From contig DAICZL010000161.1 of assembly GCA_027311165.1 (NCBI GenBank), forward strand, positions 1 through 52,973: DNA of 52,973 nucleotides, written 5' to 3'. Shown here one piece after another: positions 1 through 52,973 of the stretch (within the stretch, counting starts at the first letter, position 1; each line of letters opens with the position of its first letter). The notes under the pieces were generated by a model. That model was not told where the DNA came from, did no database searches, and saw nothing but the letters and a program-made list of their open reading frames with translations. A program made the translations under genes and the position numbers. This DNA comes from a bacterium. GTDB lineage: Bacteria > Pseudomonadota > Alphaproteobacteria > Acetobacterales > Acetobacteraceae.

Positions 1-1628
1 CCTCTGGAGTCGCGCCGGCGCCAGGCCAGCATGACCAGGAGGACGGCCAGGATTCCCCCGACCGTGAGCGCCGTATCGGGGCCGGCAACCACGCCAAGCA
101 CGACCACCAGCCACGCCGCCGTCCCCAACAGGGCCAGGCCGAGCGCCCGGCGCAGCCAATCCATCCATGGCCCCGGTCGCGGTAGCCATCGCGCAAACCC
201 CGGCCAGAGCGCTCCCGCCAGCAGCGGGATGGCCATGCCCAGGCCCAAACCTCCAAAGACCAGTACGACATCAGACGCGCTCCCAGACAACGCGAACCCA
301 ACGGCTGTCCCCAGAAACGGCGCCGAGCACGAGGTCGCCAGAAGGGTCGCGAACCCGCCCGAGAGGAAGGCGTCAGCGTGCTTGCGGGATGAGCGGACCG
401 TGGCGACGCGGCTGACTGCGCTCGCCGGCAAGTCCATTGCGAGCCAGCCCCACAGATTTGCGGCGAACAGCGTCGTCGCGGCGGCCATTCCGGCGAGAAA
501 CCAGGGTTGCTGAAACTGGATGCCCCAGCCAACGGCCAGGCCGGCCGCGCGCAGTCCGATCACGGCCGCCCCGAGGATGAAAAACGAGGCGCCGACGCCC
601 GCGGCTGTCACAAGCAGCGCAACGCGAGCCTCGCGTTTCGACGACGTGTCGGCGATACGCGCCAGGGCAAGCAGCTTCAGCCCGAGGACCGGCAGGACGC
701 ACGGCATCAGATTGAGGATCAAGCCGCCGAGCAGTGCGAGCCCGAAAATGGCTGGCAGCGACTGCCGCGCTCCCGGCATCTCTTGGATGAGCAATGGGCG
801 GGCTGAGAACGTGGCCGATCGAGCGCCCGAAACCAGCGTGAGGTCGAGTGGGGCACCGGCCAACCCGGCTGCGTGGGTGCTGGATATCGGGACCCGCAGG
901 ATCAGCTCCTTGGCGGAGACGTTGTCTCCCACCGCGTGCCCGGCCGACCCGGATGGCAAACCCTCGACGAAGACATCGAGGGGTCCGCGTGGAAGATGCC
1001 CGTCCAGGGTGATTGCCAACTCGGCACTGCCGCCGCGGTCCGCGACCGACACGGCGCGGACGCGCATGCCAAGCGTTGCGGGATCGACAGGCACCAAGGA
1101 CCGCGCATCGGCGATCAGGCCGGACTCGCCATCCGGAACCGCAACCCCGGAGGACAGGTCGAGCTGCAGATCGGCATGGTAGGGCACGCAGACGTTGCTG
1201 CAGGCGGCGTAGTCCAGTCGGAGATGGAAGCGCGCCGGCAGGCCTGGGCGGGGCAGCGTCACCGAGACCGGCAGCACCACCGCGTTCTCGTAGCCCTGCG
1301 TCTCCAGCCCCGAAACCGCGAAGCGGACGGGCGCGGGCCAAGCAACCTCGAAGCTCGAGGCGTTGTCCGAGCCCGTCCAGTCGAGAGTGGCCGGGATGCC
1401 GGCATCCCCCGGCGTGCGCCAGTAGGTGTGCCATCCGGGCGCGAGCCTGATTTGCACGCCGGCATCGAGCCGCGCCCACGAGCCGGTCGCGGCAACAGCG
1501 GTGATAAGCCGGGCGGCCGCATGCGCGTCGCCGACCCATTCCGACGCCGCGGCCTGGGCGGGTGCCGACCCGAGCGACAGCCAGGCGAGCCCGGCGATCG
1601 CCAAACCGACGTAGCGGGGCATGCCCAT
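1..1628 (-). CDS. DsbD/ScsB-type thiol:disulfide interchange membrane protein (3' end cut by window)
   Basis: The leftward frame is open from ATG at 1628 to the window edge, about 542 codons. An N-terminal signal segment (residues ~1-26) is followed by a periplasmic domain with a Cys pair in YAACSNVC (~141-148). The membrane domain carries the two DsbD beta-domain cysteine motifs, NLMPCVLPVL (~308) and TSCSAPFLG (~431). In this family electrons pass from cytoplasmic thioredoxin through the membrane cysteines to periplasmic thiol partners; ScsB-type members are linked to copper tolerance. The start lies 4 nt after the stop of the upstream secreted metal-binding protein, so it is the third gene of a copZ-led operon. 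An alternative ATG is two codons in (1622). The C-terminal thioredoxin-like domain, if present, is outside the window. Confidence 0.9.
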   Translation of the reverse strand, partial: MGMPRYVGLAIAGLAWLSLGSAPAQAAASEWVGDAHAAARLITAVAATGSWARLDAGVQIRLAPGWHTYWRTPGDAGIPATLDWTGSDNASSFEVAWPAPVRFAVSGLETQGYENAVVLPVSVTLPRPGLPARFHLRLDYAACSNVCVPYHADLQLDLSSGVAVPDGESGLIADARSLVPVDPATLGMRVRAVSVADRGGSAELAITLDGHLPRGPLDVFVEGLPSGSAGHAVGDNVSAKELILRVPISSTHAAGLAGAPLDLTLVSGARSATFSARPLLIQEMPGARQSLPAIFGLALLGGLILNLMPCVLPVLGLKLLALARIADTSSKREARVALLVTAAGVGASFFILGAAVIGLRAAGLAVGWGIQFQQPWFLAGMAAATTLFAANLWGWLAMDLPASAVSRVATVRSSRKHADAFLSGGFATLLATSCSAPFLGTAVGFALSGSASDVVLVFGGLGLGMAIPLLAGALWPGFARWLPRPGPWMDWLRRALGLALLGTAAWLVVVLGVVAGPDTALTVGGILAVLLVMLAWRRRDSR

Positions 1629-1632
1629 TGCG

Positions 1633-2553
1633 TCAGGTCACCGCGACGACGAATGGGACCGTCCGGACCTGGCCACCGCCGTCGAACTGGATCCAAAGCA
1701 TGTAGGTTCCCGCCTTCGGCGCCGTGATGTGCAGGGTCAGGTCAGGCGGCACGTGCGAGCCTGGCGGCACGGGTGGCCCCATCCCCTCCATGCCGGGCAT
1801 GTCGGCCATTCCCGGCATGTCCTTCATACCGGCCATCCCCGTCATGTCGTGCTGCATCGGCGTCGCTGTGCCGCCCGCCGCCGGAGCCTCGGTAGGGGCG
1901 GCATGGGCATGCACGTAGGTCAGGTCCGTAGCATCGATGAAAACGGCGTGCGCCGCGACGCCGAGAAAGGGCGAGATGTCCGGGGCCGCATCGCCGTCGC
2001 GCAGCAGATGCAAGCCGAGTTGCGCTTCCTGGCCGGCCTTCAGCTCCATGCCATCAAACCTGACGCCATACCGCCCGTCCGCGCCCTTCGTCCCGGTTGG
2101 CTTCGGCACGTCCGCCACTGCGGTGGACACCCCCGTGCCGACCTTCAGATCGAATCGCATCACCTGTTGGCCGAGTCCCTTCGGGATGCCGTCGGCATAG
2201 ACGTGCCAGACGCGGTTCGCGCTCAGGTTGATCGGGATTCGGAAATGGCCATTCTTGCCGGGCGCCTCGCCATGCTCATGCACGAAGCTGCGTAGATCCT
2301 GGCTCACCGCAATGACATGCAGCTGCTTGGACAGTTCGGTCTCATACGCGGTGGCGGGCGTTGCCGCTCCAATCGGCGTCATGGCGATGTCGAGCACCTG
2401 CTTCGCCCCGCTTCCGGTAGCGACCATCGTCGCCGTCACCTTTGGTTTGCCGTCCGGCAGCGCGTAGATGCCCGTCAGTGGTTCGGCCGTGCGCCCAACA
2501 GACGGGAGCCCGAGGCTGACCAGGACGGAAAGGCAGAGAACGGCGGCGCGCAT
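1633..2553 (-). CDS. Secreted Met/His-rich metal-binding protein of unknown family
   Basis: This is a 306-aa protein with a clear Sec signal peptide (hydrophobic LCLSVLVSLGLP, Ala-rich cleavage region near residue 22). The body is beta-rich. Residues ~235-262 contain a run of Met-Gly-Met type repeats (GMAGMKDMPGMADMPGMEGM) typical of periplasmic Cu(I) chelation. The C-terminal ~45 residues resemble a small YtkA/FixH-like beta-sandwich. It sits between copZ (23-nt gap) and the DsbD-like gene (4-nt gap) in one leftward operon under the CueR-type promoter at 2811-2841. The start at 2553 is chosen because it begins the signal peptide; the open frame extends further upstream through copZ without meaning. 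I infer a periplasmic copper buffer or chaperone, but I do not recognise a named family. Confidence 0.8.
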   Translation of the reverse strand: MRAAVLCLSVLVSLGLPSVGRTAEPLTGIYALPDGKPKVTATMVATGSGAKQVLDIAMTPIGAATPATAYETELSKQLHVIAVSQDLRSFVHEHGEAPGKNGHFRIPINLSANRVWHVYADGIPKGLGQQVMRFDLKVGTGVSTAVADVPKPTGTKGADGRYGVRFDGMELKAGQEAQLGLHLLRDGDAAPDISPFLGVAAHAVFIDATDLTYVHAHAAPTEAPAAGGTATPMQHDMTGMAGMKDMPGMADMPGMEGMGPPVPPGSHVPPDLTLHITAPKAGTYMLWIQFDGGGQVRTVPFVVAVT

Positions 2554-2576
2554 GACGGACTCCCGGACGTGGCTTT

Positions 2577-2789
2577 TCAAAGAGCGTGTTTGTTCAGGGC
2601 TTGGGCTTCGTAACCCTCTGCGCGGATCGCCTGCGCGATTTGCTCGGCCGCGGCGTTGCTGTCGGTGCGGACCAAGCCGGCCACGAGATCGACTTCGACC
2701 CGCGCGCCGGGATCGACGCCCTGCACCGCGCCGGTCACGGTCCGCTCGCAATGGCCGCACGTCATGCCTTCGACCCTGAAGCTTTGCAT
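2577..2789 (-). CDS. copZ: Copper chaperone CopZ (HMA domain)
   Basis: This 70-aa single-domain protein has the heavy-metal-associated signature GMTCGHC at residues 8-14, directly after the first beta strand, and ends with the predicted HMA fold length. CopZ-type proteins carry Cu(I) in the cytoplasm to P1B-type ATPases and regulators. The His between the two Cys of the motif is also found in bacterial CopZ. It is the first gene after a CueR-type promoter (2811-2841) and leads the operon copZ, Met-rich secreted protein, DsbD-like reductase. A second HMA protein lies at 14025-14276. Confidence 0.93.
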   Translation of the reverse strand: MQSFRVEGMTCGHCERTVTGAVQGVDPGARVEVDLVAGLVRTDSNAAAEQIAQAIRAEGYEAQALNKHAL

Positions 2790-2810
2790 GGTCTATTCTC
2801 CTTCGCCCTC

Positions 2811-2841
2811 GGTCTGCGCCCCTCCACCATGGGAAGGTCAA
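2811..2841 (-). promoter_or_regulatory. CueR-type promoter/operator for copZ operon
   Basis: On the minus strand TTGACC (2841-2836) is followed by the 19-bp spacer TTCCCATGGTGGAGGGGCG and a -10-like CAGACC (2816-2811). The long 19-bp spacer with a dyad starting CTTCCCA is the hallmark of MerR-family copper promoters. It lies 22 bp before the copZ start. Confidence 0.75.
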
Positions 2842-2857
2842 GCGGAAGCGGCGGCCT

Positions 2858-3325
2858 CTACCACGGGGCCCTGAGCGCGGGTGGCGGCGACCGGCCGCTT
2901 GGAACGAGTTGCGTCAGCACCGCGAGTAGTCCGAGGACCACGCCGCCGACCCCAACGTAGAGCCGGACAGGCTCGAAATAGGTCAGCAAGGTCGTCGCGC
3001 CGAAGGTAAGGAGCAGAACCTTGTTGCAGATGGGGCATGCGACACCGAGAAAATTGATGGCGGATGCGAGCCCGATCCGCCGCACGCCGCAGGCGGGTCG
3101 CCGAAAACCCAGATACAGAACGACCAGGATTGACTGGGCGGCCAGGAGCGGCAGTTCGTAGCCCGCTGTCGGCACCATCCGAATGAACAGCGGGTTCGGC
3201 CAGACGGCGGCAACGGTACCGAGGACGACAAAGCTCGCCAGGCCAACGACAGTGCTGGCCGTCGCGCGTTGCCAGAAACCGGGTGGATTCAGCTCACCCG
3301 AGCGCCCGGTCTCGTCGGACCTCAC
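2858..3325 (-). CDS. Small polytopic membrane protein with CPxC motif
   Basis: The gene encodes about 155 aa with four hydrophobic segments (roughly residues 19-40, 52-70, 82-107 and 112-132). The third segment holds a CPIC motif within GVACPICNKVLLL. GTG at 3325-3323 is chosen as start because its G is the last base of the TAG stop of the multicopper oxidase gene (TAGTG), a usual coupled arrangement; a start at 3388 would overlap the oxidase by 64 bp. Similar small CPxCNK membrane proteins occur in actinobacterial and proteobacterial genomes without assigned function. The membrane CxxC next to an oxidase and a DsbD-like gene suggests a role in copper delivery or thiol redox, which is inference. 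Confidence 0.75.
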   Translation of the reverse strand: MRSDETGRSGELNPPGFWQRATASTVVGLASFVVLGTVAAVWPNPLFIRMVPTAGYELPLLAAQSILVVLYLGFRRPACGVRRIGLASAINFLGVACPICNKVLLLTFGATTLLTYFEPVRLYVGVGGVVLGLLAVLTQLVPSGRSPPPALRAPW

Positions 3326-4863
3326 TACAGGTTCTCGTACTGCACCGTGGTCATCATGCCCGCCTCCATGTGATAAAGATTGTGGCAATGGAAGGCCCAG
3401 CGGCCAGGATTGTCGGCATCGAAGGCGATCGTGAGCGACCGCATCGGCGGCACCAGCACCGTGTCACGCACGGCGCCGGCAAATCGGGCGCCATCGACCT
3501 CCACCACCTGGAAGAAGTGTCCATGCAGGTGCATCGGGTGCGACATCATCGTTCGGTTGGCCATGACGACCTCGACACGATGTCCGGTCGCAACCATCAA
3601 TGGCCTGTCATTGCCGAAGGTCAGACCGTTCAGACCCCACACGTAGCGTTCCATCGAGCCTGTCAGATCGAGCCGGTGCACGCGATCAGCCGGCTTGGAG
3701 GGGAGCGGCGCCATGGCGCGCAGACCCTGCTCCATGCCGATATTGAGCGGGGCCGACGGCTCCGGCGCGAGCACGGTGAACTTGCCGATCTGGCCGCCGG
3801 CGGTCGCGAGCACTATTCCAGTCCGCTGGCGCTCGCCTTCCAGCACCGCGAACACGGGCGTCACGGCCTGCCCGGCTGCGAGTTGAAACTCGAGGTCGAT
3901 CCGTTGCGCAATCGCCAAGGGGAAGACGGAGCCAGATATCGGCTGCACCGGATGTCCGTCTACCGCGACGAGACGTGCTTCCTCGACCTGGCTCACATCG
4001 ATATGAAAGTTGCTTGCGGCCGACGCGTTGATGACACGCAGCCTTATCCGGCCGCCCGGCTCGACACGGATCACCTCGGGATCGCGGAGGGTGCGGTCGT
4101 TGGCCAGGAAGGCATCATAGGCCACGTCGTTCAGGTCCATGGCCATGCCCATCGCTCCGGCGTCGCCCATTCCCATTCCTGGCATAGAAGCCATGCTGCC
4201 CGGCGCCGGCGCAGCCTTGCCGTCGCCCATCGCCATCGCAGGCATGTCCATGCCCTGCATCCGATTGCCGGCCGTGGCCGACGCCTGGTCCTGTTTCTGC
4301 TTGGCCGGCGACGCGGTGACGCGACGCAGGCCATCGTAGATTTCCTGAGGCGAGCGGAAAGCGAAGTCGTGCAGCATCAGCACGACCTCCTGGCGGTCCT
4401 CGGCGCTACCCTGCTCGCGCACGATGAGCGGCGCGCTCATCAGCGCCTGCTCCTGCAGCCCCTGATGCGAGTGCATCCAGAACGTTCCTGGGACGGTCAG
4501 CGGGAAGTCGTATTGGGTGGTCGCGCCCGGCGCCAACGCAGGTGCCGAGATTCCGGGGACGCCGTCCTGCCTATAAGGAGGCGTCAGACCATGCCAGTGG
4601 ATCAGTGTGTCGGCGCCTGCATCGTTGCGCAGCTCCACCCGGAAACGCGTTCCGACCTCGGTTACGAGTCCGCGGCTCCCGTCGGGCTGGGTGATGCCGA
4701 ACACAGTCGCCGCCCGGCCATTGACTTCGAGAGTGCGGCGACCCGCGACCAAGGTCGTCGCCCCGGTGGCCCGGGCGGGCGGCCACAGCGGCGCAACGAC
4801 CGCGCCGACCACTCCGGCCCCCGTGGTCGTCAACAGGCGGCGGCGACTGAGTTGAAGCGACAT
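3325..4863 (-). CDS. Tat-exported multicopper oxidase with Met-rich insert
   Basis: The 512-aa product begins with a twin-arginine signal (SRRRLLTTTG, residues ~6-15). All four copper-binding segments are present: HWHG (~88), HSHQG (~129), HPMHLHGHFF (~440) and HCHNLYHMEAGM (~492), which together ligate the T1, T2 and T3 coppers. Residues ~198-244 form a Met-rich insertion (repeats of MGM, MAM) as in CueO/PcoA/CopA enzymes that oxidise Cu(I) in the periplasm. The ATG at 4863 is chosen because it begins the Tat signal; the open frame upstream crosses the promoter at 4977-5007. It is co-transcribed with the CPxC membrane protein. CueO-like and CopA-like names are both possible, so no symbol is given. 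Confidence 0.93.
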   Translation of the reverse strand: MSLQLSRRRLLTTTGAGVVGAVVAPLWPPARATGATTLVAGRRTLEVNGRAATVFGITQPDGSRGLVTEVGTRFRVELRNDAGADTLIHWHGLTPPYRQDGVPGISAPALAPGATTQYDFPLTVPGTFWMHSHQGLQEQALMSAPLIVREQGSAEDRQEVVLMLHDFAFRSPQEIYDGLRRVTASPAKQKQDQASATAGNRMQGMDMPAMAMGDGKAAPAPGSMASMPGMGMGDAGAMGMAMDLNDVAYDAFLANDRTLRDPEVIRVEPGGRIRLRVINASAASNFHIDVSQVEEARLVAVDGHPVQPISGSVFPLAIAQRIDLEFQLAAGQAVTPVFAVLEGERQRTGIVLATAGGQIGKFTVLAPEPSAPLNIGMEQGLRAMAPLPSKPADRVHRLDLTGSMERYVWGLNGLTFGNDRPLMVATGHRVEVVMANRTMMSHPMHLHGHFFQVVEVDGARFAGAVRDTVLVPPMRSLTIAFDADNPGRWAFHCHNLYHMEAGMMTTVQYENL

Positions 4864-4976
4864 GCGAACCTCTCTTGTTGGCGGCCGAGCTGCACCGATT
4901 GACGTCGTCGTGTGCCGCGTCCGGGGGCCGTCATCACATGGAGCCTGCCTTGTCCACCGTCCACATGCACAAAGGC

Positions 4977-5007
4977 CGTCTGCGCCCTTCCGCCATGGGA
5001 AGGTCAA
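4977..5007 (-). promoter_or_regulatory. CueR-type promoter/operator for the multicopper oxidase
   Basis: Minus strand TTGACC (5007-5002), 19-bp spacer TTCCCATGGCGGAAGGGCG, then CAGACG (4982-4977). The spacer carries the CTTCCCA/GGAAGGG dyad. It is nearly identical to the copZ promoter and lies 114 bp upstream of the oxidase start. Confidence 0.75.
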
Positions 5008-5292
5008 GGTCGGACGGAGGATGAGCTTTGGTCCGTTAAAGTCTTGCGGCATTTGCAGTGCTCGATCCGAGCACCGCGAGCAGCGAGAGACTGGCGCCCA
5101 TGAAAGCGCTGCGAGGACGAGCAGGGCCGCGATGCTGGCGCGGTATAGGGCCACCAGGCATGCGTTGAAGTCGCCGCCGGGCAATCGGTCGCCCGATTCG
5201 CCGCCGCGCTTCGGCTCCCGGCAACGCTTGGTCGGAGGCCCACGGCATATCGCAGCCGACCAGCGCGTTTCGGAAAGAGCTGCACTCACCAC
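5008..5292. other. Intergenic region between divergent copper promoters
   Basis: About 285 bp separate the leftward oxidase promoter from the rightward ATPase promoter. Several overlapping open frames exist, but none has a convincing start, ribosome binding site or family feature. A possible vestigial secretory peptide frame on the minus strand (5101-5036) is too weak to call. Confidence 0.4.
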
Positions 5293-5323
5293 TTGACCTT
5301 ACCATGGTGGGAAGCCCCACCTC
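5293..5323 (+). promoter_or_regulatory. CueR-type promoter/operator for copA-cueR
   Basis: Plus strand TTGACC (5293-5298), spacer TTACCATGGTGGGAAGCCC (19 bp, 5299-5317), then CACCTC (5318-5323). It sits 26 bp upstream of the copA ATG. One base of the usual CTTCCCA half-site is changed to CTTACCA. Confidence 0.7.
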
Positions 5324-5349
5324 TGTTCCCGACGACGGGAGCAGCTGGC

Positions 5350-7776
5350 ATGGATCAGGGTATTATCGGGCTTGAACCGGCTCGGGACGTGATGGACACC
5401 CGGATGGACGTGCACGTCGCGGGGATGAGCTGTGCGTCATGCGTCCGCCGCGTGGAGCGTATTGTTGCGGCGGTTCCCGGCGCCACGGACGTCGCAGTCA
5501 ACTTGGCGACCGAACGGGCCTCCTTCAGCACCGCACCTGATTTCAGGACGCGGGCGCTGACTGAAGCGCTTAGGGCCGCCGGCTATCCTGCCGTCGAGGA
5601 GACACTGGACCTGGCAATCGCCGGCATGACCTGCGCCTCCTGCGCCGGAAGGGTCGAGCGGGCGCTGCTAGCCGTACCAGGTGTGGTCTCGGCAGAGGTC
5701 AATCTGGCAACCGAGCGCGCGCGCGTTCGCGTGGTCGCAGGGGTGGCCGGCCTGGGCGAGCTGACCTCCGCTTTGCGACGGGCCGGCTATGAAGCGGCCC
5801 AAGCGCAGGCTCGCGCCGAGACGTCCGGGGCCGAGGTAGCCGGCGCGGCGTCTCGCCGGGACGGTATCGTCGCGGCGCTTGCACTCGCCTTCGCATTTCC
5901 GCTGCTGCTGCCGATGCTGCTAATGCCGCTCGGCGTGGACGCGGCCTTGCCTGGTTGGGCGCAGCTCGGTCTGGCGGCGGTCGTGCAGTTCGGTTTCGGG
6001 GCGCGATTCTACCGCGGCGCCTGGAGGGCGCTGTGGGCTGGCGCCGGCAACATGGACAGCCTGGTGGCGCTCGGGACGAGTGCCGCCTTCGGACTGAGCC
6101 TGTGGGAGTTCGCCGCCGGGCACGGCGGGCATCTGTATTTCGAGGCGTCGGCCGCCGTCATCGCCCTTGTGCGTCTCGGCAAGTGGTTGGAGACGCGGGC
6201 CCGTCGCCAGGCCGGAGAGGCGATCCGTGCCTTGGAGCGGCTGCGGCCTGAGCGCGCGCGTGTGCGCCGCAGCGGCGCCGAACTCGATGTGGCCGCCGCC
6301 GACTTGCGTGTTGGCGATATGCTGGTGGTCCGCCCCGGCGAGCGAATCGCCGCCGACGCAATCGTGCGGGAGGGCGAGGGGAGTGCCGACGAAAGCCTGC
6401 TCACAGGGGAAAGCCTGCCCGTCCCCAAGGAGCCGGGCAGTCGCCTGTTCGGTGGGGCGCTGAATGGTGAGGCTCTGCTGCTCGCGGATGTCACGGCGAC
6501 GGGCGCCGAGAGCCAGCTCGCCCGCATGGTGCGGATGGTCGAGGACGCGCAGGCGGCCAAGCCGCCGGTGCAGCGGCTGGTCGACCGAGTGAGCGCGATC
6601 TTCGTCCCTTCGGTGGTCGGGATCGCGCTCATGACCTTCTTTGGATGGTGGGCGAGCGGAGCGGCGATCGAGACCGCCGCCGTCAACGCGGTCGCGGTCC
6701 TGGTGATCGCCTGCCCATGTGCGCTTGGGCTGGCGACGCCGGCCGCGATCATGGTCGGGACCGGAGTGGCCGCGCGCCACGGCATCCTTATTCGCGACCC
6801 GGCGGCACTGGAGCAATCTCGTGCGATCCACACCGTGGTGTTCGACAAGACTGGCACACTGACCGAGGGCCGGCCGGATCTGGTCGCCTTGTACCCGGTT
6901 GCAGGCGAGCCGGCCGACCGTGCCTTGCGTCTTGCCGCTGCGTTGCAGGCCGGGAGCGAACATCCCCTTGCCCGCGGCGTGCTGGCCAAGGCTGCGCACC
7001 TTACCTTACCGGCCACCCAGGGCATTCGCGCCCTACCCGGGCGTGGACTGGAGGGTCAGATCGAGGGGCAGCGCCTTCTCCTGGGGAGCGGGCGGCTGAT
7101 GGAGGAGGCTGGCGTCGACACCGCCCTCCTGCGCGCGGAGGCGGCCGATCTGGCCCACGATGGCCTCACTGTCTCGTACCTCGCGGAAGGCGGTAGGCTA
7201 CTCGCCTTGCTCGGCTTTGGCGACGCGCCGAAGGTGGGTGCCGCGGACGCAGTGGCGTGGCTGCGCGCCCAGGGGCTGCGTGTGGTGCTTTTGACGGGCG
7301 ACAACCAAGGGGCGGCCGATGCGGCGGCCCGGCTGCTCGGCATCAAGGAGGTCTGGGCGGAGGCGCTTCCCGCGGACAAGGCGGCGCTGGTGGCCAGCCT
7401 GCGCGCGGGCGGCGCGGTCGCCATGGTGGGCGACGGAGTTAACGATGCTGCAGCCCTCGCCGCCGCCGACCTCGGGCTGGCGATGGCGACCGGAACGAAC
7501 GTGGCTTCGGCTGCCTCCGGCATCACGCTCATGCGCGGAGACCCGATGCTGGTGCCGGCGGCGCTCGACATCGCCGGGCGAACCTACCGGCGGATCCGCC
7601 AAGGCCTGTTCTGGGCATTTGCCTACAACCTGGTCGGCATTCCCCTTGCCGCCTTCGGCTTGCTGAGCCCGGTCGTTGCAGGCGGGGCAATGGCTTTTTC
7701 CAGCGTGAGCGTGGTCGGCAGTGCGTTGCTTCTCCGGCGCTGGCATCCGGCGATCGGATCGGGGACGCGCCGATGA
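5350..7776 (+). CDS. copA: Copper-exporting P1B-type ATPase with two HMA domains
   Basis: The 808-aa protein has two N-terminal metal-binding domains (GMSCASC ~25-31, GMTCASC ~92-98), a membrane domain with the transport motif CPCALG (~454), the phosphorylation site DKTGTLTEG (~498), TGDN, and the hinge motif GDGVND (~694). These define a Cu(I)-exporting CPx-ATPase of the inner membrane. ATG 5350 is chosen because GGGAG lies ~8 nt upstream; the open frame starts at the TTG inside the promoter. The stop overlaps the cueR start (ATGA at 7773), so pump and regulator are translated together from the CueR-type promoter at 5293. Two other P-type ATPases in the window differ in N-terminal domains. 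Confidence 0.95.
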
Positions 7777-8249
7777 ATATTGGCGAAGCCGCGCGGGCCA
7801 GCGGCGTGTCCGCGAAGATGATCCGCTACTACGAGAGCGTCGGCCTCTTGGCAGCCGCTGAGCGGACCGGGGCCGGCTATCGCTGCTACGGCGAGCGCGA
7901 TATCCACATGCTGCGCTTTCTCCGGCGCGCTCGTGACCTCGGCTTTTCGATGGCCGAGATGCGAGATCTGCAGGCTCTTTGGCGGGACAATCGCCGCGCC
8001 AGTGCGGACGTGAAGCGGTTGGCGTTGGCGCACGTGGCGGCGCTGGACGCCAAGGCGGCGCAAATCCAGGCGATGAGCCGCACGTTGCGCACCCTGGCCG
8101 ATGCGTGCAACGGCGATCACCGCCCCGACTGCCCGATCATCGACGAACTTGCCGACGGCTCGAAGTCGCCCGTGGACCCAATTGGGCAGGCGGCAAGCGG
8201 CCCGAACGCCATTCATGGGAAACTCGCGGTGCAGTCACGTAATCGCTAG
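7773..8249 (+). CDS. cueR: CueR, MerR-family Cu(I)-responsive activator
   Basis: The 158-aa protein has the MerR winged-helix start ([20 protein letters not shown]), a long dimerisation helix, and the metal-binding loop CNGDHRPDC, giving the C-X7-C spacing of monovalent-metal sensors of the CueR group. CueR untwists promoters with 19-bp spacers, and six such promoters lie in this window. The ATG overlaps the copA stop by 4 nt, making copA-cueR one autoregulated unit. The C-terminal ~28 residues after the sensor loop are longer than in typical CueR and look poorly conserved. Confidence 0.93.
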
Positions 8250-8339
8250 GGAACCTTCCCATGTGGCAAGGAGCGTTGCTGGACAAGGCGCCGCTTCGCG
8301 GCCGTACCGGCGGAGGTTCCCGATGACGGGTCCGTCTTT

Positions 8340-8735
8340 CAAGATACTTGCCTACATCGAGGAATGCCTCCGGCGTCACCGCACCCGAATCCGCAAGGGT
8401 ATCGCACCACGGCCTCGAGGCTGGCGGGAAGCACGTTGAGCCGCAGCATTTGCGCCTCACGCTGGCCTGCGCCGAGATGTGCCGGACCTCCGGATTCATG
8501 CCTCCGCAAGGTCGGGCGCGGTTGTGCCAGAGTGCCTCGAGGCGTTTGATCCAGTCCATCGACTCGCCCGAGGTCACCGACCCGCCGGATGAACCGCGAC
8601 GTCTCCACATCTTGCTCCCCAAACGTCCGATAGTCGCTTGCGGTCTGGCCGCGTCCGGATCAATCCAATACTCTCGTAATAAAGGAGCATCTTGGCGCTC
8701 ACGCCCGAGGCCTTCGCGGCTTCCCCAATAACCAT
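8340..8735 (-). pseudogene. Decayed second cueR-like regulator
   Basis: From ATG 8735 the minus strand reads a typical MerR/CueR start ([20 protein letters not shown], then ESIGLI). It loses frame near 8640 and continues in other frames with recognisable pieces: FGEQDVETSRFIRRV, then LEALWHNRARPC, which aligns with the LLALWRD-RAS stretch of CueR. The C-X7-C sensor loop is not recoverable. At least two frameshifts are needed, so I call a pseudogene. It sits convergent to the intact cueR and still has a good CueR-type promoter (8757-8787). The 3' limit is approximate. Confidence 0.7.
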
Positions 8736-8756
8736 GTTTGCCTCACCAGACCTTCA

Positions 8757-8787
8757 GACATGAGGCTTTCTATTATGGGAAGGTCAA
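8757..8787 (-). promoter_or_regulatory. CueR-type promoter upstream of the decayed cueR
   Basis: Minus strand TTGACC (8787-8782), 19-bp spacer TTCCCATAATAGAAAGCCT, then CATGTC (8762-8757). It lies 21 bp before the start of the decayed MerR gene. The promoter is intact although its gene is not. Confidence 0.65.
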
Positions 8788-9153
8788 GGCGGGCGACCAT
8801 GCCATGTCGCGCGGTACGGCGATGGTCCGACGTGCCTGGCCACGGCACTCGGGCCACGTGAGTATAATCCGAGCCTTTCGCCGGAATGTAGATAGCCCTT
8901 GATGCAAATCAAAGCTGGCGGCGGCTCAGGAGCCCAGACTGTCGGCGTCGTCAGAAGCCATCCGACGAGCGAACTTTGATTGGAGTACCGTGAGTGGGAT
9001 TGTTTTGCAGCACCATCGCGCTCGATGCCGCAACCCCCGGCCGCTGGCTATGGCACCGCGGTAACCTGTTCCATGCGGCAGCGGGGTGACGACGAAGTTC
9101 GTTTGAGGCGAGACGGTCTGACCAGCCGCCCCATGATCATAAGGACAAGACAA
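8788..9153. other. Intergenic region with an FNR-like box
   Basis: There is no supported gene in these ~365 bp. The notable element is the perfect FNR/FixK-type site at 8899-8912, annotated separately. The open frame entering the downstream gene from 8980 has no ribosome binding site and precedes the signal peptide, so it is treated as leader sequence. Confidence 0.5.
8899..8912. promoter_or_regulatory. FNR/FixK/Anr-type operator
   Basis: The sequence TTGATGCAAATCAA matches the consensus TTGAT-N4-ATCAA exactly, with perfect symmetry of the half sites. It is 241 bp upstream of the Spy-like gene and 112 bp upstream of the promoter of the decayed cueR. CRP/FNR-family oxygen regulators in alphaproteobacteria use this site. 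Which gene it controls cannot be read from position alone. Confidence 0.6.
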
Positions 9154-9714
9154 ATGAGACGCACCACCACTCTCGCCTCGCTCGCAGCAATGTCCTTTAC
9201 GGGCCTATGGATGGCCGCTGCGCAGGCACAGACGGCCGATCCGCATCACCCGGCTCCAGGCGCAGCGGCCCAAACGGGCATGCCAATGCCGAGTTCTGAG
9301 GGGACGCCGCCGCCGATGGCCGCGGGGATGGCGCGCATGATGGAGATGATGCAGCCGATGATGGCCGCATGCGGCGGCATGGGGATGCCGTTCGAACACG
9401 TCGAAGGCCGCATCGCGTTCCTGAAGGCCGAGTTGCAGATCACTGACGCGCAGCTGCCTGCCTGGAACGCTTTCGCGGAAAACTTTCGCACCGATGCGGT
9501 GGCTATGAAGACGATGCAAGAGGAGATGATGAAGGGTGGCATGTCGACCACCGTGCCGGCCCGGATGGCCCAGGTGCATAAGATAATGGCTTCACGCCTT
9601 GCCCTGATGGAACACTCAGGGGCGAGCATCAAGGCGCTCTACGAGGCGCTCTCGCCGGATCAACGCAAGACATTCGACCAGATGATGCCCAGTCCGATGG
9701 GTGGGATGATGTGA
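9154..9714 (+). CDS. Spy/CpxP-like periplasmic LTxxQ-type protein, Met-rich
   Basis: The 186-aa protein has a Sec signal peptide (residues 1-~27, ending AAAQAQ), a Met/Pro-rich segment (MMEMMQPMMAACGGMGMP, ~66-83), and an all-helical body with the LTxxQ-like elements LQITDAQLPAWNAF and LSPDQRKTFDQM characteristic of the Spy/CpxP superfamily. These proteins act as periplasmic chaperones and, in metal-resistance variants, as metal sensors or buffers. ATG 9154 is chosen because AAGGACA lies upstream and it starts the signal peptide. The Met clusters suggest Cu(I) binding; this is inference. It begins the rightward group that continues with DUF2933. Confidence 0.85.
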   Translation: MRRTTTLASLAAMSFTGLWMAAAQAQTADPHHPAPGAAAQTGMPMPSSEGTPPPMAAGMARMMEMMQPMMAACGGMGMPFEHVEGRIAFLKAELQITDAQLPAWNAFAENFRTDAVAMKTMQEEMMKGGMSTTVPARMAQVHKIMASRLALMEHSGASIKALYEALSPDQRKTFDQMMPSPMGGMM

Positions 9715-9834
9715 GCCATCGAACGTGAGGGAACGAGGCTCCGATCCCGGTGCGTCTTCCCCTCCGTGGCGGGGGACCGTCAGCAGCATCGTGCCGTGTG
9801 GTGAACATGCCCGGATAATGCAAGGAGGCATGTC

Positions 9835-10128
9835 GTGAACCACGATCACCTGGCGATGGGCAGTCCTCCCATGGCCGGGGACGCTCACGACAGGACGGAC
9901 GCCGATATGCCGACTGCTCACAAAAGCCTCTGGCAAACGCGCGGCGGCATCGTCCTGATCGGCTTTCTTGCCGTGGCTGGTTTCTATCTGGTGACCGAGC
10001 ACACAGCGCACGTCTTCGGCGCACTCCCTTGGCTTCTCATCCTCGGCTGCCTGCTGATGCATCTGTTCATGCACCACGGTCACGGCGGACACGGCAGCAG
10101 CAACCCGCCAGAGGGAGGCAAGTCGTGA
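9835..10128 (+). CDS. DUF2933-family small membrane protein
   Basis: A 97-aa protein with an N-terminal His/Met-rich cytoplasmic or periplasmic segment, two hydrophobic segments (~38-55 and ~62-78) and a His-rich tail (HLFMHHGHGGHGSS), as in DUF2933 proteins found in copper and silver resistance loci. The start is GTG 9835, supported by AAGGAGG six nt upstream; the ATG at 9830 is followed at once by a stop. Its TGA overlaps the next start as GTGA, opening the chain of 4-nt overlaps that runs to 13948. The His tail suggests metal binding, but function is unknown. Confidence 0.85.
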   Translation: MNHDHLAMGSPPMAGDAHDRTDADMPTAHKSLWQTRGGIVLIGFLAVAGFYLVTEHTAHVFGALPWLLILGCLLMHLFMHHGHGGHGSSNPPEGGKS

Positions 10129-10793
10129 CTCACGGTTCTTCCGGGTACGGGCTCTGGTTCCTCGTCATATTGAACTCGGCGGTCTTCATTATATTCGCAT
10201 TCAGCTTCGGAAAGCCGCAGACACCGCGCGATTGGCGATCGTTCAGTGCGTTCAGCGCCTTCATCGTCGCGCTGTTCGCCGAGATGTATGGCTTTCCACT
10301 AAGCATCTATGTGCTCTCGGGATGGCTGCAGGCGCGCAATCCCGGGCTCGACCTCATGGGGCACGATACGGGCCACCTTTGGTCGACGATCTTCGGCTTG
10401 AAAGGCAATCCGCACTTCAGCGTCTTCCATATCCTCAGCTACATCTTCATCGGCGGAGGGTTCGTGTTGCTCTCGTCCGCCTGGAACGTACTTTATCAAG
10501 CACAGAATCAGGGGAAACTCGCGACCACGGGAGCCTATGCTCGGATCAGGCACCCCCAATACGTCGCCTTCATTGCAATCATGTTCGGTTTCCTCCTCCA
10601 GTGGCCGACGATCCTGACCCTGGTTATGTTTCCTGTGCTGGTGGCGATGTATGTCCACCTCGGTCACACCGAAGAGGCCGAAGGGCGCCGGACATTTGGC
10701 ATCGGGTATGAGCGCTACGCGGCGGCAGTGCCCGGCTGGTTTCCTCGTCTGAATAGGGCGAACCACACTGCCCGGTGGGGCAGTAGCACATGA
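10125..10793 (+). CDS. Isoprenylcysteine carboxyl methyltransferase/PEMT-like membrane protein
   Basis: The 222-aa polytopic protein has about five hydrophobic segments and the ICMT/phospholipid methyltransferase signature near the C-terminus: RIRHPQYVAFIAIMFG, then a helix pair and HTEEAEGRRTFGIGYERYAAAVPGWFP, where the RHPxY and E-GxxYxxY elements bind SAM and the headgroup. GTG 10125 overlaps the DUF2933 stop (GTGA). Such genes recur beside DUF2933 and copper ATPases, but their substrate there is unknown. The stop overlaps the next ORF as ATGA. Confidence 0.85.
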   Translation: MTHGSSGYGLWFLVILNSAVFIIFAFSFGKPQTPRDWRSFSAFSAFIVALFAEMYGFPLSIYVLSGWLQARNPGLDLMGHDTGHLWSTIFGLKGNPHFSVFHILSYIFIGGGFVLLSSAWNVLYQAQNQGKLATTGAYARIRHPQYVAFIAIMFGFLLQWPTILTLVMFPVLVAMYVHLGHTEEAEGRRTFGIGYERYAAAVPGWFPRLNRANHTARWGSST

Positions 10794-10873
10794 ACCTACC
10801 GGTTGCTCTGGGGGCTCGCCAACAGCCGGCTGGGCGCCGCGAAGCGGCCTCGCCGACTTCGAGCAGACCATGA
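10790..10873 (+). CDS. 27-aa ORF, possible coupling leader
   Basis: A 27-codon ORF begins with ATG overlapping the methyltransferase stop (ATGA at 10790-10793) and ends with TGA overlapping the next ATG (ATGA at 10870-10873). The peptide is Ala/Arg/Pro-rich and has no recognisable feature. Its only support is position: it exactly bridges two genes with 4-nt overlaps at both ends. It may serve to carry ribosomes to the 43-aa membrane protein rather than make a functional product. Confidence 0.5.
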   Translation: MNLPVALGARQQPAGRREAASPTSSRP

Positions 10874-11001
10874 GCGGTGACATGGGGCACGCCTCGGGGA
10901 TGGGCGGGATGATGTGGGGCATGAGCGCGCTGTGGCTGGTCCTCATCGTCCTCGCGATCCTCGGAGTGGTGGCGCTCACAAAATATATCTTTCGCCAGTG
11001 A
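10870..11001 (+). CDS. 43-aa Met-rich single-span membrane microprotein
   Basis: The peptide has a Gly/Met-rich N-terminus (MSGDMGHASGMGGMMWGM), a single strongly hydrophobic segment ending VLAILGVVALTKY, and a short basic tail. It has 4-nt overlaps with both neighbours (ATGA and GTGA). A 28-aa paralogue at 14454-14540 shares the membrane segment and the GVVAL-KY ending. Met clusters on the exported side of a membrane anchor are typical of Cu(I) handling; partnership with the adjacent ATPase is inference. I do not recognise a named family. Confidence 0.75.
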   Translation: MSGDMGHASGMGGMMWGMSALWLVLIVLAILGVVALTKYIFRQ

Positions 11002-11585
11002 CGAGCCGCCGCATTGCCCACGCTGTTGCCACCATGGAAGCCGAGCGGAAGTACCAGACGACGTCTGAATCCTCTTGGCTTTCGGCGCTTCGTCGATACG
11101 TTATCGTATTGTCTTTCGTGAGTCTGGCCTGGGAGTTCGCACAGCTTCCGCTCTACACGCTGTGGGAGACCGGCTCCGCGCGCGAGATCATCTTCGCCGT
11201 GGTCCATTGCACCGGCGGGGACATGTTGATCGCCGTGGCAACGCTGGTTGGCAGCCTGCTCTTGTTCGGGTCAACCGAATGGCCACACACCCGTTTCCTG
11301 CCCGTTGCGGCAGCGACTGTGATCTCCGGCGTCGGCACCACCGCCCTCAGCGAGCACGTCAACACGGCCCGAGGCGCTTGGACCTATAGCGATCTAATGC
11401 CCGTCTTGCCTGGCACAGGGATCGGGCTTGCCCCACTAGCGCAGTGGGTCGTGATCCCGATCCTCGCTCTCGCTGCGGCTCGGTCAGCTCATCCGAAACG
11501 GCTACTTGACCTTCCCACTATGGGAAGCCCCATGTCTGGACCCACGCCAGAATATCCGGCGCGTTCTGATCGGGGAACGCCATGA
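10998..11585 (+). CDS. Polytopic membrane protein of unknown function
   Basis: The protein is ~195 aa from GTG 10998 or 183 aa from ATG 11034. GTG is favoured because it overlaps the preceding stop (GTGA), as do all other junctions of this chain; ATG 11034 is the alternative. Four to five hydrophobic segments are seen: [18 protein letters not shown], the region with [31 protein letters not shown] and [15 protein letters not shown]. Conserved-looking acidic and His residues lie between them (WEFAQLP, HCTGGD, SEHVNT). The last ~25 codons overlap a CueR-type promoter for the downstream ATPase and read as low-constraint tail. Stop overlaps the copA2 start as ATGA. No named family recognised. Confidence 0.75.
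11506..11536 (+). promoter_or_regulatory. CueR-type promoter/operator for the YHS copper ATPase
   Basis: Plus strand TTGACC (11506-11511), spacer TTCCCACTATGGGAAGCCC (19 bp) with a perfect CTTCCCA/TGGGAAG dyad, then CATGTC (11531-11536). It lies within the 3' end of the upstream membrane-protein gene and 45 bp before the ATPase ATG, so the ATPase can be transcribed both with and apart from the chain. Confidence 0.75.
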
Positions 11586-13948
11586 GCGAGCATCAGATTG
11601 AACACCGCCCTCAAGCCAAGGGTGCCTGCGGTTGCGGTGAGAGCGTCCTGCCTGCGGCCACTGCGGTCATCGACCCGGTTTGCGGCATGAAGGTCGATCC
11701 GGTCACCTCGAAGCACCGCGCCGATCATCATGGCACGACGTTTCATTTTTGCTCAGCCGGATGTCGGACGAAATTCGAAGCCAATCCCGAGAAATATCTG
11801 AAACCCAAGGCTCCGGACGCCGCAAAGCCCGGCGCGATCTACACCTGTCCGATGCACCCGCAGATCCGGCAGGTCGGTCCCGGCAGTTGCCCGATCTGCG
11901 GGATGGCACTCGAGCCCGTGGAGATCACCGCTGAGGCTGTGCCGAACCACGAACTCGCCGATATGTCTCGGCGCTTTTGGATTGGCCTGGTGCTGACCCT
12001 CCCGGTGTTCATCCTTGAGATGGGCAGCCATGTCCCATCGCTTGGCCTAGGTAATCTTGTGCCGGAGCAGTGGTCGATCTGGATCCAGTTCGCGCTTGCA
12101 ACGCCGGTGGTGCTGTGGGCGGGATGGCCGTTCTTCGAGCGGGGCGCAGCTTCCGTCCGGTCGGGGCACCTGAACATGTTCACCCTGATCGCGCTCGGCA
12201 CCGGAGCCGCTTACGTTTACAGCTTGGTCGCGACCTTCGCGCCGGGCTTGTTTCCGGCGGGGTTCCGCATGACGGGCGGAACCGTCCCTGTTTATTACGA
12301 GGCCGCCGCCGTCATCACCGTGTTGGTCCTGCTCGGCCAAGTCCTGGAGCTTCGGGCGCGCGACCAGACGGGCGGCGCGATCCGCGCGCTGCTCAATCTG
12401 GCGCCCAAGACCGCCCGTCGTCTACGCGACGGAGCAGACGACGAGGAGGTTGCGCTTGACCAGGTCCAGGTGGGCGACCGACTGCGGGTCCGTCCAGGCG
12501 ACGGAGTGCCCGTCGATGGCATGGTGCTGGAGGGCAAGAGTGCCGTAGACGAATCCATGGTGACCGGTGAGTCGATGCCGTCTTCCAAAGTTCCTGGCGA
12601 CAAAATCATCGGGGGCACCGTGAACGGCACGGGCTCGCTGATCATGCGCGCCGAGACGGTGGGCGCCGGTGGCATGCTGTCGCGCATCGTCGCCATGGTC
12701 GCCGAGGCCCAGAGGAGCCGGGCGCCGATTCAAAAGCTGGCCGACACTGTCGCCGGATACTTCGTCCCGGCCGTGCTCGGCATTTCAATCGCGGCCTTCA
12801 TCGCCTGGTCGGTCTGGGGTCCGGCGCCTGCCCTTTCGTTCGCTCTGATCGCAGCCGTCTCCGTCGTGATCATCGCCTGCCCTTGTGCGCTCGGACTGGC
12901 CACCCCGATGTCTATTATGGTTGCGGTCGGCAAGGGCGCCGGTGCGGGTGTGCTCATCAAGTCCGCCGAAAGCCTGGAGAGGATGGAGAAGGTCGACACC
13001 CTCGTGGTGGACAAGACTGGAACCCTTACCGAGGGCAAGCCGCGCGTCACGTCGGGCGTCCCCGCAGCCGGGCTCACTGCAGACGATCTGCTGAAGCTGG
13101 CCGCAAGCCTTGAGCGGTCTAGTGAACACCCGCTCGCAGCCGCAGTCATGCGTGCCGCCAAGGAAAAGAGCATCGCCGCCGATGAACCGACGGATTTCGC
13201 GTCGGTGACCGGAAAGGGCGTCACTGGCAGGGTCGGTGGACGTCTCGTGGCGCTCGGCAATGCCAAGCTGATGGCCGACCAGAAAGTCGACATGGGCAGT
13301 CTGTTTGCGAAAGCTGACGAGTTGCGCGGCTCGGGCGCCACGGCGCTGTTCGTCGCCGTTGACGGCAAGCCGGGTGGAATCATCGCGATCGCCGACCCGA
13401 TCAAGGCGACAACGCGGTCGGCGCTCGACAGCTTGCGGGCGGACGGCATTCACGTCGTCATGCTGACGGGTGACAACAAGACGACGGCGCAAGCCGTGGC
13501 CAAGCAACTCGGGATCGACGACGTCGAAGCCGACGTGCTCCCCGAGGACAAGAACCGCATCGTGAAGAAGCTGCGTGCAGAGGGGAAGATCGTCGCCATG
13601 GCGGGCGACGGCGTGAACGACGCGCCTGCGTTGGCCGAGGCGGATGTCGGTATTGCGATGGGCACAGGAACGGAGGTTGCGATCCAGAGCGCGGGCGTGA
13701 CCCTGGTCAAGGGCGATCTTGCGGGGATCGCGAGGGCCAGAGCGCTCAGCCGGATGACCATGCGCAACATCCGTGAGAACCTTGTATTCGCCTTCGCCTA
13801 CAACGCGATCGGCATCCCGGTCGCCGCGGGCGTGCTGTACCCGACCTTCGGCATCCTGCTTAGCCCGGTGGTCGCTGCTCTTGCGATGTCGCTGAGTTCG
13901 GTTTCGGTCATCGGCAACGCGTTACGCCTGCGGGCCGCCCACCTGTGA
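11582..13948 (+). CDS. Copper-translocating P1B-type ATPase with YHS and heavy-metal-binding N-terminal domains
   Basis: The 788-aa protein starts with a Cys-rich peptide (GACGCGES), a YHS domain ([10 protein letters not shown] ~31-40, then FHFCSAGC), and a second metal-binding element (YTCPMHPQ ~87-94 and CPICGMAL ~104-111). The ATPase core has CPCALG (~432), DKTGTLTEG (~477), TGDN and GDGVND (~675). This arrangement is typical of CopA/CopB-like pumps on mobile copper and silver islands. The start at 11582 overlaps the upstream stop by 4 nt. Direction of transport (Cu export) and Cu/Ag preference are inferred from family. It differs from the 5350 pump, which has two classical HMA domains. 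Confidence 0.93.
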
Positions 13949-14024
13949 CACAAAATCGCGCGAAAAGACGTGACGAGGTCGTTTGCCACACCTCAAAAAA
14001 TTCATGCTTCAAAGGACATATCCA

Positions 14025-14276
14025 ATGCAAACCGAGCATCTGACAGTAAATGGCATGTCGTGCGGTGGCTGCGTCAGCCGTGTGACGGAAGCTCTGAATG
14101 CTATTCCAGGAGTAGGCGGCGTAGAGGTTGCGCTCTCGACCGGGAGAGTTGACGTGACGTACGACGAGCGACTGGCCCAGCCTGTCCAAATAACTTCGGC
14201 GGTAGAGAGAGCGGGCTACAGCGTCGGTGCGACTCAAGTCGACGTTGCGTCCAAATCAAAGGGCTGCCGCTGTTAG
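14025..14276 (+). CDS. HMA-domain copper chaperone, second CopZ-like
   Basis: 83 aa with the metal motif GMSCGGC at residues 10-16 inside an intact HMA fold and an additional C-terminal CRC. ATG 14025 is preceded by AAAGGAC at a good distance; the open frame from 13983 adds residues without homology-like features. It follows the YHS ATPase by 76 bp in the same direction. The family delivers or sequesters monovalent copper. The C-terminal GCRC could be an extra metal site. Confidence 0.88.
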   Translation: MQTEHLTVNGMSCGGCVSRVTEALNAIPGVGGVEVALSTGRVDVTYDERLAQPVQITSAVERAGYSVGATQVDVASKSKGCRC

Positions 14277-14453
14277 CAGGGCGCCGAATGGAAGGAGCCA
14301 GGAAGCTCCGCGCCGCTTGGGTAGTTTCCGAGGCTAGCCCGCGTTCCAGCACAGTTCATTTTTGTGATCATGCGGTCCGATCTCACCGTCCGATCGTGGC
14401 CGGGCCAGCTAAAGGACATTGAAGTTTCTCGTGCTGGCAAGGATCAGCTCAAA

Positions 14454-14540
14454 ATGATGTACGGCATGGGCTTTGTTGGGGTGATTCTTGTTGTGCTCGC
14501 AGTTCTTGGAGTCGTTGCACTAATAAAATACTTAACGTGA
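14454..14540 (+). CDS. 28-aa single-span membrane microprotein, paralogue of 10870-11001
   Basis: The peptide MMYGMGFVG followed by VILVVLAVLGVVAL and IKYLT is almost entirely one membrane segment. It matches the C-terminal half of the 43-aa microprotein nearly position by position (VLIVLAILGVVALTKY versus VILVVLAVLGVVALIKY) and keeps a short Met-rich start. An AAGGAT lies ~10 nt upstream. It is too short for ordinary gene finders. Recurrence of the same tiny protein twice near copper ATPases supports it being real. Confidence 0.7.
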   Translation: MMYGMGFVGVILVVLAVLGVVALIKYLT

Positions 14541-14671
14541 GGTCGTGTCCCGCTAGGGGTAAAGACCATCACCGCCGATGAGCCGTCCGGCCGTCGGGCG
14601 AGCCTCGCAGCGCTCCTCAGCTATCGCGCTGAGTAGTTTCCGAACCTGCCCCCGTCGTGTGAAGGCCAGCT

Positions 14672-15424
14672 ATGGTGGAATTCCTACGCCGAGACCGCAT
14701 GAGTTTTGGTACGGCGGAGATGCCCCAAATGCACCGGCCAGCGTTTTCACCTTTTCGCCCGGCTCTGAAACTGCTCACCGGCCCGATCGCACGACAGACG
14801 CTACACGCGCGCTTGGGTAGAGCCGACGCACAAAGCATTCTTGTCCGCACGTGGGAGCTTTACCCGGCGCGGCTCGCAGCGGTTGACGGCACGGCCCGGT
14901 TGGGGGTCGGCCCCGCCTTGGTCATGCGCCTATCAGCATGCACAATCGCGCTGCACGCGGCGCTCGTGGAGGCGGGCACTGCCCACGGCACCGCCGTGGA
15001 GATCGCCGGCGAGGTGGCCTGGGCGGTCTACCGCAGGATGGGGAGAATCCCATGGCTGCTGAGCGGCATTGTCACCCGCGACCCAGGGCGACGCCTCGAC
15101 GTCTCGACACGGATTTTCCGCCGCTTTCCCTTCGGGCCGTCCGCGTACGTTTGGGCGAGCAAACCGGCATCTGACGGCATCATCGCCTTCGATTGTCTTC
15201 GATGTCCGGTCGCGGAGCATTTCTCCAAGGTCGGGTTGGCCGATCTGTGCGTTCGGACCTTCTGCGATCTGGATTTCCCCCTGGCGGCGGATTGGTCCGC
15301 CACGCTCGTGCGGAGCGGAAGCATCGCAGGCGGTGCGGCGGTGTGCGACTTCCGCTGGCAACCAAATTCGGCCCAGCAACGGGCTTCGCTCGAACGCGAG
15401 GCCGCGAAGGCAGCATCGTCGTAA
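14672..15424 (+). CDS. L-2-amino-thiazoline-4-carboxylic acid hydrolase-family protein
   Basis: The 250-aa soluble protein has the C-terminal pattern of the ATC hydrolase family: a Cys-containing AFDCLRCPVAEHFSKVGL, then LCVRTFCDLDFPLA and the closing GAAVCDFRW. Family members are annotated from the ATC hydrolase of cysteine-producing Pseudomonas, but most are functionally untested. GAAGGCC precedes ATG 14672; ATG 14699 is an alternative. It lies 29 nt upstream of lemA in the same direction. A link with thiol chemistry would fit a copper island but is speculation. Confidence 0.75.
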   Translation: MVEFLRRDRMSFGTAEMPQMHRPAFSPFRPALKLLTGPIARQTLHARLGRADAQSILVRTWELYPARLAAVDGTARLGVGPALVMRLSACTIALHAALVEAGTAHGTAVEIAGEVAWAVYRRMGRIPWLLSGIVTRDPGRRLDVSTRIFRRFPFGPSAYVWASKPASDGIIAFDCLRCPVAEHFSKVGLADLCVRTFCDLDFPLAADWSATLVRSGSIAGGAAVCDFRWQPNSAQQRASLEREAAKAASS

Positions 15425-15452
15425 CCGCCGACCATTTTTCCGGAGAACCCTC

Positions 15453-16064
15453 ATGTCTGGCTCAGTCGCGGGCATTCGACGCCCAATCCGCATCGTCTTT
15501 CTCATACCCCTTCTCAGCCTGCTGCTGACGGGCTGTGGCTACAATAACATCCCGACTTACGAGGAGCAGGCGAAGGCCAAATGGTCGGATGTGCTGAACC
15601 AATACCAACGTCGTTCAGACCTCATCCCGAACCTGGTTGAGACGGTCAAGGGCGTTGCCAAGCAAGAGAGTAGCGTGCTGGAGGCGGTCACCGCAGCCCG
15701 GGCGACTGCCACGTCTATCAAAGTCGATGCCAGCACGATCTCCGATCCGGAGACGTTCAAGAAGTTCCAGGACGCACAGGCGCAGTTGTCTGGCTCGCTC
15801 GGAAGATTGCTCGCGATCTCGGAGAACTACCCCGATCTCAAGTCAAACCAGAACTACCTCGCCCTGCAATCGCAGCTCGAGGGCACAGAAAACCGCATCG
15901 CGGTCGCCCGTCATGACTACATCGAGGCCGTTCGCGTCTACAATACTGAGCTGAAGACATTTCCTGGTTGGCTCTGGGCGCGCCTCTTCTACTCCGGCAA
16001 CAAGCCCATGGAAGAGTTCACGGTCGCCGACAGCGTGAAGACGGCACCCGCCGTCAAGTTCTGA
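15453..16064 (+). CDS. lemA: LemA-family lipoprotein
   Basis: The 203-aa protein has a lipoprotein signal with lipobox LLTGC (Cys ~29) and the LemA core: GYNNIPTYEEQAKAKWSDVLNQYQ split over two helices, RRSDLIPNLVETVKG, NQNYLALQSQLEGTENRIAVAR and YIEAVRVYN. LemA proteins are envelope proteins that often precede TPM-domain genes, as here (next start 12 nt after its stop). The ATG at 15453 is chosen because it begins the signal. Function in this setting is unknown; envelope stress is the usual association. Confidence 0.9.
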   Translation: MSGSVAGIRRPIRIVFLIPLLSLLLTGCGYNNIPTYEEQAKAKWSDVLNQYQRRSDLIPNLVETVKGVAKQESSVLEAVTAARATATSIKVDASTISDPETFKKFQDAQAQLSGSLGRLLAISENYPDLKSNQNYLALQSQLEGTENRIAVARHDYIEAVRVYNTELKTFPGWLWARLFYSGNKPMEEFTVADSVKTAPAVKF

Positions 16065-16075
16065 GGACGCGGCCG

Positions 16076-16828
16076 GTGATCCGCCGCGCGATCCTGACGG
16101 TCGTGGCGCTGCTGTGCCTGACGGCCGTCGGGGTGGCACAGACACTCACCTTCCCGACCCTGACCGGCCGTGTTGTGGACGGGGCCGGACTGCTTTCGGC
16201 CGGTGATCGCGCCACGCTCGACGCGTCGCTGGCCGACCTCGAAGCGAAGACGACCGACCAGCTGGTCGTCGTCACGCTGAAGTCCCTCCAGGGCACGACC
16301 ATCGAAGATTACGGCTACCAGCTCGGTCGCCGTTGGAAGATCGGGCAAAAGGACAAGGATTCCGGTGTCCTGATGATCGTGGCGGCCGCAGAACGGACTG
16401 TCAGGATCGAGGTCGGCTATGGTCTCGAAGGGACACTCACCGATGCAGCCACGAAGCTGATCATCGAGAACGTCATCTTGCCTGCCTTCAAGACGGGCGA
16501 TTTCGCGGGCGGCATCAAGAGTGGCACCGACCAGATCAGCAATTTGCTCCGTGGCGACGCGGGGAGCGGTGCACCGACACAGAACCAGATATCCGCCCCA
16601 ACCCAACCCAGCGGAAGCATCCCGGTTTGGCTAGTTATCGTCCTCGGCGTCGGCGGGGTCGGGCTTCTGATCTACTGTGCCGTAAGAGGGGGCGCGGCCT
16701 GCCGAGGCATGATGCAGATCCTGATCCTGCTGGCGCTCTCCGGCAGAGGCGGGTCGCGGGGCAGATCATCGGGCTTTTCCGGAGGCGGTGGCTCCTTCGG
16801 CGGCGGCGGAAGCTCGGGCAGCTGGTGA
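16076..16828 (+). CDS. TPM-domain membrane protein with Gly-rich tail
   Basis: The 250-aa product has a signal peptide (to ~GVAQ), a TPM domain ([20 protein letters not shown] to [16 protein letters not shown] and [13 protein letters not shown]), one transmembrane segment (~[18 protein letters not shown]) and a Gly/Ser-rich C-terminus ([16 protein letters not shown]). This is the YgcG-like layout. GTG 16076 is used because it starts the signal peptide and GAGGA lies upstream. LemA and two TPM genes in a row form a conserved envelope cluster. Confidence 0.88.
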
Positions 16829-16838
16829 GGATCAATCC

Positions 16839-17447
16839 ATGATTGCCGATTCCGACAAAACCCGTGTCACCGCGGCCATTAGAGAGGCGGAGCAGCGCAC
16901 TGCCGGGGAGATCTTCTGCGTCATTGCCCGGCACTCGAGCGACTATCGGCTCGTTCCCATCGCATGGGCGGCCGCGGCGGCGATGTTTGCGCCGCTGCCG
17001 TTCCTTGCGCTGACCAACTGGTCGGCGTCTGTCGTCTATCTCTTGCAAATCATCGCATTCCTGCTCGTGGCGTTGGCTCTGTCCCATCCCCGTCTCAGGT
17101 TCAGGATCGTGCCGCGCCAAGCCCAGCATGACCGCGCACATGCGGAGGCGATGCGACAGTTCTACGCGCAGGGGATCGACAAGACTGAACACCGGACGGG
17201 TGTGCTCATCTTTGCATCGGCGGCCGAACGGTACGTGGAGGTCGTTGCCGATGCTGGGATCAACGACAAGGTGTCGCCGGATGTCTGGGACGACGCGGTT
17301 CAAGCGCTAGTTTCAGCCGTGAAGGACGGGCGCCCGGGAGACGGTTTCGTGGCCGCGATCGGACGGTGCGGCGCGGTTCTCGCGGAGCATTTCCCACCAG
17401 GTGCGCTGAAGCGGGACGAGTTGCCCGACAAGCTGGTTGAACTCTGA
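16839..17447 (+). CDS. TPM-domain protein with central membrane hairpin
   Basis: 202 aa: an N-terminal helix ([20 protein letters not shown]), two adjacent hydrophobic segments ([18 protein letters not shown] and [17 protein letters not shown]), then a TPM-type half ([32 protein letters not shown]). GTGAGGATC precedes ATG 16839. It follows the Gly-rich TPM protein by 10 nt and completes lemA-TPM-TPM. The membrane hairpin within the TPM fold is the usual form of this second paralogue. Confidence 0.85.
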
Positions 17448-17489
17448 CGACCGCGACCGCGACTTCCGGCGGATTGATCGTGACGACCC

Positions 17490-17520
17490 TTGACCTTCCC
17501 ATGATGGTAGGGCCGACCTT
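17490..17520 (+). promoter_or_regulatory. CueR-type promoter/operator for the DUF305 gene
   Basis: Plus strand TTGACC (17490-17495), spacer TTCCCATGATGGTAGGGCC (19 bp), then GACCTT (17515-17520). It sits 45 bp upstream of the DUF305 ATG and is the sixth promoter of this type in the window. Confidence 0.7.
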
Positions 17521-17565
17521 TGTCATCGGCTGGAGTGGCCAGCCCCAAGCACAAGGAAGACGTAG

Positions 17566-17994
17566 ATGAACAGCCTCAAGACCCTTCAAGCCGCCATCGT
17601 GCTGGGGGTTAAGGCCAGCCCTGCGATGGCGCAACAGCCCGCGCCGACACCAGGCGCCGCGATGCCGATGAAGCCAGGCACCGCGATGACGCCGATGCCC
17701 GGGATGCCAATGGCCTCAGGCTCGGATGCGAATGCCAGCCCCTCGACGAGAGCGTTCAAGGCTGCTGATGACAAGATGATGAAGGACATGGACCGTCCGA
17801 TGACGGGAAATACCGATCAGGACTTCGTGGCCGGGATGCTGCCGCACCACGCTGGAGCCGTGGATATGGCGAAGGTCGAAATCCAATATGGCAAAGACCC
17901 CGAGATGCTGAGACTGGCACGGGCAATCATCGCGGCGCAGCAAAAAGAGATCGCCCAGATGCAGGCATGGCAGGCGAGGCACCCTGCGCACTGA
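17566..17994 (+). CDS. DUF305/CopM-like secreted copper-binding protein
   Basis: 142 aa with an N-terminal signal-like segment (the hydrophobic core is short and contains a Lys, VLGVKASPAMAQQ), a Met/Pro linker (PMPGMPMASG), and the DUF305 motif DQDFVAGMLPHHAGAVDMAK followed by ILQ-like helices ending KEIAQMQAW. DUF305 proteins such as cyanobacterial CopM bind Cu at the Met and His residues in this motif and are exported. Its own CueR-type promoter (17490) supports copper induction. The IS element begins ~40 bp after its stop. Confidence 0.88.
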   Translation: MNSLKTLQAAIVLGVKASPAMAQQPAPTPGAAMPMKPGTAMTPMPGMPMASGSDANASPSTRAFKAADDKMMKDMDRPMTGNTDQDFVAGMLPHHAGAVDMAKVEIQYGKDPEMLRLARAIIAAQQKEIAQMQAWQARHPAH

Positions 17995-18101
17995 GGCGAT
18001 CACAAACCACCTGGTGTTCGCATAGTCTTGTTGGGGTGGACGGCCCCACGGCATCGCGTGCCAAGGTTGGGTTGTCGAAACGCCAACAGAGGACCGTCCC
18101 C

Positions 18102-19118
18102 ATGAAATTTAAGCGCATCGCCATCGACATTTCAAAGCACGCGTTCACGCTGCACGGCGTGGATGACGCGGACCGTCCAGTGCTGCGGCGTGACCTTCGG
18201 CGGGCGGAGGTGGAAACCTTTTTTGCCAAGATCGACAGCACCGAGGTGATCATGGAGGCGTGCGGTGGCGCGCACCACTGGGGCCGAGTTCTAGCCGGGC
18301 TGGGCCACAAGGTGCGCCTGATCCCAGCGCAGTATGTCAGGCCGTTTGTAAGGCGTGCCAAGAACGATCGAACCGACGCCGAGGCGATCAACGACGCCGC
18401 ATCCCGGCCCGGCATGCCAACAGTCGCGGTCAAGACCGCCCAACACCAGGCCGAGCTAATCATCCTCAAGCATCGTGAGATGCTGGTGGCGCAGCGCACC
18501 CAGGTGATCAACGCGCTACGCGGGCATGCAGCCGAATTTGGCGTCGTCGCGGCCAAGGGCACCGCCCAGGTCCAACCCTTGCTCGACAAGCTGGCCGGCG
18601 ATCCGGCGATCCCGGCCGCGGCACGCGCAATGTTTGTGCGGATCGGTGAACACGCGGCGGAGCTGGGTCGGCAGATCGCCGCCGTCGACGCGGACCTTTC
18701 CGCCCAGCACAAGGCCAGCTCAGTCAGCCAGATGTTGGCCGAGGTGCCGGGCATCGGTCCGGTCACCGCGATCACCCTGGCCGTGGGCGTGGACCCTGCG
18801 GCGTTTGCCTCCGGGCGGCATTTCGCGGCTTGGCTGGGATTGACCCCCAAAGAGCATTCAACGGGCGGGAAGCACCGCCTCGGCCGGATCAGCAAGGCCG
18901 GCAACGAGAGACTGCGCAGCCTGCTCGTTGTCGGCGCCATGGCAGTGATCCGCCATGCCAAGCCAGGCAAGCGCTCGGTTTCCCCGTGGTTGCTGGCCCT
19001 ACTCGCACGGAAGCCGCGAAAGCTGGCTGCGGTAGCGCTGGCCAACAAGATCGCCCGCACCGTGTGGGCGATGATGGCGCGCGGTGAAGCGTATCGGCAT
19101 CTGCCGGTCACCGCCTGA
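18102..19118 (+). CDS. IS110-family DEDD transposase
   Basis: 338 aa. The N-terminal RuvC-like DEDD domain shows AIDISKHAFTLHG (first Asp), MEACGGAHHW (Glu) and AKNDRTDAEAI (last Asp residues). The C-terminal Transposase_20 domain starts at EVPGIGPVTAITLAVG, with the downstream FAAWLGLTPKEHSTGGK and the catalytic-Ser type region. Length matches complete family members, so it looks intact. ATG 18102 begins the DEDD domain directly. Open frame extension upstream to 17967 runs into the DUF305 gene and is not used. Confidence 0.93.
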   Translation: MKFKRIAIDISKHAFTLHGVDDADRPVLRRDLRRAEVETFFAKIDSTEVIMEACGGAHHWGRVLAGLGHKVRLIPAQYVRPFVRRAKNDRTDAEAINDAASRPGMPTVAVKTAQHQAELIILKHREMLVAQRTQVINALRGHAAEFGVVAAKGTAQVQPLLDKLAGDPAIPAAARAMFVRIGEHAAELGRQIAAVDADLSAQHKASSVSQMLAEVPGIGPVTAITLAVGVDPAAFASGRHFAAWLGLTPKEHSTGGKHRLGRISKAGNERLRSLLVVGAMAVIRHAKPGKRSVSPWLLALLARKPRKLAAVALANKIARTVWAMMARGEAYRHLPVTA

Positions 19119-19342
19119 GCCGCGCGCAGACGCCGGGGATTTAGGGCAGCACAAGATGACGATCGGTCGCGCCGACAAGCGAGATATGCCGTTTATACCT
19201 GTGGCCAGATCAGGCCGCAGTCTTGTTTGGCACTCGTTTGCGGAACCCATCTGGGCCAGCGGTCATGAGGCCGCGCCAACAGGCCGGACACATGAGCGCA
19301 CGCGATCCCCAGCCATCTTCAGTCAAGCCGCCTTGAACCCCA
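19119..19342 (+). ncRNA. Candidate bridge/seeker RNA region of the IS1111-like element
   Basis: IS110-family transposases use a structured RNA from the element's non-coding end to pair with donor and target DNA; in the IS1111 group it lies downstream of the transposase. Here the ~220 bp between the transposase stop and the right inverted repeat hold no gene. I have not folded the RNA, and its exact ends are unknown. The call rests on family and position only. Confidence 0.35.
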
Positions 19343-19359
19343 GGGGCCGTCCACACATG

Positions 19360-19559
19360 GTACGCGCTGTAGTACAGCGCACCCCGTCGGCGGGGAGTTA
19401 TCCCATCGCATTGCGCCTGGTGAGGAACCCTATCGCTTCCTTTGCCACCATGGCTCATTGGTCCGACAAGCCTGCCCGTGAGGCTGCCTGCGAGTTTTTC
19501 TATGACTTGCGAAATCCCTTTATCTTTGGGTGCCACCTTGATCTTTAGGTGCCACCTTG
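19360..19559. other. Non-coding junction right of the IS element
   Basis: No gene is supported. A direct repeat GGTGCCACCTT occurs twice (19528-19538 and 19549-19559) immediately before the ChrB-like fragment, which may mark a junction. Confidence 0.35.
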
Positions 19560-19975
19560 GCAGCGACGCTGGATGATCGGCAACGCAGTCGCGCTGAAGC
19601 GGTCTGCGACCCCCTCGACTTCCGAGGGTGCCACGAACAGGAACACCGCGGATGGATCGATGAACCGGCGGATCAGCCACGGGCAGGCGATACGGTCGAC
19701 TTTCGGACGCGCGCGGGTCACCCAAACGGTGCGTTGTCGCTCGTCGCGCGGCGGAACCAGGTCCGGCCGCAACAATGGGCCACCATGCGCGACCCATGCC
19801 TCGAAGCCACCTTCGAGCGATTCCGCCTGGATGCGTTCATGCCTGAGCCACGCGGCGGCGCCCTGGCTGAGCTTTTGCCCCCGTTGGCAGACGACAATAA
19901 CGCGCTTGCCGGAGAACTCCGTAGCCCAGGTAGGCGCCCACTTTGACCGCCATTCGCAGGCAGCCTGCCCACTAT
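19560..19975 (-). pseudogene. ChrB-like/rhodanese fragment
   Basis: The minus strand encodes part of a rhodanese domain (GKRVIVVCQRGQKLSQGAAAW, LEGGFEAW) fused to the start of a ChrB C-terminal domain (VWVTRARPKVDRIACPWLI, FIDPSAVFLFV, ADRFSAT). The rhodanese lacks its N-terminal half, and the ChrB domain stops near 19590 with unrelated residues, missing the rest of the domain. Full-length relatives are chromate-resistance regulators or sulfurtransferases. Both ends are cut, so this is a remnant between the IS element and the relaxase unit. Confidence 0.7.
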
Positions 19976-20330
19976 GCCGCGCTTTATGGGGCAGCACATG
20001 GGACAAAGTATCAGGCCGTCCGCGGCAGCGCCTACCGCTGACGGCGGCAAAGAATCCGACCTCACCATCATCCGCGAGCAGACGCGCGAGTGCCTCGAGC
20101 TTCTGCGCGCCCTGGTCGGCCTGCTGGTCAACAAGCCCGAGCGAGAGGGGCCGACCCTTGAAGACCTCATCGCCGCTCTTGTCGCACAGCAGCGCGACGC
20201 GCTCGTGCTTCTGCGCCAGATCGCGAGCGACCAGGGCGCCATCCTCGACCGCCTACCTGCCCTGCCGGTCGACAGGGCTGGAGCCGGTGCGAACGGTCAT
20301 GCCGCGCACAAAGGGGCGCATCGGTCATGA
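19974..20330 (+). CDS. Small helical protein encoded upstream of the relaxase
   Basis: Up to 118 aa; ATGs at 19974, 19986 and 19998 are all possible and no ribosome binding site decides between them. The protein is mostly helical (IIREQTRECLELLRALVGLL, TLEDLIAALVAQQRDALVLLR) with a Gly/Ala-rich tail. Its stop overlaps the relaxase start (ATGA at 20327), so the two are translationally coupled. A relaxosome accessory role is plausible from position. No family recognised. Confidence 0.6.
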   Translation: MPRFMGQHMGQSIRPSAAAPTADGGKESDLTIIREQTRECLELLRALVGLLVNKPEREGPTLEDLIAALVAQQRDALVLLRQIASDQGAILDRLPALPVDRAGAGANGHAAHKGAHRS

Positions 20331-23300
20331 TGAACTTCCGCAAGATCGCAGCCGCCTCCGCCGGCCGGCTGCTCTTGCGGTATTTCACTGAGAACACCCC
20401 AGAGCCGATCCATCCGGCGCCGGTCGACGCCGCCGGCCGAACGCTCGAAGAGGGCGGGCGCCTCACCGCCTACTACACCGGCCGGGATGGCCGCGCGTCT
20501 TGGCGGCCGGATATGCCGGCGATCCTCGCGAAGGCGATCGGGATCGACCCCAGCCAGATGCCGCGAGACGCCGAGATGTCGCGGCTGTTCGAGGCGCGAC
20601 GGGCTGACAATGGCGAGGCCTGGTCCGCTCACCCCCGCAAGCTATCCGGGGTGGACCTGGTGTTCAGCCCGGACAAGTCCGTAACCCTCGCGGCTGAGTT
20701 CGCTCCCACGCCCGCAGAGTCGGCGCTGATCTGGAACGCCATCGACCGGGCAGCCGACCGCGCCATGCGCTACGTCGCGCACGAAGTCGGCTGGGCTCGG
20801 CGCGGAAAGGGTGGCGAGGACGGCGCCGATCCAGGGGCGGTCGGGTGGGTCACCTTCCGGCACCACACAGCCCGGCCTACCCTGCAGGTCCAGGACGGGG
20901 CGGAGGGGCAGACCTACCTCTTCGACGCGCCAGTCGCCGGCGACCCGCACGCCCACATACACAATTTCCTGATGAACATCGTCGCAACCGCGGACGGCCG
21001 GATCGGGTCGCTCGACCTCCGGGCCCTCACGGACAACCGGATCAAGGAGTTCGGCGCCTACTTCCAGGCGGTGCTGGCCGACGAGCTGCGCCGCCTCGGC
21101 ATCCAGGTCGGCTATAACGAGAATGAGCAGGCCGTCGTCATCGAGAGCGTCCCGGGGGACATCGGCCGGGCCTTCAGCAAGCGCGACCGGCAGATCCTGC
21201 ATAAGGCGCGCACCTTCGCGGAGCGCCAAGGCCTATCGTGGGATGACCTCTCCGCAGAGCGTAAACTCGATATCGTCGAGGAGGCGAGCGCCGAGGGCCG
21301 GCTGGGCAAGATGAAAGCGGATGAGCGGCGGCTGTGGCGCGAGCAGGCGGAGGCGCTTGGCTGGAAGCACGAGAGCGTCATCGGGGAGACGACCCACGCC
21401 AAGCGGACCGACGAGGAACGGTTCGAGCAGGCCTACCATTTCGCAGCCCGGCACCTGGCCGAGGAGTTCCGTACGGCCGCCGTCATCGATCACGAGAAAC
21501 TCGGCCTGCATGCCGCCCGCGGCCTCATCGGCGCCGGCATCGCGGGCGGCCCGGCCGACATCAAGCGGGTGGTCGAATTGATCGAGGAACGGGGCATCCG
21601 GATCGGCGGGGAGCACGTCAGTCTGGTGGTCGGGGTGTTCGACGACAGGCTGCGGGTCAGCAACACACGGCAGATCAGGATCGAGGAGCGGCTGCAAAGT
21701 CTGGCGCACGAGACGGCTCGGGACCGGTCGGGTGCGCTTGGCTCGTCGGACCTCCGCCGTGCGATGGATCGGAGTCAGGTCAAATTCTCCGCCGACCAGA
21801 AGGCGGCGATCTTCGCGCTGGGGCAGGGGGGCCGTTTGACCCTGCTCACCGGCGCCGCCGGCGTCGGCAAGACAACGATCCTGGAGCCTGTGGTGACCAC
21901 CTGGAAGTCGGACACGCGGTTTGACCCGAAGGGAAGGGAGGTTATCGGCACCGCGCTGGCATGGCGTCAGGCGGACGCCCTGCGCGACGCCGGCATCGAC
22001 CGCGCCTACGCGCTCTCACCGTTGCTGGCGATGATCGAGCGCGGCGACATCACCGTCAGCCGCAACACCGTCCTGGTGATCGATGAGGTCAGCCAGGTCG
22101 GGCCGCGCCCCTTGCTCAAACTCCTCGAGCTGCAGGCGCGCACAGGCATGACGATCAAGATGCTCGGCGACCGGGAGCAGGCCCAGGCGATCGAGGCGGG
22201 CGACAGCATAGAGCTGCTCCGGCGCGCCCTTCCTCCGGAGGCCCTTCCCGTCCTGCTCTCGACCGTCCGGCAGGCAACCCAGCGCGGCCGGGAGATCGCC
22301 GCGCTCTTCCGCGAGGGGAAGGCCGAGGACGCTTTGACGATGAAGCGAGCGGACGGCCATGCCCGTCTCCTCGGTGGCGACCGCGACCAGGTGGTCGGCC
22401 AGATCGCCGATCTCTACATCGAGCGGCGGGACATTCTGGCCGCATCCGGGAGCAAGCGCGGCATCACCATCAGTGCCCCAACGAACGAGGACGCGGCCGA
22501 CATCAGCCAGGCGATCCGCGCGCGGTTGAAGGTGCGAGGCGAGATCGCCACCGCAGAGACTCTCCACAAGGCGATCGACCAGAACGGGCGGGAATATGAC
22601 CTGGCCCTGGCCACGGGTGACAGGGTGCGACTCTATCGCCGGACGTGGGGCCACGCTGGGGGACGAGAGCAGCAGGTCGGCAATAACGGCGACGTCGTCG
22701 AGGTTCTTTCCCAGAGCGATCGCGGCCTTCGCGTCCGGACGGCGAAAGGGGAAGTCGCGGAGATTGACTGGCGCCGATTGGCGGACAAAGAGACAGGCCG
22801 CATCCTGCTCGGCCTCGGCCATGCGCTAACGATCGACGCGGCGCAGGGGCTCACCTCCGACGAGCACATCAACGCGCTGCCGCGCGGGACGTCAGGGGTC
22901 ACCGGCTTCACCAGCTACGTGGCGGAAAGTCGGGCGCGTGGCGCGACATGGACGCTGATCTCCGAAGGAGCGCTGCACGAGGCCGAGCGGCATCGCCAGG
23001 CCGTCGGCGACGCCACGCCCATCACCCAGGACACGCTCTGGGCGCGCGCCGCTGCGGATATGTCCGAGAAGCCCTACAAGGCGCTTGGCATCGATCTGCT
23101 CAACGCAGCCCGTCACGACCGCGAGCGCGCCATCGACGCCTTCATCGGTGCGCACCACGCGATGGAGGCGGCAACGCTGGCCGATCCGGGATGGGGAAGG
23201 AAGGCGGCCCAGCGCACGAGGGCGCTGGCGGTCAACGACCAACTCTCTCGGCATCTGCCATCCCTTGACACTGCCATTCAAGAAAACGGCAAGCTCCTTC

Positions 23301-23440
23301 GTGACGCCCTACAAGCGACTGAGGTGCAGCAACATTTGCGGGCAATGCGGACAGAGGCCGAGGTGGTGCGCGGTCGGCTGGACGGGGTTGTTCCCGCGCC
23401 AGCGCCACCGCTATCCCTGTCTAGCGGCCCCGCGCCGTAA
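20327..23440 (+). CDS. MobF-family conjugative relaxase with helicase domain
   Basis: The 1037-aa protein has the TrwC/TraI N-terminal relaxase fold: LSGVDLVFSPDKSVTLAAEF (~103-122), the metal-binding His cluster DPHAHIHNFLMN (~205-216), and Tyr pairs near the N-terminus (YYTGRDG ~48) that would attack the nic site. The C-terminal half is a RecD-like helicase with Walker A GAAGVGKTT (~509) and Walker B VLVIDEVSQ (~583) and a late motif HALTIDAAQG. It nicks oriT and unwinds plasmid DNA in conjugation. No type IV secretion or coupling genes are seen nearby, so within this window only mobilisation is supported. Confidence 0.93.
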   Translation: MMNFRKIAAASAGRLLLRYFTENTPEPIHPAPVDAAGRTLEEGGRLTAYYTGRDGRASWRPDMPAILAKAIGIDPSQMPRDAEMSRLFEARRADNGEAWSAHPRKLSGVDLVFSPDKSVTLAAEFAPTPAESALIWNAIDRAADRAMRYVAHEVGWARRGKGGEDGADPGAVGWVTFRHHTARPTLQVQDGAEGQTYLFDAPVAGDPHAHIHNFLMNIVATADGRIGSLDLRALTDNRIKEFGAYFQAVLADELRRLGIQVGYNENEQAVVIESVPGDIGRAFSKRDRQILHKARTFAERQGLSWDDLSAERKLDIVEEASAEGRLGKMKADERRLWREQAEALGWKHESVIGETTHAKRTDEERFEQAYHFAARHLAEEFRTAAVIDHEKLGLHAARGLIGAGIAGGPADIKRVVELIEERGIRIGGEHVSLVVGVFDDRLRVSNTRQIRIEERLQSLAHETARDRSGALGSSDLRRAMDRSQVKFSADQKAAIFALGQGGRLTLLTGAAGVGKTTILEPVVTTWKSDTRFDPKGREVIGTALAWRQADALRDAGIDRAYALSPLLAMIERGDITVSRNTVLVIDEVSQVGPRPLLKLLELQARTGMTIKMLGDREQAQAIEAGDSIELLRRALPPEALPVLLSTVRQATQRGREIAALFREGKAEDALTMKRADGHARLLGGDRDQVVGQIADLYIERRDILAASGSKRGITISAPTNEDAADISQAIRARLKVRGEIATAETLHKAIDQNGREYDLALATGDRVRLYRRTWGHAGGREQQVGNNGDVVEVLSQSDRGLRVRTAKGEVAEIDWRRLADKETGRILLGLGHALTIDAAQGLTSDEHINALPRGTSGVTGFTSYVAESRARGATWTLISEGALHEAERHRQAVGDATPITQDTLWARAAADMSEKPYKALGIDLLNAARHDRERAIDAFIGAHHAMEAATLADPGWGRKAAQRTRALAVNDQLSRHLPSLDTAIQENGKLLRDALQATEVQQHLRAMRTEAEVVRGRLDGVVPAPAPPLSLSSGPAP

Positions 23441-23590
23441 CGGCTGACGAGCCAATCTTGAGCTGTTCGACTCTGCAGATGGCAAGAGCAGCCGGTTTTC
23501 GACCCAAGCAAGGCATTGGCTATCTAAAGGAAGGCTTCCGACCAGCGGACATTCCGAACGAGTACGGGCTGCAACCTATTCTTCGCCATT

Positions 23591-23609
23591 GGCGCGTAAA
23601 TCAAGATTT
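23591..23609. repeat. Module-boundary direct repeat, copy 1
   Basis: GGCGCGTAAATCAAGATTT, two changes from the other copies at 26922 and 28966, all in the same orientation. Flanking sequence on both sides differs between copies. It lies 9 bp beyond the stop of the leftward cation transporter gene. Confidence 0.7.
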
Positions 23610-23617
23610 CTGGACGG

Positions 23618-24217
23618 CTATGCTTCCGCCGTTTTGTGTTCTTCTCGTGCAGCCTGCCAGACCTCCCGCGCCGCGTCGGCGTTCAGGGCGGCGATACCCA
23701 ATCCGACGATCAAATCCGGCCACGCCGACGCCCACAGGAAAGCCGTCACCAGCCCCGCCGCGATAATGGCAACATTGGCTGCCGCGTCGTTACGAGCGGA
23801 GAGAACGGCGGCTCTGGTCAGGCTGCCGCTATGGCGACGGTAGCGCGTCAGCATGAGGGCGCAGGACAGGTTGATTGCCAACGCGCCTAAGCCCGTCAGC
23901 GACAACAGCACTGGGTCAGGCGTTTCCGGCACGTTGAACTTTTCCCACGCCGTCCACAGCGTGGCGAGGCCCGGCACCAGCAGGATACCGGCCAGCGCCA
24001 TGCCGACGCGGGCGCGCTTTCGCGCTGTCCAGCCGAGCGCCACGAGAATGAGGAGATTGACCGACGCATCTTCGAGAAAGTCGATGCTGTCAGCGAACAG
24101 CGAAACCGAGCCGATCAGCCGCGCGACAGCAAACTCAACGCCAAAATAGGCAAGGTTAAGGATTGCGACGAGGCGGACGACCCGCCGCAGATGATGGTCG
24201 GTGGTTACAGGCGTCAT
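23618..24217 (-). CDS. CDF-like cation transporter
   Basis: 199 aa with about five to six membrane segments. The N-terminal part shows the CDF-type FADSIDFLEDASVNLL (residues ~42-57), where the Asp residues in the membrane helix coordinate the ion, and a second ARNDAAANVAIIAAGL (~138-153) with the matching Asn/Asp. There is no large cytoplasmic C-terminal domain. Such short transporters accompany zntA in Zn/Cd resistance modules. The start overlaps the zntA stop (24214-24217), so they form one leftward unit. Confidence 0.88.
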   Translation of the reverse strand: MTPVTTDHHLRRVVRLVAILNLAYFGVEFAVARLIGSVSLFADSIDFLEDASVNLLILVALGWTARKRARVGMALAGILLVPGLATLWTAWEKFNVPETPDPVLLSLTGLGALAINLSCALMLTRYRRHSGSLTRAAVLSARNDAAANVAIIAAGLVTAFLWASAWPDLIVGLGIAALNADAAREVWQAAREEHKTAEA

Positions 24218-26430
24218 GGGCTCAAATCATACACGAGTGGGGGAGACTTCAATTTCAGCAACCGCAACGCGTTCAGTGTCACCAGAACCGTGGCACCCAT
24301 ATCGGCGAGGATGGCCGGCCAGAGGCCAGTGATCCCCGCAATCGTGGTGACGAGGAACACCGCCTTGAGGCCGAGCGCGATAGTGATGTTCTGATGGATG
24401 TTGCGCATGGTGCGCTTCGACAAGGCGATCATAGCCGCCACGTCGCCGACCCGCCCATGCAGCACTGCCGCATCGGCGGTTTCAAGCGCAACGTCGGTGC
24501 CGCTGCCCATTGCGATTCCGACATCCGCAGCAGCCAGTGCCGGCGCATCGTTGATGCCGTCGCCGATTTTAGCGACCGCCACATCCCCGCCTGCCGCTTT
24601 CAACTCCTGCACAATGCGTTGCTTGTCGGCGGGCAGCAGTTCGGCCCGCACCTCAATGCCCAATTCTTTGCCAACTGCCTCCGCTGTGCGGCGGTTGTCG
24701 CCTGTCAACATGATGGTGCGAATGCCGGCGTCCGTCAGGGCTTTCAAACCCGCCTTGGCGTCCTCGCGTGGTTCGTCGCGCATGGCGATCACGCCCGCCG
24801 CCGCGCCGTCTGCGATCAACACCGCCACGGATTTTCCGTCAGCGTTCAGCGCCTCGATGCGGCCAATTTGTTCCGGCGTCAGAGGCGTGCGTTCGCCCGC
24901 CGCGCTGGCGTAACCAAGGAACAGCGCAATACCCTCAGCGCGTCCCGTGACGCCCTTGCCGCCCACGGCCTCGCCGCCTTCTGCTACCGGCACTGTCACA
25001 TTGTCGGCTTGGGCCCGCGCCAAAATGGCGGTTGCAAGCGGGTGGCTTGAACCGGTTTCGAGCGCCGCCGCCAAGCGCAACACATCGGCTTCAGAGCGGC
25101 CAAAGCCGATCACATCCGTGACCTTTGGCTTGCCTTCGGTCAGCGTGCCGGTTTTGTCGAACGCCGCCACGGTAATCCGTCCCATATTTTCCAAAACAGC
25201 GCCGCCTTTCAGCAGCAGACCGCGCCGGGCACCGGTAGAAAGCGAGGCGGCAATGGCAGCCGGCGTCGAGATTACGAGAGCACAGGGGCAGCCGATCAGC
25301 AGGATGGCAAGGCCCTTATAAACCCACTCGTTCCACGCCGCGCCGAACAGCAGCGGCGGCACAAGGGCGACGAGCGCCGCGACGGCGACCACGCCCGGTG
25401 TGTAGTAGCGGGAAAAGTGGTCAATGAACCGCTCGGTCGGCGCTTTGCTTTCCTGCGCTTCCTCAACCAGCTTGACGACGCGGGCAATCGTGTTGTCTGC
25501 GGCGGCAGCAGTAACGCGGATGCGCAGCGCGGCGTCGCCGTTGATGGTGCCGGCAAACACGACATCATCGACACGCTTGCGTTTCGGCGTGCTTTCCCCG
25601 GTCACGGGCGCTTCGTCAATCGCACTTTCGCCTGAGACGATCACGCCGTCCGCCGGGATGCGATCACCCGGACGGACGAGAATAACAGCGCCAACGGCAA
25701 CGGACTCTGCCGGCACTTCCTCAGTTCGGCCGTCGGTTTCGACCAAGGCCGTTTTTGGCACCAGAGCCGTCAGCCCCTGAATGCTGGCGCGGGCGCGGCC
25801 AGCCGCTACGCCTTCCAGCAATTCGCCGACGAGAAACAGAAACACGACGGTCGCCGCTTCCTCGCCCGCGTTGATGACGACAGCCCCCACGGCGGCAATC
25901 GTCATTAGCATTTCGATAGAGAACGGCGTGCCGGCCCGCGCCGCCATTAAAGCACGCCGTGCAATCGGCACGAGGCAGACCAGCATGGCGGCGATGAAGG
26001 CCCAAGGGGCAATGGCCGGCACCAGCTTGCCGACGCCATAGGCGACGATCAGAGCAAGACCGGCAGCGGCGGTCAGTTTCGCTTTCGGGGATTGCCACCA
26101 GACGCCGGTTGCCGGGCCGTGGTCATGGCCGTGCAGTTCAGGCCCGTGGTCATGTCCCGCGTGACCGTGCTTTGCATCGCCACTCTGCCCCGCACCGGCT
26201 GGCCGGTCTGCGGGCGCAATGCCATAGCCGAGGCCGGTCACCGCGCGTTCGAGTTGAGCCAAGTCGCCTTGGCCGTTATGGCGCACGGTCATGGTGCCAG
26301 CCGTCGCCGACACCGACACGTCCTCGATGCCCGGCAACCGCCGCACGGCTGTGTCGATTTTTGCGGCGCAACCCGCGCAATCCATGCCTTCAACCCGATA
26401 CCGGGTCTTCGTCGCTGCATCGGCCATCAT
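24214..26430 (-). CDS. zntA: Zn/Cd/Pb-exporting P1B-type ATPase
   Basis: 738 aa: one HMA domain (GMDCAGC ~14-20), a His-rich linker (HGHAGHDHGPELHGHDHG ~88-105), membrane domain with GCPCALVIST (~382), [12 protein letters not shown] (~424), TGDN and GDGIND (~622). The final membrane region with the ZntA-type lone Lys/Asp pair pattern (ADMGATVLVTLNALRLL) indicates P1B-2 specificity for divalent Zn, Cd or Pb. It is divergent from the MerR regulator, with a shared 19-bp-spacer promoter at 26458-26488. A second Met follows directly, so the start may be 26430 or 26427. Confidence 0.93.
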   Translation of the reverse strand: MMADAATKTRYRVEGMDCAGCAAKIDTAVRRLPGIEDVSVSATAGTMTVRHNGQGDLAQLERAVTGLGYGIAPADRPAGAGQSGDAKHGHAGHDHGPELHGHDHGPATGVWWQSPKAKLTAAAGLALIVAYGVGKLVPAIAPWAFIAAMLVCLVPIARRALMAARAGTPFSIEMLMTIAAVGAVVINAGEEAATVVFLFLVGELLEGVAAGRARASIQGLTALVPKTALVETDGRTEEVPAESVAVGAVILVRPGDRIPADGVIVSGESAIDEAPVTGESTPKRKRVDDVVFAGTINGDAALRIRVTAAAADNTIARVVKLVEEAQESKAPTERFIDHFSRYYTPGVVAVAALVALVPPLLFGAAWNEWVYKGLAILLIGCPCALVISTPAAIAASLSTGARRGLLLKGGAVLENMGRITVAAFDKTGTLTEGKPKVTDVIGFGRSEADVLRLAAALETGSSHPLATAILARAQADNVTVPVAEGGEAVGGKGVTGRAEGIALFLGYASAAGERTPLTPEQIGRIEALNADGKSVAVLIADGAAAGVIAMRDEPREDAKAGLKALTDAGIRTIMLTGDNRRTAEAVGKELGIEVRAELLPADKQRIVQELKAAGGDVAVAKIGDGINDAPALAAADVGIAMGSGTDVALETADAAVLHGRVGDVAAMIALSKRTMRNIHQNITIALGLKAVFLVTTIAGITGLWPAILADMGATVLVTLNALRLLKLKSPPLVYDLSP

Positions 26431-26457
26431 AAAATCCCTCTTGAACCATTGCCTGCA

Positions 26458-26488
26458 ACGCTACATCCTCTAGTGACTAGAGGAGCAA
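26458..26488 (-). promoter_or_regulatory. ZntR/CadR-type promoter with perfect dyad
   Basis: Minus strand TTGCTC (26488-26483), 19-bp spacer CTCTAGTCACTAGAGGATG, then TAGCGT (26463-26458). The dyad CCTCTAGTGACTAGAGG (26467-26483) is perfect. It lies between zntA (minus) and the merR gene (plus), as expected for a divalent-metal MerR operator, and differs in sequence from the copper operators. Confidence 0.8.
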
Positions 26489-26493
26489 GGACT

Positions 26494-26919
26494 ATGGCTG
26501 AGAAAGTTTCAATCGGGGAGGCCTCGCGCAGTTGCGGCGTGAAGGTGCCGACGATCCGCTATTACGAGCAGATTGGTTTGCTGCTGGCACCGCCTCGCAC
26601 AGAAGCCAACCGGCGAACATTCGATCCCGGCGATTTGCGACGGCTGGCGTTTATCCGCCACGCTCGCGAATTGGGGTTCGAGATCGACGCCATCCGAACG
26701 CTGTTGACGCTACAAGACGACCCTCACCAGCCTTGCAGCACAGCCGACGCCATTGCCCGTGCCCGGCTGGCGGAGGTGCAGCAGCGCATCGACAGCTTGA
26801 CCGCGTTAAAGGCCGAGCTTGGCGTGATGATCGAAAGTTGCAGTCACGGCAAGGTCGCGGACTGCCGTGTGATCGAAGTATTGGCCGACCATAACCAATG
26901 CACGCAGCCACATCATTGA
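26494..26919 (+). CDS. MerR-family Zn/Cd/Pb-responsive regulator (ZntR/CadR-like)
   Basis: 141 aa. N-terminal MerR HTH (SIGEASRSCGVKVPTIRYYE), dimerisation helix, and metal ligands Cys in HQPCSTADAI (~75) plus the loop CSHGKVADC with C-X7-C spacing, and a His-containing end. A Cys at ~75 together with the two loop Cys is the divalent-sensor pattern of ZntR/CadR/PbrR rather than CueR. It is divergent from zntA across the dyad promoter. GAGCAAGG precedes the ATG. Confidence 0.9.
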   Translation: MAEKVSIGEASRSCGVKVPTIRYYEQIGLLLAPPRTEANRRTFDPGDLRRLAFIRHARELGFEIDAIRTLLTLQDDPHQPCSTADAIARARLAEVQQRIDSLTALKAELGVMIESCSHGKVADCRVIEVLADHNQCTQPHH

Positions 26920-26921
26920 CC

Positions 26922-26940
26922 GGCGCATAAATCAAGACTT
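26922..26940. repeat. Module-boundary direct repeat, copy 2
   Basis: GGCGCATAAATCAAGACTT, two bp after the merR stop, in the same orientation as copies 1 and 3. It separates the zntA module from the dmeF module. Confidence 0.7.
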
Positions 26941-26976
26941 CGGCAGTGAATCTCAGCCGTACGAAAAGCGCATTTT

Positions 26977-27285
26977 TCAGGACTTCGCACGGCAACTGGC
27001 CTGCTTTTGCTGCATGAAAGTCTGTATCTGCTTAATTGCGGCTTGATCCGCCGGGGCGTCGCCGGTGGTGCGCCGCCCCTTCAGGAGCGTGATGATCCAG
27101 CCTGTTTCCTGCGGCGTCGGCTTTTGTTGGGCGACGGCCTTGGCGATGCAATCGCAGATGCGCGTGATCTTGCCGTCCGACAGATTGCCGTGGTCGCCAT
27201 TGGCATAACAGACCGAATGCACGTCCCCCTCGCCGCAGGCGGTCAGCAGCAGGGAGCAGAGGAGAAGGAGACGCGCTGTTTTCAT
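26977..27285 (-). CDS. Small Cys-containing lipoprotein
   Basis: 102 aa with a lipoprotein signal (LLLLCSLLLTAC, lipobox LLTAC) and a short mature part with further Cys (VCYANG, ICDCIAKAV, SCRAKS). It lies 10 nt downstream of dmeF in the same direction, so it is the last gene of the dmeR-dmeF unit. ATG 27285 is chosen because it starts the signal; the longer open frame overlaps dmeF. A metal-related periplasmic role is inferred from context only. Confidence 0.8.
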   Translation of the reverse strand: MKTARLLLLCSLLLTACGEGDVHSVCYANGDHGNLSDGKITRICDCIAKAVAQQKPTPQETGWIITLLKGRRTTGDAPADQAAIKQIQTFMQQKQASCRAKS

Positions 27286-27295
27286 TAGCCTCCGG

Positions 27296-28639
27296 TCAGT
27301 GGTGATGGCCTGCGGGTTCGGCCATGTGGAAGGCATGCGTTTCCGCGTCACCAGCAGCCGATAATTCCAGAACGGCGTCGAACTCGTGCGGCTCGGCAGG
27401 AGCCAAGGCGCTGAGATAACTGTGATGATCGTTGGCGGCTGGAAGCAGCGGCAATTTCTCCGCGACACCGCCCGGTCGTTTGATAGTGACGACGGCCCCC
27501 AACCCTTCGGCGTGGTTGGAGACAGTGAGGCGCATGCGTTCGCCTTCGGGCGTATCCACGATACGCAGCAAGCCCGCCGCCAGCCTGCCCTCGAACACGA
27601 ACGGCTCCGGCGCGTGATGATGCCCGGTCGAAGGCGCAACCAGTTCGGATGCTGCGTCACCCTGCGTGCCGAAGCGGATCATTGCGACTTTCAAGGCGGG
27701 AAGGTGCTGATGCAATTCAGCCTGTAGCTGCGCGGCGATTGCGTTCGCCTCTGCCACCGAAAGCGTCTGCTCGACGGCAATGGTCACATCGGCATGGAGT
27801 TCATGGCCGAGCCAGCGGGCTTTGGTATCGAGCACTTGCTTGATGCCGGGGACATGTTCCGCCGCATGCTGCAATTCGTCCACCACGCGCGGATCGACGC
27901 CATCAAGCATCCGCGTGACCACAGCCCGCGAGGATTGCCAGACGATGGCGAAAATTGCGGCGGTAATCAGCAGGCCGATAATCGGGTCAGCCAGCGGGAA
28001 GCCCATCCACACGCCCGCCGCACCCAGCACGACCGCAAGGCTGGTGATGCCGTCGGTGCGGGCGTGATAGCCGTCGGCGATCAGCGCCGCGCTGTTCATT
28101 TGGCGACCGACGCGGATGCGGAAGATCGCGACCGCCTCATTGCCGATGAAGCCGATCAAACCGGCAAACGCCAGCCAGCCAAGTTGCTGCACCGGCTCAG
28201 GATGCAGCAGGCGCGAAATCGCCTGATAGCCAGCCACCACGGCGCTAAACAGGATAATGAGGACAATCAGGATGCCCGCCAAATCCTCCGCGCGGCCAAG
28301 GCCGTAGGTGAAGGTTTTCGAGGGCTTGCGGCGGGCCAGCACGAAGGCGATCCACAATGGTATCGCCGTGGTTGCGTCGCCAACGTTGTGGATCATGTCG
28401 GCCAGCAGCGCCACGCTGCCGGACACCAGCACGACGGCGAACTGGATAGCCGCCGTGATGGCCAGAATGATGAACGACCATTTGATTGCCCAGACGCCGC
28501 GCTCGGTCGAAGCAATGCTCGGGTCGATCACGCCATGTGTATGCCCGTGACCGTCGCTGCCGCCGTGGTCGTGACCATGCCCGCCCGGATGTTGATCAAA
28601 ACCGCCAAACCCAAACCAATCGCGAATTTTATTGAGCAT
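27296..28639 (-). CDS. dmeF: Cation diffusion facilitator DmeF-like (Co/Ni/Zn efflux)
   Basis: 447 aa. A His-rich N-terminus (HPGGHGHDHGGSDGHGHTHG) is followed by six membrane helices with LLADMIHNVGD (~79-89) and LIADGYHARTDG (~190-201), the paired D/H metal sites of CDF transporters. A cytoplasmic domain (ARWLGHELHADVTIAVE) and a C-terminal extension rich in His (GHHH end) follow. Antiporters of this family expel Co, Ni or Zn from the cytoplasm. It lies 11 nt downstream of the CsoR/RcnR-type repressor, matching known dmeRF operons. Confidence 0.88.
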   Translation of the reverse strand: MLNKIRDWFGFGGFDQHPGGHGHDHGGSDGHGHTHGVIDPSIASTERGVWAIKWSFIILAITAAIQFAVVLVSGSVALLADMIHNVGDATTAIPLWIAFVLARRKPSKTFTYGLGRAEDLAGILIVLIILFSAVVAGYQAISRLLHPEPVQQLGWLAFAGLIGFIGNEAVAIFRIRVGRQMNSAALIADGYHARTDGITSLAVVLGAAGVWMGFPLADPIIGLLITAAIFAIVWQSSRAVVTRMLDGVDPRVVDELQHAAEHVPGIKQVLDTKARWLGHELHADVTIAVEQTLSVAEANAIAAQLQAELHQHLPALKVAMIRFGTQGDAASELVAPSTGHHHAPEPFVFEGRLAAGLLRIVDTPEGERMRLTVSNHAEGLGAVVTIKRPGGVAEKLPLLPAANDHHSYLSALAPAEPHEFDAVLELSAAGDAETHAFHMAEPAGHHH

Positions 28640-28650
28640 GTCGGCGGCCT

Positions 28651-28917
28651 CTAAAGATATTTGGCAAGGGCTTTGAATTCGGACATGGCGCTCTTCGCGT
28701 CCGCCCCGGGACGGCCCATGCCGTCGCCGATGCAATGCTCCATGTGATCCTGAACCAACTCGCGCTTGGCGTTGCTGATCGCCTTCTCGACGGCGTGGAG
28801 TTGCTGCGCCAGTTCCACACAGGAGCGGCCTGCCTCGATCATCGCAATGGTCGAGGCCAGATGGCCTTGCGCCCGCTTTAGGCGCTTGAGGATGTCGGGA
28901 TGCGAAGCATGTTCCAT
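28651..28917 (-). CDS. dmeR: DmeR, RcnR/CsoR-family metal-responsive repressor
   Basis: 88 aa all-helical. HPDILKRLKRAQGHLASTIAMI is the conserved start of the family; the ligand positions appear as the N-terminal His, Cys in RSCVELAQQLHAVEKAI (C and H), and the MEHC end of the second helix. The His/Cys/His set is the RcnR-like pattern for Co/Ni rather than the CsoR copper set. A 26-bp near-palindrome lies just before its start. It heads dmeR-dmeF-lipoprotein. Confidence 0.9.
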   Translation of the reverse strand: MEHASHPDILKRLKRAQGHLASTIAMIEAGRSCVELAQQLHAVEKAISNAKRELVQDHMEHCIGDGMGRPGADAKSAMSEFKALAKYL

Positions 28918-28920
28918 AGT

Positions 28921-28946
28921 GTATCCTACCCTAGGGGATAGGATAC
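28921..28946. promoter_or_regulatory. Candidate DmeR operator
   Basis: A 26-bp near-palindrome, GTATCCTACCC then TAGGGGATAGGATAC, begins 3 bp upstream of the dmeR start codon. The outer arms GTATCCTA and TAGGATAC are perfectly complementary and the centre is G/C-rich, as in RcnR-type operators. Autoregulation is inferred. Confidence 0.65.
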
Positions 28947-28965
28947 GGCAAGGCGTAGCCAATTT

Positions 28966-28984
28966 GGCGCATAAATCAAGACTT
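28966..28984. repeat. Module-boundary direct repeat, copy 3
   Basis: GGCGCATAAATCAAGACTT, identical over 19 bp to copy 2 and two changes from copy 1. It closes the dmeRF module on the right. Confidence 0.7.
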
Positions 28985-29027
28985 TCGGTTCGCCTACGTC
29001 ATCGAATGATACCAACGAGTTGCGGTT

Positions 29028-29151
29028 ACCGAAAGATATCACCGAAACGGCGCCGTTTGCCGCGAACATTGGCATCCAGACTTCCACTCCCCATCGACCG
29101 TTCCGGGGCTTTCGAAACCGGGGCGATTTCCGAAAGATATGTCCGAAAGTC
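29028..29151. repeat. Repeat cluster resembling recombinase subsites
   Basis: Two imperfect copies, ACCGAAAGATATCACCGAAA (29028-29047) and TCCGAAAGATATGTCCGAAA (29130-29149), each containing two direct CCGAAA units 13 bp apart. They lie beside boundary repeat copy 3, in ~300 bp without a convincing gene. Paired subsites like these are seen in resolvase target regions, but no recombinase gene is adjacent. Confidence 0.45.
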
Positions 29152-29281
29152 CAGCGCGGCTGCAGGTGCCGAACTGACGCAAGTTTGACGATCTCGCCGA
29201 ACTGCACATGCCCGCTTCGTTTAGGAGGCGCCCGACACCGGACCGTCGGCAAACCACCCATGCTGGTCCTTACGAGCGCGA

Positions 29282-29881
29282 TCATCCTGCGGTTCGAGTC
29301 TTTGGGAGGGCGAGAACCACCGGTATACCGCTAGGCTTTATCGGCGAGATAGCGTGGCGGCGACGAAAGCCGCCGAATGCCACCTCACCTTCCCGCAGCA
29401 GGGCGGGCGCAAACGATCTCGCGCAGGCGTAGGGCACGACCTGTATCTCAAAGACATCGTCCCTGGCCTGCTTGAGCGCCTCGGAAAAGGCCCAGGCGCG
29501 GGCGCCCATTTCGTGGATATAGAAGGGACCGGCCAGGCCCTCACCGGAGCACAATAAGACTTCGCCGGCCCAGAGACGGCAGCTGTCCTCACGGGTCGGC
29601 GGATCGCCCTCGTCGATCTGCCACTCGACCTCGCGACCGAGTGCCAGGGCTGGATCTCCGGGCCACTTCACATCGGGTTCGGGCGGCAAGCCGCCTGTCG
29701 TGAGAAGCTCCGTCACCTCGTCCCCGGTTGCTGCCCTCAGACGCACCTCGCGGTCCACGAGCTCGGCCGTCAGTGGAAAGGGATACGCATCCGTCAGGAA
29801 TGCTCCATTGCCCGGCACCGCGGCAGCACTGATCTGGTCCGCCGTATCCTTTGGAATCCGAAGCCCTGGATCGATCCACAT
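29282..29881 (-). CDS. Conserved-looking hypothetical soluble protein
   Basis: 199 aa without signal peptide or membrane segment: begins MWIDPGLRIPKDTADQI and contains acidic, Trp-rich stretches (EVEWQIDEGDPPTREDSCRLW) and a mixed alpha/beta pattern. ATG 29881 is chosen because GAGGGTG precedes it; the longer upstream frame overlaps the divergent lipoprotein gene. I do not recognise a family. It faces away from the lipoprotein at 29963. Confidence 0.6.
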   Translation of the reverse strand: MWIDPGLRIPKDTADQISAAAVPGNGAFLTDAYPFPLTAELVDREVRLRAATGDEVTELLTTGGLPPEPDVKWPGDPALALGREVEWQIDEGDPPTREDSCRLWAGEVLLCSGEGLAGPFYIHEMGARAWAFSEALKQARDDVFEIQVVPYACARSFAPALLREGEVAFGGFRRRHAISPIKPSGIPVVLALPKTRTAG

Positions 29882-29962
29882 CTTCACACCCTCGCGCGAA
29901 GCGCCGTTCGCACGCCTCGCGCTAATTATCCGAGCAGGCAACATAGGAAGAGGATTTTGCGA

Positions 29963-30520
29963 ATGGCTCTTACGCCTGTCATCCGCTCCATAGTCGCGGC
30001 TTTGCTGCTGGGCGGATGCACCGCGACTGGCGTTACGGTCGAAGATCCGCACCCGGATATTCAACAGGAAGTTTGGAATATCGCCAGCCGCTACGACACC
30101 TCGTTCAAGGCAGGCGGTATGGCAGGCGTCACCCAGGAAATAGAAAGTTGCTATCAGTCGGCGACCGTGCCGGTGACGAAAATATGGGCGCTTCGAGACT
30201 GCCTGATCCTCGACTACACCGGCTTCTACACAGACATGAAAGTCGGGCGACGCCTCAATCACATATCGCTGCCGTATTTCGCCCCGGAGACTTTCGCGGC
30301 GCGCACCACTCGATATGCGAAAATGGACGGCTTCACGTCACCGGCGCAGTTATCCAACTACTTCAAAGATACCGAGGATCTCGTTCAGATCGACCTCGCC
30401 CAACTCAACCAGGGTCCTATCGTGGTCAATCGCCCATTGCAGCGGCCAGCAGTGAAGCCTGATTTTCCGACCTGTTGGAACGTCGGGCTCGTCGGTTGCT
30501 ACAAAAACACGAAACCTTGA
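29963..30520 (+). CDS. Hypothetical lipoprotein
   Basis: 185 aa with signal and lipobox (IVAALLLGGC, Cys ~17). The mature protein has a paired-Cys layout (ESCYQSA, LRDCLILDY, and CWNVGLVGCY at the end) suggesting disulfides. No named family recognised. ATG 29963 starts the signal; the TTG two codons earlier is less likely. It is followed at 67 bp by another small exported protein in the same direction. Confidence 0.7.
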   Translation: MALTPVIRSIVAALLLGGCTATGVTVEDPHPDIQQEVWNIASRYDTSFKAGGMAGVTQEIESCYQSATVPVTKIWALRDCLILDYTGFYTDMKVGRRLNHISLPYFAPETFAARTTRYAKMDGFTSPAQLSNYFKDTEDLVQIDLAQLNQGPIVVNRPLQRPAVKPDFPTCWNVGLVGCYKNTKP

Positions 30521-30587
30521 TTCGCAACGCCCGCCGGCAGGGTGAGGCCGCCGCCGAACCGGCGGTACTCCCAAGAGGACCAGTCCG

Positions 30588-30875
30588 ATGCGATTTCCAG
30601 TCTTATTGATAGCCGCAGCAGCCGTGCTTGTGCCGGCACTCGCATCCGCACAAACGGTGGTGACTGACCCACAGCTGCAAGCGACGACGCAGCAAATCCT
30701 GACCGTCGAGCAGCAGCAACTCGCTGTCGCGAAACAGCAGCTCGTCGTCCTGGACACCATCGAGGCACTGCTGCAAGCACAGGCGACGCGCACGACGGCG
30801 ACGCAAGCCTTGGCGTATGGCAACAGCATTGCCCAGGCCCAGGAAGCAGAGCGCACACAACAAGCCGCGAAGTAA
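30588..30875 (+). CDS. Small secreted Gln-rich coiled-coil protein
   Basis: 95 aa: signal peptide (LLIAAAAVLVPALASAQ) and a mature helical part very rich in Gln and Ala (VEQQQLAVAKQQLVVLDTIE) consistent with a coiled coil. It could be related to small periplasmic proteins near conjugation loci, but no type IV secretion gene is present. Function unknown. Confidence 0.65.
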   Translation: MRFPVLLIAAAAVLVPALASAQTVVTDPQLQATTQQILTVEQQQLAVAKQQLVVLDTIEALLQAQATRTTATQALAYGNSIAQAQEAERTQQAAK

Positions 30876-30932
30876 GACCACTCCATCTAACCGCCGGCGA
30901 TAAGTCAATCGTTGTCTCGCCGGCGGCCTCCG

Positions 30933-31563
30933 TCATCGCGTGCGGAACGCATCCCACGCGAGCGGCGCGGTATTTTCAGACCCATCTATCGGCGAGCCGA
31001 GAACTGGATTCGATTTGGACATTAGCGAGACTGCGCTGGTCCACTCCCACGCCGCTGTGCCAGCTCCGAAGAGGCGGGCCTCGCCCTGCCAGTTCGAACC
31101 CGCCGCCATCGCAATCCGATAGAAGCCGCTCGGCAGCAGCAACCGTGGTGATCACGCCATTCGACAGATAAACGGTCGCCACCCATTTTCCGGTCGCCCA
31201 ATCACGCACGCTGACGATCCAATGGCGGTACGGTGTGTCGGAGGCTATGCGGACAGTCAGTGGGGCATTCCAGTCGGACCCAGGGCGCCGATCGACGAGG
31301 GTGAAGCCATCTTTTGGAAACGCGACGGCATCCGCCGCCGCAGCTGGTGCCGGTTGGGCTCGCGGCGGCGCAGTAGGCTTGCCGGTAGTCGGCGTTGGAG
31401 GGGTGAGCCGCCAATCCTGGTAGGTAGCGCCAGCGAGCAACACGGCGACGATCGCCACAGGCGCCGCCCAGCGCACCCAGGTAAAGCGGCGAACACGCAG
31501 CGTGATCACTGGGCGGGGATCCGCATGTTGCTCCCGATACCAATCCCGTTCAGCAAAGCCCAC
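30933..31563 (-). pseudogene. Single-span membrane protein gene broken by a frameshift
   Basis: From ATG 31563 the frame gives an N-terminal basic part, one membrane segment (WAAPVAIVAVLLAGA, ~32-46), a Pro-rich linker and a C-terminal domain (YRHWIVSVRDWATGKWVATVY, NGVITTV). Near 31142 the sequence GTTGCTGCTGCC shifts frame; the other frame continues the same domain as LLPSGFYRIAMAAGSNWQGE and then ARLFG to a stop at 30933. The joined ~208-aa protein would match a known pattern of P-x-G-x-Y and W-x-GE-x-LFG repeats in small plasmid and phage proteins. Either a mutation, an assembly error or slippage on the CTG repeat explains it. Confidence 0.65.
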
Positions 31564-31596
31564 GCTGATTCCCCATCGGTGAAGTAGGCCGAACGA

Positions 31597-32283
31597 CTAC
31601 GGATATCCGTAGTGCGCCGCGCTCCAAATCCAGGCGCCATCCTTCCAAACGTAGCGGCCTTGCAGCCACGGTCGCTCGTCGACCCGACGGAGTTCCGTAT
31701 CAGGGGGCACCCAGACATATTTAGCCCCCCGCAGCTCCCAGCGGCCCGGAAGAAGGGCCTTGGTCACGGGCGGCGGCGTAGGAGGCAGAGCAGCGACAGC
31801 CACGGGGGCAACCGGCGGGATCTGAACCGGCGCGGCGATCGGGGGTGGGAACGTGACCGCGACGGCCGGCGTGCTGAGTGCTGCGATCGCCGCATCGACG
31901 TTGCGCGCAGCGCCCGCGGGATCGCGGACGGCGAGTGCCTGCCGCGCTGCGCGCGTGTCGGCCAGGGCAGGTGGCGCGGCCGCCCCGGGCTGCGCGTTGT
32001 CGTCCATAAGCCGCGTTTCCGCCCTCTCCAACGCCTCCTGCGCCTCTCCCGTCCGCCCCCCTGCAATCGAAAACCGTGCAGCCCGGAGAAAGGTGATCGG
32101 GGGAGCGCTCGGCCCGACTGCCGGGGTCGGTAACGCAGGCGCTACAGCGTTTCGCGTATCCGACGGCGCGATATTGCTCGCGTGGATGTCGAGCGGAACC
32201 GCAAGGGCGGGGCTTGCAATCAGGGAAAGGAATAAGCCGAGGCGGAGACGTGTACGACTTGGTTGCGACAGCGCGGCGATCAT
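31597..32283 (-). CDS. Exported protein with C-terminal YXWGXW-like repeats
   Basis: 228 aa with signal peptide (LRLGLFLSLIASPALA), an Ala-rich helical region (RAARFSIAGGRTGEAQEALE, ARNVDAAIAALS) and a Pro-rich linker. The C-terminus has two tandem W/Y/G elements (GRWELRGAKYVWVPPDTELR and WLQGRYVWKDGAWIW) as in YXWGXW/WxxGxW-repeat proteins. The start MIAALS at 32283 has ACGAGGG upstream; an ATG six codons earlier is less likely. It lies just left of the Tn ends. Function unknown. Confidence 0.75.
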   Translation of the reverse strand: MIAALSQPSRTRLRLGLFLSLIASPALAVPLDIHASNIAPSDTRNAVAPALPTPAVGPSAPPITFLRAARFSIAGGRTGEAQEALERAETRLMDDNAQPGAAAPPALADTRAARQALAVRDPAGAARNVDAAIAALSTPAVAVTFPPPIAAPVQIPPVAPVAVAALPPTPPPVTKALLPGRWELRGAKYVWVPPDTELRRVDERPWLQGRYVWKDGAWIWSAAHYGYP

Positions 32284-32301
32284 GGCTGGCCCTCGTTGCA
32301 T

Positions 32302-32664
32302 TTAGGGATCGGCGGTGTGTTGACGCGGAATGTGGATGCGGCGCTGTCCGAGCTTGCGTTCATGCGCGTGCAGCCACGCAGCCGCGGTCGCACGCGTCTC
32401 GAACGCCTCGGGCGGAATGGTTAAATCGAGCGTGTGACAAACAGCGTGAATCCGCAGGATCTGATCGGCCGACGGCAGGTCGTTTTCCAGCAGCAGCTTC
32501 GCTTCACGCCGCCACTCGAGGGCGATGGCCTTGATTTCGGGAACCCGAACCGAGGGCACACGGACGGAGACCATGACGATCCCGGCCGCGGCCGCGCGTC
32601 GCTGATAGAGTTCATTGTCGACGGACCGCCGCTCCTTGGGGCGTGGCTTCCGGGAAGCCGGCAT
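32302..32664 (-). CDS. Hypothetical protein next to the transposon left end
   Basis: 120 aa, basic N-terminus (PASRKPRPKERRSVD), a beta-strand pair (GIVMVSVRVPSVRVPEIKAI) and helices. Its start lies 33 bp outside the transposon's left terminal repeat. No family is recognised; the strand-helix-helix order resembles ribbon-helix-helix regulators, but this is not secure. Confidence 0.5.
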   Translation of the reverse strand: MPASRKPRPKERRSVDNELYQRRAAAAGIVMVSVRVPSVRVPEIKAIALEWRREAKLLLENDLPSADQILRIHAVCHTLDLTIPPEAFETRATAAAWLHAHERKLGQRRIHIPRQHTADP

Positions 32665-32696
32665 CAGGCCGCCTCCTGTGTCGTCGCCGACGGCGC

Positions 32697-32804
32697 TGTC
32701 GGTTCAACGTTAATTCCCGGACTGGAAGATTGTTACGATTCCCAATGAACGTTAATTTGAGACTGGGTCGGCTCTAGTCCCAAAATAACGTTAATTCTGG
32801 GACT
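32697..32804. repeat. Transposon left end: terminal repeat and transposase-binding sites
   Basis: Terminal TGT repeat (32697-32715) then repeats of the unit CGTTAATTnGRGACT: 32708-32723, 32750-32764, an inverted copy 32776-32790, and 32789-32804. The last two share ACGTTA and form a dyad. The final copy overlaps the tniQ stop (32791). These match the layout of TnsB/TniA binding sites. Confidence 0.75.
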
Positions 32805-33606
32805 GAGATTTGCAGCTCTTCCGTCTCCTCCGTGCATCGGCCGCTCGGCCCAGTTTGCGGTTGACCTCCCAAACACGGAGGAGGTGCCGGGACCAATATG
32901 CTTCGTCGAGCGACTGGGCTCCAGTCGCGGCAAGGACGAAAATCCTACATGGAAGCCCAAGATTGGCCAACGCGGCTCTCTTCGGTCCCGACACCAACTT
33001 CGAGCCAAACATGCTGGTAACAAACCCCGGTAACACAAGAGCGCCGTTGATCACCGATGGTTCCCCCCAGGAGGAAGCCAAAGTTGCCGGAGGCCGATGT
33101 TCTCCGCGAACAACGGCTGCTACCAACTCGGAGCCTCGGTGCGCGTTTTTTACGACAGGGGCGTACCAGGACCATCTCAGTTCCGCATCGAAGTCCTCAT
33201 CGCCCTGCTGGGTGAGAACGCCGCCACAGCGGTCGCAAAGGACACGCCATGCTTCACGCCAGTGTTTCATCCGCACCGCCGCTCCGTGCCGAAGGCTGAA
33301 TTCGGCCAAGCATCGCCGGCATTCGACCTCCTGCCCGTTCCTCCGGACAAGGCCGGCGCTCAGGTGGCCGAGCCAGCGATGAGTGCTTGCGAGGACTTCG
33401 TCCGCCGAAGATCGCAGCATCGAGGCGATCAAGGGAACATCGTCATCCACGAGGGTTTCGTCGATTGCGCGAAGCGAGGCGGGGCTGCAGCCCGCCCAGG
33501 TCAGCAAATGCGGCCGCGAGACCCGGTGCAGCGCGGCGGTTCGGTCGAGCCAGGATGACAACAACTCGCCCGGCTCCTTACTTGCGGCAAGAGGCAGCGC
33601 CGTCAC
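32791..33606 (-). CDS. tniQ: TniQ-family transposition protein
   Basis: 271 aa. N-terminal TniQ domain with KEPGELLSSWLDRTAALHRV (residues ~9-28) and a zinc-binding pattern CRRCLAEF then LCDRCGGVL, with WREAWRVL between. TniQ proteins help select targets in Tn5053, Tn7 (TnsD) and CAST elements. GTG 33606 is the start, overlapping region after the tniB stop by a 2-nt gap; upstream frame lies inside tniB. It is short compared with TnsD, lacking an obvious sequence-specific C-terminal extension. Confidence 0.88.
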   Translation of the reverse strand: MTALPLAASKEPGELLSSWLDRTAALHRVSRPHLLTWAGCSPASLRAIDETLVDDDVPLIASMLRSSADEVLASTHRWLGHLSAGLVRRNGQEVECRRCLAEFSLRHGAAVRMKHWREAWRVLCDRCGGVLTQQGDEDFDAELRWSWYAPVVKNAHRGSELVAAVVRGEHRPPATLASSWGEPSVINGALVLPGFVTSMFGSKLVSGPKRAALANLGLPCRIFVLAATGAQSLDEAYWSRHLLRVWEVNRKLGRAADARRRRKSCKSQSQN

Positions 33607-33607
33607 C

Positions 33608-34483
33608 TCATGCAGCCGCCGCGCGAGGGGCCAGAGGCAAGTCGAGCACCGCGGCGCTGTTAATCCGTTCCGCTCCCGACAGGATCGCCTCTTCCGCGAG
33701 ATCCGCAAGCACCCTGAAGACCCTGGCCGTGACGCCCTGGCTGATTTCGATCAGATGGCGCACCGCCTGGAGATTGAGTTCTGATGGCTGCCGCAATGGC
33801 ATCGAGCGCAGAGCGCTTCCTACCAAACCCTGGAACTCCGTGGACGGCTGCCACGCCTGGAGCGTCAGCGGCTCATATCGGCTGGCCAGCTGTTCATCAC
33901 CAAGGATGGCGTTTTCGGCTTCGCTCGTTCCCGCGCACACCAGCGAGATCTTGAGTTCGCCGGTCAGCGTCCGCAAAAGCGCCATCATCGCATCGCGGTC
34001 CGACGATCGTGCGGCTGTGAAGACATTATGGACCTCGTCGACGATCAGCATCCTGGTGCCGAGGGCCCGAAGGAGGTGGTACACGCGATCTTCGATGACG
34101 CCGGACGCCGCCGTCGAGGCCGTAGGCGCTTTCAGCGCGGAAAGGATCTGCCCGTAAAACCGGCGGATATTGGGTTGTGGTCTGATCACGACCGATAGCA
34201 CAGGCGTGTGTTCGCGGTCATGTTCCGGCTCCCAGGCTGGACAGTTCTGCCGGCAGAACCGTTCCAGCAGCATGGTCTTTCCCATGCCCGACCGCCCAAC
34301 GATCAACAGGCACGGCATCCTGCTCCGCCGGGGAAATTCAAGGAGACGTTCGAGCTTGCGAATGATCACCACGGCCTTCGGATAACTGACCCAGCGCTCC
34401 TCTTGGATGGATCGGATCCGGCTGCTGTCGTCCGCCGAGAGCATGTCGGCGATTTCAGGGAATACGTGCTCAACGCCGGCCAT
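33608..34483 (-). CDS. tniB: TniB, AAA+ ATPase of transposition
   Basis: 291 aa: Walker A GRSGMGKTMLL (~63-73), Walker B MLIVDEVHNVF (~145-155), sensor region SLVCAGTSEAENAI, and C-terminal helical domain. TniB (TnsC-like) couples target complexes to the DDE transposase. Its start overlaps the tniA end by 14 bp, so tniA-tniB-tniQ form a coupled operon. Confidence 0.93.
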   Translation of the reverse strand: MAGVEHVFPEIADMLSADDSSRIRSIQEERWVSYPKAVVIIRKLERLLEFPRRSRMPCLLIVGRSGMGKTMLLERFCRQNCPAWEPEHDREHTPVLSVVIRPQPNIRRFYGQILSALKAPTASTAASGVIEDRVYHLLRALGTRMLIVDEVHNVFTAARSSDRDAMMALLRTLTGELKISLVCAGTSEAENAILGDEQLASRYEPLTLQAWQPSTEFQGLVGSALRSMPLRQPSELNLQAVRHLIEISQGVTARVFRVLADLAEEAILSGAERINSAAVLDLPLAPRAAAA

Positions 34484-36128
34484 GCAGGAACTCCGTTTCG
34501 AAATAGGGGAGGGGGCCGTCGGTGAATGGCTCGGACTCGCCTGTGCCGGTGCCAGGCTGGGCGATCGGGCCAGGAGCCTGCTGGTGATCCTGGGTCACCA
34601 GGTGCTTGCGCCGCTGGCGATTTCTCTTGGCCTGTGCCGTGAGCCTGACCTCGTCATCCTCGATGGCGCGCTGCTCGAGGACCGCATAGCCAATCGATTG
34701 ACTGTCGCGTTCCTTGCGCCCTTGCGCGCGCAGTCGTTTCCGCGCCGAAGTTCGTTCCCATAGCGTCATCGGAGGCAGGCGCAGGTCCCGCCATCGCGCC
34801 TCCACATGAGTGCCGGGAGCGACCTCCACCCATATCCGGCTGATGTCGCGCGGATCGTACCTCACCCCGACCTTCGTCTTCTTGCGGATGCTGAAAGACC
34901 GTAACTCCGGCGATGAGTACTGGAATTTCATGAACTCGATACCGGTTCTTTGTAAATGGCGTTCGCACCGCGGTAGAAAATCCAGCAGGAACCGGACGCG
35001 GTCACCAGGACGCTTCCAGATCGCGTTAGCCGCGTGTTCGTTCCACACTGCCATCGGAGGGCGGCCAAGCGCGGAATGGATACGGTTGTGATATTTCCCG
35101 GCGATCTCCAGCGCGATCCACCGTTCCAACTGACGCAATGTCATGGCCGCCCGGTGCTCCGGGTCGTAGTCGCGCTTGTCCGCGACGGAGCTCCCGGTCG
35201 TGCCTGGCAAAAGATGAAGCGCGCCCATCGTTGTGCCGATGAGTCTCTCGATGTGCCCCCCGAAGTGCGGCGTGCGCGGCGGGCGAAAGTCGACCTTGAT
35301 ACCATGCTCCTCACACCCACGAGCCAGCGCCTTTGAGTGAAATTCAGCCGCGTTATCGAGATACAGCAACTCCGGAAGACCTGAGCATGGCCACGAGAGG
35401 CGAATGTTCCTGTTTTCGAGCCACTCGCCCTTCTCGAATACCGCCTGGGTCAGGCAAAGCCCGACTGACAGGACGCTCGGGTAATCCATGGTCAGATGGA
35501 ATCCCACGACCACCCGGCTGAAAACGTCGATCGCCAGCGTGAGATACGGCCGGCCGACAGGAACGCGTGTCTCCTCGTCAACGACCAACACATCCGCCAG
35601 CGTGTGATCGATTTGAACGATCTGAAGGGGACGAACCACTTCGATCATACCGGAGCGGATGGCGAACTGGTCGCTGGCAGCCGTCGGCCCCTCGCGAAGC
35701 CTAACGGTCCGGCGCTGATCGAGCGCGGCGACATGCCGTTCGACGGTCGCCCGGCTTGGTGGTGTCAGGCCACCTGATCTGCATCGGGCTTCGATCTCGT
35801 CGCAAAGATCGGACATCCGGGGCGCCTCCCGCCTCAGGAACAGGCGGTCGATTGCTTCATTGATGATCTGCCGTTTGGCCAGCGGCGTTCGGAGCGAGCC
35901 ACGCTTTGGACCCCGCCGCTCGGGGAGCAAGGTCGAACGGACCGGCGCATCCCGCCAGGCAGCGATCAAGCGAAACATGGTGCTGGCAGAAATTCCTATC
36001 TGCCGTGCCTCACGGGCAACCACGTCCCGCGTTCTCTGCTCGGCAGGAAGCGCGGCCAAGCGTCGGACCGCCTCCTCGCGGAGCCCCGCCGTAGCCCACT
36101 CACTTGGCGTTTCATCACCAATCGGCAT
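34470..36128 (-). CDS. tniA: TniA, DDE integrase-type transposase
   Basis: 552 aa with N-terminal HTH regions (REARQIGISASTMFRLIAAW, RATVERHVAAL), the RNase H-like core with Asp in VQIDHT (~174), Asp in LYLDNAAEF (~257) and Glu in GHIERLIGT (~293), then the Mu-type beta-barrel C-terminal domain. The D-D-35-E spacing supports an active DDE enzyme. It cuts and joins the TGT/ACA ends of this element. ATG 36128 lies 23 bp from the innermost right-end repeat. Confidence 0.93.
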   Translation of the reverse strand: MPIGDETPSEWATAGLREEAVRRLAALPAEQRTRDVVAREARQIGISASTMFRLIAAWRDAPVRSTLLPERRGPKRGSLRTPLAKRQIINEAIDRLFLRREAPRMSDLCDEIEARCRSGGLTPPSRATVERHVAALDQRRTVRLREGPTAASDQFAIRSGMIEVVRPLQIVQIDHTLADVLVVDEETRVPVGRPYLTLAIDVFSRVVVGFHLTMDYPSVLSVGLCLTQAVFEKGEWLENRNIRLSWPCSGLPELLYLDNAAEFHSKALARGCEEHGIKVDFRPPRTPHFGGHIERLIGTTMGALHLLPGTTGSSVADKRDYDPEHRAAMTLRQLERWIALEIAGKYHNRIHSALGRPPMAVWNEHAANAIWKRPGDRVRFLLDFLPRCERHLQRTGIEFMKFQYSSPELRSFSIRKKTKVGVRYDPRDISRIWVEVAPGTHVEARWRDLRLPPMTLWERTSARKRLRAQGRKERDSQSIGYAVLEQRAIEDDEVRLTAQAKRNRQRRKHLVTQDHQQAPGPIAQPGTGTGESEPFTDGPLPYFETEFLHGRR

Positions 36129-36150
36129 GACTTTCTCTCAGAGGCAAGCC

Positions 36151-36276
36151 AGTCTCAAATTAACGTGCCTGATTCGCCGTCAGTCTCGAAATAACGACTC
36201 TAGTCCCAAATTAACGAATCGCTTAAGTCGTTGATAATACGAATTTGCCCTGAAGGCAATTAACGTTGAACCGACA
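36151..36276. repeat. Transposon right end: terminal repeat and transposase-binding sites
   Basis: Terminal repeat 36258-36276 (19 bp, complement of the left end), then internal units AGTCCCAAATTAACG (36202-36216), AGTCTCGAAATAACG (36182-36196) and AGTCTCAAATTAACG (36151-36165), all in the same orientation relative to the end. The last lies 23 bp upstream of the tniA start. Confidence 0.75.
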
Positions 36277-36465
36277 GTCACCACCAATCGCGCCTTCGCC
36301 GACTGGCGTGAGATCTTCCCCAACGCCGCCTGTGTCGTCTCGATGGTCGACCGGCTGATGCATAACGCCGAGGTGGTCTCTATCGAGGGTGACTCCTATC
36401 GCGCAAAAGAAGCCAAGGAACGCGCCGAACGGAAGGTCAAGCAGCGACGCGCCAGCAAGTCATGA
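36277..36465 (+). pseudogene. istB 3' remnant (IS21-family helper ATPase)
   Basis: In frame from the transposon end: VTTNRAFADWREIFPNAACV then SMVDRLMHNAEVVSIEGDSYR and a basic tail RKVKQRRASKS to a stop at 36463-36465. This matches the C-terminal end of IstB ATPases (TTN..F..W, then DRL.H, then GESYR). The N-terminal ~75 percent is missing and is not found on the other side of the transposon, so the IS21-like element was cut by rearrangement, not simply split. Confidence 0.75.
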
Positions 36466-36734
36466 CCAAGCATAAGCGACGCAAACAATCCCGGCGGTCT
36501 TGCCCGCTCTGTGCCGAACCGCCGCCCAACCCGGGTCTGCCGATCACCATCCCATTCGGCATCCCGACATACTGGTCACCCGAAGCAGCGCTCGCCATCT
36601 TCGAGTTCGTCGACGAAATGCGTGACATCATCCTGGCCGTCTACGGACCCCAAATCCATGAGGCGGCACGACAGCGATGCCAATGGGCGCCGACCGATCG
36701 GGTGATCATCCAGGACGACGAAGTGCCGTTCTGA
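36462..36734 (+). CDS. Small protein overlapping the istB remnant
   Basis: 90 aa; its ATG overlaps the istB stop (ATGA at 36462). Basic N-terminus with CPLCAEPPP (one CxxC), then LPITIPFGIPTYWSPEAALA and acidic C-terminal helix. Proteins of this type follow istB in some IS21-like elements. Whether it is translated now that istB is truncated is unclear. Confidence 0.6.
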   Translation: MTKHKRRKQSRRSCPLCAEPPPNPGLPITIPFGIPTYWSPEAALAIFEFVDEMRDIILAVYGPQIHEAARQRCQWAPTDRVIIQDDEVPF

Positions 36735-36753
36735 TCCGCGATACCGGTTGAAG

Positions 36754-36772
36754 ACGGGGCCCTCGGCCCCGT
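36754..36772 (+). terminator. Weak candidate rho-independent terminator
   Basis: Hairpin ACGGGGCC, loop CTC, GGCCCCGT, followed by TCTCCCC rather than a clean U-run. It lies 20 bp after the stop of the 90-aa gene. Confidence 0.35.
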
Positions 36773-36856
36773 TCTCCCCCTGCGCCGCCAAAATCAGGCC
36801 ACAACGCCCGATAGGACTGCGCCGCACTCGGGCTGCTCCAGGACATCAGCAAATAC

Positions 36857-37924
36857 CTACGGATTCACAGCGGCGCTAACACCTTCATCATCCATTCCCG
36901 CCAGTTCGCGCTCGATCTGTTCGATACTAGGCAGGCTGGTCTGCAACTCGGCGGGCAGCGATTGTGCCAGCTTGTATTCCACGACGCCCATGGGCTGTGA
37001 TTTGTCGCCCAGTGCGTATTCGGCCACCACTTTATTCCTGCTCTTACACAGCAGCAAACCGATGGTCGGATTATCATGCTCGTTCCTGACCTGGCGATCG
37101 ACCGCCGTGAGGTAAAAGCCCAGTTGCCCCAGGTGCTCCGGCTTGAACTTACCGGCCTTCAATTCAACCACGACATAGCAGCGCAGTTTGAGGTGGTAGA
37201 ACAGCAAGTCGATGAAGAACTCCTCACCGCCGACATCCAGCAGAACCTGTCGTCCGACGAAGGCAAAGCCCGCGCCGAGTTCCAGCAGAAATTCGGTCAC
37301 ATGCCTGACCAACGCGTGCTCTATTTCGCGCTCCTGCGCTTCGTCAGTCAGGCCGAGAAAATCGAAACGGTATGGGTCTTTCAGGGATTCGCGTGCCAGG
37401 TCGGAGTGTGGCGCGGGCAGTGTGGTCGGGAAATTGGTGACGGCGATGCCGCTACGCTCCAGCAGGCGGCTTTCGATCTGCATCACCAGCACATTGCGCG
37501 ACCAGTTGTGTTCGATAGCCTGGGCGGCGTACCATCTCCTGGTTTCGGGGCCGGGCAATTTGTCCAGCAGTGCCAACTGATGATACCAGGGCAATTGTGC
37601 AAGCACCCCTTGCACGAATGACTCGTCTGGCCACGCCTCGGCAAACGCGCGCATATATTTCAGGTTGCGCGGCGAGAACCCCTTCATGTCCGGGAAGGCC
37701 GTCCGCAGGTCCGCCGCCAGCCGGTCGATGACCTTGGCGCCCCAGCCCTGTTGGGCTTGTCGGCCGAGGATGTCGCGGCCGATCTGCCAGTAAAGCAGCA
37801 CGAGTTCGCGGTTGACGGCGAGCGCGGCGCGCTGCTGTGCGGCATGGATACGCGCCTTCAGTTCGGCCAGCCAATCGGTATAGCCGGCGGGCGGTGTACT
37901 GAGAGCGGGGGGGACGTCGGTCAC
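36857..37924 (-). CDS. DUF1016/YhcG-family PDDEXK nuclease
   Basis: 355 aa. N-terminal helical domain (AALAVNRELVLLYWQIGRDI, GFSPRNLKYMRAFAEAW, QLPWYHQLALLDKL) and C-terminal PDDEXK-type core (FVGRQVLLDVGGEEFFIDLL, CYVVVELKAGKFKPEHLGQL, NPTIGLLLCKSRNK) with the E-D-ExK set. Family members are putative nucleases, some linked to restriction or RpnA-like transposon-encoded nucleases. It is complete and leftward between the IS21 remnant and the DUF1612 gene. Confidence 0.88.
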   Translation of the reverse strand: MTDVPPALSTPPAGYTDWLAELKARIHAAQQRAALAVNRELVLLYWQIGRDILGRQAQQGWGAKVIDRLAADLRTAFPDMKGFSPRNLKYMRAFAEAWPDESFVQGVLAQLPWYHQLALLDKLPGPETRRWYAAQAIEHNWSRNVLVMQIESRLLERSGIAVTNFPTTLPAPHSDLARESLKDPYRFDFLGLTDEAQEREIEHALVRHVTEFLLELGAGFAFVGRQVLLDVGGEEFFIDLLFYHLKLRCYVVVELKAGKFKPEHLGQLGFYLTAVDRQVRNEHDNPTIGLLLCKSRNKVVAEYALGDKSQPMGVVEYKLAQSLPAELQTSLPSIEQIERELAGMDDEGVSAAVNP

Positions 37925-37983
37925 GCCGCGGTCCCCTCCGGATCGGTGTGCGGTGTCGGGCGTGTTTCGGTCATGAGTTGACG

Positions 37984-39177
37984 TTAGCAGTTCGGTGCTG
38001 CTTCGGCACTGTCTGCCGCTGGCTCCGCTCGGGCGCCCGTCCTGCCTTCGGTGAGTGACCGCAAGGCGATCCGGGACGATCGAACCACGGCGTCGAGATG
38101 GGCCATCGCTTCCTCAAGGGCGGTGTAGTCGAAGGCCTTGCGCTCGATCGGGGTCAGCGGCGGCAAAGGGAGCGGCGGCGCTTCCGGAATGTCGTCGTCG
38201 ATCGCGTGGCGCTGCCGGCCGCGGGCACGGTTGGGATCCGGGCGGTACGGCGGCTGGACCACGTGCTGCAACTGGTCCAGGCCCTGCAGCGCGAACAGCC
38301 GCCGTTTCGCCCGATGCGCGACCTCGATGGCGATCTCCGCTTGCACCAGCGCATCGAGGATGCGGATGGCGTTCTTCACCGCGATGCCGAGGATACGCGC
38401 GAGCGTGGTCGCGGAGAGCACCGGGGCCGCGGCCAGGACGTCCACGGCGCGCGAGTCATGCGAATCCTTGCGGCGGCCGGCGACGTCCCGGCGCGCCTCG
38501 AACCAGGCGCGTTCCAGCGCATAGAGCAGATCGAGGCTTGCGGTCGCCTCGCGTTCGATGGCGGCGAGGAAGGCCGGCAGCCATTCATCCAGGTCCCAGT
38601 TCTGCCCGAACCCAAGTGCGGCGGCGCCGGTCAGCGGGACGGGCAGCCGGAATAGCTGACGCTTGCGCCAAAAGCGGATCATCGCGGACCGCATCGCCGG
38701 ACGGGTTTCCCCCGTCTCGATCCATCTCCGGAGGCCCTGTGCCGCGGCAATCAGCGGCGGCAGCGACGCCGGCTGCAGGGCAAGCATCGCCTCGGCGCGC
38801 TGGACCTCGCCCTCCTGGTCAAAATCCGGCTCGACGATCCACTGGTGCATGGCGAGCGCCGCACGGGCGCGGTCCAGAATGGCGCCACGATCGATGATGC
38901 GGAGATAGGGGTCCATGCGCAGCCGTAGGCCTTCGAGGGTCGCCGCGAGATGCCAGGGGTCAATGAGCTGGCCGTCGACCGCGGCCTGCTGGCGCACCGA
39001 CTCGAGGCGGGCGCGGTAGAGAAAGGCCTGGGCCAGCGGATGGCTGGCGAGGGCCTGATCAAGCCGGGCGATCGCCGCGGCAGCGCCGGCGAGCGCCGCC
39101 GCGAGGATCATCGGGTCGGGCGGCTCCGTCCGCAACAGTCGGTCCAGCGGCGCGTCGGTAAAGCCGTCGGCGGCCAT
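37984..39177 (-). CDS. RHE_PE00001-type/DUF1612 helix-turn-helix plasmid protein
   Basis: 397 aa, all-helical and Ala/Arg-rich. Characteristic stretches are ASHPLAQAFLYRARLES, RLRMDPYLRIIDRGAILDRA and the C-terminal winged HTH with APVLSATTLARILGIAVKNA and IRILDALVQAEIAIEV. This family is found on rhizobial and acetobacterial plasmids near integrases and mobilisation genes; function is unknown but the HTH suggests DNA binding. Confidence 0.85.
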   Translation of the reverse strand: MAADGFTDAPLDRLLRTEPPDPMILAAALAGAAAAIARLDQALASHPLAQAFLYRARLESVRQQAAVDGQLIDPWHLAATLEGLRLRMDPYLRIIDRGAILDRARAALAMHQWIVEPDFDQEGEVQRAEAMLALQPASLPPLIAAAQGLRRWIETGETRPAMRSAMIRFWRKRQLFRLPVPLTGAAALGFGQNWDLDEWLPAFLAAIEREATASLDLLYALERAWFEARRDVAGRRKDSHDSRAVDVLAAAPVLSATTLARILGIAVKNAIRILDALVQAEIAIEVAHRAKRRLFALQGLDQLQHVVQPPYRPDPNRARGRQRHAIDDDIPEAPPLPLPPLTPIERKAFDYTALEEAMAHLDAVVRSSRIALRSLTEGRTGARAEPAADSAEAAPNC

Positions 39178-39437
39178 CAGAACGGGCGTCCGGCGGGCGG
39201 CGGATCAGCCGATCGAAATTCGGACTTTGCCTCCAGCGGCAGCACTCCAGATATCAATGGGATACGCGGTCATTTACGGATATGAGGCCGATCCGTCAAA
39301 TAATGGTTTTATTTTCCCGGAGGCCCCTGCCCCGCCGTCCCGACCAAACCTATTACCGATAATTTGAGTTGTCGATGGTAGGGTTGTTGGGGTAGAAAAC
39401 CGCATTCAAGCCTTCTTGGACAGCCGGAGAAAGCGTT

Positions 39438-40586
39438 TTGGACAGCCAGATCGACGCCAGCGACGACCCGCCGGACGCCGTGCCTGAGCTCCTGCCGCCG
39501 TCGCGCGCGCTCGTGCCGGCGCCCGTCGGCGCGGCACCAGAGCATGTGCGCGCCTGGTTCGACAATGCCGTCGAGGCCAGCGAGCCGGTCGTCGACGGAA
39601 CCTTGGCCAGCGAGCGCGACGCCGCCGACACCTACCGCCGCATGGCCAAGGCAGAAAACACCCGCCGCGCCTATCGCGCCGCTGTCCGCGCCTGGTGCGC
39701 CTGGTGCGCCCGGCACGACCTCCCTCCCCTGCCGGCCTCCGGCGAGGATGTCGCCGCCTTCCTCGCCGGCGAACGCGGCCGCAAACTCTCGCCGGAAACC
39801 CTGAAACTGCGCCGGGCCGCAATCCGCTATTTGCACCGCGCCGCCGGCTGCCCGGTGCCAACCGACGATGTCTGCGTCTCGGAGACCATGGCCGGCATTT
39901 CTCGCGAGGCCGCCAGGAAGGGCGTCGTGCCGCGCAAGAAAGTGGCGGCAACGGCGACCATTCTGCGCCGGCTGCTGGCGCCCATACCTGGCGACGTACG
40001 GGGGCTGCGCGACCGAGCCATCCTCCTGGTTGGCTTCGCCGGCGCGCTGCGGCGCTCGGAGCTGGCCGCCATCCGCTTCGAGCATCTGGAGAAGACCGAC
40101 CGCGGCATCCGGCTCACCCTGCCGCAGACCAAGGGCGAGCAGACCGACGCGGTGACGGTCCCGCTGCCCTACGGCGATACCGAACTCTGCCCCGTGCATG
40201 CGCTTGAGGCGTGGCAGCAGGCGGCCGGGCTGAGCGAGGGGGCGGTCTTTCGGCGGATCTGGCTGCCGCCGCGACCGAAGCCGTCGGCCACGGGCGAACC
40301 CCCTTCCCTGCCCGCCACGCCGGCCCCGGCGCGGATCGGCACGCACGCGATCAGCCCGCAGACCGTGGCCCAAATCGTCCAGGCGCGCGCCATGGCCGCC
40401 GGTTTTGGCCGGCGCGATCTCGGCGGCCACAGCCTCAAACGCGGCGCGCTCACCACGGGCATGGATCGCGGTGTCCATCCAGCCAAGCTGAAGCGGCTTG
40501 GCCGGCACAAGAGTTTTGACGTACTTGGGGAATACCTCGAGTTCGGCGACTTGTTCGAAGGGCATCCGCTTACAGGCGTGTTGTAA
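39438..40586 (+). CDS. Tyrosine site-specific recombinase
   Basis: 382 aa from TTG 39438, preceded by GGAGA. N-terminal SAM-like DNA-binding domain (ENTRRAYRAAVRAWCAWCAR) and catalytic domain with Arg in GFAGALRRSELAAI, the GHSLKRGALTTGM box (H-x-x-x-R), and the Tyr in SFDVLGEYLEFGD. The usual second-box Arg is followed here as KRG, seen in this plasmid subfamily. The ORF's N-terminal ~50 residues before VDGTLASERDAADTYR are poorly supported, so the exact start is unsure. A decayed copy follows. Confidence 0.88.
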   Translation: MDSQIDASDDPPDAVPELLPPSRALVPAPVGAAPEHVRAWFDNAVEASEPVVDGTLASERDAADTYRRMAKAENTRRAYRAAVRAWCAWCARHDLPPLPASGEDVAAFLAGERGRKLSPETLKLRRAAIRYLHRAAGCPVPTDDVCVSETMAGISREAARKGVVPRKKVAATATILRRLLAPIPGDVRGLRDRAILLVGFAGALRRSELAAIRFEHLEKTDRGIRLTLPQTKGEQTDAVTVPLPYGDTELCPVHALEAWQQAAGLSEGAVFRRIWLPPRPKPSATGEPPSLPATPAPARIGTHAISPQTVAQIVQARAMAAGFGRRDLGGHSLKRGALTTGMDRGVHPAKLKRLGRHKSFDVLGEYLEFGDLFEGHPLTGVL

Positions 40587-40861
40587 CGACTACGATGTTC
40601 GGCGGCGCCTCGTTGAGACGACACCGGGATCGTTGACGGCGATCCGATCTCGCAAGGAGCGAGTCGCATGATCGAAGGTAAAAGGCCGCGCCACGCCGGA
40701 TCCCACTTGGTGAACTTGGCGGGGTCGGCCATTTGGTGAGCCGGGAGCGCCCGATAGCCGCGAAATCACTCCCCTCCCTGCCGTGCGTCGCCCGCGCCGC
40801 ATGGCGGTCGAGGTAACCGCCCTTCTCGCCCCGCAGCAACTTTTCGGAGGGCAAGTGGAAA

Positions 40862-41597
40862 CGCATCTCGCACGTGCTCGCCGGCATCCGTCGCCAGGCC
40901 GCGCGGCAAGGTCAGACTCAGCACAAGAAGGTCGCGGCGACCGCCGGCATCCTCCGGCAGATCCTGGCGCCCATCCCCAACGACCTGCGCGGGCTACGCG
41001 ATCACGCGCTGATTCTCGTCGGCTTCGCCGGCGCGCTACGCCGTTCGGACCTGGCGCGATCCGTGTCGAGCAGCTGGGGCAGACCGAGCGCGGGCTGCGC
41101 CTCACCTTGCACCAGACCAAAGGATCGCAGACGGATGCGGTGATCGTTCCCCTGCCCTATGGCCACACTGAATTGTGCCCGGTGCGCGCCCTGACGGCCT
41201 GGCTGGAGGCGGCCAGTATTGAGTCCGGGCCGGTGTTCCGGCGCATCTGGTTGCCAAAAAAGGCCCGGCCAGGTGGAAGCCGGCGAGGTTCCGCCAGCCA
41301 AGCTGGTGGAACCCGACCGGAGAGGAGTCCCCTCCCCTGCCCCGGATCGGCAGTCAGCCGATCACGCCTTGAACCGTCGCCGCGATCGTCAAATCGCCCG
41401 CCGCCGAGGCGGGGTTCAAAGCGCGGGATATTGGCGGGCACAGCCTGAAGCGCGGCGCGCTCACCACGGGCGTGCACCGCGGCGAGCATCCGGCCAGGCT
41501 CAGACATCTGGGGCGGCACAAGAGCTTCGACGTGCTCGGGGAGTACCTGGAGTTGGGCGATCTGTTCAAGCGGCACCCGGTTAACGGCGTGTTGTGA
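40862..41597 (+). pseudogene. Decayed second tyrosine recombinase
   Basis: The region reads as a 5'-truncated copy of the preceding recombinase: SHVLAGIRRQAARQGQTQHK, KKVAATAGILRQILAPIPND, GFAGALRRSDLA, frameshift near 41060, QLGQTERGLRLTLHQTKGSQ and IWLPKKARPG, a second frameshift after ~41290, then ARDIGGHSLKRGALTTGVHR and SFDVLGEYLELGDLFKRHPV to the stop at 41597. Closely related but not identical to the intact gene, so it is an older paralogue, not a recent duplication. Confidence 0.8.
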
Positions 41598-41785
41598 GCA
41601 TGTGCCATTTGCCCAGCGGAACATGCGTCCTCGGGTGAGCCCCCCTCTCCTGCCCCATCTCTGGATTCAGCCGATTCCGCCATTGGCGGTCGCCGAGAAC
41701 CGTCCATCTGGGCGAAGGCCGGGACTCGGCGGCGTCGGTCCGCCATTGAGGATGCTAGCGGCAGCGAAAGGACCTCCTCGGGAAG

Positions 41786-41803
41786 AGTTTCACGCGTGAA
41801 ACT
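41786..41803. promoter_or_regulatory. parS-like centromere site 1
   Basis: Perfect 18-bp palindrome AGTTTCACGCGTGAAACT. It matches the ParB-box TGTTTCACGTGAAACA except for CG inserted at the centre, and differs from the classical repABC parS. Two identical copies occur at 41834 and 46009. Confidence 0.75.
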
Positions 41804-41833
41804 TAGGCACGGTGGATGGTCCCCGCAGGCGCA

Positions 41834-41851
41834 AGTTTCACGCGTGAAACT
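41834..41851. promoter_or_regulatory. parS-like centromere site 2
   Basis: Second exact copy of the 18-bp palindrome, 48 bp from site 1 and ~1.8 kb upstream of repA. Confidence 0.75.
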
Positions 41852-42137
41852 CGGTATACCTTTGCGGCTTTCGCGCAAGAGTCGGACGCGCGGCCTCGCT
41901 TCGCGGCTGTTCGGGTTGCTCGCTACGCGACTGCCCTGCGTCCCTCGTGCGACTCGGCGGTCGTCACGCGATCTGATCAAAATTGCCCGGAGCGCCTCCG
42001 CTGAAAGCCAACCACCCGAATTCGGCACTTCAAGAGAGGCGTCGTAAACGCCACCACTGCGCGCGTGACGCCATACAAGGAGCGCCTGAAATCAGACCAG
42101 CCCCATCCCGCGTTAACGCAGCGATTGAGTCTGATCA
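41852..42137. other. Region after parS sites
   Basis: No gene is supported in these ~285 bp; with the parS pair this forms a non-coding stretch of about 540 bp after the decayed recombinase. Confidence 0.4.
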
Positions 42138-43058
42138 TCACGTCGGTCGCTGCATCGGTCGGTAAGGCCTCTCCGGGTCAGCGGGCCAGTGGCCGTCAGG
42201 ATCGATCAGAGCTTTCATTAGATAGGAGAGAATCTCCGCCGCAAAGCTGTCCCGCGCAAGCGCCAGACGCTCGACCATCCCGTTCATCCTCGTTACCGCG
42301 TCGGGACGCGTCGCGCTTCTGACGTAGGGTCCAAATTTAAACCGTGCCACCCAGATCATACCGACCTTCATCGCGAAGGGGCGCCGCTCCAGCTCCACCT
42401 CGGCCGGAGCGAGTCGGACACAGGATCGCCGCGCCGGTTCCGCTGCGTGGCCGCCCTTCATCTATGTAGTCGCTCGATCGTCAGCCTCCAGCTCTTGCGC
42501 TTCATTGTCGGCGGGAATGCCGGACCGGAGCTCGTGATGCTTTAGTACCTGGTGCGCAAGCTCATGACGCATGGTCCCGCCTATGGCATCAAGAAAGAGC
42601 TGGTTCCCCTCCACGCCCGGGCCGGTTTCGACCAGAGCGGGCGGCCGAGGCATCCAGTCGACCCAGCGGTCAAATTGGTGCTTGGCAATGCGGACGGAAA
42701 ACTCAATGAAACGTGGGCCCGTCAGCAGTTCACCCTCGACCGGCAGCTCCGGTGGTGGATCGTCTGGATTGGCGGCCCGTTGCCCCTCGAACATGAAGCG
42801 GGCAACTCCGGCCGCCCCTTGAACGAAAGCCCAGAGGCTAGCGATTCCATTCCAGGTGATGCGAACCGATGGCGGTTTTGGGGTTGCCGCAAACTCGCTT
42901 TTGAGGGCGCTCGCTGATGAGCGACAACTCCTCCAGTACTATCGGGATCGTTGCGGAATCGACGCCGGCGTCCTCACAGCCTTCCAGTAAAACAGATGGA
43001 TCTCCTCGACGAAGGGCTCAAAAAGCGTATGCAGACAGTTCATCACATCCCGATCCAT
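42138..43058 (-). pseudogene. Multiply broken HExxH metallopeptidase gene (U49-like)
   Basis: Read across frames from ATG 43058: FEPFVEEIHLFYWKAVRTP, frameshift near 42955, IVLEELSLISE, a second shift near 42910, KPPSVRITWNGIASLWAFVQ to the active-site motif MRHELAHQVLKHHELRS (HExxH), NEAQELEADDRATT with downstream Glu, then an in-frame TAG at 42462-42464 and continuation to 42138. Two frameshifts and one stop in otherwise coherent coding sequence indicate a dead gene. Phage-type U49 peptidases share the HELAH...ELEAD order. An alternative is a shorter functional ORF from ATG 42794, unlikely because the fold would be incomplete. Confidence 0.5.
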
Positions 43059-43257
43059 ACCGTCGGCAGAAAGGTTGGTGGTAGCGCTTGGGCAACATTC
43101 TGCGAAGGCTGTAGCGCCGGAATAGCCGCGGCCTTTCGGCGGATGCGTAGCGTGCAACTTGGAACAGAGCGTGTGTCAACCTCATCAACGTCGCCCGCCC
43201 TGCAACGATCGCCAATGAGCGCTGGCAGAAGCCAAGAGGGGCGCGGCGTCGATGATC

Positions 43258-43449
43258 GGCATGTGCTGCGGCATCTTCTCGGTGCTACAAGTCGGAATGC
43301 CACGGGACGACGTGCCGGAGTTCTCCGGACCGTATGTCACCTGCGACAATCGTTTCGTGCGACGGGGGAGGGCGGACGCCTCCGGAACCGGAATGCTGGC
43401 CGAACCGGGACGAGATGGTCTGACCACGAGGTGCGAATCGTCTCCCTAG
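43258..43449 (+). pseudogene. IS5-family transposase remnant
   Basis: The frame gives CCGIFSVLQVGMPRDDVPEF then SGPYVTCDNRFVRRGRA, clearly related to the IS5/IS427 N-terminal pattern GIFWVLRSGAPWRDLPE..GPYTTCYNRFVRWRRAG. The Tyr/Trp positions are mutated (TCDNRF, RRG), and no catalytic DDE part follows. Confidence 0.6.
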
Positions 43450-43579
43450 AGCTTTGCGGCGAGGAGCACGTAAGCCCCACGGGCGCCAAAATAGTTCAAA
43501 CTGGGTTGGACCGACTCGCGCGGGATGAGACAGGTGGGGAAGGGGGCTCCGATGCGCCCTTTTTGTCGGCGAGCACAGT

Positions 43580-43623
43580 GATTGAACATCATCTTGCGTT
43601 TTTTCAGAAAAGCATGTTCAATC
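43580..43623. promoter_or_regulatory. Inverted repeat upstream of repA, candidate RepA operator
   Basis: GATTGAACAT (43580-43589) and ATGTTCAATC (43614-43623) are exact complements separated by 24 bp containing a T-run. The repeat ends 51 bp before the repA ATG. repABC operons are autorepressed by RepA/RepB at such sites; here this is inferred from position. Confidence 0.5.
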
Positions 43624-43674
43624 TGCCCGCTTCTAATGGCTTAATGGCTACAGTTAAATCTTCTTGAGAGTTTT

Positions 43675-44880
43675 ATGGCTGAACCCGGTGCAGAAGTCGC
43701 TCAGATTGCACAGCTCGCCACATCCGGTGAACGGATGGTCGAGCGGCTGCGTAAGCACGCCTTCCTGCCAGATCGCAGGAAGTCGTTGAACTTGAGGTTC
43801 GGGATTATGGAGGCATCCCAACTGCTGGGGTGTTCTCCGAATCGAATCCGAGCCGCCGAAGAAGATGGTCGCCTTTCCCCTCCTCCGGAGGGGAGTACAC
43901 GTCGGCGCCTTGGTTACGGGATCGAAGATATCCTCCATATGCGGGAGGTCTTGGCCGCGTCCCCTCGGAGGGGGCCGAAAGACCATGCGGCAATCATCGC
44001 GGTCCAGAACTTCAAAGGCGGAGTCGGGAAATCCACGATCACCACACACCTAGCGCACTACCTGGCGATCCAGGGCTATCGGGTGCTTGTGGTTGATTGC
44101 GATAGCCAAGCCACGACTACGACCCTGTTCGGCTTCAATCCCCATTTCCAAATTCCACAAGAGGCGACGCTCTACCCCTACCTCGCATTGGAAGCGACGC
44201 AGGATGATTTGGGGTATGCGATCCACCGCACACCCTGGCCAAATGTCGATCTTATTCCCAGTTGCCTCCAACTTTTCGATGTCGAGTACGAGCTGGCAGC
44301 AGCCGGTGCGACGGGCGAGAGTGTGATTTCCGCACGATTTAGGAAGCTTCGAGAGGGTCTCCGGAATGCGGCGGAGAACTACGACGTAGTTATCCTGGAT
44401 CCACCTCCCGCTCTCGGCACGATCAGTTTGGCGGTCATGCAAGCCGCCACTTCGGTGCTCGTTCCCCTCGCGGCGACGACGCCGGATTTTTGCTCGACGG
44501 TTCAGTTTCTCTCAATGATGAGTCAGGTGTTGGCTCAGCTGCGCGAAGTTGGATTCGAGACAAACTACGATTTTGTACGCATCATTTGCTCGCGTCATGA
44601 CGTAAATGACCCCTCTCAAAGCATGGTCTTGAAGGTCATGGAGGAAGCGTTTGGGGCGACCCTGCTTCCGAACGCCGTCCTTGATTCAGCCGAGATCAGT
44701 CACGCCGCCTTGCGGATGATGACGGTCTATGAGTTGGAGAAGCCCATCGGCACTGCGCGCACCCACAAGCGGTGCCGGGGGAATCTGGATGAGGTCATGG
44801 CGCAGGTGGAGCATCTCATCCGCCGCTCCTGGCACCGCGCCCAGCCCGCTTCACTGGAGGAGCGCCTCAATGTCGCGTAG
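43675..44880 (+). CDS. repA: RepA, ParA-type partition ATPase
   Basis: 401 aa. N-terminal winged-helix region (LRFGIMEASQLLGCSPNRIR, RRRLGYGIEDILHMREVL) followed by the deviant Walker A KGGVGKST (~115-122), Walker A' VVDCDSQATTTTLFG and DVVILDPPPALG. This is the type Ia ParA/RepA of repABC plasmids, which segregates plasmid copies with RepB and represses the operon. The repB start lies 11 nt before its stop. Confidence 0.93.
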   Translation: MAEPGAEVAQIAQLATSGERMVERLRKHAFLPDRRKSLNLRFGIMEASQLLGCSPNRIRAAEEDGRLSPPPEGSTRRRLGYGIEDILHMREVLAASPRRGPKDHAAIIAVQNFKGGVGKSTITTHLAHYLAIQGYRVLVVDCDSQATTTTLFGFNPHFQIPQEATLYPYLALEATQDDLGYAIHRTPWPNVDLIPSCLQLFDVEYELAAAGATGESVISARFRKLREGLRNAAENYDVVILDPPPALGTISLAVMQAATSVLVPLAATTPDFCSTVQFLSMMSQVLAQLREVGFETNYDFVRIICSRHDVNDPSQSMVLKVMEEAFGATLLPNAVLDSAEISHAALRMMTVYELEKPIGTARTHKRCRGNLDEVMAQVEHLIRRSWHRAQPASLEERLNVA

Positions 44881-45901
44881 TCCTCAGAAGACTTACCTTG
44901 ATCGTCTCCTCACACCCGAGGGTGCCCCCGTGCAAGAAGAGCGCGAGAACGATCAGCGCGCGTCTTCACCGCGTGGGTCGCTTTTGCTAACCCGAGCGAA
45001 CACGCTTGAGCGCATTGGATCAGGCGAGCTGAAGCAGGTCGCCCAGGTTCGGCTTGACCCGAAACGGTGCCGGATTTGGCCCGGTAACGGGCGAAACTAT
45101 GCGGCGCTCAATTACGACCGGTGCAAAGATCTCATCGATTCGATGATCGCCGAGGGGGGGCAGAAGGTGCCTGCCCTGGTGCGCAAGCTGAAGAACGACC
45201 CCGATCATGACTACGAAGTGATCTATGGGTCGCGGCGGCATTGGGCGACATCTTGGCTGCGGGCCAACAATTATCCGGAGTTCGTGTTCCTGGCTGAAGT
45301 CCGGGACCTCGATGACGAAGCCGCCTTTCGATTGGCGGATTTGGAAAACCGAGCCCGGCAAGACATCACGGAGTTCGAGCGAGCCAAGAACTACGCGGCG
45401 GCTTTGCCAGTGCACTATGACGGCAAGCAGACCAAGATGGCTGAGCGGCTCAATATTTCCAAGAGCTTGCTGTCGAAGATGATCGCGTTCGCTAACGTCA
45501 GCGATAAGATCATGGTGGCGTTTGCCGTGCCTGGCGAGCTGAGTCTGAGGCAGGGCTATTCGCTCGCACAGGCAGTTTCGACGCCTGGTGCGGAGGCACG
45601 CGCATCGCGTGCGGCTGGAGTCATTGTCAAAGAGAATGCGGCACACGTTGAAGCAGGGAAGGGGGCTCTGCCGACGCCCTCAGTCCTCGCGAGGCTTTTG
45701 TCGGCGGCGAGCGGTGAGACAGCAGCGAAGGTTGATCCGCGGCAGGTTCTCTATCAAGGGAAGCCTGTAGTGACCGTGCTCGATGAAAATCGAAAGGGCG
45801 TGCGGGTCCAGGTTCATTCCGGAACAGGCGCCGACCTGGAGGCTATTGTTGAGAGCTTGAGAGAGGCGTTGCAAGGCTCGAGCTTAGGGGCGGTCAAGTG
45901 A
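44870..45901 (+). CDS. repB: RepB, ParB-type partition protein
   Basis: 343 aa. ParB/Srx N-terminal region (YEVIYGSRRHWATSWL) and central HTH (TKMAERLNISKSLLSKMIAF, ~185-204) that should bind parS. The ATG overlaps repA by 11 nt and GGAGGAG is well placed. Three parS-like sites are nearby, one only 108 bp after its stop. The atypical parS suggests its HTH specificity may differ from common RepB proteins. Confidence 0.93.
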   Translation: MSRSPQKTYLDRLLTPEGAPVQEERENDQRASSPRGSLLLTRANTLERIGSGELKQVAQVRLDPKRCRIWPGNGRNYAALNYDRCKDLIDSMIAEGGQKVPALVRKLKNDPDHDYEVIYGSRRHWATSWLRANNYPEFVFLAEVRDLDDEAAFRLADLENRARQDITEFERAKNYAAALPVHYDGKQTKMAERLNISKSLLSKMIAFANVSDKIMVAFAVPGELSLRQGYSLAQAVSTPGAEARASRAAGVIVKENAAHVEAGKGALPTPSVLARLLSAASGETAAKVDPRQVLYQGKPVVTVLDENRKGVRVQVHSGTGADLEAIVESLREALQGSSLGAVK

Positions 45902-46008
45902 CTGAGGGCAGGGGGATCTACCTTTCAGTCCAACGGTTGTTTCTGCGAGGCGCAAGCTGGCGTACCGACATGCGGCCCGTGAACCTGGTTGAAAGACCAG
46001 CCATCCGG

Positions 46009-46026
46009 AGTTTCACGCGTGAAACT
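46009..46026. promoter_or_regulatory. parS-like centromere site 3
   Basis: Third exact copy of AGTTTCACGCGTGAAACT, located between repB and repC, a usual place for parS in repABC plasmids. Confidence 0.78.
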
Positions 46027-46189
46027 TTCCCCCCGGTCGGGGCCTCCGCCGGCGGCGAGCGTGCGACTCACCTCGCCACGCTTGCGCCACGGGTCTCTTT
46101 ACCGAATTGCCACCGGCATGTTGGTGCCGGCCGGCATGTCCTTCGTGTACCAGCAGGAGGCGCTATGCAGCGACGATGACCCACACCGC

Positions 46190-46219
46190 AAAATGAAAAG
46201 CCCGCCTTGCCGGGCGGGC
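46190..46219 (-). terminator. Rho-independent terminator of the ctRNA
   Basis: Minus strand stem GCCCGCC, loop CGGCAA, GGCGGGC, followed by TTTTCATTTT. The complementary plus strand also folds, so it may attenuate repC readthrough. Confidence 0.7.
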
Positions 46220-46264
46220 CTTTCGTGTAATCGCAACAGCCTCGGGGCTGTCAGGTAGTGCTGC
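46190..46264 (-). ncRNA. Candidate repABC countertranscribed RNA (IncA/inc-alpha)
   Basis: On the minus strand between repB and repC a promoter TTGCCC (46299-46294), 17-bp spacer, TATTCA (46276-46271) would start transcription near 46264. The ~75-nt RNA has a first hairpin ACAGCC-CCGA-GGCTGT (46251-46236) and ends in a strong terminator (46219-46190). This is the structure of ctRNAs that limit repC expression and set incompatibility. Confidence 0.65.
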
Positions 46265-46270
46265 AACTCC

Positions 46271-46299
46271 TGAATAGCATCTGAGAGCGACTCGGGCAA
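46271..46299 (-). promoter_or_regulatory. Promoter of the candidate ctRNA
   Basis: Sigma-70-like: TTGCCC at 46299-46294 and TATTCA at 46276-46271 with exactly 17 bp between. Directed away from repC. Confidence 0.55.
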
Positions 46300-46370
46300 G
46301 TTCGAATTGCCGTTCGAACATGCGCAGGGAAGCTTTGGTCGTTGCGATCCCGAAATTCAGGAGGATCATA

Positions 46371-47711
46371 ATGGACACCGCTCGCCGGGCGTCGGTGCTT
46401 AGCTGTGGCCAAGCACCAGGCCTACGCAAACTGACCCCCCAAATGCTGGGGACAATAGAAGTCGCCGAGACCCACAAGTTCACATCGGAAATGCAGCCTG
46501 GACAGGTCCTTGCTGCGTTCAAAGCCGCCGCGCCCTATCTCGGGCTGCGTCCGAACGTGGTTCACGCGATCGACTGGCTCTTCCGCTTCACCGACCCCCT
46601 AGACTGGCAGCCGTCCTCAAGGCCAATCGTTTGGCCATCCGCGGCGATGCAGCAGCAAGACCTTGGCCTCGGCCCAAGCCAGGTGAAGAACCTTAATCGC
46701 CATCTGGTCGAGCTCGGCCTGGTGGTGATGAGAGATAGTCCCAATGGCAAACGGTACGGGCGCCGAGACCCGCAGGGGCGGATCGTCGAGGCGTATGGGT
46801 TCGACCTGTCACCGCTAGCCAGCCGGTGCCCTGAGTTCCGCGCGCAGGCAGAGGCGGGGCGGGAAGAACGCGCACGCGTACAGGCCCTACGGCGCCGCGC
46901 CACAATCGCCCGCAACGGGATCCGGCAGCTCCTGGAGACTGCTGTTGAGCAGCGGATCGCCGGCGGGGACTGGGAGGCTCACCAGGAGGCTGCAACCACG
47001 GCGTCTAGAGGACTGGCTGCTTTGGGCAGTTCCGGCGAGATGGAGATGGCCGTTGCGAGGCTCGAGCGGCTCCAGAGCGATATGAGGCGATATCTCGAAG
47101 CGGCCCTCGAAGCAGTAGCGGCCCGCACCGACTCATGCCACTTACCTGTTAATAATAACCCCACGGAGCCAAAAAATTGGCCCCACATTACAACTACAAA
47201 CCAACTTCTCAATCTGAAAGATACTGTAATTGCTTTAGGGAAAAGTGGCTCGCTGCCAGTTTCCTCCGGGGAAAACCCCCCGTCCAGCGGGTTCGGAAGC
47301 CGCGTCGACAATCACCGGATAACGAGCACACAACACCGGCCGGGCAAAGTTCGAACCGACTCTGGTTCCCTCCTCAAGATTACGCCGGTGGAGCTGGTAA
47401 AGCTCGCACCTCGGCTGACGACATACCTCAACAACCAGGCGCCGAGCTGGCCCGAAATCGTAGATGCCGCTGACTGGCTCCGCGATGAGATGGGGATCTC
47501 CAAATACATCTGGGGCGACGCGTGCCTGGCCATGGGGCGGGAACAAGCCGCCATTGCAATCGCAATCGTCTCAGCAAAGCCGCCAGCCCACTTCCGCGGC
47601 AGCCCAGGTGGCTACTTCCACGGCATGGTCTCGAAGGCCAAAGCTGGGGAATTGCACCTGGCCCGGACCATTTGGGGTATGCGCGGCTCCGGTGAGCGCC
47701 AGCTGAAATGA
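46371..47711 (+). CDS. repC: RepC replication initiator (repABC family)
   Basis: 446 aa. The N-terminal RepC domain shows FKAAAPYLGLRPNVVHAIDW, LGLGPSQVKNLNRHLVELGL and DPQGRIVEAYGFDLSPLA; the C-terminal domain has WPEIVDAADWLRDEMGISK and GYFHGMVSKAKAGELHL. ATG 46371 is preceded by CAGGAGGATCATA, a very strong ribosome site, rather than the upstream frame. RepC alone can start replication and its gene usually contains oriV in an AT-rich stretch, here 47140-47248. Expression is limited by the ctRNA upstream. Confidence 0.93.
   Translation: MDTARRASVLSCGQAPGLRKLTPQMLGTIEVAETHKFTSEMQPGQVLAAFKAAAPYLGLRPNVVHAIDWLFRFTDPLDWQPSSRPIVWPSAAMQQQDLGLGPSQVKNLNRHLVELGLVVMRDSPNGKRYGRRDPQGRIVEAYGFDLSPLASRCPEFRAQAEAGREERARVQALRRRATIARNGIRQLLETAVEQRIAGGDWEAHQEAATTASRGLAALGSSGEMEMAVARLERLQSDMRRYLEAALEAVAARTDSCHLPVNNNPTEPKNWPHITTTNQLLNLKDTVIALGKSGSLPVSSGENPPSSGFGSRVDNHRITSTQHRPGKVRTDSGSLLKITPVELVKLAPRLTTYLNNQAPSWPEIVDAADWLRDEMGISKYIWGDACLAMGREQAAIAIAIVSAKPPAHFRGSPGGYFHGMVSKAKAGELHLARTIWGMRGSGERQLK
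47140..47248. other. AT-rich stretch inside repC, candidate oriV
   Basis: This segment of repC is markedly richer in A and T than its surroundings, including TTAATAATAACC and a small inverted repeat GCCAA-AAAA-TTGGC (47168-47181). repABC origins lie within repC at such a site. No experimental boundary can be read from sequence. Confidence 0.5.
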
Positions 47712-47797
47712 CACCACGACCAGGAGGATCCGCCGATAGCATCCATTCGCATGGGCTCGCGGTGAAGTGGGAAACCACAACAACCAGCGAGCCAACG

Positions 47798-48919
47798 ATG
47801 AGCCATTCGACAAACGTGAGAACCGCCTCATATAGCCAGCTGGCTGGCATCCCGAATGTCGACTTATCCGAAAATCTGAGAGCTGCCCTAGCCGCCGGAA
47901 AGAGGGCTACCGGGATAGCGGCAGAGGTGCTGGCACTTCGGGCAGGGCCGGGGAAGCTGACGCCTCAGGAGTATTTCTACTACCGCCTGTGGGACGCACC
48001 CCAAGAAGGGGCCGACAAGCAGCGCTTCGTGGGAAAGATCGCGCAGCACCCCATGCATGTTGCTGCAGGCGCGCGCGAATGGTTTGCCGCATCGGCAGAC
48101 AAGATCCTGTTTCAGTCCATCATGGACGGTGCGGGTCTGCGAACGCCGGAGCTGACCGCAATCACCCAGGCGGGCCGCTATCTGCCGACCGCCCCAACGA
48201 TAACAGATCCGGCCGCCCTGGCTGACAAGCTACGCGACCCCTCTATCTACCCGCTCTTCGCCAAACAGGTGGCCGGGAAATATAGCCTCTCCGTCTTGAG
48301 CGCAGACGGCTTCGACTCCGACGAGGTGATCCTCCTCGATGGAACACGACAGGACGTCGCCGACGTCGCAGTCTTGTTGGCTGACAGACCTGGCTTTCTT
48401 ATCCAGCATCGCCTTGCCCCGGCGCCGGATTTGGCCGCGCGTTTCGGACCTCGGCTTTGGTCCGCGCGCCTGCTGGTCCTGGTCACCCCGAGCGGCCCAG
48501 TGATCCACCGTGCCGTCGCCAAGATCGCAACGGGGACCAACCCAGCGGACAATTACTGGCGGCCGGGCAATCGGCTCGGGGCCATCGATCTGCCATCCGG
48601 ACACATCACCCGGGTGGTGCATGGCGCCGGCGCGGACCTGGTGGTCGATGCGCCGCACCCCGACACCGGCGCGGCCATCGTCGGCACGACCGTCCCAGGC
48701 TGGCAGGACCTGACCGATATGGTGCGAACGGCCAGCCAGGTTTTCGCCGGCATTCGCACACAGTCATGGGACATCGCGCTGACGGCTGACGGGCCGGTCT
48801 TCCTCGAACTGAACTATGGCGGCGACCTCAACCTGCACCAGCTCGCGCACGGGGCAGGGGTCCTGGACGAGCCGTACCGGGAGCATCTCCGGCGCTGCGG
48901 CTACCGCGGGAAGCTCTAA
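47798..48919 (+). CDS. ATP-grasp protein of the sugar-transfer-associated type
   Basis: 373 aa from ATG 47798. ATP-grasp features: FAKQVAGKYSLSVLSADGFD, LIQHRLAPAPDLAARFGP, ARLLVLVTPSGPVIHRA, and the late metal/ATP site SWDIALTADGPVFLELNYGG followed by DLNLHQLAHGAG. This resembles the sugar-transfer-associated ATP-grasp domain (PF14397 type). An upstream ATG at 47708 overlaps the repC stop (ATGA) and could be the true start, adding 30 unconserved-looking residues. Its role beside a replicator is unknown. Confidence 0.75.
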   Translation: MSHSTNVRTASYSQLAGIPNVDLSENLRAALAAGKRATGIAAEVLALRAGPGKLTPQEYFYYRLWDAPQEGADKQRFVGKIAQHPMHVAAGAREWFAASADKILFQSIMDGAGLRTPELTAITQAGRYLPTAPTITDPAALADKLRDPSIYPLFAKQVAGKYSLSVLSADGFDSDEVILLDGTRQDVADVAVLLADRPGFLIQHRLAPAPDLAARFGPRLWSARLLVLVTPSGPVIHRAVAKIATGTNPADNYWRPGNRLGAIDLPSGHITRVVHGAGADLVVDAPHPDTGAAIVGTTVPGWQDLTDMVRTASQVFAGIRTQSWDIALTADGPVFLELNYGGDLNLHQLAHGAGVLDEPYREHLRRCGYRGKL

Positions 48920-49232
48920 CCCGTAACTGGCTTCGGCCACCGAGCCCACGGCGCCAGACGCACCGTCATTCGCAAGCCTCACGCTGATACTCCCCGGGGC
49001 AAATGGGGAGACGGGATGGTGAGGGCTACCGCTGACGCCGGGCGTGCCGCAAGGGAAGCCGCTTCGCGGCCGCCCAGGGCTGGTGTTCATCGCGTAGGCG
49101 CGATGGACCCCCGGGCGCCCTTGCCCCGCGCCGGCTTCGCGGTCGGACGGTCTCCATGAGGGCGTGGTGAAGAGGATGGCTGACTCAGCCGCCCATAGCG
49201 CACCCGCCAATCCTCATCAGGAGAGATGTGCG
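48920..49232. other. Intergenic region with nested inverted repeats
   Basis: About 310 bp between the ATP-grasp gene and the Toprim-like gene have no supported gene. Several short G/C-rich inverted repeats are present (e.g. GGGAAGCCGCTTCGCGG near 49058). No promoter can be named with confidence. Confidence 0.35.
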
Positions 49233-50165
49233 ATGTCGGGGCATGACGCCGAACTGGATCAATTCAGGCAGGAGGTAAGCTGCGCCGTCCTATTGGAGCG
49301 GGCGACACCGCCCTGGCAGCTGGACCGCAAGGGCAGCACACGCCGCGCCCTGAAATACCGACGGCACCAGGGCGAAGTGGTCATCGTCAATCATGACGGG
49401 CGGGGCTGGTGGGATGCCCAGGGTTCCGCCAAAGGGGATGTGTTCGATCTCGTCCAATTCCTGAACCCCCACCTCAACTTCGGCCAAGTGCGGAAGGTGC
49501 TGCGGCCCTTTGTCGGGCTCTCCCCGACCTACCCGGAAGCCCTGCCCAAGCGTGAGACGTCCCAAGCCGACCGACCGCTGCCCGAGCGCTGGGCAAGCCG
49601 ACCTCGCCTACGGCCCGGTTCGCGCGCGTGGGACTACCTGACTGGGGCCCGCGCCCTCCCGCGCACCGTCCTTCTGGCCGCGAGCGAGGCCGACGCCGTA
49701 CGAGACGGGGCTTACAGGAGCGCGTGGTTCGCGCATCGTGATCCAGCCGGTCAGGTCTGCCACATCGAGGTTCGCGGCCCCGACTTCAAAGGCTCACTCC
49801 GTGGCGGGACCAAAACCCTGTTTCGGTTGACGGGCGGTCTCTCACCATGCCGGCTGGCCGTGCTCGAGGCGCCGATCGACGCGCTGAGCCTGGCGGCCCT
49901 CGAGAACATCCGGCGAGACACAATCTACGTGGCAACCGGCGGCGGGATAGGTCCTGGCACGATCGACGCGCTTCGAGCCGTCCTGACCGGCCTACGGGCG
50001 GCCGGGAGCGTCTTGGTGAGCGCCGCCGATGCAAACACCGCCGGCGATCGCTTTGCCAGCCAGCATCAAACTATCGCCGTCGAGGCCGGCATCCCATTCG
50101 AGCGATTGCGGCCAACCAACGGGACGGATTGGAACGATGTGCTGCGGCAGGGGAGGGGGGTATGA
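49233..50165 (+). CDS. Toprim/DUF3991-type primase-like protein
   Basis: 310 aa from ATG 49233 (GGAGAGA upstream). The N-terminal region (LEQ-type start DAELDQFRQEVSCAVLLERA, NHDGRGWWDAQGSAKGDVFD, VRKVLRPFVG) matches DUF3991-like zinc-finger-less primase N-termini; the C-terminal Toprim-like part shows LAVLEAPIDALSLAALE and SVLVSAADANTAGDRFA, then TDWNDVLRQG. Such proteins resemble mobile-element primases. Stop overlaps the next start by 4 nt (ATGA at 50162). Confidence 0.82.
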   Translation: MSGHDAELDQFRQEVSCAVLLERATPPWQLDRKGSTRRALKYRRHQGEVVIVNHDGRGWWDAQGSAKGDVFDLVQFLNPHLNFGQVRKVLRPFVGLSPTYPEALPKRETSQADRPLPERWASRPRLRPGSRAWDYLTGARALPRTVLLAASEADAVRDGAYRSAWFAHRDPAGQVCHIEVRGPDFKGSLRGGTKTLFRLTGGLSPCRLAVLEAPIDALSLAALENIRRDTIYVATGGGIGPGTIDALRAVLTGLRAAGSVLVSAADANTAGDRFASQHQTIAVEAGIPFERLRPTNGTDWNDVLRQGRGV

Positions 50166-51097
50166 AGCCCGACCGCGCCTGGGTGTTGCTCCCCTCCGGA
50201 CGTCGGCTCGATTTGTTGCAGCCCGACGCCGACGCATGGACGGATCGCGACCTGGCTATCAGCCTGTCACGAACGTATCGCTGGGGTGGCCATTCACGCT
50301 GGGAGCTGCCTCTCTCGGTCGCCCAGCACAGCCTGCTGGTGCTGGTGATGCGGCAGAAGATGAATGCGCTCCAGCCCATTTCACGGGCCGAAGCGTTGCT
50401 CGAACTGCTGCACGATGCCGAGGAAGGCTTTCTCTGCTTCGACCCGATCTCGCCTCTGAAGCCGCATCTCGGCGAAGACTTCAACAGCGTCAGCAATCGC
50501 CTGCGGGCCGCGATCGCCAACCGCTACGACATCCAGCCCTGGGAAGGCGCCGGCTACCTCCTTCACAAGCAGGCCGATCACCTGGCCGCGGCATCGGAAG
50601 CATTCCACGTCACGGGTTGGTCGCGGGAAGATATCCGGGACAGCTTGCACATCCGCCTGGATCCCGTCGCGGAAGACCCGCTGCCGCTCCTCGATGGAAT
50701 GCAGCCGTGGGAGCCGTGGCCGCCCCGGATCGCGGCAGCTTTGTTCCTGGCCAAGCTGCGCGAACTGACGCGCGCGGATGGAGATGTCGAACGGCCAGGC
50801 GACATGAGCGCCGTGGTCGAGCGGGAGCAGACCATCCGGACCCTGGCAACCAGCTTCTCCCGGTTGTCCCCGGGCCAGGGGCGCAGGGCCGTCTGGCCGC
50901 TCACCGGCAACAGCCTGACCGACACCTACGTCGTCGCGGAGGCGAATGACGGCTCCCAGACAGCGGAAGGCGTGGTCGTGGACGGCCATCGCGACGAGGA
51001 CGGCGCGTGGGACTTCGACGCGGATTTCACCTTGTTCACAACCGACGAGGAAATCCTCGTCTGCCACGGATACAATTGTCATGTTGAAATCCAGTAG
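50162..51097 (+). CDS. HD-domain phosphohydrolase (YfbR-like)
   Basis: 311 aa. HD motifs GHSRWELPLSVAQHSLLVLV and LELLHDAEEGFLCFD, then GYLLHKQADHLAAASEAF place metal-binding His and Asp in the order of YfbR/HD nucleotidases. A C-terminal ~80-aa extension (GRRAVWPLTGNSLTDTYVVA to HGYNCHVEIQ) is unrelated to YfbR and unknown. It overlaps both neighbours (4 nt left, 17 nt right). Confidence 0.82.
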   Translation: MKPDRAWVLLPSGRRLDLLQPDADAWTDRDLAISLSRTYRWGGHSRWELPLSVAQHSLLVLVMRQKMNALQPISRAEALLELLHDAEEGFLCFDPISPLKPHLGEDFNSVSNRLRAAIANRYDIQPWEGAGYLLHKQADHLAAASEAFHVTGWSREDIRDSLHIRLDPVAEDPLPLLDGMQPWEPWPPRIAAALFLAKLRELTRADGDVERPGDMSAVVEREQTIRTLATSFSRLSPGQGRRAVWPLTGNSLTDTYVVAEANDGSQTAEGVVVDGHRDEDGAWDFDADFTLFTTDEEILVCHGYNCHVEIQ

Positions 51098-52973
51098 CGC
51101 CGTCGCGCTGCGGCACGCAGCCCTCGCCGACCTGACCGAGCAGCAGCTTGAAGCAGCAGAGGCAACCGGACCCGTCCTGGTCCTGGCCGGCGCCGGAACC
51201 GGCAAGACGAAGACCCTCACGGCCGCGGTCATTCATCGCATCCAGGCCTGCGCGGTGTCGCCCTCGCGCATTCTCGCCGTCACCTTCACCAACAAGGCCG
51301 CCGGCGAGATGATCGCCCGTATCCGGGCAGGCCTCGGGCAGGACGCCGCGCCACACTTGATCGGCACCTTCCACGGACTCGCCGCCCGCCAGCTGCGGAT
51401 CGAGCCCGAAGTGGCCGGCCTGCGGCCCGGCTTCGACATACTCGACGCCGACGACAGCCGGCGCATCGTCAAGCGAATCATGAAGGCGCACAACCTCGCC
51501 GCCGGCGACGAGGGCATGCAGATCGGCCGCGATCCGCTGAAGGTGATGTGCAACCGGCTGTCCAAGTTCAAGGACAATCTGATCCCGCCGCAGGATGCGC
51601 CGGCCCACGTCGAAGCCATGATCGCAGAAGCGCTGCGATTGGGAACGCCCGTCGACCCAGACGGACTGAGAGCCAGCGCCCGCGTGTATGCCAATTATCA
51701 GCGGACACTCCGCGACGGGAACGCCGCCGATTTCGGAGATCTGCTCCTCTGGCCGACTCTCGCGCTGCTGCGCAACGCCGACTTTCGGCACCGATGGAGC
51801 GAGCGCTTCGACGTTCTGCTCGCCGACGAATACCAGGACGTCAACCATGCGCAATATAGCTGGCTTCGGCTTCTCAGCGCGGGACACGAACAGCTCTTCG
51901 CGGTCGGCGACGATGACCAGTCGGTGTACTCGTTCCGGGGTGCAGACATTCAATATATTCGGCGTTTTACAAGAGACTTCCCAAACGCGCGGCAGATCCG
52001 CCTCGAGGAAAACTTCCGCTCGACCGGACATATCCTCGCGGCGGCAAACACCGTTATTTCGCGCGACGGCAACCGTCTGGGCAAGACCCTCTTCACCCGG
52101 AAGCCCATCGGCGACCGCATCGAGGTCGTCCCATTTCGCAACCCGGAGGCCGAGGTGCTCGGGATCGTTGCTGAAATCCAGCGACGTCATGCCGAGGGCC
52201 TCGCCTGGTCCGACTTCGCGATCCTCTACCGCAGCAACGCGCTCTCCCGTCAGTTCGAGGAGGCGCTCATGCGCGCCCGCATCCCCTACGTCCTCGTCGG
52301 CGACGTCGGATTCTACGAGCGAGCGGAGATCAAGGATGTGCTCGCCTTGTTGCGCCTCTGCGCGACACCGGAGGATCGGCAGTCGGACGAGGCCTTCCGG
52401 CGCGTCGTCAACGTGCCTGCCCGTGGGTTCGGCGCCAAGGCGTTGCAAGAGGTGGAGAACGAAGCCGCCTGGAGGCAGGTGCCTCTGTTGACCGCGCTGG
52501 AAACCGCCGCCTTGCCGCCGAAGACACGCTCAGCCGGGCTTGCCTTCGTGGACGCCATCAAGGGCGTGGCTCGGGATCGCGCGGCGACACTCGCTGATGA
52601 AATGTCGCTGCTACTGGATGCGACCGGCTACCGCGCGATGCTGCGCGACAGCAAGGCGGAGACGACGGAAGGCCGGCTGGAGAATGTGCAGGAGCTGATC
52701 CAACTGGCCGGCAGCTTCCACACCGCCCGTGAATTGCTGGACCACGCCGCCCTGTCCACCAGTGGGCCGAAGGAAGGCAATGCAGACCAGGTCCGGCTGA
52801 TGACGCTGCACAAGGGGAAGGGGCTCGAGTTCCCGCACGTCTTCCTGCCCGCGTGGGAGGCGGGCTCGTTCCCGCCTGACTATGGCGACCTGTCCGAGGA
52901 ACGGCGACTCGCGTACGTGGCCATCACGCGGGGCATGCGGCGGGTAACGATCACGCATTGCGACTTCCGCCGG
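51081..52973 (+). CDS. UvrD/PcrA-type superfamily 1 helicase (3' end cut by window)
   Basis: 631 codons open to the window edge from ATG 51081. Motifs: Q-motif-like TEQQLEAAEATG, Walker A AGAGTGKTKT (~36), TFTNKAAGEM (~72), Walker B LLADEYQDVN (~248), GDDDQSVYSFRGAD (~275), LEENFRSTGH (~308), and motif V/VI region LHKGKGLEFPHVFLPA (~575) with YVAITRGM. This is a complete SF1A helicase body except for the C-terminus. It overlaps the HD gene by 17 nt. Confidence 0.92.
   Translation, partial: MLKSSSAVALRHAALADLTEQQLEAAEATGPVLVLAGAGTGKTKTLTAAVIHRIQACAVSPSRILAVTFTNKAAGEMIARIRAGLGQDAAPHLIGTFHGLAARQLRIEPEVAGLRPGFDILDADDSRRIVKRIMKAHNLAAGDEGMQIGRDPLKVMCNRLSKFKDNLIPPQDAPAHVEAMIAEALRLGTPVDPDGLRASARVYANYQRTLRDGNAADFGDLLLWPTLALLRNADFRHRWSERFDVLLADEYQDVNHAQYSWLRLLSAGHEQLFAVGDDDQSVYSFRGADIQYIRRFTRDFPNARQIRLEENFRSTGHILAAANTVISRDGNRLGKTLFTRKPIGDRIEVVPFRNPEAEVLGIVAEIQRRHAEGLAWSDFAILYRSNALSRQFEEALMRARIPYVLVGDVGFYERAEIKDVLALLRLCATPEDRQSDEAFRRVVNVPARGFGAKALQEVENEAAWRQVPLLTALETAALPPKTRSAGLAFVDAIKGVARDRAATLADEMSLLLDATGYRAMLRDSKAETTEGRLENVQELIQLAGSFHTARELLDHAALSTSGPKEGNADQVRLMTLHKGKGLEFPHVFLPAWEAGSFPPDYGDLSEERRLAYVAITRGMRRVTITHCDFRR

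Follow-up and report, generated by a model that had tools for sequence, protein, structure and literature searches.

What can a transposon made of tniA, tniB and tniQ and nothing else still do, and how does it choose where to insert? The question is raised by an intact tniA-tniB-tniQ element of 3580 bp at positions 32697-36276 of a 52,973-nucleotide stretch of DNA from a member of the Acetobacteraceae (hereafter the window), which is the whole of contig G000:C181 in a 3.85-Mb MAG of 819 contigs and 87% completeness. As a natural minimal TniABQ unit, it allows one to ask how TniQ by itself contributes to target choice, a question that is fundamental to CRISPR-guided transposons.

The element is bounded by an exact 19-bp TGT/ACA end, TGTCGGTTCAACGTTAATT, at 32697-32715 (+) and 36258-36276 (-); no further copy of it was found in the window at up to three mismatches, with 0 expected by chance. 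The end repeat CGTTAWTTYGRGACTRR occurs at five sites without mismatch in the window (0.02 expected), and there are four repeats per side once two variant sites on the left and the terminal copy on the right are counted (Table 1). By analogy with Tn7-like elements, these arrays are presumed to be TniA binding sites. The preliminary description had reported such termini and four repeats on each side, one of the left ones inverted, around a unit free of cargo and resolvase, and all of this is borne out. There is no room between the ends for a resolvase or any other coding gene besides the three tni genes, and a TnsA endonuclease is absent from among these three. The same description had noted the lack of a guide module and of any explanation for target choice, and here too we concur: Cas12k was not found, there being no extra ORF inside the element; a search for a guide RNA gave no Rfam match in 29000-42000 of the window; no CRISPR-type repeat array lies near the element; and no target selector is evident within it.

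Table 1. Coordinates of the TniABQ element, its flanks and a nearby recombinase locus in the window.
Feature	Position	Strand	Description
Left terminal inverted repeat	32697..32719	+	Exact over 19 bp; 96% over 23 bp
Left end-repeat array	32708..32806		32708-32725 (+, variant), 32750-32766 (+, exact), 32774-32790 (-, exact, inverted site), 32789-32806 (+, variant)
tniQ	32791-33606	-	271 aa; GTG start 1 bp past tniB stop codon
tniB	33608-34483	-	291 aa; AAA+ ATPase, Walker A GRSGMGKT, Pfam TniB 196 bits
tniA	34470-36128	-	552 aa; DDE transposase, catalytic D174, D258, E294
Right end-repeat array	36149..36216	-	36149-36165, 36180-36196, 36200-36216 (all exact); fourth site is the terminal copy 36258-36276
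Right terminal inverted repeat	36254..36276	-	Counterpart of the left repeat
Left flank	32664..32696	-	Final 10 codons plus stop codon of a conjugative coupling-protein gene that the element truncates
Right flank	36277..36464	+	IS21-type istB 3' remnant; homology to intact istB reaches the element's edge
397-aa gene	37984-39177	-	Flanks the imperfect inverted repeat
Imperfect inverted repeat	39273..39299	.	Context, outside the element; between the tyrosine recombinase gene and the 397-aa gene
Tyrosine recombinase gene	39438-40586	+	Flanks the imperfect inverted repeat

The three products are recognizable as a complete transposition set. The catalytic residues of TniA are invariant among its relatives and the protein retains a Mu-type C-terminal domain, while the sequence of TniB matches ShTnsC. 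The tniQ start was taken from reading the sequence. The TniQ domain is N-terminal (residues 9-124), with a CxxC...CxxC pattern at C96, C99, C124 and C127; it scores 25.4 bits against Pfam TniQ, just below the cut-off of 27, and 10 of 11 aligned relatives match that family. Against the PADLOC CAST I-F TniQ model the score is 24 bits. Searches of solved structures with the single sequence and with a profile gave no credible match for TniQ, and a structure predicted from three sequences was set aside for its mean pLDDT of 49. Two hallmarks of the Tn7-like superfamily are present, namely a DDE transposase, an AAA+ regulator and a TniQ-family protein encoded in one operon, and TGT/ACA ends with arrays of ~20-bp transposase sites. 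As to a third, the 5-bp target duplication, the window copy shows none, and a relative in Sinorhizobium medicae shows one in opposite orientation.

A second copy of the element, on MAG contig JAFKFI010000058.1 (G077:C132), also measures 3580 bp, has the same ends and the same three genes, and aligns end to end with the window copy at 86.6% identity, yet occupies a different location. Between the two copies dN/dS is 0.139 for tniA, 0.117 for tniB and 0.235 for tniQ, and all three genes are therefore under purifying selection. In a TniA tree the window element groups with TniABQ-only elements of ~3.6 kb (a 19-row group, support 80/96) carried on plasmids of Bosea, Paracoccus, Agrobacterium, Sinorhizobium and Aminobacter and found in other genomes of its own family; Tn402 and the resolvase-bearing elements L058, L059 and L081 branch separately. 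Since only tni genes lie between the ends in those members of the window clade that could be delineated, the absence of resolvase and cargo is a trait of the clade. The possibility that the element derives by deletion from a larger Tn5053-type transposon, with tniR and cargo lost, draws on the resolvase that lies beside tniQ in such elements (as in Tn402 of R751) and on its presence elsewhere in the Tn402 branch, but the length and ends of the nearest copy, the tni-only content of the delineated clade members and the purifying selection make it extremely unlikely. The preliminary description had taken tniR or cargo between identical termini in relatives as the sign of such an origin; neither the closest copy nor any other delineated clade member provides one, and the window copy is thus not an individual deletion derivative. 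Two clade members are possible exceptions in content: L071 has a serine-recombinase gene 80 bp upstream of tniA, with ends that could not be set, and L037 has lost tniQ. A search of genome contigs returned only two relatives, viral contigs none, and G000 itself carries a single copy. The element is an intact, cargo-free and probably autonomous Tn7-like TniABQ transposon of a clade in which TnsA, too, is missing as a rule; its lineage is widespread among bacteria but has received little study.

The preliminary description had offered a minimal ancestral or reduced form; minimal it is, with TniABQ genes only, but the TniA tree does not root the clade at its base, and ancestral status is not supported by these sequences. 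CAST proteins have very long branches in this tree (~4 changes per site) and are weakly placed (support 41/89), so that type V-K CAST ancestry was dropped as a matter on which the tree has no power. It is therefore very improbable that the element represents a surviving ancestral form of Tn5053-like or type V-K CAST elements, even though its gene plan is their common core and TniA and TniB match V-K TnsB and TnsC (117.6 and 34 bits, respectively); by sequence, the solved TnsB closest to the window TniA is of type I-F, not V-K.

The surroundings of the window copy bear on how it moves. The contig carries repA, repB, repC-type genes at 43645-47708 and a TrwC relaxase at 20162-23437 and is probably a repABC-type plasmid. 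Two features went unremarked in the preliminary description: the genes on both sides of the element are truncated, and the 5-bp direct target duplication is missing, with GGCGC in the left flank and GTCAC in the right. L119 of G077 has the coupling gene intact (782 aa; Pfam TrwB_AAD_bind and TraG-D_C), with the gene order conserved. A query with the rest of that gene found no match in G000 and 67-72% homologues in G077, G058 and G248; the front part of istB was likewise not found in this 87%-complete MAG, and the left flank had no match among plasmids. The window copy thus appears to join two truncated genes as an adjacent deletion made by the element would. In an assembly of 819 contigs the missing gene halves could also be unassembled and the junction a product of assembly or recombination. 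On one side the second copy, in G077, interrupts a transposase-like gene with a Pfam DUF4158 match in its product; the sequence on the other side is unrelated.

Missing duplications are general among these elements. Among the 19 elements with both ends set, a 5-bp direct duplication is never seen, and at most 3 of 5 positions match; this count covers about half of the distant relatives, those whose ends could be set by script. The duplication is absent also on complete plasmids from several genera. The resolvase-bearing L058 and L059 lack it as well, so its absence does not set the resolvase-less elements apart. At the window copy, the missing duplication might instead stem from a chimeric assembly or from homologous recombination between copies at a later time, and not from the element's own transposition, given a MAG contig from a fragmented assembly and the single copy in G000; the complete plasmids argue against this account, which we regard as unlikely, if not negligibly so.

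A pair of Sinorhizobium medicae strains offers comparative evidence of the movement. Strain ml20 (NZ_CP140967.1) carries one copy of a TniABQ relative, which has ~45% TniA identity to the window element and lies outside the window's own lineage. Strain ml49 (NZ_CP140895.1) shares these surroundings, but there the copy is followed by 260 bp of spacer in inverted orientation and then by another 3.6-kb copy, also inverted; the two ml49 copies are 99.97% identical. The new junctions carry CTTGT in opposite orientation (element followed by ACAAG at one, by CTTGT at the other), with a 5-bp overlap in alignment coordinates. Intramolecular replicative transposition with duplication of a 5-bp target leaves just such an arrangement. 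Recombination between inverted copies could flip the spacer yet would leave both copies in place, which makes ml20 the earlier state; and with a target 260 bp away from the end of the element itself, no target immunity acted over that range. The pair suggests that replicative transposition accounts for the missing direct duplications, in keeping with the prediction for TnsA-less elements (PMC8649781).

A mechanism can be proposed on this basis. TniA would pair both ends through the repeat arrays and join them to target DNA directed by TniB and TniQ. With no nuclease to cut the second strand, the product would be replicative: a cointegrate between replicons, or, within one replicon, a deletion or inversion beside the element. 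With no resolvase, such products would stay until host homologous recombination, presumably RecA-dependent, acts on them. Copying and flipping of nearby DNA explains why the elements sit at broken gene junctions. We hold with good confidence the overall reading of an intact TniABQ-only transposon that moves replicatively, with the window copy best seen as one end of a probable adjacent deletion.

Where these elements insert differs between two clades. Within the window's clade, with its short TniQ, no common target was found: flanking genes vary by copy (coupling gene and istB, the transposase-like gene with the DUF4158 domain, or metabolic genes). A sister clade, with a longer TniQ, adjoins a plasmid tyrosine-recombinase gene and/or lies upstream of DUF1403-scpB, on plasmids of Methylocystis, Mesorhizobium, Sulfitobacter, Ruegeria, Pseudosulfitobacter, Sinorhizobium and Agrobacterium; among the best 60 records of a joint query, 18 have TniQ beside DUF1403. 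The five sister elements examined lie beside a conserved inverted repeat of type GTCCGATAATGCAAGATTATCGGAC, containing CGATAAKG, and their left end is 46-60 bp (four) or 95 bp (the fifth) from CGATAAKG. Among them, L136 of Agrobacterium, with two tniQ copies, has a distance of 48 bp as read from the sequence. Mesorhizobium AR02 has an unoccupied version of the target arrangement. The form and position of the inverted repeat suggest that it is the recombinase's site. By analogy, the sister clade can be read as hunting a tyrosine-recombinase site, comparable to the res-site hunting known for Tn5053 elements (PMC11406308).

The window plasmid itself has an unoccupied locus resembling the sister-clade target, 3 kb to the right of the element (Table 1), and in L077 a TniABQ element sits at the spot analogous to 39273-39299. 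Pfam finds no family for the 397-aa gene at this locus, and DUF1403 was rejected as its identity; it is a positional counterpart only. The empty locus nearby, together with the sister-clade elements near tyrosine-recombinase genes and the conserved repeat, could mean that the window element, too, has a specific plasmid recombination-site target, from which a later rearrangement displaced this copy. We think this decidedly unlikely, since the CGATAAKG inverted repeat occurs in none of the 10 window-clade elements whose left 160-bp flank was searched and the flanking genes vary among copies.

Resolvase-less TniABQ elements may form an alphaproteobacterial plasmid group in which the long-TniQ clade inserts beside the core site of a tyrosine recombinase, and the short-TniQ clade has lost specificity and reshapes plasmids, IS-like, by replicative deletion and inversion. 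This synthesis is tentative, and we would give it not quite an even chance. If true, the long-TniQ clade would be the tyrosine counterpart of the res-site hunters that exploit serine resolvases, and its position beside plasmid recombinase loci makes it a candidate for a second kind of recombination-site hunting. The S. medicae pair is direct comparative evidence of replicative transposition inside one replicon, with its 5-bp duplication so close to the element's own end, and it marks such elements as agents of plasmid rearrangement, beyond mere passengers. An incomplete literature search found no published account of replicative inversion in a strain pair or of the sister clade's site preference, and both appear to be new.

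Several known systems resemble the window element in part. Prototypic Tn7 has TnsA, which the window element lacks. Type V-K CAST (ShCAST), for which cointegrates are reported (PMC11406308), likewise combines TnsB, TnsC and TniQ without TnsA or a resolvase, but the window element has no Cas12k, CRISPR array or guide RNA. Clade-3 Tn7-like elements without a resolvase (PMC8649781) share the lack of tnsA, a resolvase that is not universal and predicted replicative transposition; some TnsA-less elements have no resolvase and may use RecA or resolvases in trans (PMC8649781). Cargo was present in 96% of elements in that large survey (PMC8649781), whereas in the window clade no element with ends that could be set carries cargo. 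Tn5053/Tn402 elements share with the window element the order tniA-tniB-tniQ and repeat arrays at TGT/ACA ends, and TnsA-less replicative chemistry is expected for them too; TniA of Tn402 from R751 is 40% identical to that of the window. The window element differs from them in having no tniR, res or cargo, in its separate TniA branch and in a TniQ of 271 rather than 405 aa; neither it nor its closest copy has tniR or res, and its flanks are a coupling-gene tail and an istB tail, not a res site. Tn5469 of the cyanobacterium Fremyella diplosiphon is similar in plan: it has no cargo genes, a single TniQ and a suggested lack of target specificity (PMC11406308), a likeness drawn from the published description and across a difference of host. 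Cargo-free TniQ elements were thus already known (PMC11406308), and the window element is one more.

Sister-clade TniABQ elements (those with the longer TniQ) on six plasmids (L086, L088, L038, L134, L135 and L136) have DUF1403-scpB downstream and/or lie beside a plasmid tyrosine-recombinase gene. A conserved inverted repeat lies 46-60 bp from the left end of these elements, and 95 bp from it in one case; an empty counterpart of the insertion site is found in another record, L133. It is possible that these sister-clade elements hunt tyrosine-recombinase sites.

The Sulfitobacter plasmid L038 carries three TniABQ units in succession, with exactly 5 bp (AACAT) between the second and third, and the direct repeat flanking the Methylocystis element of L086, as read from the sequence, is 31 bp (GTCGGCATCCGGAATGTCGTCGTTCTTGGCC) rather than 5 bp. 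Three further relatives (L037, L036 and L101) have no tniQ downstream of tniB; that of L037 has well-defined ends and, within 2784 bp, contains TniA and TniB only.

In the window plasmid, the tyrosine-recombinase gene, the 397-aa gene and the YhcG-like gene follow one another without an inserted element. At the corresponding locus of L077, in genome G057, a TniABQ element that comes with a serine recombinase stands between the first two genes. Directly after the window's tyrosine-recombinase gene stand three more open stretches, 64-73% similar to it, which we take to be duplicated, decayed copies. The stretch around the YhcG/DUF1016-family gene is 96% identical in genome G220, far above the remaining plasmid, suggesting that it was recently transferred. 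Elsewhere on the plasmid is what, judged by gene content, is a metal-resistance region: besides several P-type ATPases of the heavy-metal type and a cation-efflux gene, it holds an IS110-type transposase and a TrwC relaxase.

Coordinates of the loci discussed
Feature	Record	Position	Detection
Predicted metal-resistance region	window	5149-28930	
YhcG/DUF1016-family gene	window	36857-37924	PADLOC PDC-S02, 557 bits
Tyrosine-recombinase locus	window	37984-40586	
Tyrosine-recombinase gene	window	39438-40586	
Putative decayed recombinase copies	window	40714-41594	
Occupied recombinase locus	L077	1614-10000	
Three successive TniABQ units	L038	5828-13323	
Methylocystis element	L086	5815-9643	
Empty sister-clade site	L133	3339-3507	
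Element without tniQ	L037	5740-8524
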